From: Caballeronia sp.
GTDB lineage: Bacteria; Pseudomonadota; Gammaproteobacteria; Burkholderiales; Burkholderiaceae
NCBI RefSeq assembly: GCF_028292365.1
Contig: NZ_JAQGMM010000091.1
Coordinates: 1-32,827, forward strand
DNA length: 32,827 bases
Reading direction: 5' to 3'
This document shows, piece after piece, positions 1 through 32,827 of the stretch. The first letter of the stretch is position 1. The number at the start of each line of letters is the position of its first letter. The translations under genes were made by a program, and so were the position numbers. The notes under the pieces are model-generated. The model was not told the origin of the DNA and made no database searches. It worked only from the letters and a program-made list of their open reading frames with translations.

Positions 1-3000
1 TGCTGTTCTGAGTCATATACCGCGCGAAGCAATCTGCGTCGAGCGTTGTATCGCGGTCGATCAGATGCAGCGTGCCGCCCGATGCGAGCGCGCCGAACAA
101 CACGGTATGACCAAGATCGGCAGCCACCGTCGACACCATCGCGAATGTCGAACGCGGTGGTAACGCGAGACGGTCCAGCACTGCGTCAACGTAATTGCTC
201 AGTGCGGCGTGCGGTAGGACTACGCCCTTCGGCGTGCCGCTAGAGCCAGAGGTGAAAATCACGTAGGCCGCTTCGCGCGAGTCAACAGCAGGCAACTCTC
301 GGGCTAACGCGTGCGCGTGCTGTCGCGCGTTATCGATGGTGGTCTGGTGCAGACCCTCAAGCGCGAACCCAGCCTGTTCCTTTTCCCACAACACAAACTG
401 CGCTCTGCAACCGCGCAAGGTCTGTTCAATTCTTTGAGGTGGATTACCGGCGTCGAGTGGAACAAAGGCACCGCCTGCTTTCAACACGCCAAGCATCGCG
501 ACGACAAACGCCGCCGAGCGATCCCCGATAATCGCTACAGGCTGGCCAACGTGAAGACCGTGATCGAGCAACCAGCACGCGATGCGTTGCGCGCGTTGAT
601 CGAGCTCGCGGTAACTCAGGCCCTCCACTCCATCGATCAGCGCCAGCGCCTCGGGTTGAATCTGCGCATGCTCCGCGACGCGCATGTGCACCGGTTCGCC
701 GGAGAAGTTTGTTTCCCTGCCGCGGCTTGCGGCTGTTACGCCGGCCTGCTCTTCAGCATCGAGCAAATCGAGCGCTGCCAGAGCCCGGTCAGCAGCAGGG
801 TCATCAGCGAGCAACGCGGCGGCGAACGCTTCAACTACCCGCTGGTATTGCGCGGCCATTCGCTCCACGCTCGATGCATCGAAAAGATCGCTCGCATAGG
901 TCAGGTAAGCACGCAATCCACCTCCGCGTGATTCGCGCAGATCGAGCGCGAGCGGAACCTTCACGTGCGCTTCTTCAATCTCATAACGCGATGCAGTGAG
1001 ACCGGGCAGCCGCTCGAGTGCCGGATAGTCATCGGCGAGATAGTTGAACGTCGTCTCGAAGAGCGGTAGACCTTGCGCGTCGCGCGCCGGGTTCAACCGC
1101 TCGACCAGCACATCGAAAGGTAGTGCCTGATGCGCCTGCCCTTCGATCGCCGCGCGACGAAGCGCTGCCACTAGCGCCGATACACTCAGCGATGCCATGC
1201 AGACGCTGCGCAGCACAATCGTGTTTGTGAAAAAGCCAACTACGCCGTGCGTCTCAGGCCGCTGGCGATTCGCTACCGGCACACCGGTGCGGATATCGGC
1301 CTGCCCGGTCACGCGATACAACCACGCGTGATAGGCCGCGAGCAGCACGATGAACGGCGTGGCTCCGTGCCTGGTTGCTGCATCGCGGACCTGGCGTGCA
1401 AGGCTTGCGGGAAGCGTGAACGGCGTGCGCGCGGCGGCGAGGTTTCCTGTGCCGGCGCCAGGCGAACGATCGAATGGCAAGGCCAACGCAGGTGCTTCTT
1501 CGCCAAGTTCGTTGCGCCAGTAGTCGAGCTGGCGCCGCGCTTCGCTGCTACTGAGCCAACGGTGTTGCCACGCGGCGTAATCGGTATAAGCGACCCGCGG
1601 CGCGGCAATCGCGGCTGGCGTACCCGTTATAGCGGCACGATAATGCGCGACAAATTCATCGACGATGATCTGCATTGACCATCCGTCGGTCGCAATGTGA
1701 TGCAGTGCCAGCAGCAGCAAGTGTTCATTGTCGCCGTAGCGGACAAGGCCAACGCGCAACACGGGTCCTTGCACAAGATCGAAGGGCTCGGCGGCGAAGC
1801 GCTGCGCGAGCTTGCCAAGCGTTTCTTCGCTGAAGTCTCCATCAAGAAGATCGGCTCGCATCCAGTCGAGCGATGTTGCCGGATGGATTCGCGGCACGTA
1901 CACATTCTCCGAGCCCGGCATCTCGACAAAACTCGTACGCAACGCGGCGTGACGTTCGACGAGGATGTCGACGCTGTGGCGCAGAGCGTCAATGTTGAGT
2001 TGGCCGCGCAAGCGTATGCCGGTGGCGATGTGATAAGCGCGGCTCTGTGGATTGAGTTGGCACGCGAACAGTTGCCGCTGCTGCGCGTGCGATACAACAA
2101 GCTCGTCACTACGTTGCCACGGGATGATATCGGCTGACTCGCACTCCGGCTTTTCAATTGCCTGCGACAGCGCGCCGGCCATGGCCGCGAGTGTCGGTAA
2201 TTCGAAAACCTGCCCGATCTCGAACGGCCGCCTCCAACGTTCGCCGATACGTGCCGCCAAGCGTGCCGCCGTCAGCGAACTGCCGCCGGATGCGAAAAAA
2301 TGTGCGTGGCGTGTCGCGACCTCCAGGTCGAGCACTTCGCTCCATAGTGCGGCGAGTTCCTTTTCGAGCCCATCGAGCGGAGCTTGCTGCGGCGTATCAG
2401 CCTCGGCTGCACCCACTACGAAGTGACCACGCTCCCACAGCGCATATGCATCCAGCGTGCGGTTCTGCCAGCCTTGCCGCGTAGCCGCGCGCTGCAACTT
2501 GCCACTCGATGTCTTCGGCAATGCCGCGGGATTCAACAACAGGACAGCGACAGGAACCTCGCCGCATGCGTCGAACACGCAGCGGTTCAACTGCGCCACG
2601 ATGTCAGCCGCCGTGAAGCGCTTCTTCATCACCGGCGCGATTTCGAGTGCAAGCGCAGGACCTTCGGCGCCGTCGATATCGGCGGCAAACGCGATAACCC
2701 GGCCCTTGCGCACGAACTCACAGCACGCTTCAACGGCCTGTTCGATATCCTGCGGATACAGATTCTTGCCGCGCACGATGATCAGGTCCTTGCAACGACC
2801 GGCGATATAGAGCTGCCCGTCATGCACGAACCCGAGGTCGCCGGTACGCAGCCATCGCGTCGCACCGTCGGGACGAAACGTGGACGAGGAGGCATCGGCA
2901 CGTTGCCAATAGCCGTGCGCCACGCTCGGCCCGCTTACGTTGATCTCCCCGATCTGGTCGCCCATGAGTGTATGCCCGCCAACCGGATCGACTATCTCAA

Positions 3001-4165
3001 TCACGTGGCCCGGTTGCGGCGCGCCGCAGGCGACCAGCACCGTGCCCGGCTCGGTCTCAGGCGCTACGGCCACGCGAGCGGCAGACAAAGCGTCGCTCTC
3101 AAACCTGGCCGATACCAAACCCGCGCCGCGCCGGCCGCCCGTCACGAAGAGCGTTGCCTCGGCGAGGCCGTAGCACGGATAGAGCGCGGCGGCATCGAAG
3201 CCGGCAGACGCGAAGCGCGCGACAAACGCATCGAGCGTGTCGCGCCGCACGGGTTCCGAGCCGGAGAAAGCGAGCCGCCAACTCGACAGGTCAAGTTGCG
3301 CGACCGCATTGTCGCGAAGGCGTTCGGCACACAATCGATACGCGAAATCGGGTGCACCGGAAATCGTGCCCCGATGCCGCGCGATAGCCTGGAGCCAGCG
3401 CAACGGACGTTCAAGAAAATACTGCGGCGACATCAGCACGAGAGGAATGCCGCTGAAGACCGGCTGCAACATGCTGCCGATCAAACCCATGTCGTGATAA
3501 AGCGGCAGCCAGCTCACGAACACATCGTCGCTCTGCACGCCGAGGCCCGCCTTGATCGCAATTTCGTTCGCGATCAGATTGCCGTGGCTGACCATCACGC
3601 CTTTCGGCGTTCCCGTGGAACCCGACGTGTATTGCAGGAAAGCGATATCGGCTGGTTGCACGTCGTGGAGCGCGAAGGCGCGGGTGTCACCCGTCGAGCA
3701 CAGCCCATCCACCGCGATGATCTCTGCGTCCGGCGCCAGTTCGCCGTATTGCTCGGCGAAGCGCTCCTGCAACGCCGATGTGGTCAACACGTAACGCACG
3801 CCCGCATCCTGCGCAATCCCGCGTAATCGCGCCAGATGCTGCTCGCGCTTCGATTCCGGCGGATAGACCGGGACCGCAACGACCCCCGCATACAGGCAGC
3901 CGAAAAACGCACTCACATAGTCGATGCCGCTGTCCATCAGCAGCAACGCACGTGCACCCGCCGACCGCTGATCACTGAAGTACGCGGCTATGCATGTCGC
4001 GCGGCGATCGAGTTCAGCGTAGTCGTATTGCGCTTCGCCAGCCGCGTCGATGGTGATCAAGGCGGCCGCGTCCGGACGTTCGAGCGCCAGCGTACGGAGG
4101 CGGGCGGGCATTCCCGCTTCACCCGATGTCCACCTCTCCGTCAAGTCATTCACACTCGAGTTCAT
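1..4165 (-). CDS. NRPS starting FAAL-T-C-A(Asp), cut by the left window edge
   Basis: Open frame of 1,388 codons without a stop, entering the window edge; the missing part is the rest of the A domain and all later modules. Residues 1 to about 560 are a fatty acyl-AMP ligase: N-terminal GCLYAGVVAVPVYPP, the P-loop-like YTSGSTGTPKG near residue 178, then WLPLYHDMGLIG, the FAAL signature. A carrier domain follows, with FFASGGSSL and phosphopantetheine Ser630. Next comes a condensation domain with HHIATDGWS (His822/His823), then an A domain with FTSGSSGTPKG and the pocket segment STVAADLGHTVLFGAL. Its first pocket residues Asp1350, Leu and Thr are the beginning of the Asp code (DLTK..). Such an enzyme loads a fatty acid and couples it to Asp, which makes this the biosynthetic starter although it lies downstream of the TE-containing NRPS. 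The start ATG overlaps the upstream stop as ATGA, so translation is probably coupled. Domain order and the FAAL identity are clear; later modules are unknown. Confidence 0.95.
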   Translation of the reverse strand, partial: MNSSVNDLTERWTSGEAGMPARLRTLALERPDAAALITIDAAGEAQYDYAELDRRATCIAAYFSDQRSAGARALLLMDSGIDYVSAFFGCLYAGVVAVPVYPPESKREQHLARLRGIAQDAGVRYVLTTSALQERFAEQYGELAPDAEIIAVDGLCSTGDTRAFALHDVQPADIAFLQYTSGSTGTPKGVMVSHGNLIANEIAIKAGLGVQSDDVFVSWLPLYHDMGLIGSMLQPVFSGIPLVLMSPQYFLERPLRWLQAIARHRGTISGAPDFAYRLCAERLRDNAVAQLDLSSWRLAFSGSEPVRRDTLDAFVARFASAGFDAAALYPCYGLAEATLFVTGGRRGAGLVSARFESDALSAARVAVAPETEPGTVLVACGAPQPGHVIEIVDPVGGHTLMGDQIGEINVSGPSVAHGYWQRADASSSTFRPDGATRWLRTGDLGFVHDGQLYIAGRCKDLIIVRGKNLYPQDIEQAVEACCEFVRKGRVIAFAADIDGAEGPALALEIAPVMKKRFTAADIVAQLNRCVFDACGEVPVAVLLLNPAALPKTSSGKLQRAATRQGWQNRTLDAYALWERGHFVVGAAEADTPQQAPLDGLEKELAALWSEVLDLEVATRHAHFFASGGSSLTAARLAARIGERWRRPFEIGQVFELPTLAAMAGALSQAIEKPECESADIIPWQRSDELVVSHAQQRQLFACQLNPQSRAYHIATGIRLRGQLNIDALRHSVDILVERHAALRTSFVEMPGSENVYVPRIHPATSLDWMRADLLDGDFSEETLGKLAQRFAAEPFDLVQGPVLRVGLVRYGDNEHLLLLALHHIATDGWSMQIIVDEFVAHYRAAITGTPAAIAAPRVAYTDYAAWQHRWLSSSEARRQLDYWRNELGEEAPALALPFDRSPGAGTGNLAAARTPFTLPASLARQVRDAATRHGATPFIVLLAAYHAWLYRVTGQADIRTGVPVANRQRPETHGVVGFFTNTIVLRSVCMASLSVSALVAALRRAAIEGQAHQALPFDVLVERLNPARDAQGLPLFETTFNYLADDYPALERLPGLTASRYEIEEAHVKVPLALDLRESRGGGLRAYLTYASDLFDASSVERMAAQYQRVVEAFAAALLADDPAADRALAALDLLDAEEQAGVTAASRGRETNFSGEPVHMRVAEHAQIQPEALALIDGVEGLSYRELDQRAQRIACWLLDHGLHVGQPVAIIGDRSAAFVVAMLGVLKAGGAFVPLDAGNPPQRIEQTLRGCRAQFVLWEKEQAGFALEGLHQTTIDNARQHAHALARELPAVDSREAAYVIFTSGSSGTPKGVVLPHAALSNYVDAVLDRLALPPRSTFAMVSTVAADLGHTVLFGALASGGTLHLIDRDTTLDADCFARYMTQNS

Positions 4166-7100
4166 GACAGGTTCTCCGGCCGACGGTCGTGATCGTGGTC
4201 ACTCGCAGCACTGGAGGTGAGCGCACGCGCGAGGTCATCGAAAAGATCGCTGTGCCGCACGATATGCGTGTGATCCGCATCGATCTCGCTGACCACCGAG
4301 ACCCAGCCCGTCGAGTGTGCCGACCACATTGCAGTCGCTTCGCGTGCCGGGCGATAAGGCCGATGCCGTGCCCACCACAATTTCAGATCGACCGGCAGCG
4401 GCGCCCGTTCCGTGTAACGGACGATATGACCCAGGTGCCGCTGGAACAACATTACTTTGCTGAGCAGCGCGCGAGTGCTGACGTCGGCCAGGTCGCCTTG
4501 CATTGACGGCCATTTCTTGCCGGCATCGTCGAGCACTTTCTGCAGCTCGTGATCGGTCGCGCGATACGTACGCATCTGCTCGTGAGTCACCGGGGCTTCA
4601 TCGCCGGGCTCCCGATTGTCTTCGGCCTTCGGCACGTGTGCATCAATCAGGCCTACGAACGGCACCTCCCCGCCATCACGTGCCAGCACGCGCGCCACCT
4701 CGGTCGCGATCACTCCACCCACGGACCAGCCGATCAACCGGTATGGCCCGACCGGTTGCACCGTGCGAATTCGCGCGGCGTAGTCGGCAGCAAGCTCCGA
4801 CAAATCACCGGGCCACCAATCCTCTGTATAAAACGGCGCCTGCACGCCGTACACGTTCGCGACGCCATCGAGTGCAGCCGCAAGCAGTCGGTAGTCCGCG
4901 ACCAGACCTGATGCCGGGTGGATCGCGAAGACGATCGGCGCATCGGTGCGCTCGCTCATCGATACAACATTCGCAGCGGGCTCACCACTTGAGTCGCGTG
5001 CGCCAAGATACGCCGCGAGCGTGCGGACCGTCGCATGCTGGAACAACGCTTCGAGAGTCAAGCTCGCCAAGCCGGACTGAGCGCTCTTGGCGAGCACCTT
5101 GAGCGCGAGCAGCGAATGTCCACCTGCTTCGAAGAAGTTATCGGTGACGCCAAGGTCATCGCGCTCCAGCACTTCCTGCCAGATGCCAAGCAACTGCGTT
5201 TCGAGGGGCGTACTCGGCGCGGTTCTCTCAGCGCTCTTGCGATCACCCGGTTCGGGCAGCGCGGCACGATCGAGCTTACCGTTCTGCATGAGCGGCAGAC
5301 TCTCGAGCCACACCAGCACCGACGGCACCATATAACCCGGCAAACGACTTTCAAGTACACGGCGAACGGCTGCTTCATCGAACTGGTCACGATCCCCGAC
5401 CACGTAACCGACGATCCGCTTCGCCTCTCCCTCACCGTTCAGCGAAGCAACCGCTGCCTGCACACCGGGTGCTTCGCGCAACACCGCTTCGATCTCGCCC
5501 AATTCAATGCGGAAGCCGCGAAGTTTTACCTGGCTGTCCAGCCGCCCGAGAAAGTCGATGCTGCCATCCACTCGCCGCCGGCACAAATCGCCACTACGGT
5601 ACAAGCGTGCTCCCGGCATACGCGGGTCAGGCGCAAACCGTTCCGCGGTCAAGCCAGGTCGATCCAGATAACCGCGCGCAAGCGTCAGGCCGCCAATGCA
5701 CAACTCACCCAGCGCGCCGACCGGCGCCTCGTTACCGTGCCGGTCCATCACATAGACACTTCGCGATCCGTATGGCTCGCCAATCGACACGATCGCCTGT
5801 GCCGTATCCACCGCGCGCGTCTCGCGATACATGCACGCCACCGTGGTCTCCGTCGGGCCGTACAGGTTGTCGAGCCGGATCCGGGCGAGCGGCCCGTTGC
5901 GCCATTGCGCGAGTGCATCACCGGGAAGTCCCTCGCCGCCCACGGTGATCTGCCGCAATGCAGACAGGTCGTCCAAAGGTAGCGGCGTGCGCAACCATTG
6001 TTGCCAGTACGCGGTCGGAATCCGCGCGAACGTGACGCGACCGTCCTTAAGATGCCGGCTGGTCGTCTGGATGTCCCATAGCTGCGGACCACGCATCTCG
6101 ACCTGACCGCCTTGCATCAGCGCCGGCAGCATTTCATGCAGCGCCACGTCGAAGTTGATCGTCGACGATTGCAACTGGACAACGCTTGCATCGATTCCAT
6201 ATGTACCGATGAAATCGTCCAGATGGCGGCTGAGCGCAACATGACTGATCGCCACGCCCTTGGGCCGTCCCGTCGAGCCCGATGTGTAGATCACATAGGC
6301 CAGTTGTTCGGGATGAATGGAGGCATTGAGTGGATGGCCGGATGATGGTTCAAGCGCATTGATGTCGATGACTTCGCGGCCTGCGAAAAGCGGACCGCAA
6401 GTCGCGAACGTGGCGGCATCGGCGAGTACGCACGACAGTTGCGCGTCGTTAATCATGGTGCGCAGACGGTCCGCCGGATAGGCGGGATCAAGCGGCACGA
6501 ACGCCGCGCCGGACCGGAGCACACCGACCACTGCCGCGACCAATCCCACCGAGCGCGTCAGACACAGTCCCACGCGTGTCTCCGAGCCCATCCCTCGCGC
6601 AAGCAACGCGCGTGCGATGTGGTTCGACCAGACATCGAGTTCACCGTAAGAGAGGCGCGCACCTTCGCAATGCACGGCCCGAGCTTGAGGCTGACGCCGC
6701 GCCTGCGCGGCGATGCGTTCGCCGACCGGCATGAACGAGTGATTGCTGAGCGCTGGTCGGCTACCTTCCGGATCAAGCACGAGCTCAGCCAGATACGCAT
6801 GGTCATTCGTCGCGATCTGCTCAAGCAACGAGACGTAATGGCCCAGCATTCGTTCGACGGTTTGAGCGTCGAATACATCGCGGGCATAGTTCAACGAAAC
6901 CGTGATTCCATCGCGCCGTTCACGGACCGACAGCACCAAATCAAAACGCGCCGTACCCGTCGATGTTGCGATTGGCGAGACTCGCAGGCCAGGCAAGCTG
7001 AGCCCTTCGCCTTCCGTGCCGTGATCGTAGTTGAACATGACGCTGAAGAGCGGCGTATGCGCGAGGCTTCGGCCGGGATTCAGCGCGTCGACAACGCGGG

Positions 7101-10100
7101 CGAACGGTACGTCCTGATGCGCCTGCGCTTCGAGCACGCGTTCGCGAACGTGGCCGAGCAGCGTTTCGATGGTATCGAGTCCCGCCATCTCCGTGCGAAT
7201 GACCAGCGTGTTCACGAAGAAGCCGATAAGCGATTGCGTCTCAAGCCGGTCTCGCCCTGCAACGGGCACACCAACGCGGATGTCGGCTTGCCCGCTATAA
7301 CGTGCGAGCAAGACGTCGAAGGCAGCCAGCAGCACCATGAACGGTGTCGCCTGATGTCGTCTGGACTGCTCTTTGACTGCATCGATCACTGGCGCCGCGA
7401 GCCTGACATCGACCCGCGCGCCAGACTGATTGCGCGAAGCCGGCGGCGAGCGGTCGAACGGCAGTTCGAGCGCCGTCAATTCTCCTCCAAGCCGCTCACG
7501 CCAGAACATAAGTTCCGCGTCCGCCCGTGCTTGTTGTTCCGCGCCGTTCTGCCAGAGCGCGTAGTCGGCGTACTGGACCGGCAGAGGGGCGAGTTCGTGC
7601 GTGCGGCCTTGACGGATCGCTGTGTAAAGGCGCGAGAACTCGTCGAGGATGATCCGGCTCGACCACGCATCCGAGATAATGTGATGCGTCACGAAATGAA
7701 GCACGTGTTCGCAGTCGCCAAGCCGGATCAGCGTGACGCGAAACAGCGGTCCCTGCTCCAGCGAGAACGGCGCGCGGGAGATCGCATTGACAGTGTCCGT
7801 CACGCGCCTGGCTCTGCTTTCTTGCGGGACATCTTCCAGATCCAGCACCGACCAGCCCGGTTCGACGACATCGACTTGCTGCATCGCGACACCATCGACC
7901 TCAACAAAACGCGTGCGCAGGCTTTCATGACGCGCGACGAGCGCCGAGACTGCTTGACGCAGGATGTCGCGGTCGAGCGCGCCTTCCAGTTTCACTGCAC
8001 CCGCAAGGTTGTATGCGGGACTCTGTGGACTGAGGCGTGAGAAGAACCACAGGCGCTCCTGTGCCGGCGAAAGCGGGATGCTTAGCATTCCGTTTGGTCT
8101 GGAGGAGAGCACGACCGCTGACCCAGGCATCGCACCCAACGCGCCTTGCTCGATTGTTCGCGCCAGATCTGCCAGCGCCGGATACGCAAACAATTTCTGC
8201 ACCGGCAACTCAACGTTCAACGCCTCACGCAGCGCGGCCACCGCGCGCAATGCCAACAACGACTGCCCACCCAGTTCGAAGAAATTGTCGTGCCGACCGA
8301 TACGCTCGACGCGCAACACGTCCTGCCAGACGCCAGCGATGACCCGTTCTATCTCGCCCTTCGGCGCTTCCCAGATCCGTTCGGTTTGCTCAGGCAGCGG
8401 CAGCGCGTGCCGATCGACCTTGCCATTCGTGTTCAACGGCAGGCGGTCCATCACCACGATAAGACCGGGCACCATGTACTCCGGCAACACCGCGATCAGT
8501 TTTTCTCGCAGCCGCCCGGCGAGCGTGGCAGCGTCCGCGTGCTGCCCCACGCGACGCGAAACATACGCTACCAGCCGCGCGCCTCCCGTTCCTTCGTGCG
8601 CCGCGACTATTGCTTCGCCCACCTCCGGTTGCGCCAGCAACTGCGCCTCGACCTCTCCCAGTTCGATACGAAAGCCCCGGATCTTCACCTGATGGTCAAT
8701 CCGCCCCAGATATTCAAGGTGACCATCGGCCCGCCACTTCACGAGATCGCCCGTCCGATACAAACGTGCGCCGTTGCCGTTGAACGGGTCCGCCACGAAT
8801 CGCTCCGACGTCAACCCGCCCTGCCCGATATAACCACGCGCCAGCCCGACACCACCGAGGTACAACTCACCCGGCACGTTGGGAGGGACGAGCGCCATGC
8901 TCGAGTCGAGGACGTAAAGCTGCGTTCCCGCGACAGGACTGCCCAGAACCGGCGTAGCGTCCAGCACGCGACCGGCCGTCGACCAGATCGTGGTCTCGGT
9001 GGGACCGTACATATTCCATAGCTCGACGCCCTGTTCGTTCAGGTCGTGCGCCAGATCCGGCTGCAGGGCCTCGCCTCCGCACAGTCCCTTGAAGCGCACA
9101 AGCGGCGTCTGCGGCCAGCCGCCGGCCCGCAGCAGCCGCCAACCGGCAGGGGTCGACTGGAGCACCGTTGCCTTCGAGTCCTGCACCAGCCGTGCCAGCG
9201 CCGCGCCGTCCCGAGCCACCTCTCGCGTAGCCAGGACGATCCGGGCACCAACGACGAGTGGCAGATACAACTCAAGCGCGGCAATATCGAATGACAGCGA
9301 CGTCACGGCGACCAGCACGTCGTCCGCTGCGAGGCCGGGCTTCGCCTGCATGCTGTGGATGAAGTGGCTGAGTGCGTGGTGATGAACCATCACGCCCTTA
9401 GGCTGGCCCGTGGAACCAGACGTATAGATGACGTAGGCCAGGTTGTGTCCGTGCACATCCACGTGCGGTTTGTGCGACGGTTCGTCATCAAGATTCAGCG
9501 TGTCGAGCGTCAGCGTCGGCAGAGTGCTGAAGCGCTGTGTGATGGCGCTTTGCGTGAGTAACAAGCGCACGCCGCCATGGGCCATCATGTATGCCAGACG
9601 TTCCGCCGGATACTGCGGGTCGAGCGGCACATAGGCACCGCCAGCCTTCAACACGGCCAGCAAGCCGACCACCATCTCTACAGAACGCTCCAGGCCGATA
9701 CCGACCTTCACCTCAGGCCGTACACCCAGCCGCAGCAGTTTGTGCGCGAGCCGGTTGGCCCGTTCGTCGAGTTCGCGATAGGTCAACGTCTGCTCGGCGA
9801 ACACCAAAGCGATCGCATCGGGCGTCTTCATCGCCTGACGTTCGAACAAGTGGTGCACCGGCTCTGCCTGCGCAAATGTCTGGTCGTTGCGGCCCCACGC
9901 CAGTAGTTGCTGTTGCTGGCGATCTCCCAGCAGCGGCACCGCACGCGTGTCAGGCTGGCTCGCGACTGTCTCCAGCACAGCAACGTAACTGTCGAGAAGA
10001 CGCGAAGCCGTCGCCGGGTCAAAGAGATCGGTTGCGTAGGTCAAAGCGAGCTTGAGGCCTGCCTCATTAACCGATACATCCAGCGACAGGTCGAACTGCA

Positions 10101-13100
10101 CTGTCCCCGTGCCGCCGCTCAGCGTGCTCACTTCGATACCCGGCAGCTCAACTTGCGAGCGCGGCTCTGCGCCGTAATTGAACATCACCTGGAACAGCGG
10201 CGTATGCGCGATGCTGCGTTGTGGCTGCAGCAGTTCGACGAGCTTCGCAAACGGCACGCCGGCATGCGCCTGCGCGCCCACCATCCGGTCGCGTACCTCG
10301 GCCAACAACGCGCTGAATGGTTCGGTCCGGCGCGTGGCCATGCGGACCACCAGCGTGTTAACGAAGAAGCCTATTAGCGGCTCAGTTTCAAGGCGGTCGC
10401 GGCCTGCAACCGGGACGCCGACGCGGACGTCGTCCTGTGCGCCATAGCCTTGCAGCAGCGTCCCGAACGCGGCCAGCAAGGTCATGAAACGCGTGGCGCC
10501 GTGCTCGCGGGAGCGTTGATCAAGCGCATCGGCCAGCCCAGCGCCGATCGATCGCTCAACGACCGCGCCCGCATTGCTACGCACTCCACGACATACCCGG
10601 TCGACAGGCAACGCAAGCAGCGGTTGTTCGCCGCCGAGCTCTTGCTGCCAGTACGCGTAGTGGGTATCGAGTGCGGCTTCGTTGCGAGGGTTACGCTGCC
10701 ATAGCGCATAGTCACCGTACTGGATCGGCAGAGGCGCGAGATCAGCCGCTTCGTTGCGGATCGCCGCGCGATACAACTTCGAGAACTCGCGCAGCAGGAT
10801 GCCTTGCGACCACGCATCCGATACAACATGAGGCATCGCGAAATGCAGGACGGTCTCGTTCTGAGCACGTGCCAGCAACGTGACGCGCAGCATGGGCCCA
10901 TGTTCGAGATCGAAGGGCTCGCGGCCCAATTCAAGCAAGCGCACGTCAAGTTCGTCCTGACCCACGACGCTTTCTTCATGCCAGCCATAGAGCGCTTGAG
11001 GGCTATCAAGTGCGGCGTTATCGACTACTTGCCACGGTTGTCCATCCTCTTCGACAAAACGCATACGCAGGCTTTCGTGTCGCTCGAGCAAGCGATCAAG
11101 TGCTCCGCGTATGGCTTGCCGGTCGAGCGCGCCGCTCAAGTTGACGGCGCCCGTAATCGTGTATGCGGCGCTGTCCGGTTCGAGCTTCCATAGAAACCAC
11201 AATCGCTCCTGCTCATGGGTCAGCGGAATGCGAGCCGCAGACTCGCGCGGCAAAATGACGTCTGCCGCACGCGCCTCGTGCAACGCCAGTTCGGCCGCCA
11301 GACTTTCAAGAACCGGATGCAGGAACAGCGTCTGCAGCGAGACATCGCGGCCGAGTTCCTGACGAATCCGCGATGCCACCCGCATCAGCAACAAGGAGTG
11401 GCCGCCGACCTCGAAGAAATTGTCGGTCATGCTCAGACCGTCACGGCCCAGCACCGACTGCCAGATCGCCAGCAACGCGGCTTCCAACTCCGTACGCGGC
11501 GCAATGCGCTGGCGCGCCAGTTCCACGCCCGGTTCGGGCAGCGCCGCGCGATCCACCTTGCCGTTCTGCATCAGCGGCAAGTGCTCCATCCACACCAAGG
11601 CCGATGGCACCATGTAACCCGGCAGACGGCTCTGCAGGATGCGACGGACCGTGGCGTCGTCGGCGTCGCCCACCACGTAGCCCACGAGCCGTTTCGCATC
11701 GCCTTCGCCGCGCAACGCGGCTGCCGCCGCCTGCACGCCGGGCGCTTCGCGCAGCACCGCTTCGATCTCGCCGAGCTCTATGCGATAACCGCGCAATTTC
11801 ACTTGCTGGTCCATCCGCCCGAGGAAGTCGATGCTGCCGTCCGCGCGGCGGCGGCACAGATCGCCAGTCCGATACACCCGGCTGCCGGACGGTCCATTCG
11901 GATCAGGAACAAAACGCTCCGCGGTCAGCCCGCCACGCCCGAGATAACCTCGCGCAAGCGTATGGCCGCCAATGCACAATTCGCCTAGCGCGCCGGCCGG
12001 CGCCTCGTTGCCGTCGGCATCGCAGACGTGAACCGAGCGCGACGGATAAGGACCGCCAATCGATACGATCGCCTGGTCCTCGTCCTGAGCGCACGTTTCG
12101 CGATACATGCAAGCGATGGTCGTTTCGGTCGGACCGTACAAGTTGTCGAGCCGGATAGACCCAAGCGGACCGTTGCGCCATTGCCGCAACGCGTCGCCGG
12201 GTAATCCTTCACCTCCCACCGTGATCTGCCGCAATGCCGCAAGCGTTGCAACCGGCGGCGGTTCCCGCAACCACTGCTGCCAGTAAGCCGTCGGGATGCG
12301 CGCGAACGTCACCTTCTCCTCGATCAGATGACGGCTCGTGGTCTCAGGGTCCCAAAGCTGCGGGCCGCGCATCTCGACCTGACCGCCGCTCAGCAGCGCC
12401 GGCAAAAGTTCGTGCAGGGCGACGTCGAAATTGATCGTCGATGATTGCAGCACCTTGTCGGCTGCACCAATGCGATACGTGCCGATGAAGTCGTCGAGAT
12501 GCTGGCTCAGGGTGCCATGATTGATCGCCACGCCCTTTGGACGCCCCGTCGAACCCGAGGTGTAGATGACATAGGCGAGTTGTGCTGGATGAATGGGTGC
12601 AATGAACGCGGCATCGGCTTCGGCATCGTCTTGCAGCGGCCGGTCATCGGCGACATGGATCGGCTCGCGATCACGCAGCAATCCGCCCAGGCGCTCAAGG
12701 CCCGTACGGTCGACCAGCACTCGCACGATCCCTGCGTCGTCGAGCATCGCCGCGAGTCGTTCAAGCGGATAGGCCGGATCGAGCGGCACGAATGCAGCAC
12801 CTGACTTCAGCACGCCAAGCACCCCCGCAGCTAGCGCGGTCGAGCGTTCGACACACAAGCCGATGCACTCATCGGGACGAACGCCGAGGCGATTCAAGCG
12901 GCGTGCAATACGATTCGTCCAGCGCTCGAGTTCACCATACGAAAGCCGGTCACCCTCGCAATGAAGCGCAGGCGCAAGCGGATGTTTCGATGCCTGCCGG
13001 CTAAAATCCCCCCCGACCGGTTCGAATACCGTGCTTGCCACAGGCTTATTCGGCACGCCATAAGTACCCGCGCGGCTTAGTGCAATCTGCGCGAGCGGCT

Positions 13101-15429
13101 GGTCCGCTGCCGCACTCACTTGCCCCAGGATCTCGACGTAGTGCTCAAGCATCTGCCCGACGATGGTTTCATCGAACAGGTCCGCCGCATAGTTGAACGA
13201 CAGGCGCAGTTCATCGTCGCGCTCGACGGCGTTCAGCACCAGATCAAAGCGTGCCGTCGGCACATGGTTCGCCACCTCCGACACTCGCAGTCCCGCCACG
13301 CTGATATCCGTGTGCTGCACACGCGTGTGATTGAACATCACCTGGAACAGCGGCGTCTGCCCGATGCTGCGCTCAGGTTGCAGCGCCTCGACAAGTTGTG
13401 CAAACGGCAGTGCATCATGACGATGCGCTTCAAGCACACGCTCATGAAGCTGGGCAAGCAAGGTCCCGAACGACGCAACGCTTGCCAGGTCTGCACGGAT
13501 CACCAGCGTGTTGACGAAGAAGCCGATCACCCGCTCCGTTTCCAGCCGGTTGCGTCCTGCAACCGGCACGCCGATCCGCACGTCCTTCTGGCCGCTGTAA
13601 CGCGCGAGCAGGACCGCGTATGCCGAGAGCAACATCGTGAACAGCGTCGTTTGGCGGCTCGCTGCCGCTTGCTTGAGCGACCGGGCAAGCCCCGAGTCCA
13701 GCGTGACTTTCACGCGCGCGCCCCGCGCGTTGCGCGTCGTCTGAATGCCCGTGCGACTCTTCGCAATCGGCAGTTCAAGCGCTGGCTGCGTCCCGCCCAA
13801 CTGCTTGATCCAATATGCAAGATGCGGATTGTTCTTGTCGTCGCCCAACCACTCTTTCTGCCAGGCGGCGTAATCGCCGTACTGCACAGTCAACGGTTCC
13901 GCCACCGGCGCCGCTGCCTTGCTTAGCTGTTCGTATGCCGCGATGAACTCATCGAGTAAAAGCTTGACCGATGCGTGATCGGAGATGATGTGATGCATCG
14001 ACACATGCAATACGTGAGAGCCGGCCGTTTCACTCAGCAACGCGACGCGCAAGAGCGGCCCGCGCGTGAGGTCGAACGGCTCCAGCGACAACGCCTGCAA
14101 GCGGCCTTCAAGCGGGCTGGCACCGGCTGAATCGATATCAGTCCAACCGTAGCCAGTTTCACCCACGACCTGCCATGCCTGGCCATCGGATTCAACAAAA
14201 CGCGTCCGCAAAACTTCGTGCCGCTGAACCACGTGAGCGAGCGCGCCACGCAACTTGTCGATGTGCAGCGTCCCTTCGAGCCTCAACGCGCCCGACAGGT
14301 TATAGCTCGCGTCATCCGGATCAAGTTGCCACAGGAACCACAACCGCTCTTGCGCGGACGATAGCGGAAAGCGCTCTGAACGCCCTCCAAACGCGACGAT
14401 GGGCAACTGCTCGCCCGACATACCGCGCTCACGCAAACGCAAGCGAAACGCCTCGCGTTTTTCCGGCGGCAAACTTGCATATGTTTGAGCGACAGCTTGC
14501 AGGCCGCCTGCCGCGGGCTTTGTGCCTTGTGGATTGAGTATTGCGACTTCCGGCTTCACGGCAACCGCCTCTTCCACATTCTTGCGAGCCTGCCGCTTCA
14601 GGAACGGACAGGCATCCTGCGCAGCAACGTTATGGTCGTCGAGGAAATACTGCTTCCACTCGAGATTGCCTGCATCGCCGTAGAAACCCAGGTCCGGATG
14701 CGCAGGGGTTTCGTCCCACGTCTCCAGGCGCTTGCGAACCTGATTGCGCGCCTCGCGGCCTATGACCTTGTTGGTGATCGTATCGACAAATACGCTGCGC
14801 GGCTGGAACAACAGCACCATGCCCGCGCCGAGGTTGCGGCTGTGGCGCAGCTTGAACGAGGGACATGCGCAGACCACGAACATCTCCACGCCCGCGAACG
14901 AAAATTCCCACTCTTCATGCGACGGCTCGGGCTGCTGATCCGCAGCTGGATCAGGGTCGACATTGTGAAGATGCTGGAGCGTCTTCCAGAATAGTTCGTG
15001 ATACTCATCGTGTGAAAGCGGAACGGTGTCCGGCTCGAAGAACACCGCGATGTTGTTCTTGCGATACTGCGGCAGTGAAGCAAGTTCCGCGAAAGTCTGC
15101 ATGGTCGCGGGCAGATCGCGGATGTCTTTCTCTTTGCCGCTGACGAACGAGTAGAACATCTCGCCGCGCCGTTCCGCCGTCGTACCGAAGAAGCACGGAT
15201 AGGCCGGATGCATCACCTGCTCGCGCAAGGTCTCATACGAGGCATCGAGCCAATGCGGCAGATCGATTTCAGCACCGATCAAGCGGCCCGCGATGATGCG
15301 GCTTTTCCAGTCGCCCGGATCGAACTCGCGCGCAGAGTTCGCGGAGCTTACGGCGTTCGCCGCATCAAGCGATTTCACCGGCTTGGCGGGATTTTGCTGC
15401 GTCGTCTCTTCGTTTGTCAGCATCTTCAT
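4162..15429 (-). CDS. NRPS with N-terminal YqcI/YcgG N-oxygenase-like domain: YqcI-CAT-CAT-CAT-TE
   Basis: Uninterrupted 3,755-residue protein. Residues 35-285 are a YqcI/YcgG-family domain (HPAYPCFFGT at 74-83, CACPSF at 187-192, terminal CPF at 274-276); the characterised relative GntA is a haem-dependent N-hydroxylase. Then follow C1 352-790 (HHIISDH), A1 800-1300, T1 Ser1345, C2 1400-1845, A2 1855-2345, T2 Ser2390, C3 2450-2890 (HHIISDA), A3 2900-3395, T3 Ser3439 and a thioesterase 3497-3750 (GWSVGG, Ser3569; Asp3596; His near 3720). Pockets read by alignment to GrsA: A1 D-V-H-R-I-V-L-I-A, A2 D-I-L-Q-L-G-M-I-W (glycine type), A3 D-V-H-R-I-V-L-V-A. A1 and A3 therefore probably load the same unusual amino acid around a Gly. 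No epimerisation domain is visible. C2 has PHVVSD, so the first His of HHxxxD is replaced while the second is kept. A second ATG at 15423 has better spacing (7 nt) from the GAGAGG ribosome site and may be the true start. It likely completes and releases the siderophore chain. Confidence 0.97.
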   Translation of the reverse strand: MKMLTNEETTQQNPAKPVKSLDAANAVSSANSAREFDPGDWKSRIIAGRLIGAEIDLPHWLDASYETLREQVMHPAYPCFFGTTAERRGEMFYSFVSGKEKDIRDLPATMQTFAELASLPQYRKNNIAVFFEPDTVPLSHDEYHELFWKTLQHLHNVDPDPAADQQPEPSHEEWEFSFAGVEMFVVCACPSFKLRHSRNLGAGMVLLFQPRSVFVDTITNKVIGREARNQVRKRLETWDETPAHPDLGFYGDAGNLEWKQYFLDDHNVAAQDACPFLKRQARKNVEEAVAVKPEVAILNPQGTKPAAGGLQAVAQTYASLPPEKREAFRLRLRERGMSGEQLPIVAFGGRSERFPLSSAQERLWFLWQLDPDDASYNLSGALRLEGTLHIDKLRGALAHVVQRHEVLRTRFVESDGQAWQVVGETGYGWTDIDSAGASPLEGRLQALSLEPFDLTRGPLLRVALLSETAGSHVLHVSMHHIISDHASVKLLLDEFIAAYEQLSKAAAPVAEPLTVQYGDYAAWQKEWLGDDKNNPHLAYWIKQLGGTQPALELPIAKSRTGIQTTRNARGARVKVTLDSGLARSLKQAAASRQTTLFTMLLSAYAVLLARYSGQKDVRIGVPVAGRNRLETERVIGFFVNTLVIRADLASVASFGTLLAQLHERVLEAHRHDALPFAQLVEALQPERSIGQTPLFQVMFNHTRVQHTDISVAGLRVSEVANHVPTARFDLVLNAVERDDELRLSFNYAADLFDETIVGQMLEHYVEILGQVSAAADQPLAQIALSRAGTYGVPNKPVASTVFEPVGGDFSRQASKHPLAPALHCEGDRLSYGELERWTNRIARRLNRLGVRPDECIGLCVERSTALAAGVLGVLKSGAAFVPLDPAYPLERLAAMLDDAGIVRVLVDRTGLERLGGLLRDREPIHVADDRPLQDDAEADAAFIAPIHPAQLAYVIYTSGSTGRPKGVAINHGTLSQHLDDFIGTYRIGAADKVLQSSTINFDVALHELLPALLSGGQVEMRGPQLWDPETTSRHLIEEKVTFARIPTAYWQQWLREPPPVATLAALRQITVGGEGLPGDALRQWRNGPLGSIRLDNLYGPTETTIACMYRETCAQDEDQAIVSIGGPYPSRSVHVCDADGNEAPAGALGELCIGGHTLARGYLGRGGLTAERFVPDPNGPSGSRVYRTGDLCRRRADGSIDFLGRMDQQVKLRGYRIELGEIEAVLREAPGVQAAAAALRGEGDAKRLVGYVVGDADDATVRRILQSRLPGYMVPSALVWMEHLPLMQNGKVDRAALPEPGVELARQRIAPRTELEAALLAIWQSVLGRDGLSMTDNFFEVGGHSLLLMRVASRIRQELGRDVSLQTLFLHPVLESLAAELALHEARAADVILPRESAARIPLTHEQERLWFLWKLEPDSAAYTITGAVNLSGALDRQAIRGALDRLLERHESLRMRFVEEDGQPWQVVDNAALDSPQALYGWHEESVVGQDELDVRLLELGREPFDLEHGPMLRVTLLARAQNETVLHFAMPHVVSDAWSQGILLREFSKLYRAAIRNEAADLAPLPIQYGDYALWQRNPRNEAALDTHYAYWQQELGGEQPLLALPVDRVCRGVRSNAGAVVERSIGAGLADALDQRSREHGATRFMTLLAAFGTLLQGYGAQDDVRVGVPVAGRDRLETEPLIGFFVNTLVVRMATRRTEPFSALLAEVRDRMVGAQAHAGVPFAKLVELLQPQRSIAHTPLFQVMFNYGAEPRSQVELPGIEVSTLSGGTGTVQFDLSLDVSVNEAGLKLALTYATDLFDPATASRLLDSYVAVLETVASQPDTRAVPLLGDRQQQQLLAWGRNDQTFAQAEPVHHLFERQAMKTPDAIALVFAEQTLTYRELDERANRLAHKLLRLGVRPEVKVGIGLERSVEMVVGLLAVLKAGGAYVPLDPQYPAERLAYMMAHGGVRLLLTQSAITQRFSTLPTLTLDTLNLDDEPSHKPHVDVHGHNLAYVIYTSGSTGQPKGVMVHHHALSHFIHSMQAKPGLAADDVLVAVTSLSFDIAALELYLPLVVGARIVLATREVARDGAALARLVQDSKATVLQSTPAGWRLLRAGGWPQTPLVRFKGLCGGEALQPDLAHDLNEQGVELWNMYGPTETTIWSTAGRVLDATPVLGSPVAGTQLYVLDSSMALVPPNVPGELYLGGVGLARGYIGQGGLTSERFVADPFNGNGARLYRTGDLVKWRADGHLEYLGRIDHQVKIRGFRIELGEVEAQLLAQPEVGEAIVAAHEGTGGARLVAYVSRRVGQHADAATLAGRLREKLIAVLPEYMVPGLIVVMDRLPLNTNGKVDRHALPLPEQTERIWEAPKGEIERVIAGVWQDVLRVERIGRHDNFFELGGQSLLALRAVAALREALNVELPVQKLFAYPALADLARTIEQGALGAMPGSAVVLSSRPNGMLSIPLSPAQERLWFFSRLSPQSPAYNLAGAVKLEGALDRDILRQAVSALVARHESLRTRFVEVDGVAMQQVDVVEPGWSVLDLEDVPQESRARRVTDTVNAISRAPFSLEQGPLFRVTLIRLGDCEHVLHFVTHHIISDAWSSRIILDEFSRLYTAIRQGRTHELAPLPVQYADYALWQNGAEQQARADAELMFWRERLGGELTALELPFDRSPPASRNQSGARVDVRLAAPVIDAVKEQSRRHQATPFMVLLAAFDVLLARYSGQADIRVGVPVAGRDRLETQSLIGFFVNTLVIRTEMAGLDTIETLLGHVRERVLEAQAHQDVPFARVVDALNPGRSLAHTPLFSVMFNYDHGTEGEGLSLPGLRVSPIATSTGTARFDLVLSVRERRDGITVSLNYARDVFDAQTVERMLGHYVSLLEQIATNDHAYLAELVLDPEGSRPALSNHSFMPVGERIAAQARRQPQARAVHCEGARLSYGELDVWSNHIARALLARGMGSETRVGLCLTRSVGLVAAVVGVLRSGAAFVPLDPAYPADRLRTMINDAQLSCVLADAATFATCGPLFAGREVIDINALEPSSGHPLNASIHPEQLAYVIYTSGSTGRPKGVAISHVALSRHLDDFIGTYGIDASVVQLQSSTINFDVALHEMLPALMQGGQVEMRGPQLWDIQTTSRHLKDGRVTFARIPTAYWQQWLRTPLPLDDLSALRQITVGGEGLPGDALAQWRNGPLARIRLDNLYGPTETTVACMYRETRAVDTAQAIVSIGEPYGSRSVYVMDRHGNEAPVGALGELCIGGLTLARGYLDRPGLTAERFAPDPRMPGARLYRSGDLCRRRVDGSIDFLGRLDSQVKLRGFRIELGEIEAVLREAPGVQAAVASLNGEGEAKRIVGYVVGDRDQFDEAAVRRVLESRLPGYMVPSVLVWLESLPLMQNGKLDRAALPEPGDRKSAERTAPSTPLETQLLGIWQEVLERDDLGVTDNFFEAGGHSLLALKVLAKSAQSGLASLTLEALFQHATVRTLAAYLGARDSSGEPAANVVSMSERTDAPIVFAIHPASGLVADYRLLAAALDGVANVYGVQAPFYTEDWWPGDLSELAADYAARIRTVQPVGPYRLIGWSVGGVIATEVARVLARDGGEVPFVGLIDAHVPKAEDNREPGDEAPVTHEQMRTYRATDHELQKVLDDAGKKWPSMQGDLADVSTRALLSKVMLFQRHLGHIVRYTERAPLPVDLKLWWARHRPYRPAREATAMWSAHSTGWVSVVSEIDADHTHIVRHSDLFDDLARALTSSAASDHDHDRRPENLS
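5245..6717 (-). repeat. A3 adenylation-domain copy of a duplicated module
   Basis: Partner of the A1 copy at 11530-13032. The substrate pocket differs only at one conservative position (Val3197 here, Ile1105 in A1), so both probably bind the same substrate. The N-terminal parts of the two A domains are less alike than the core from the YVIYTSGSTG motif onward. Confidence 0.8.
11530..13032 (-). repeat. A1 adenylation-domain copy of a duplicated module
   Basis: This DNA encodes A1 of the large NRPS and closely matches the A3-encoding stretch at 5245-6717. Shared protein segments include QSSTINFDVALHE, RGPQLWD, FARIPTAYWQQWLR and ITVGGEGLPGDAL. The DNA is also near-identical in places, for example GTACA(A/G)GTTGTCGAGC around 12139 and 5861. 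A2 lies between them and is clearly different (glycine code). A recent duplication or gene conversion of a whole A domain is inferred. Confidence 0.8.
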
Positions 15430-15573
15430 TCCTCTCGTTCATCACCCGGCTTTGCACCCCAACTTCGCCCTGACGCTCTCGTGTCCGCGCTCGGCGCAAC
15501 ACAATTGACGGGCGAGCCGATACCGGCTCGGTCATGGGCGCTTGCCCTATCCGTGTTTTTTGTGGGGAGAACC

Positions 15574-15594
15574 GGTACCTTCGAGAGAGGTACC
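15574..15594 (-). other. Perfect 7-bp stem-loop in the gap before the large NRPS gene
   Basis: The 221-bp gap 15430-15650 between the cupin enzyme and the NRPS gene contains GGTACCT, a 7-nt spacer and AGGTACC, a perfect hairpin in the transcribed leader. No T-run follows on the minus strand, so it is not a standard intrinsic terminator. It could be an mRNA processing or stability element, or chance. I see no other gene in this gap; the NRPS ribosome site GAGAGG lies at its downstream end. Confidence 0.4.
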
Positions 15595-15650
15595 TGGACA
15601 GCGAAGCGCAACGCACTCCGCTGGATGCTGCTTGGTGCTGTTCAGCGCGG

Positions 15651-17087
15651 CTAGTGTGACGCCGGCGCCTTCACATCCAGCTCGGCAACGAGTGCCTGCA
15701 CCCAGTCGTCCGGGATGATCGGTTGGTGGTACGTGCACTCACCCGACACCACCGTCGAGCCATGCAGGCGACCATCGGGAATCAGGACCATGTCGCCTTC
15801 ATGCATCTTGAGCTGCATGCCGACGTTGCCCCAGAACAGCATGTCACCTTCCTGAATCGTGACGAGCCGATGGTCGTTATGCACATGCGTCGTCGAACAC
15901 ATTTCATGTGGCTCGATGAATGTCTCGCGGTCAATATCAGGGCACTCGGCATCAATCCGCTTGCTGATGCGGCGCGCAAACTCGCAGTATTGAGGGATCG
16001 CTCCAAGCCATTGCAACTGCTCGCCGAGATCCCAACGGCCGCGTTGCGCCAGACGTTCGCCCGCTACCGCACCCGACACGCATTGCTCGAACGCGGTATT
16101 GCCAAAGCGATCCGTCACGGTTTGCAGCGCGGTTGCAAAACGTCCGACCAACTCAACCTTGCGCGCTTCTGCTTCGCCAGGTCGCCGGCCCGCCGGCTGC
16201 AGCCACGCGCACGCACGCTCGAGGGCAAGACCGAAAGCCAGCCACTCGGCTTCGGCAGCAAACACCGCGCCGGTCAGCGCAAATGCGCGATCCGGACGCC
16301 GGGCGAGTGCATACAGCAGATTGGTTTTGGCCATGCTCGTCGGCAAATAGAACTGCCAGTACGCGTGCTGCTGACGTGTTACGCCGCAAGTAGCAGCTAC
16401 CCGATGCAGCAAGGCGTCGTCGGGAAGGTCACCTTCGAGTGTCGGCCACGCGTCTTGCGGCAACGCGTCGAAGTAACCGTTCGCCGTTGCCCGGGCCACC
16501 GCACGCCGCTTCGACGGCGCAAGCGCCCAGCGCTGGACCATGATGAAACGCAGCCCTTCTTCCAGATAGTCATTGCGCATCAGGCGCGCAAACGTTGTAT
16601 CCCAGAACGCGCTTTCATCGTCGATGATGCGTGCAAGCCGCGCACTCGCAGCGGCCACGCTTTCTCCTGCCGGCGACGCATTGCTCAGGTACGAAAGCGC
16701 ATAAGCTTCAAGGAACGGCGTGAGTCGTGCACCCAGCGTCCTGACGTCGTCGCGATAAAACTCCGTGAAGCGTTCCCAGTCCGCGGCCTCGCTGCTGCGT
16801 GGCATGCGCGCGACCTCCAGTTCGTAGATCGACAGCAGCGTGCGGTTCGACGCCAGCGACGGCAACCGGCTGACATTGTCGGCACGCACGGGCTTCATGA
16901 ACTTGAGGAATTCAAAATCTTCAGGGCGCAATGGCCGGCGATGATAGTCGTCGTCGAGCAGTAATTCATCAACGGTGGCGCTGCGAAACGGATGCGCGGT
17001 CGCGAACTGCCTGATCAACGTCACGAACTCTTCGCTTCGTCCGGCAAAGGGTTCGAAGTCGAACAGCGCAGGATAAGAAAACGTCAT
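15651..17087 (-). CDS. SznF/GrbE-like metalloenzyme: alpha-helical (haem-oxygenase-like) region plus C-terminal cupin
   Basis: 478 residues, close to the length of SznF, the N-nitrosating enzyme of streptozotocin synthesis. Residues 1 to about 350 are predicted helical, with QFYLPTS at 245-251 and GAVFAAEAEWLAFG at 273-286, resembling haem-oxygenase-like di-metal oxidases. Residues 390-460 form a cupin with THVHNDH (His401, His403, His406), Glu413 and LHG (His442). His401/His403/His442 have the same spacing as the three-His iron site I recall for the SznF cupin. I could not find the HxxxDxxH signature expected near residues 300-320, so the di-iron site is uncertain. The gene starts within the stop of the thioesterase gene (ATGA overlap), inside the siderophore operon. 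I infer that it oxidises an Arg-derived substrate to an N-N(O)OH ligand together with the YqcI domain of the next gene. An unrelated cupin oxidase is possible. Confidence 0.78.
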   Translation of the reverse strand: MTFSYPALFDFEPFAGRSEEFVTLIRQFATAHPFRSATVDELLLDDDYHRRPLRPEDFEFLKFMKPVRADNVSRLPSLASNRTLLSIYELEVARMPRSSEAADWERFTEFYRDDVRTLGARLTPFLEAYALSYLSNASPAGESVAAASARLARIIDDESAFWDTTFARLMRNDYLEEGLRFIMVQRWALAPSKRRAVARATANGYFDALPQDAWPTLEGDLPDDALLHRVAATCGVTRQQHAYWQFYLPTSMAKTNLLYALARRPDRAFALTGAVFAAEAEWLAFGLALERACAWLQPAGRRPGEAEARKVELVGRFATALQTVTDRFGNTAFEQCVSGAVAGERLAQRGRWDLGEQLQWLGAIPQYCEFARRISKRIDAECPDIDRETFIEPHEMCSTTHVHNDHRLVTIQEGDMLFWGNVGMQLKMHEGDMVLIPDGRLHGSTVVSGECTYHQPIIPDDWVQALVAELDVKAPASH

Positions 17088-17905
17088 GAATGAAAGCTCC
17101 TTGGACCGGCCGCGCCGGCGGAATCAGTGAATGCAGTGCGTGAAACTGCGCTTGGCGCCAGCGCGGGGACGCGGTTCGCGAAGGCCGCGGGCGTTAGCGT
17201 GTCCTTGATCGAAGCCACGATCGCGTTGATCAATTCGGCGCATGCGGTATCGATGAAAAAATGGCCGCCGTCGATCACGCGCTGAGTAAAACGTCCCGAC
17301 GTCTCGTGCGCCCATGCCGACAAATTCTCCGATTGTTCGGATAACGAATCGTCTCTGCCGCCTAACGCCAGTAAAGGACATGCGAGCGGCGCACGCAATT
17401 CATTACCGGTACGAACGTAGGTCGCGCAAAGATGAAAGTCGGCGCGAAGCACAGGCAGCGCAAGATCGAGAAATCCGCGATCGCCGAGCAGTTCTTCGGG
17501 CGTCGCGCCGAGCCGCCGGAGCTCATCGATCATCGCTTCGTCGGTGCAATCCAGCCAACTCGCGTCGAGTGTCCGGCAGGCTGGCGCCGCGCACGCCGCC
17601 GCACCGAACCACAGGGGCGTGAGGCCATGAGCGCGCCGCAACCAGTGCGCCAGTTCGAGACCGGCCAGCGCACCCATGCTGTAGCCGAAGATTGCGAACG
17701 GTCCGTCGATTGCCCGCAAGGCTTCGCGTCCCAGTACGTCCGCCACGTCCGGCCAGCGGTGCAGCGCAGGCTGCGCGCGTTTCGCACCGTGACCTGGATA
17801 GTCGAGGGCGTGAAGGCGTATCCACGATGGCAACAATGCGCTCCACCCCCGATAAACCGCCGCACCTGCTCCGGCGAACGGCAGACAGATCAGCGTGACA
17901 TTCAT
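17084..17905 (-). CDS. Type II thioesterase of the siderophore NRPS
   Basis: 273-residue alpha/beta hydrolase of the GrsT/RifR type. It opens with LICLPFAGAGA and PGHG, the hallmark start of editing thioesterases. The nucleophile motif is GYSMG (Ser76), followed by GGRDD (acid) and GGHFFID (catalytic His). Such enzymes hydrolyse wrongly loaded or stalled acyl groups from carrier proteins in the cytoplasm. A Ser/Ala-rich tail of about 35 residues beyond the usual end is unusual and may be disordered. It follows mbtH after 12 bp and overlaps the next gene by 4 bp, so it is part of the NRPS operon. Confidence 0.92.
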   Translation of the reverse strand: MNVTLICLPFAGAGAAVYRGWSALLPSWIRLHALDYPGHGAKRAQPALHRWPDVADVLGREALRAIDGPFAIFGYSMGALAGLELAHWLRRAHGLTPLWFGAAACAAPACRTLDASWLDCTDEAMIDELRRLGATPEELLGDRGFLDLALPVLRADFHLCATYVRTGNELRAPLACPLLALGGRDDSLSEQSENLSAWAHETSGRFTQRVIDGGHFFIDTACAELINAIVASIKDTLTPAAFANRVPALAPSAVSRTAFTDSAGAAGPRSFHS

Positions 17906-17917
17906 CCGCTACCTGTC

Positions 17918-18142
17918 TCAGGCCGCTTTGGCGCCGGCATCGGCCGCCATCGCTTGACGCAAGCTGAGCGGGCGCATGTCGGTCCACACGGCGTCGATGT
18001 ACTCAAGACATTCGTCCTTCTTGCCGGTCTTGCCTACGGCCGTCCAGCCGGCGGGCAGCGCCTTGTAGTCCGGCCAGATCGAATACTGTTCCTCGTGGTT
18101 CATGACCACGTTGTAGGTCGTGTTTTCGTCACCCCAGCTCAT
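17918..18142 (-). CDS. MbtH-like NRPS accessory protein
   Basis: 74-residue protein with the family signature [19 protein letters not shown] followed by [14 protein letters not shown] and [10 protein letters not shown]. MbtH-like proteins bind A domains and make them soluble and active. Placed directly before the NRPS genes, it probably serves the A domains of this operon. An AAGGAG ribosome site lies 5 nt before the ATG. A Fur-type operator and a promoter lie just upstream. Confidence 0.97.
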
Positions 18143-18156
18143 GAAATCTCCTTAAC

Positions 18157-18175
18157 GCGAATGAGAATGACTATT
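18157..18175. promoter_or_regulatory. Fur box upstream of mbtH
   Basis: GCGAATGAGAATGACTATT matches the Fur consensus GATAATGATAATCATTATC at 13 of 19 positions by eye. It sits between the predicted -10 and the ribosome site, where Fe-Fur would block transcription when iron is plentiful. Confidence 0.75.
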
Positions 18176-18201
18176 ATTACAGCTTAAATCGTCTGATGCA
18201 A
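18174..18201 (-). promoter_or_regulatory. Sigma70-like promoter for mbtH and the NRPS operon
   Basis: On the minus strand TTGCAT (18201-18196), a 16-nt spacer and TAATAA (18179-18174) resemble -35 and -10 boxes. The -10 touches the Fur box. No feature points to a dedicated ECF sigma factor. Confidence 0.5.
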
Positions 18202-18243
18202 AGCTCGCTTTGAAGATTGTTTATCAATGTTGTAGCAGCGGGC

Positions 18244-18873
18244 TCAGAGTCCGAATGCCAGCGCGCCCGCGTAACCGTCCAGCTCATCCAGAGACGCGAA
18301 ACGCAACGCTGGGGGGACCTGCGAGTTGGTTACATCGATTGATTTCAGTCCTTCGCCAATACCCGCGCCAGTCGCTTTCAACAGCGCCTCTTTCGCAGTC
18401 CAGCAGCGATAAAAATCACGCACGGTCCCGATCCGCCGCGCTTCCCCGGGCGCGCAAACCATGTCGAGCAGCGCGCGCCAGTCGAGTGACGAATCGATCG
18501 CCTCGATATCCACACCCACCGCTCGGACCGCCGACAAAGCAACCAAAACGCGCGCGCCCGAGTGCGACACGTTGAACGACAACCCCGGATGCTTAGCCAG
18601 CGACGGCCGTCCGTATTTGCCCACCTCGAACTGCAGTTGCGCCGGATCGCAGCCTAAATGCGCGCCGAGAATTCCCCGCAAGACCGAGCGGGCAACCGCG
18701 AAACGCACCCGGTCCGCCTGCTGCGCGTAACGCGCCATCCGCGCGATCTCGCTTGCGCAAAGGTGGCGGCATGCGGCGGCTGTATCGGTGTCCAGGCTCA
18801 GTTCCACACGCCATAACTCGACGTCGGCGGGCCAGCGCCCGGCTGCCGGAATCGGGATCAACGCGGGGGTCAT
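18244..18873 (-). CDS. Sfp-type 4'-phosphopantetheinyl transferase
   Basis: 209 residues. It transfers phosphopantetheine from CoA to the Ser of carrier domains, here Ser1345, Ser2390 and Ser3439 of the large NRPS and Ser630 of the FAAL protein. Family motifs are complete: NVSHSG (101-106, His104), GVDIE (120-124, with metal ligands Asp122 and Glu124) and WTAKEALLK (158-166, Lys161 and Glu162). It lies upstream of mbtH on the same strand, 101 bp away, with its own promoter and a Fur box. A start at 18873 gives the normal length, although the ribosome site is weak. Siderophore-dedicated activation is inferred from position and Fur control. Confidence 0.95.
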   Translation of the reverse strand: MTPALIPIPAAGRWPADVELWRVELSLDTDTAAACRHLCASEIARMARYAQQADRVRFAVARSVLRGILGAHLGCDPAQLQFEVGKYGRPSLAKHPGLSFNVSHSGARVLVALSAVRAVGVDIEAIDSSLDWRALLDMVCAPGEARRIGTVRDFYRCWTAKEALLKATGAGIGEGLKSIDVTNSQVPPALRFASLDELDGYAGALAFGL

Positions 18874-18908
18874 CGACGGGAAATCTCAAAAATTGTGAAC
18901 AGGACCGA

Positions 18909-18937
18909 AGCATAGGCATCTACCATGACAAAATCAA
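18909..18937 (-). promoter_or_regulatory. Promoter of the PPTase gene
   Basis: On the minus strand TTGATT (18937-18932), a 17-nt spacer and TATGCT (18914-18909) match four of six bases in each sigma70 box. The element directly abuts the Fur box at 18938-18956. Confidence 0.5.
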
Positions 18938-18956
18938 GTTATTGAGAATCATTTGC
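18938..18956. promoter_or_regulatory. Fur box between the PPTase and nitroreductase genes
   Basis: GTTATTGAGAATCATTTGC matches the 19-bp Fur consensus at 14 positions, including the core GAGAATCATT. It lies 65 bp before the PPTase start and 55 bp before the divergent nitroreductase start, so both may be iron-repressed. Confidence 0.8.
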
Positions 18957-19010
18957 AATACGGCGGGTTTTTGGCGATCATGGATGCCTTGAGAAAGCCC
19001 GGACCACTCC

Positions 19011-19607
19011 ATGGAAACGATGAACCCCGGCGTCGGTGCCGACGCTCTGAACGTGCTGATGACACGCCAGTCGCACTGGCCGCTGGCCGAACCCGCGCCC
19101 GACGATTCCCAGCTTCAGCAGATTTTCGATGCCGCCCTGCGCGCGCCCGATCACGGCGCGCTACGGCCGTGGCGCTTTGTGCTGATTCGCGGCGACGCGC
19201 GGCTGAAACTCGGTGAATTGCTGGTCGATCTCGCTTGCGCCCGGGCTCCCGGCGAGCCGCGTTCGGCGCATGAACACCGTGGCCGACGCGCGCTGGCCGC
19301 GCCCGTTGTGATAGCGCTCGTGGTGTCGCTGACGCGCGAGACGAAGGTGCCTGAAGTCGAGCAGGTGCTGTCCGTCGGGGCCGCGGCCATGAACATGCTG
19401 AACGCTATTCATGCGCTCGGTTTCGGTGGTTTCTGGGCGACCGGTCCGGATAGTTACGAGCCGCAAATGCACCGCGCGCTTGGGCTGGCCGAGCGTGATC
19501 GTCTGCTTGGATTTTTGTTTGTCGGCACGCCGCCCGACGGCGTGCGGGCGGTCGAGCGGCCGTCGAGCGGCCGCTATGTGACTGAATGGCTCGAAGCCTG
19601 CGCCTGA
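19011..19607 (+). CDS. Nitroreductase-family flavoprotein (YdjA-like)
   Basis: 198 residues. The N-terminus NVLMTRQSHWPLAEPAPDDSQ leads into AALRAPDHGALRPWRFVLI, typical of small YdjA-like NAD(P)H-dependent, FMN-binding nitroreductases. The C-terminal GFGGFWATGP and FLFVGTPP also fit. The usual R-S-(V/I/T)-R start is replaced by TRQSHW, as in YdjA relatives (RRSxP). The physiological substrate cannot be told. It is divergent from the PPTase gene and shares the Fur box region, which suggests, but does not prove, a role in iron or N-oxide metabolism. An alternative start is the Met at 19020. Confidence 0.85.
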   Translation: METMNPGVGADALNVLMTRQSHWPLAEPAPDDSQLQQIFDAALRAPDHGALRPWRFVLIRGDARLKLGELLVDLACARAPGEPRSAHEHRGRRALAAPVVIALVVSLTRETKVPEVEQVLSVGAAAMNMLNAIHALGFGGFWATGPDSYEPQMHRALGLAERDRLLGFLFVGTPPDGVRAVERPSSGRYVTEWLEACA

Positions 19608-19780
19608 GCAATGGCCGACAGAATTGGTGCGACAAGGAACGGCGACATCCACGCCATTTTCGTTCGTGCTCCTATCCCTCATCAGCTTGAGAGGAACGTC
19701 CGGCAGTTCGCCGGGCCGGTCCGGCGTGGGCGAGTTTGGCCCGCCGGTGCATGCCCTCTCGCTCTGAAACGGTACTTACC

Positions 19781-20614
19781 ATGCCCACGGGTCTACTGAC
19801 CGAGCGCTCATTGACGCAGACATCGCGGCGGGATTTTATCGATGACTTCGATACACCGATCCGACCGCCCACCTATGAAACACAACCGCAATTCCTGCCG
19901 CTGCGCATGAACGAAACGCTTTCGCTCAATCCATGCACGCCGGCCCCTGGCGAGATCTTTGTGTTCCGGTTTCGCAGTCAATGGCAACGCGTGAGCGCGC
20001 AGGATTCGGCGCAATGGCTAACGCAGGACGAAACCCGGCGCGCGGCTTTACTGCCGAGTCCCGCGCTGCGCTACCGGTATATATCGAGCCGCGCGGTGTT
20101 GCGGCTGGCTGTGGCCCGGATGCTTGGATGCCAACCCGATGCGGTTGAGTTGCGTGATGACGCCCGGGGCCGGATGTTCGCGCAAGACGCCACCGGGGAC
20201 GTGGTTTTGTGCGCCGATGTGGCTTATGCCGGTGTCTGGATCATGCTTGGCATTAGCGCGAGTTATCTGGGCTTGGGAACGTCACTGCCGTCGTACAAGA
20301 TGGCATCCGACGATGATGCATCGCTGGCAGGTCGAGTGTCGGGTCAGATTTTGCCGCCGTCGGATGGTTTGCTTTTGAGCAAGCAGCGAGCGCGGGAAAA
20401 TAGTTTGCTTAGCGCTGCGGGACATCGCTCGGCTATCGATCATTCAAGCCTTGCGTTAAGCGAATCCGTTTCGGCTTTGGCTAGCGTTTCCAAGGGCGAA
20501 CCCTGGTGTGTGTTTGACCTGCCTATGCCGGGACAACTGTGCGCATCGGTATGCAGTTCAACACCGCTAAGCACCATTTTCGCCTTTGGATGGAGTAAGC
20601 GGAATGACGGTTGA
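19781..20614 (+). CDS. PPTase-fold protein lacking the catalytic motifs (degenerate phosphopantetheinyl transferase)
   Basis: 277 residues from this ATG; a TTG at 19736 would add 15 residues. Neither has a strong ribosome site, and ATG 19907 is possible too. Residues 58-135 align well to the N-terminal half of Sfp/HetI-type PPTases: VFRFRSQWQRVS, LTQDETRRAALL, YRYISSRAVLRLAVARMLG and VELRDDARGRMF. The C-terminal half keeps the outline but not the active site. SHxG becomes AYAG (148-151), (V/I)GVD(I/V)E becomes LGLGTS (163-168), and W(T)xKEAxLK becomes QRARENSLLS (202-211). It is therefore unlikely to transfer phosphopantetheine. It may be a decaying paralogue of the intact PPTase at 18244-18873 or a repurposed non-catalytic protein. 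The frame is open and without stops. Confidence 0.6.
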   Translation: MPTGLLTERSLTQTSRRDFIDDFDTPIRPPTYETQPQFLPLRMNETLSLNPCTPAPGEIFVFRFRSQWQRVSAQDSAQWLTQDETRRAALLPSPALRYRYISSRAVLRLAVARMLGCQPDAVELRDDARGRMFAQDATGDVVLCADVAYAGVWIMLGISASYLGLGTSLPSYKMASDDDASLAGRVSGQILPPSDGLLLSKQRARENSLLSAAGHRSAIDHSSLALSESVSALASVSKGEPWCVFDLPMPGQLCASVCSSTPLSTIFAFGWSKRNDG

Positions 20615-20702
20615 TTTTTGCTGGCGCGGGTGGACGGGACGTGTGGGGAGCTCAACGTACGTTTAGCACGTCGATAACGCAAGCTCTCTAAAGGAAAACG
20701 TC

Positions 20703-20885
20703 ATGGACAAGAATCGGGTTGAAGGTGCAGCCAAGCAAGTGACCGGCTCCGTTAAGGAAGCGATCGGCAAGATCACAGGCAACCGGACGACGCAAGCTGA
20801 AGGCGCGGCCGAAAGAGTCGCTGGCAAGGTCCAGTCAAAGGTCGGTAAAGCAGCCGACGCCGTACGCGACATATTCAGGAAGTAA
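20703..20885 (+). CDS. CsbD-like stress protein
   Basis: 60 residues, with the family pattern MDKNRVEGAAKQVTGSVKE, then GKITGNRTTQAEGAAERVAGK. It is small, Lys/Ala-rich and helical, like CsbD and E. coli YjbJ, which rise strongly under general stress and have no known reaction. The ribosome site AAAGGAAAA lies just upstream and a strong terminator follows the stop, so it is a monocistronic gene. Confidence 0.93.
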   Translation: MDKNRVEGAAKQVTGSVKEAIGKITGNRTTQAEGAAERVAGKVQSKVGKAADAVRDIFRK

Positions 20886-20915
20886 CCCAGGAAGTAACTG
20901 GATAATGCGCACGCT

Positions 20916-20945
20916 AAAAGCCGACCGGCTCCGGTCGGCTTTTTT
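20916..20945 (+). terminator. Intrinsic terminator after the CsbD-like gene
   Basis: AGCCGACCGG and CCGGTCGGCT form a 10-bp GC-rich stem (919-928 with 931-940) with a very tight loop, followed by TTTTT. It is preceded by AAAA and could act on both strands. The stretch from here to 21043 shows nothing else. Confidence 0.9.
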
Positions 20946-21043
20946 GCTTGGGGTTTAGCTGTCGAGCCTCATCTCAAGGAACCGCATCGGATCTCAGGCT
21001 CTAACGGTTCTGCGAGGGTCGACACTCCTGACCGCTCAAGTCC

Positions 21044-21799
21044 CTAAGCACCGCTCGCGGCAGCGTCCGGCACATGCCTTGAAGCCAACCGCCCCGCAAT
21101 GCCCATCACGTCATAAATCAGCACGGCAAGCAATCCAACAATAGCGCCACCCTGCAAGATAAACGCCGTATTGGATGTCTGCAGGCCGGCAATGATGACA
21201 TCGCCCAGCCCCTTCGCCGCCACGGTCGAACCAATGGTCGCCGTCCCCAGATTGATCACGACGGAAAGGCGCAGGCCCGCGAGAATCACCGGCAACGCGA
21301 GCGGCAATTCGACCGTGAACAACTGCCGCGTCGCACTCATGCCCATGCCCCGCGCCGCATCGATAGTCGTGGACGGAATTTCTTTCAGGCCCGTGATGGT
21401 GCTTTCGAAGATAGGCAGGAGACCGTAAAGAATCAATGCGACCAAGGTCGGCTTGACGCCAAACCCGACCACAGGCACCGCAAGCGCCAGCACGACCACC
21501 GGCGGAAACGTCTGCCCGATATTCACCACGCTGCGCGCAAGCGGCAGGAATTCCGCACCTGCCTCGCGCGTAACGAAAATCCCGGCAAGCAATGCAATCA
21601 CCCCACCCACCAGACTGGCGCCCGCCACGATCGCAAGATGCGCAAGCGTGAGGTCAAGCAGGCTCGCCCGGTCATAGAGCGCCGGCGCGCCGTTTTCAGC
21701 CAGCGGCGCCAGCAACGGCTGGAACACGTGCGGTTTGAACAGCAGCAGGAACAGCACGGCAAGCGCGAACGTACGCGCTATCCAGGCAGCAAATTTCAT
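21044..21799 (-). CDS. yehW: Osmoprotectant-type ABC transporter permease (YehW-like)
   Basis: 251 residues from ATG 21799, which overlaps the ATPase stop as ATGA; a longer frame upstream is not needed. It is a hydrophobic inner-membrane protein with about six helices. The EAA loop is EIPSTTIDAARGMGMSATRQLF plus VELPLALPVILAGLR, typical of the OpuC/ProW family. It forms the membrane pore with the YehY-like permease. As fourth gene of an operon in the same order as E. coli yehZYXW, it probably belongs to an importer for glycine betaine-like compounds; the substrate is inferred. No terminator is obvious downstream. Confidence 0.88.
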   Translation of the reverse strand: MKFAAWIARTFALAVLFLLLFKPHVFQPLLAPLAENGAPALYDRASLLDLTLAHLAIVAGASLVGGVIALLAGIFVTREAGAEFLPLARSVVNIGQTFPPVVVLALAVPVVGFGVKPTLVALILYGLLPIFESTITGLKEIPSTTIDAARGMGMSATRQLFTVELPLALPVILAGLRLSVVINLGTATIGSTVAAKGLGDVIIAGLQTSNTAFILQGGAIVGLLAVLIYDVMGIAGRLASRHVPDAAASGA

Positions 21800-22734
21800 G
21801 TCGACCTCTCGGCGCGCGCCAGGATCGATGCAAGCGAAATACGTCCCTGCACTGCACCGTCCGCCGATACAACCGGCAAGTTCCGCGCGCCGCGCCAAAG
21901 CAACTCGGACAGGGCATCGCGCAGACTCTGCGTGCCGGCAATCGGGTTGCCCTCGGCACCGCCGCTTTCAGCGATTTCACTAACAGGAATCAACGACAGC
22001 AACCGGAACGGCCGGTCGACGCCTGCCACCAGTCGCTCGACAAAACCCGGAGCAGGCCGCTGCAAGATCTCGGTGGGCGTAGCCGCCTGAAGCACACGGC
22101 CGCCGTCCATCACTACAATGCGATCGCCCAGATGCAACGCCTCTTCCATGTCGTGCGTAACGATCACGACCGTGATCCCCAAACGCCGCTGAAGCGCGAG
22201 CAAGTCTTCCTGCGCCTTGCCGCGAATGATGGGATCGAGTGCGCCGAACGGCTCGTCCATCAGCAGGATGGCAGGTTCCGCCGCCAGCGCCCGAGCCACG
22301 CCCACGCGCTGCTGCTGACCGCCTGAAAGCTGGTGTGGATAATTGTCGAGGTAAGCATCGGCGTCGAGATTGAAGAGCGCCAGCAACTCGCGCACACGCT
22401 GGTCGATCCTGGCCGTGCTCCACCCCAGCAAGCGCGGAACCGTCGCGATATTGCGCGCCACCGTCCAATGCGGAAACAAGCCATTACCCTGGATCACATA
22501 ACCAATCCCGCGCCGCAAAGCTTCGGCCGACACGGTCGCGGTATCGCGTCCGTCGATGCGGATCGTGCCGCTCGTGGGCGCGATCAGGCGGTTGATCATG
22601 CGCAGGAGCGTGGACTTGCCGCTGCCCGACGTGCCGACAAACGCCGTGATCGTGCCACGTTCGATGGTAAGTGAGACGTCGTCGACCGCAACAATATTGC
22701 CGAAACGCCGGCTGAGTTTTTCGATTTCGATCAT
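21796..22734 (-). CDS. yehX: Osmoprotectant-type ABC transporter ATPase (YehX-like)
   Basis: 312 residues. Walker A is GTSGSGKST, the Q-loop VIQGNGLFPHWTV, the signature LSGGQQQR, Walker B ILLMDEPFGALDP and the switch His is in VTHDME. A C-terminal extension from residue 230 ends in ARNLPVVSADGAVQGRISL, one CBS-like motif as in OpuCA/ProV-type ATPases, where such domains sense ionic strength. It energises uptake through the two permeases on either side. It lies 25 bp after the YehY-like gene and overlaps the YehW-like gene by 4 bp. Confidence 0.93.
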   Translation of the reverse strand: MIEIEKLSRRFGNIVAVDDVSLTIERGTITAFVGTSGSGKSTLLRMINRLIAPTSGTIRIDGRDTATVSAEALRRGIGYVIQGNGLFPHWTVARNIATVPRLLGWSTARIDQRVRELLALFNLDADAYLDNYPHQLSGGQQQRVGVARALAAEPAILLMDEPFGALDPIIRGKAQEDLLALQRRLGITVVIVTHDMEEALHLGDRIVVMDGGRVLQAATPTEILQRPAPGFVERLVAGVDRPFRLLSLIPVSEIAESGGAEGNPIAGTQSLRDALSELLWRGARNLPVVSADGAVQGRISLASILARAERST

Positions 22735-22759
22735 ACGTGGCGTCCTTTAGTGGTGTCGC

Positions 22760-23980
22760 TTAGTGGCGTCTTTTAGCAAGCTCAGTCACGGCGTTGAACA
22801 CGATTGCCGCAGCAAGACCAAGCGCGATGGTTGGCACGGCGCCGAGTAGGACGAGGTCTGTCGCCGCTTGCCCAAGACCCTGGAAGACAAAGGTCCCAAA
22901 GCCGCCCCCGCCGATCAGCGCGGCCACCGTCGTCAGGCCGATGTTCTGGACCAGTACGATCCGCACGCCCGTCAGGATGACAGGCAACGCAAGCGGCAGT
23001 TCAATCGCAAAGAGCCGTTGGCGCGGGGTCATGCCCATCGCCACCGCAGCTTCAACGCTCTCGCGCGGAAGCTGCGTAAATCCCACCACAACGCTTGCCG
23101 CGACCGGCAGCAGCGAATAAAGAAACAGCGCGATTCCAGCAGGCGCGACGCCGATACCACGAATGCCAAGCGCATCGAGCAGCGGGAAACGGGCAGCAAG
23201 AAGCCCTAGCGGAACCATCATCAAACCGTACATCGCGATACTCGGGATGGTCTGGACAATGTTGAGCACGGGTAACGTGAGGGCACGCAGCGCGGACCAT
23301 TTTGCACACGCCACGCCGAGCGGCACGCCGATCAGGACCGCCGCTGCAACCGACCCCGTGACAAGTTCAACATGGCGGGCCGCTTCGAGCCAGAAGGTAT
23401 CGGCGTGATTTGCGTACTCCTGCATGACCGACAGCCCGCTCCACAGTCCGCTGCTCAGGATGGCGGCTATTGCGGCTGCCGCCAGTGCCAGCGCAAGGAG
23501 GTGTTGCACCGGTCCGAACGAGAGCTTGGCAATAGCGTCGGTTACCAGCACCGAGAACGCGAAGAACAAAATCCAGAAACCACCGGCGGGCGACACGCGA
23601 GCCAACGGGTTATCCGCGCTGACGAGATGCGCGGGCACAAGGCCGAGCAGCACGCAGAGCGTCAGGAGCAGGACCACGCCGACCACGAACCGAAGCGTGG
23701 GGCGACTGCGCAGCAACGCGAACAGCGCTCCTGCGCCAAGCACCGCAAGAAACGCCCACGCCTGACCGGCTGCGAAGATGTCGGTCAATCCGAGACCTTT
23801 TCCCGACACGATCCGGTTCGTCCGGAACGTCACGAACGGTTCGAACACCAGCGCGAGCAAAGCCAGCGCTGCGATCAGCGAACCGACCTTGTCGATACGC
23901 AAGCGGCCCGCATTGTGCTGTGCAACGGCCGTGGCCTGTGTCTCATGAGGGCGTGCATCGGCCCTTGTGCCGGCAATCAT
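22760..23980 (-). CDS. yehY: Osmoprotectant-type ABC transporter permease with N-terminal extra helices (YehY-like)
   Basis: 406 residues, close to E. coli YehY. The first 180 residues add several membrane helices (SLIAALALLALVFEPF, AWAFLAVLGAGALFALL, FVVGVVLLLTLCVLLGLV). The C-terminal 220 residues are the standard permease domain with the EAA loop QLPRESVEAAVAMGMTPRQRLFAIELPLALPVILTG. This extended form is the hallmark of YehY against plain OpuB permeases. The start overlaps the stop of the binding-protein gene as ATGA. Confidence 0.92.
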   Translation of the reverse strand: MIAGTRADARPHETQATAVAQHNAGRLRIDKVGSLIAALALLALVFEPFVTFRTNRIVSGKGLGLTDIFAAGQAWAFLAVLGAGALFALLRSRPTLRFVVGVVLLLTLCVLLGLVPAHLVSADNPLARVSPAGGFWILFFAFSVLVTDAIAKLSFGPVQHLLALALAAAAIAAILSSGLWSGLSVMQEYANHADTFWLEAARHVELVTGSVAAAVLIGVPLGVACAKWSALRALTLPVLNIVQTIPSIAMYGLMMVPLGLLAARFPLLDALGIRGIGVAPAGIALFLYSLLPVAASVVVGFTQLPRESVEAAVAMGMTPRQRLFAIELPLALPVILTGVRIVLVQNIGLTTVAALIGGGGFGTFVFQGLGQAATDLVLLGAVPTIALGLAAAIVFNAVTELAKRRH

Positions 23981-24906
23981 TTAACGAATCCCTTCGATTT
24001 CAGATAGCTCGACGCTACCGTGGCCGCCGGTTCGCCGTTGACCTGGATGCGACTGTTCAACGTCTGCAGCGTCTTCAGGTCAAGACTGGCAAAGACTGGT
24101 TTGAGGTAGCCGGCAATCTCCGGGTGCGCTTTCAGCACGCTCTCGCGAATCAGCGGTGTGGGCGCGTAGACGGGTTGCACGCTCTTGTTGTCCTCGAGTA
24201 CCACCAGGCCCGCGGCCGCTATGCCGCCATCCGTGCCGTAGACCATGGCTGCATTGACCTTGTCGGTTTGCTCGGCGGCCGCCTTGATCGTCGCCGATGT
24301 ATCGCCGCCGGAGAGCACGAGAAGTTGTTCGGGCTTCAGCTTGAATGCGTAGATCTTTTCAAACGATGGCAGCGCGGCTGCGGTATTGACAAACTCTGCC
24401 GATGCCGCGAGCTTGACCTGACCGCCTGCGGACACCCACTTGCCGAAGTCTTCGAAGGTCTTGATCTTGTTCGCCTTCGCCACCGTTCCCAACAAGCCTA
24501 CGGCCCAGGTGTTGTTAGCGGGCGCGGGCGTCAGCCAGACGATCTTGTTGGCGGCATAGTCGAGCTTGGCGGCTTCCTCATACCCCTTGGCCGCATTTTT
24601 CCAGAGCGGGTCATCGGCTTTGTTGAAGAAGAACGCGGCGTTGCCGGTGTATTCCGGATAGATGTCGATTTCACCTGTCGTGATGGCCTTGCGCACGATC
24701 GGCGTGGTCCCGAGGCCGATCTTGTCAGAGACCGCGATTCCATGTGACTTCAGCACCTGCGAAATGATGTTCCCAAGCAGATTGCCCTCGGTGTCGATCT
24801 TCGATGCCACGGTGACCGAGTCCGCTGCATAAGCGGTGGAAGCGGTGGACATGGTCAGAACGAGCGCGGCGGCGCCCCATGCCTTGAATGATTTTGCGAT
24901 TCCCAT
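23977..24906 (-). CDS. yehZ: Periplasmic substrate-binding protein (YehZ/OsmF-like)
   Basis: 309 residues from ATG 24906. A signal peptide is clear: basic MGIAKSFK, a hydrophobic core and AYA before the predicted cut at about residue 27. The mature part begins VTVASKIDTEGNLLGNIISQ and contains GEIDIYPEYTGNAAFFF, typical of OpuCC/OsmF-type quaternary-amine binding proteins. First gene of the transporter operon, divergent from a MarR regulator 301 bp away. The frame is open a further 100 codons upstream, but those residues match no family and would bury the signal peptide. GAGGT lies 9 nt before the chosen ATG. Confidence 0.92.
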   Translation of the reverse strand: MGIAKSFKAWGAAALVLTMSTASTAYAADSVTVASKIDTEGNLLGNIISQVLKSHGIAVSDKIGLGTTPIVRKAITTGEIDIYPEYTGNAAFFFNKADDPLWKNAAKGYEEAAKLDYAANKIVWLTPAPANNTWAVGLLGTVAKANKIKTFEDFGKWVSAGGQVKLAASAEFVNTAAALPSFEKIYAFKLKPEQLLVLSGGDTSATIKAAAEQTDKVNAAMVYGTDGGIAAAGLVVLEDNKSVQPVYAPTPLIRESVLKAHPEIAGYLKPVFASLDLKTLQTLNSRIQVNGEPAATVASSYLKSKGFVK

Positions 24907-25207
24907 GGGGAGGTGACCTCGGTTGAGTTTTAAAGGAAGCGGTCTTTTCGTCACTTGTCGACAGCTTGTTTGGCTGCTTAAGCCCAAACTCGACATATCG
25001 ACCAGGTAGCAGTGAATCGGCTGCAATAGCTGAGGAGAGTAACGGCACGCGAAACCATCACAAACCAAGAAATCCCGATTTGCAAATAGGTATCGATGGA
25101 AATGCGGTGGAAATGCGTTTTCGGCATAAAACGCACGGGGCATACCCACCGGGACAACAAGCCTGCAATTAATTGCCTTGCTAACTACTTTGTGATTTAA
25201 TGCGGTC
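24907..25207. promoter_or_regulatory. Divergent control region between the yehZ-like gene and a MarR gene
   Basis: 301 bp, AT-richer than its surroundings near the MarR start, with no credible gene. It contains a tandem repeat of TGGAAATGCG at 25097-25106 and 25108-25117 (11-bp period, one helix turn). It also contains TTGCCTTGCTAAC at 25173-25185, which recurs as TTGTCTTGCTAAT at 25652-25664. Promoters of both genes must lie here; I cannot fix them. Confidence 0.45.
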
Positions 25208-25624
25208 ATGTTCGATCACTGCCTTTACTTCAACTCGGCTGCCCTCGCCCGTCTCGTGGAGCGGGAGTGGACTGTTGTATACGCAGAATTCGGGCTAACA
25301 CCACCCCAAGGATTTGTGCTTCGAGTCGTGCTGGCTACGCCCGGCTGCCTCAGCAGTCAGGTGGCCGACATCCTGGGCATAGCGCGACCCACCGCAACCA
25401 GACTGATCGACAGCCTCTGCGAAAAGCAACTCGTTGAACGCCGCCAAGCCAAGGAAGACGGCCGGGAATGGACGGTCCATCCCACTTCATCCGGTCTGGC
25501 GCTCGATCGGCCAATCAATAACGCCAGCGCCAAAATTGCACGAACCTTGCGCGCAAAGATCGGCCCGGATTTGTTCGAATCGGCGGTCACATCCATGCAC
25601 GGCGTGAGGAAAGCTTTGGTGTAA
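25208..25624 (+). CDS. MarR-family transcription regulator
   Basis: 138 residues with the MarR winged-helix layout. Helices from YAEFGLTPPQGFVLRVVL lead into CLSSQVADILGIARPTATRLIDSLCEKQLVERR, the recognition helix, followed by the wing DGREWTVHPTSSG. Dimeric MarR proteins usually repress neighbouring genes until a small ligand binds. It is divergent from the yehZYXW-type operon, so it may control that operon or itself. The C-terminal dimer helix is rather short. Confidence 0.85.
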   Translation: MFDHCLYFNSAALARLVEREWTVVYAEFGLTPPQGFVLRVVLATPGCLSSQVADILGIARPTATRLIDSLCEKQLVERRQAKEDGREWTVHPTSSGLALDRPINNASAKIARTLRAKIGPDLFESAVTSMHGVRKALV

Positions 25625-25682
25625 GTCCAACGCTTTTTTAAGGTCAAATAGTTGTCTTGCTAATCATAATGGAGGCAAGGAA

Positions 25683-25952
25683 ATGGATAGCGAGTTGCGG
25701 CGCATGGCCGTGGTTGAAAAGCGCGTGGGGTGGCGATGGTCGCCAGTACGCGCCGCCAGCGCGGTTATGGCAATCCTTGGACTGGCAGCGCTGCTGGTCG
25801 CGCTTGCCTGCTCTGTCTCAAGCAACCGCGCAAACAATGCACGATGCCTTCAGGCATTCGCAAACGATGAACATCGGAGTCTCGACGCTTTTTTCCAGGA
25901 CCCGGCGCTGCAGGATTCGCTTGTGCAAGCGATCGATCAATGCTCGCGGTGA
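25683..25952 (+). CDS. Small single-helix membrane protein of unknown function
   Basis: 89 residues. The ATG follows GGAGGCAAGGA, a good ribosome site. A basic N-terminal segment (KRVGWRW) is followed by one membrane helix (ASAVMAILGLAALLVALACSV) and a 40-residue outer part with two Cys (NNARCLQAF and the terminal QCSR). These could form a disulphide in the periplasm. It lies 58 bp after the MarR gene and may be co-transcribed. I do not recognise a family. Confidence 0.6.
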   Translation: MDSELRRMAVVEKRVGWRWSPVRAASAVMAILGLAALLVALACSVSSNRANNARCLQAFANDEHRSLDAFFQDPALQDSLVQAIDQCSR

Positions 25953-26005
25953 ACGTCGACCGATCGTCGTCTTTGAAAGCGGCGCCGCGTGCAGCAGACG
26001 CATTT

Positions 26006-26440
26006 TCAAATGCTTTGCATGTGGTCACGGTCTTCGGCGGGCAGCGATGAGAGCCAGTTTTGTTCAGAACCCGGTTCCGGTAGCACATGGCCGTATTCGA
26101 TCATCTGCGCCGGAGGCAGTTCGGATATATAGGCCCAGACGTACCGCTTGGCAACGGCTGTGGTTTTCGAAATCGCGTCGACAATGCCCTCAAGCAACTC
26201 ACGCTTGCGCTCTGCGGTGCGACCGGCACGAATGTGTCCGTGTACGAAAATCTGTTCCGAACGAAGGGGACTTCCACCCACGAAATGATTGCCTTGCGGC
26301 ACTTCGTTGAAAATCACCTGAGCGAAGAATGACTGCGCGCCGGTGGCCTGATTGTGAATCCGGGTGATGTCTTGTGCTATGCGTTGTTTTGCATCCGCAG
26401 AGAGGCGGCCGGTGGCAGCAGAAACAATATAGGTAGGCAT
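26006..26440 (-). CDS. Tautomerase-superfamily enzyme with a full cis-CaaD/Cg10062-type active site
   Basis: 144 codons from ATG 26440, chosen so that Pro follows the initiator Met and becomes the N-terminal catalytic base. A start three codons upstream would block this. Counting from Pro1, the residues used by cis-3-chloroacrylic acid dehalogenase are all present: Pro1, His28, Arg70, Arg73, Tyr103 and Glu114. The segments GNHFVGG, IFVHGHIRAGR and AQMIEYGHVLPEPG are collinear with cis-CaaD. Cg10062-type homologues share these residues but dehalogenate poorly, so the natural reaction (hydration or decarboxylation of an unsaturated acid) is open. It is monocistronic or follows the MarR gene upstream on the same strand. 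Two palindromic sites lie in front of it. Confidence 0.88.
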   Translation of the reverse strand: MPTYIVSAATGRLSADAKQRIAQDITRIHNQATGAQSFFAQVIFNEVPQGNHFVGGSPLRSEQIFVHGHIRAGRTAERKRELLEGIVDAISKTTAVAKRYVWAYISELPPAQMIEYGHVLPEPGSEQNWLSSLPAEDRDHMQSI

Positions 26441-26538
26441 ATGGACCATCCTTGAGCAAGAAAAAAATGCCTTCGTTGCTGCGATTCATCTGCTGCATAC
26501 GCAATTACTGTGCAACTGATGAGGATCAGCAACGTACA

Positions 26539-26552
26539 GTTGCAGCTACAAC
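26539..26552. promoter_or_regulatory. Palindromic operator copy 1 before the tautomerase gene
   Basis: GTTGCAGCTACAAC, a near-perfect 14-bp palindrome, 99 bp before the tautomerase start. Same pattern as the sites at 26583 and 27212: GTTG(C/T)A-NN-T(A/G)CA(A/T)C. Probably bound by the MarR protein encoded just upstream. Confidence 0.65.
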
Positions 26553-26582
26553 TAATTAGACAAATGCACCAGCGACGAGATA

Positions 26583-26596
26583 GTTGTAGCTACATC
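26583..26596. promoter_or_regulatory. Palindromic operator copy 2 before the tautomerase gene
   Basis: GTTGTAGCTACATC, starting exactly 44 bp after copy 1, about four helix turns, so both face the same side of the DNA. It lies in the gap 26441-26678 between the tautomerase and MarR genes, which holds no gene. Confidence 0.65.
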
Positions 26597-26678
26597 TTAT
26601 TGCTGGCACTACGGGCCAGATACACGTGTTAACCCGATAGTCGATTCAACGAACCGTCAGTCGAAACTGACACAAGCG

Positions 26679-27110
26679 TCACACCTCTCGCCCCACACCC
26701 TGAAGCGTTTCGAGCGCTTCCAACAGCCGCTTGCTGGCTGGCCCCTTCATGAACTTTTGAACTTCGCTTTCAACCTGTTTCTGGGCGACCTGCCAGTGAG
26801 GCTCCGCACGTCGCAGCATTTTCAACCCCTCCTTGCTCAGAGTCGCGACCTTGAAACGGGCGTCTTCTTCACTGCCGACCTTGACCCAGCCGGCATCGAT
26901 CAAGACCTTGAGGTTTCTCGAGATAGTGGTCTTATCCAGCGCCGCTTCCACCGCGATCTCAGTGAAGGTCGCCGATCCAAGGCGCTCGAGCGCGCGGAGA
27001 AGCGAGAACTGCGTAATTTTTAATCCGATCGGCCGAAGCGCGTCGTCGTAGACGCTTGTTAAAGCGTTTGCCGAGCGACGGAATTGTGTGCAGTAACAGT
27101 CCGTGAACAT
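26679..27110 (-). CDS. MarR-family transcription regulator next to the tautomerase gene
   Basis: 143 residues from ATG 27110 (GGAA ribosome site); an in-frame ATG at 27146 adds 12 residues without a good site. N-terminal CTQFRRSANALTSVYDDALRPIGLKITQFSLLRAL is the MarR dimer and first helix region. FTEIAVEAALDKTTISRNLKVLIDAGWVKV is the winged HTH, and the wing is EEDARFKVATLSKEG. It probably represses the tautomerase gene and itself through the three related palindromes at 26539, 26583 and 27212. The inducing ligand is unknown. Confidence 0.9.
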   Translation of the reverse strand: MFTDCYCTQFRRSANALTSVYDDALRPIGLKITQFSLLRALERLGSATFTEIAVEAALDKTTISRNLKVLIDAGWVKVGSEEDARFKVATLSKEGLKMLRRAEPHWQVAQKQVESEVQKFMKGPASKRLLEALETLQGVGREV

Positions 27111-27494
27111 GACATTCCAGATTCGATTAGCGGCGAATATTCCCAAGCCGTTGCGATACCGCAGTTAAGCACCCTCTTGGCACGGGGAAAACGTCGTTGG
27201 CGCCAAAATAAGATGCATATGCAACTGCTTTAGTATAGCTCGCATCTCGCGTAGTGCGTCAATGCCAGATCACTGGAAGTGCTTCGTAGATCAGAACATG
27301 CGGCGCCCGACCCGCTCGTTTATAGACAACGGCATGGCGTCAGTTCGTCTTCAGTAGGGTCTTACGTAGCGTCTTAGGTGCCGCTCAAATTCTTTCACCC
27401 GATATCCGGGATCTTTCGAATCCCTCGAGCATCGCCTGGCTCGCGTCACTCAATCACATGCAATAGGGCCGATGCGCCGCGCAACGGTACCCGT
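27111..27494. other. Non-coding gap between a MarR gene and the H-NS-like gene
   Basis: 384 bp. It contains the MarR promoter with a palindrome at 27212-27225 and a short repeat of TCTTA with CGTAGCGTCTTAGG near 27360. No reading frame here resembles a protein. Confidence 0.5.
27212..27225. promoter_or_regulatory. Palindromic operator copy 3 before the MarR gene
   Basis: On the minus strand GTTGCATATGCATC, matching the pattern of the two sites before the tautomerase gene. It lies 102 bp upstream of the MarR start, which suggests autoregulation. Confidence 0.6.
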
Positions 27495-27809
27495 TCAGGC
27501 ATCTACCAGGAATTCGTCACGGTTTTTGTCGACGATCCAGTGGGGAGCCCGACCACGGCCAGACCAGGTCGCGCCACTCACCGCATCACGATATTTTGGT
27601 GCGCCCGTTGTAACGGCCACTGGTGCGCTTGTCTTGACCTGAGTGTTATGTCCCATCAGCTCGGCAAGCGAGATCTTATATTCGCCCATCTTTGCGACTA
27701 TTTCAGCGAGGACGATTTCGGCCTGGCGTTGTCGGGCGACGTTCAATTGGTCCTGAAGCGCTTCGCGTTGCGCGAGCAATTCTTTAAGGGTGGGCATTTC
27801 CGTTTGCAT
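27495..27809 (-). CDS. H-NS/Bv3F-like nucleoid protein
   Basis: 104 residues. The N-terminal coiled coil (TLKELLAQREALQDQLNVARQRQAEIVLAEIVAKM) is the dimerisation part. The C-terminal KYRDAVSGATWSGRGRAPHWI is the DNA-binding signature, with its GRGR hook that reads AT-rich minor grooves. Such proteins silence acquired DNA. The first Met may be at 27809 or 27797. A TATAAT overlaps the first ATG, so the shorter start or a nearly leaderless message is possible. It is transcribed alone. Confidence 0.93.
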   Translation of the reverse strand: MQTEMPTLKELLAQREALQDQLNVARQRQAEIVLAEIVAKMGEYKISLAELMGHNTQVKTSAPVAVTTGAPKYRDAVSGATWSGRGRAPHWIVDKNRDEFLVDA

Positions 27810-28520
27810 TATAAAAAGTCGTTCTTTGAAGTTGTATGGGTGTTCGGCAGCGTATTGATCAACAAAGGCCAGCGCAGAAGGAATCGCGTTTTAATAGCGG
27901 CTTCGCGATTGTGTTTCAGCCAGCCGGCCCCCTGGCGAACAGATCAAGCCTGCCGGACCGATGGTTGCCGGATTAGCGGCATTCCAGGCTGCGAACTTTG
28001 TCGGAGTCTTCAGTCGCCGTGACGCCGCCACGACAACTGCCGTATCAGCCGACGATTCAAGAGGTGCTGCCTGCACGCAGGGGTTCCCCACGGGCCTCTT
28101 CACTGAAACAGCGGTAGTGTACGCGCATCACGCCGGGTCGACTCGGGAACAGCGAGGTTGCGGGTCAAGGGATACCAATACCACGCCCAGCCCAACTGAT
28201 CCAGACATCGATATTAACGGCATCCTACACGCAGCGCCAGACAGCGCCAGACACTGAATCTGGTGAAACAATTCATTCGCCGCAAATTCCGACTCGTTAA
28301 GGAAACGGAATTCGGAAAGTGAATTCGCAAGTGTACGATCGTTCAGCTCGCGGAGTTTGCCGAGCGTAACGTATCGCCGGAGCGATACGCATGCGGCAGT
28401 ATTCCGGGCCCATTTTCACGCTTCTAATCCACCTGGCCGCCTTAATCATCGATACGCAGGAAGCTTGATGAAAGCATGAGATCGCGGAATCAAACAGAAA
28501 AATAGAACGAACCAGCAGAT
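27810..28520. other. 711-bp stretch without a recognisable gene
   Basis: Frames of 60-100 codons exist on both strands (for example 27961-28257 plus and 27891-28103 minus), but none has family resemblance or a good ribosome site. It contains a short tandem GCGCCAGACA near 28231-28251, an inverted GAATTC pair near 28309-28326, and the hairpin at 28370-28389. It may be remnant DNA of lost genes beside the H-NS-like gene. Confidence 0.5.
28370..28389. repeat. Perfect 8-bp stem with CGGA loop
   Basis: CGTATCGC-CGGA-GCGATACG forms a perfect hairpin about 130 bp beyond the end of the LysR gene. There is no T-run, so it is not a standard terminator. It could be a REP-like element or a protein site. 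Confidence 0.4.
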
Positions 28521-29375
28521 TCACCTGTTCGCCAGGCGCTCTATGACCAGGTCAAGCAGCGCCCTCAGTCTCCCAAGCCGGCGCAGGTCGCGATGGTAGC
28601 CGAACCAGACGTCGCGACCCGGCGGGCCCCCTCCCAGATCGATGCGGTGTATGCCGGTCGTATTGTCGCCGAGCGCACAAGGGAGGACGGCTAGTCCGCC
28701 GCCCTCCGCGCACATCCTGGCTTGTGCACCGCGGTTGTTGCTGCCGAACGCAACGTGCGCTTTCGGCAGCAGGCGTTTAGCCCATTCGACGTCGGGCAGC
28801 GTTCCAAATGCGCTGTCCATGGTGACGAGGTTATACCCTTCGCCGTCGCCGGCCTGTGGCGGAACCATGTCGACTGGAGAATACAGCGCGTAGTCCATGT
28901 GCATGAACTTTCGCTGAATCACGTCGGGTTCGTCGAACTGCGTAATGCGAAACAGCAGATCCGCGTCTCGCCTTGCCAGATTAAATTGGCGGGAGTCGGT
29001 CACGAGCTCGATGCTTACGTATGGATTCGCCCTCAGGAATTCGGCGAAGAGTGGCGTCAGGACATGAATGCCAAACCAGTCCGACGATGAAACCCGCAGC
29101 ACGCCCGTCAGATGCTGCTCCTTGCCGGCCAACGAGCGCTCGAACGCGAATGCGTCCTCCTCCATACGCTCCGCGTGCATCAGGACGGCTGCTCCTTCAT
29201 CTGTCAGGACAAAGCCGTCTGTGGTGCGTTGAAAGAGGGTTTGGCCGACTGCTGATTCAAGGGCTCGCAGGCGGCGACCCATTGTCGGCTGTGTCTGACC
29301 GGTCTGTTTTGCGGCCGCGCCGAGCGAACCCGTGCGCGCAATCGCCAGGAAAATCCGAACGTCACCCCAGTCCAT
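28521..29375 (-). CDS. LysR-family transcription regulator
   Basis: 284 residues. The N-terminal HTH is MDWGDVRIFLAIARTGSLGAAAKQTGQTQPTMGRRLRALE, a variant with TMGRR in place of the usual AVSRQ. The effector domain follows from residue 90. The ribosome site GAGG lies 5 nt before the ATG. The gene is divergent from the quinone oxidoreductase gene with 111 bp between, the classic LysR arrangement, so it probably controls that gene in response to an unknown small molecule. Confidence 0.93.
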   Translation of the reverse strand: MDWGDVRIFLAIARTGSLGAAAKQTGQTQPTMGRRLRALESAVGQTLFQRTTDGFVLTDEGAAVLMHAERMEEDAFAFERSLAGKEQHLTGVLRVSSSDWFGIHVLTPLFAEFLRANPYVSIELVTDSRQFNLARRDADLLFRITQFDEPDVIQRKFMHMDYALYSPVDMVPPQAGDGEGYNLVTMDSAFGTLPDVEWAKRLLPKAHVAFGSNNRGAQARMCAEGGGLAVLPCALGDNTTGIHRIDLGGGPPGRDVWFGYHRDLRRLGRLRALLDLVIERLANR

Positions 29376-29486
29376 TTTGCCTCATGCATAAACGTTTGGT
29401 CGTCGTGCAATAACGTCGATTGTCGTAATTTCCCGCATGGACGAAGATGAATCAAGCAAATTCGCTCAATCGCCGGGAGAAACACC

Positions 29487-30473
29487 ATGAACATGCAAGC
29501 GCTGGTTCTGAACCGCTATAACGGGCCGCTTGAACTGACAGAGCTCTCTCGCCCAAGCGTGGGACCCGGACAGGTGCTGGTCCGAATTAAAGCGAGCGGT
29601 TTGAATCCACTTGACACCAAGATTCGCGCCGGTAGCGCAGCGCATGCCAAGCATCCGCTGCCGCTGGTGCTGGGTATCGACATGGCGGGCGTGGTCGAAG
29701 CGGTCGGGCCGGGCGTTGCTCAGTTCAAGGTAAGTGATGAGGTGTACGGAATGACTGGCGGTGTTGGCGGCATTCAGGGTTCGCTCGCCCAGTTTGCAGC
29801 AGTCGATGCGCGTCTGATCGCGTTAAAGCCCTCTAACCTGTCGATGAAAGAGGCCGCCGCCCTGCCGCTGAGCTTCATCACGTCTTATCAGGGAATCGTG
29901 GACAGGGCGCGGCTTAAAGCGAGGCAAACTGTGCTTGTACAAGGCGGAGCAGGGGGTGTCGGACACGTGTCCGTGCAACTCGCGCAAGCGTTAGGCGCCC
30001 GCGTTTTTGCAACGGTGAGCAAGGGTGATGCCGAACTCATGGCGAGTTATGGCGCAACTGCTATCGACTATCGTGAATATTCAGTCGAACAATACGTTCA
30101 GGAACACACCGGTGGAGAAGGTTTTGACCTGGTGGCCGACACGGTTGGCGGTGCAACGCTGGACGCGTCGTTTTCAGCGGTCAAGCAATTCGGGCATGTG
30201 GTGAGCGCGCTCGGCTGGGGGACACACGCCCTTGCGCCGTTGTCATTCCGCGAAGCAACGTATTCGGGCATATTCACGCTCTCCACGCTGCTAACCGGCA
30301 AGCATCGTGAGCACCATGGGGAAATGCTGCAAGTAGCGACGCAACTGGTCGAAGCGGGAAAGGTCGTGCCCAGAGTGGATCCTCGCAGTTTCGACCTGGC
30401 TAGCGCGGACCTCGCTTATCAGGCAATTACAGCGGGAACCACCAAGGGGAAAGTAGTCGTCGACGCTCAATAG
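29487..30473 (+). CDS. Zinc-independent quinone oxidoreductase (MDR family, zeta-crystallin-like)
   Basis: 328 residues. The N-terminal GroES-like fold is followed by a Rossmann domain with the NADP-binding GGAGGVG at 153-159. It has LGIDMAGVVEAVG and SGLNPLDTKIR, typical of QOR-type medium-chain reductases, and lacks the structural zinc Cys cluster of alcohol dehydrogenases. It likely reduces quinones or enones with NADPH in the cytoplasm. The ribosome site GGGAGAA precedes the ATG. It is divergent from and probably regulated by the LysR gene. Confidence 0.92.
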   Translation: MNMQALVLNRYNGPLELTELSRPSVGPGQVLVRIKASGLNPLDTKIRAGSAAHAKHPLPLVLGIDMAGVVEAVGPGVAQFKVSDEVYGMTGGVGGIQGSLAQFAAVDARLIALKPSNLSMKEAAALPLSFITSYQGIVDRARLKARQTVLVQGGAGGVGHVSVQLAQALGARVFATVSKGDAELMASYGATAIDYREYSVEQYVQEHTGGEGFDLVADTVGGATLDASFSAVKQFGHVVSALGWGTHALAPLSFREATYSGIFTLSTLLTGKHREHHGEMLQVATQLVEAGKVVPRVDPRSFDLASADLAYQAITAGTTKGKVVVDAQ

Positions 30474-30512
30474 TGAATGAGGCCGCGCTCATCGCAGCCG
30501 CCGGAAAATGCC

Positions 30513-31403
30513 CTACCGCGATAACGCGACGTCCGCCGGTCGCGCGAACCGCTTGGCTCCAACCACGCATAGCACCACGGCCGTTGCAACGGCCACCATC
30601 GGCCAGCCGACTGGCTCATGCAACAAGGTCGCGGCAAGCACGAGTCCGAAGAACGGCTGCAGTAATTGCAACTGCCCCACTGCCGCAATACCGCCCTGAG
30701 CCAGCCCTCGGTACCAGAAGACAAAGCCGATCAACATGCTGAACAAAGACACATAGGCAAGGCCCATCCATGCCGATCCACCCACGTCGGCCCAGGTCGA
30801 CGGCATGGTGATCAGCGCCAGCGGCGCCATGATAGGCAGCGACAACACCAGCGCCCACGAGATCACCTGCCAGCCGCCGAGCTTGCGCGAGAGCCGGCCG
30901 CCTTCGGCGTAACCCAGCCCGCAGACAATGATGGCCGCGAACATCAGCAGATCGCCGACAGGCGACGCCCCCGTTCCCCGGGCTAGCGCAAAACCGGCTA
31001 CAAGCAACGCGCCGAAGCCGGAAAACAACCAGAACGCCGGGCGGGGATGTTCGCCTCCTCGCAGCACGCCGAAGATGGCGGTCGACAGCGGCAGCAATGC
31101 AACAAACACAACTGAATGAGCGGCGGTGATGTGCTTGAGCGCAAGGGCGGTCAGCAGCGGAAAGCCGATGACGACGCCGCACGCCACCACCGCGAGCGAG
31201 ATCAGATCGCTTCGTTCGGGCCGCTTTTGCCGGAACACCAGCAAGAGCGCAAGTCCGAGCAAGCCCGCGATTCCCGCACGCGCGACCGTGAGGAAGACCG
31301 GGTCGAAGGCTGCGACCGCGACGCGTGTTGCGGGCAATGAGCCGCTGAAAATCAGCATCCCGAGAAAACCGTTCATCCATCCGCTTGCCGTCTTGTCCAT
31401 CAT
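30513..31403 (-). CDS. EamA/DMT-family inner-membrane transporter
   Basis: 296 residues with about ten membrane helices in two five-helix repeats. The second repeat contains AYVSLFSMLIGFVFWYRGLAQGGIAAVGQLQLLQPFFG, the typical EamA end motif. Members export amino acids or other metabolites; the substrate is unknown. It converges on the oxidoreductase gene with 39 bp between. It is divergent from a MocR regulator, which probably controls it. Some frames overlapping it on the same strand are shadows. Confidence 0.92.
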   Translation of the reverse strand: MMDKTASGWMNGFLGMLIFSGSLPATRVAVAAFDPVFLTVARAGIAGLLGLALLLVFRQKRPERSDLISLAVVACGVVIGFPLLTALALKHITAAHSVVFVALLPLSTAIFGVLRGGEHPRPAFWLFSGFGALLVAGFALARGTGASPVGDLLMFAAIIVCGLGYAEGGRLSRKLGGWQVISWALVLSLPIMAPLALITMPSTWADVGGSAWMGLAYVSLFSMLIGFVFWYRGLAQGGIAAVGQLQLLQPFFGLVLAATLLHEPVGWPMVAVATAVVLCVVGAKRFARPADVALSR

Positions 31404-31466
31404 GCTCCCCTATTTTCAGCTAGCAGTATCGGGCCGCAAAGCATGGATTTTCCAGAGACAGTGCAC

Positions 31467-31486
31467 TACAGTTACGGAAAACTGTA
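31467..31486. promoter_or_regulatory. Inverted-repeat operator between the EamA and MocR genes
   Basis: TACAGTT, a 6-nt spacer and AACTGTA form a perfect 7-bp inverted repeat, 20 bp upstream of the MocR start. A further half-like ACAGT lies at 31458-31462. Direct plus inverted half-sites are usual for MocR/PdxR regulators. Confidence 0.65.
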
Positions 31487-31506
31487 TGGGTTAAAAATCA
31501 GTACAC

Positions 31507-32827
31507 ATGGAAGACACCACTTTCTTGGGCACAGACGCCGGCACCCTGGTCGAGCGCGTCATGCAAACGCTCCGCCAACGGATTGCCGGCCGCACGCTGG
31601 CCCCAGGCGCCAAGGTTCCGTCCATCCGGGGCTTCGCCGAAACCTTGCAAGTCTCGAAGTCGACCGTGGTGGAAGCCTATGATCGCCTCGCTGCCGAAGG
31701 GGTCATCCAGTCGCGCCGCGGTTCGGGCTTTTACGTCGCTGGACACTTGCCGCCGCTGTCGCTTGCTGAATTGGGCCCGCGCCTCGATCGCGTTGTCGAT
31801 CCGTTCTGGGTGTCACGACAATCGCTGGAGGCCGGCGCGAATGCGTTGAAACCCGGTTGCGGCTGGCTGCCTGCGTCATGGCTGCCGGAGGCGGGGCTGC
31901 GACGCGCATTGAGATCCGTCGCGCGCACCGACGCTGCCGTGCTGGCCGACTACGGCACATCCCTGGGGCTCCCGGCGCTGCGGCAATGGCTCGCCCGTCG
32001 CATGGCGGATCGCGGCATTGAAGCGGCGCCTGATCAGATCATCCTCACCGAATCCGGCACGCAAGCTATCGACCTGCTATGCCGCCTGCTGCTCGAACCG
32101 GGCGATACAGTACTCGTCGATGACCCCTGCTATTTCAATTTCCTAGCCTTGCTGCGTGCTCACCGGGCCAAGGTCATAAGCGTTCCGTATACGCCGGCAG
32201 GTCCCGATATTGACCTGTTCGCACAGGCGCTCGCGGAGCATCGGCCGCGCTTGTACATCACCAACTCGGCGCTTCATAACCCGACGGGCGCAACGCTCTC
32301 GCCGGTTGTTGCGCATCGGCTCCTGAAGTTCGCGGACCAGTCGGGCCTCACGATTATTGAAGACGATATCTTCGGCGACTTCGAGCACGAATCCGCTCCA
32401 CGCCTGGCAGCGTTCGACGGCCTGGAACGAGTCGTCCATATCGGCAGCTTTTCCAAGAGCCTCTCGGCGTCAGTACGGTGCGGCTTTATCGCGGTGCGAC
32501 GCGACTGGGTCGAGCAATTGATTGATCTAAAGATTGCCACCTCATTTGGCGGCGGACGTCTGTCAGGCGAACTCATCCTCGGCGTACTGAAAGACGGCAC
32601 CTACAGAAAGCACATGGAGAGCTTACGAGAGCGTTTGTCCCGTTCGATGGGACAAACAGGCGCACGGCTGCAAGCACTGGGCATCGAACCATGGATCGAG
32701 CCGCGAGGCGGTATGTTTCTCTGGTGCAAGCTGCCCGAGGGACTGGATGCAACGGACGTTGCCCGCCGGGCGCTGGCCGAGAACGTGATCCTTGCGCCGG
32801 GCAATGCGTTTAGTGTCGCGCAATCCG
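31507..32827 (+). CDS. MocR-family regulator (GntR HTH plus aminotransferase-like PLP domain), cut by the right edge
   Basis: Frame open for 440 codons to the window end; only the last part of the PLP domain is missing. Residues 1-75 are a GntR-type winged HTH (VMQTLRQRIAGRTLAPGAKVPSIRGFAE, SKSTVVEAYDRLAAEG, SRRGSGFYV). From about 110 a fold-type-I aminotransferase domain follows, with LADYGTSLGLPALRQWLA, NSALHNPTGATLS, IEDDIFGDF and SFSKSLSASVRCGF. Lys317 would bind PLP. MocR proteins sense PLP or PLP-amine adducts and activate or repress a divergent gene, here the EamA transporter. Its closeness to plain aminotransferases leaves residual catalysis possible. Confidence 0.93.
   Translation, partial: MEDTTFLGTDAGTLVERVMQTLRQRIAGRTLAPGAKVPSIRGFAETLQVSKSTVVEAYDRLAAEGVIQSRRGSGFYVAGHLPPLSLAELGPRLDRVVDPFWVSRQSLEAGANALKPGCGWLPASWLPEAGLRRALRSVARTDAAVLADYGTSLGLPALRQWLARRMADRGIEAAPDQIILTESGTQAIDLLCRLLLEPGDTVLVDDPCYFNFLALLRAHRAKVISVPYTPAGPDIDLFAQALAEHRPRLYITNSALHNPTGATLSPVVAHRLLKFADQSGLTIIEDDIFGDFEHESAPRLAAFDGLERVVHIGSFSKSLSASVRCGFIAVRRDWVEQLIDLKIATSFGGGRLSGELILGVLKDGTYRKHMESLRERLSRSMGQTGARLQALGIEPWIEPRGGMFLWCKLPEGLDATDVARRALAENVILAPGNAFSVAQS

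What the first reader, a model, noticed from the sequence alone, without database searches (positions are those of the whole stretch)
14575..15429. YqcI/YcgG (GntA-type) N-oxygenase domain fused to the N-terminus of an NRPS
Residues 35-285 of the 3,755-residue NRPS form a complete YqcI/YcgG domain, continuous with the first condensation domain through a normal NRPS N-terminal linker (LPPEKREAFRLRLRERG). A characterised member, GntA, is a haem-dependent N-hydroxylase of an Arg derivative. As I recall, the gramibactin pathway uses stand-alone tailoring genes (grbD/grbE) for its diazeniumdiolate residue. A fusion would place N-oxidation directly on the assembly line and also sits where a docking segment would take the chain from the FAAL-NRPS. 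I cannot check whether this fusion has been described.
Basis: partly seen in the sequence, partly recalled or inferred. Interest (0 to 1): 0.85.

Follow-up and report, generated by a model that had tools for sequence, protein, structure and literature searches.

The report
Arginine-oxidising domain fused to siderophore synthetase
A soil bacterium's peptide-making enzyme carries, fused to its front end, the haem enzyme thought to start turning arginine into an unusual iron-binding amino acid; the fusion is real, but fusions of this kind are already in print.

Summary
Residues 36-285 of the 3,755-aa NRPS (window 14575-15324, minus strand) form a YqcI/YcgG domain (PF08892, E 2e-64), in frame with C-A-T-C-A-T-C-A-T-TE; four other genomes of the genus have the same fusion. 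It is the GrbE arginine N-oxygenase of diazeniumdiolate (graminine) siderophore pathways: GrbD is next door, the haem-ligand Cys is kept, and the modules read Gra-Gly-Gra. Further cluster genes lie on contig C363 of the same genome. The kind of fusion is known: Hermenau 2019 mentions GrbE homologues fused to NRPS, and tistrellabactin MobF has grbE fused to its start. Oxidation on the assembly line is not supported: free L-graminine rescues grbD/grbE mutants of P. graminis, and the A domains carry the graminine code. I add that two fusion types exist (GrbE-C-A, GrbE-FAAL), that one clade of all fused rows is rejected (AU p 0.011), and that the old NRPS N-terminal segment survives behind the fused domain. 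A member of a known kind; whether the tether matters stays open.

The parts
4162..15429 (-). Fused NRPS, 3,755 aa: GrbE (YqcI/YcgG)-C-A(Gra)-T-C-A(Gly)-T-C-A(Gra)-T-TE
   Evidence: ORF; Pfam; codes
14575..15324 (-). GrbE/YqcI-YcgG domain, residues 36-285; predicted haem-thiolate ligand Cys79
   Evidence: Pfam E 2.2e-64; AglA Cys44 aligns to C79, invariant in 10 of 10 rows of alignment A1
14380..14574 (-). Linker (residues 286-316, fast-evolving) plus retained NRPS N-terminal segment (317-350)
   Evidence: comparison by eye with unfused NRPS N-termini of G022/G023/G042; dN/dS
13060..14379 (-). first condensation domain (residues 351-790)
11500..13029 (-). A domain 1, code DVHRTGLIAK (graminine-like, 9 of 10 positions of the published code)
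   Evidence: published code
8410..9879 (-). A domain 2, code DILQLGMIWK (glycine-like; assignment recalled)
5230..6729 (-). A domain 3, code DVHRTGLVAK (graminine, exact published code)
4255..4935 (-). thioesterase domain (residues 3499-3725)
   Evidence: Pfam
15651..17087 (-). GrbD homologue (SznF-like; cupin His triad kept, diiron site mostly lost)
   Evidence: 52% identity to Tistrella MobE; SznF E 7.6e-32; residue map (ligand positions recalled)
17084..17905 (-). type II thioesterase
   Evidence: PF00975 E 5.4e-38
17918..18142 (-). MbtH-like protein
   Evidence: PF03621 E 1.4e-23
18244..18873 (-). 4'-phosphopantetheinyl transferase
   Evidence: PF01648 E 3.2e-14
2..4165 (-). FAAL-T-C-A NRPS, cut by the contig end; its A code is DLTKVGHVGK in relatives G033, G030 and G029 and DLTKIGHVGK in G036; DLTKVGHVGK is published for OH-Asp

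Best explanation
This is the GrbE arginine N-oxygenase of a lipopeptide diazeniumdiolate siderophore pathway in a Caballeronia-type bacterium, joined to the NRPS that in unfused sisters is encoded just downstream. The domain binds haem through Cys79 and hydroxylates free L-arginine on the guanidine. The neighbouring GrbD protein rearranges the hydroxyarginine and forms the N-N bond to give free L-graminine. A domains 1 and 3 of the same polypeptide then activate graminine, and the TE releases a peptide predicted as acyl-OHAsp-Ser-X-Gra-Gly-Gra. The fusion came from loss of the boundary between adjacent grbE and NRPS genes; the domain works much as its stand-alone relatives do, and the tether at most keeps supply next to the consumer. 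Shown here: domain, frame, conservation, neighbours, codes, more than one fusion or fission. From papers on relatives: Arg origin, need for grbD and grbE, haem-dependent Arg N-oxygenation by ChmN. Inferred: that this protein does the same, how the fusion arose, and the product.
For: Pfam and AglA matches. AglA haem ligand C44 and positions F152, R166, R179, F182, 196 and R200 align to C79, F184, R198, R211, F214, R228 and R232, each invariant in 10 of 10 rows (residue roles from passages of PMC12866846; position 196 is Lys in the paper). A GrbD homologue is next door in the window and is held in 53 of 55 loci L030-L084. Graminine codes; my reading of the first four MobF A domains gives the first four codes of the published table. 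On C363 of the window's genome: an NRPS tail like that of the FAAL-NRPS, a TauD oxygenase 92% identical to that of relative G033, the TonB receptor (95%) and the start of the third NRPS (85%); G033 also has Peripla_BP_2 and FecCD genes. Only one PF08892 match in the genome. Tistrella makes graminine-containing siderophores, with L-Arg as the graminine source, in a cluster whose GrbE homologue is fused (PMC10391617 passages). Free L-Gra restores gramibactin in grbD and grbE mutants (PMC6771848).
Against: No activity has been shown for this protein. ChmM, the GrbD-like partner of ChmN, was not active on free hydroxyarginines in vitro, so the true GrbD substrate is open. Module 1 has DVHRTGLIAK, one residue off the published code. 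Repeated change between fused and unfused states could mean the tether is useful. G000 is 98.75% complete in 681 contigs, so a second GrbE outside the assembly is not strictly excluded. I did not check whether Tistrella has a second, unfused copy.
Confidence: 0.8

Rival explanations
1. The tether matters: the fused domain holds GrbD close and passes unstable dihydroxyarginine, or fresh graminine, to the adjacent graminine module.
For: In 8 of 8 C-type fusions the next A domain has the graminine-like code DVHRTGLIAK. Dihydroxyarginine made by ChmN was gone after a week at room temperature (PMC10849742 passage). The tree needs at least 6 changes between fused and unfused, 3 of them forced by well-supported branches.
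Against: In FAAL-type fusions the first A domain is graminine-like in only 4 of 9 readable rows; in Tistrella graminine is the third module. Stand-alone GrbE serves NRPSs with the same Gra-Gly-Gra order, plus a fourth module, in sister Caballeronia (G022, G023). Residues 286-316 evolve fast.
Confidence: 0.13
2. Oxidation on the assembly line: the domain hydroxylates arginine while it is bound to a T domain.
For: Physical fusion next to the module; ChmM inactive on free hydroxyarginines.
Against: Graminine codes on modules 1 and 3 (of the other codes in G033, DAEDIGAITK is unresolved); free L-Gra rescue in P. graminis; ChmN acts on free L-Arg; FAAL-type fusions put the domain beside a fatty-acid loader.
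Confidence: 0.04
3. The fused domain is a catalytically dead scaffold or docking piece.
For: It sits at the N-terminus, where a partner NRPS would meet this one.
Against: Haem-contact positions kept and dN/dS 0.06-0.13; it is the only family member found in the genome.
Confidence: 0.02
4. Assembly or frameshift artefact.
For: Draft genome, 681 contigs, contamination estimate 5.7.
Against: The same fusion in 4 other assemblies of the genus and, more distantly, in L034, L056 and L077.
Confidence: 0.01

Closest known systems
Tistrellabactin MobF (Tistrella mobilis pTM2)
   Same: GrbE homologue fused to the start of an NRPS, GrbD homologue (MobE, 52% identical to the window's) just upstream; product and Arg origin published
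   Different: In MobF the GrbE domain is joined to FAAL/CAL; here to the C domain of a graminine module. GrbE domains 52% identical
GrbE-NRPS fusions mentioned in Hermenau 2019 (PMC6771848)
   Same: [quoted passage not shown] may already include this class
Gramibactin GrbD/GrbE (Paraburkholderia graminis)
   Same: Same two enzymes; P. graminis C4D1M locus L049 has a GrbE match at 78% identity with a GrbD homologue upstream
   Different: GrbE stand-alone, FAAL gene about 2.8 kb downstream
ChmN/ChmM of chalkophomycin
   Same: Haem (Cys47) Arg N-oxygenase paired with an SznF-like protein with decayed diiron site (passages)
   Different: Separate proteins, in Streptomyces
AglA (PDB 9uba, 9ubb, 9ub3)
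   Same: YqcI/YcgG family, haem contacts conserved
   Different: Stand-alone; native substrate AMPn-Arg

Membership tests
YqcI/YcgG (PF08892) | profile match above gathering score | tested here: met
   217.6 bits against 27, profile 2-210 of 211
YqcI/YcgG haem N-oxygenases | axial Cys and haem-contact residues | tested here: met
   C79 and six further positions, invariant in 10 of 10 rows of A1
YqcI/YcgG haem N-oxygenases | haem binding and guanidine N-oxygenation | not testable with these tools
   needs protein
GrbE of graminine pathways | adjacent GrbD homologue with cupin His triad | tested here: met
   H401, H403, H442; 52% to MobE
GrbE of graminine pathways | NRPS A domain with graminine code in the cluster | tested here: met
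   module 3 exact, module 1 at 9 of 10
GntA (guanitoxin) | NCBIfam NF041366 curated cut-off | tested here: not met
   47.2 bits against 145
Diazeniumdiolate siderophore cluster | siderophore receptor and beta-hydroxylase-type genes | tested here: met
   TonB receptor and TauD on C363 of the own genome. Peripla_BP_2 and FecCD seen in relative G033, not sought in G000
Diazeniumdiolate siderophore cluster | product with M-30 (NO) loss and Fe(III) binding | not testable with these tools
   needs culture
GrbE-NRPS fusion exactly as in tistrellabactin | fused to FAAL/CAL domain | tested here: not met
   here the partner is a C domain

The most novel reading that the evidence does not exclude
GrbE has been fused, more than once and to different partners, because tethering the arginine N-oxygenase to the synthetase has a function. 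In the GrbE-C-A(Gra) type it makes a graminine factory on the synthetase, with GrbD docking to it and handing the unstable intermediate on, possibly with N-N bond formation on a carrier-bound substrate, which would explain why ChmM fails on free hydroxyarginine.
Probability: 0.1. Interest if true: 0.6.

Novelty: new member of a known kind. Interest (0 to 1): 0.22.

Why it matters
The fusion marks a graminine siderophore cluster in Caballeronia relatives (graminine compounds bind iron and release NO, PMC6771848). It also gives fused and unfused sister clusters that share the Gra-Gly-Gra module order. That makes the question left open in the tistrellabactin paper (does the fusion matter for biosynthesis?) directly testable.

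Tried and rejected
Rejected: assembly artefact; GntA membership; dead domain; one clade of all 18 fused rows (AU p 0.0112) and one clade of the 10 FAAL-type rows (p 0.000293). One clade of the 8 C-type rows is allowed (p 0.576), although the free tree put L056 apart. MbtH-GrbE fusions mentioned in PMC6771848 were looked for in the GrbE frames of 78 loci; none was seen at E 1e-6.

Led nowhere: the plasmid search matched 54 records, of which 20 were listed; only the first (Tistrella) covers more than 5% of the query. The code DAEDIGAITK of the third NRPS in relatives was not assigned. The serine and glycine readings of codes are recalled, and so are the seven SznF diiron and three cupin positions used.

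Papers were seen as: PMC6771848 parts 1-2 of 3; PMC10391617, PMC10849742, PMC9679993, PMC12866846, PMC12971057 and PMC11705231 passages only; all others as search listings.
Full report
What is there. The minus-strand ORF 4162-15429 encodes 3,755 aa. Pfam places YqcI_YcgG at residues 69-276 (E 2.2e-64) in front of three C, three A and three T domains and a TE. It is the only match to this family found in the window's genome. The finding's coordinates 14575-15429 are residues 1-285.

It is not an artefact. In the genus search 10 of 58 genomes have a PF08892 match (12 matches). Five matches, the window's included, lie in open frames of 3754-3775 aa, one (G028) in a frame of 4095 aa, and three in frames of 330-338 aa; the other three are two copies in frames of 284-285 aa and a partial match in a frame of 272 aa. 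The five have the same domain order. The domain is 92-96% identical to the window's in the other four, with dN/dS 0.06-0.13, against 0.10-0.48 for residues 286-316 (the 0.10 rests on a dS of 2.3) and 0.66-0.86 for residues 1-35.

What it is. The domain is a GrbE of graminine biosynthesis. The neighbour at 15651-17087 is 52% identical to MobE, the GrbD homologue of tistrellabactin, and resembles SznF at E 7.6e-32. At ligand positions recalled by me it keeps the three cupin histidines (H401, H403, H442) and one of seven diiron residues, the pattern described for ChmM (passages of PMC10849742). Haem contacts named for AglA (PMC12866846 passages) are conserved, Cys44 as C79. A type II TE, MbtH (17918-18142) and a PPTase follow.

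What the assembly line makes. My codes for the first four A domains of Tistrella MobF are the first four of the published table. In the window, module 1 reads DVHRTGLIAK, module 2 DILQLGMIWK and module 3 DVHRTGLVAK, the published graminine code. The window ends inside a FAAL-NRPS. In relative G033 this protein has DLTKVGHVGK, published for OH-Asp, and a third NRPS (2,595 aa) has DVWHVSLIDK and DAEDIGAITK. TauD, a TonB receptor, a periplasmic binding protein and FecCD accompany it. In the window's own genome contig C363 (7,739 bases) holds an NRPS tail like that of the FAAL-NRPS, TauD (92% to G033's), the receptor (95%) and the start of the third NRPS (85%). By elimination (loader on one protein, TE on another) the order is FAAL-NRPS, third NRPS, fused NRPS, so the predicted peptide is acyl-OHAsp-Ser-X-Gra-Gly-Gra (Ser and Gly codes recalled, X open). 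The fused NRPS shows three condensation-type domains for three modules and no dual C/E motif, so L-graminine is predicted; megapolibactin, plantaribactin, gramibactin and tistrellabactin have D-graminine.

How the fusion arose. Their NRPS N-terminal segment is recognisable in the fused protein between the domain and C1 (by eye). So the domain was added in front of an intact NRPS start and did not replace it.

How widespread. A scan of genome contigs gave 78 loci, the best of 344 stretches. Of the 55 loci L030-L084, 53 hold a GrbD homologue (not L071, a 3.1-kb contig, nor L083). With the window this makes 56 rows: 8 are GrbE-C-A (window, L030-L034, L056, L077), 10 are GrbE-FAAL (L037, L038, L058, L062, L065, L074, L075, L078, L079 = Tistrella, L084) and 38 are stand-alone (recounted in 63). 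The other 23 loci (L085-L107), distant and with no GrbD found in the DNA held, were left out of the tree. In a family search 48 of 398 genomes matched at 1e-20 (51 matches); of the 44 strongest, 17 lie in frames over 1,500 aa (the 7 weakest were not entered, all in frames under 300 aa). Among the 38 stand-alone rows, the next NRPS-type gene begins within about 170 nt with FAAL in 10 and with C in 9; FAAL follows 2.3-3.2 kb on in 12; none was found in 7. The same two gene orders are thus seen unfused as fused, which suggests that grbE is fused to whichever NRPS gene follows it.

How often. Fused against unfused needs 6 changes on the tree (5-7 over bootstrap trees, and 3 forced by well-supported branches). 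One clade of all fused rows is rejected (p 0.0112), and so is one clade of FAAL-type rows (p 0.000293); C-type rows are compatible with one origin (p 0.576) (with the long-branched L083 left out). The tree cannot tell gains from losses, several branches are long, and the places of L078, L079 and L084 are unsure.

Mechanism. The best reading is the stand-alone chemistry: Arg to (di)hydroxy-Arg by the haem domain, to graminine by GrbD, then loading by A1 and A3. Free L-Gra rescues grbD and grbE mutants of P. graminis (PMC6771848), and ChmN oxidises free L-Arg (PMC10849742). For a role of the tether: the module after GrbE has the graminine-like code in 8 of 8 C-type rows. Against it: the first module does so in only 4 of 9 readable FAAL-type rows (L058, L065, L074 with 9 of 10 positions readable, L075; not L037, L038, L078, L079, L084; L062 not readable), and two unfused sisters have the same Gra-Gly-Gra order, followed by a fourth module. 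Oxidation on the line remains a minor reading; that ChmM was inactive on free hydroxyarginines keeps the GrbD substrate open.

Known or not. PMC6771848 (2019) already says that GrbE homologues occur fused to MbtH-like proteins or NRPS. [quoted passage not shown] In four paper searches and the passages I read, I saw no description of the GrbE-C-A(Gra) order as such, but the 2019 set may contain it and its supplements could not be read. The finding is real and of a described kind; interest is modest.

Noticed in passing
window 1-4165; L147 (G000:C363): The window's contig ends inside the second adenylation-type domain of the FAAL-NRPS; C363 of the same genome holds an NRPS tail, TauD, TonB receptor and the start of the third NRPS.
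   Followed up: yes
L147:1-2610 and L029:7-5961: The FAAL-NRPS ends with an extra condensation-type domain followed by a TauD oxygenase gene, perhaps an interface domain for Asp beta-hydroxylation (that idea is recalled).
   Followed up: partly
window 4162-15429: No epimerisation domain or dual C/E motif in the fused NRPS, so both graminines may be L.
   Followed up: partly
fused NRPS residue 1533 (second C domain): The second C domain reads PHVVSDA where HHxxxDG is usual (rule recalled); PHVVSDA or PHIVSDA was found in 7 of the 8 C-type fused proteins scanned (not in G036 with that pattern) and also in unfused G022 and G023.
   Followed up: partly
A domain 1, window 11500-13029: All 8 C-type fusions have DVHRTGLIAK in the module next to GrbE, while unfused sisters G022 and G023 have DVHRTGLVAK there.
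   Followed up: partly
L011, L012 (G036, G028): A second, divergent YqcI/YcgG gene of 284-285 aa elsewhere in two genomes of the genus.
   Followed up: no
window 21044-25209: OpuAC/BPD/ABC transporter genes of glycine-betaine type beside the cluster, not siderophore-type.
   Followed up: no
window 19011-19607: Nitroreductase-family gene next to the cluster on the opposite strand.
   Followed up: no
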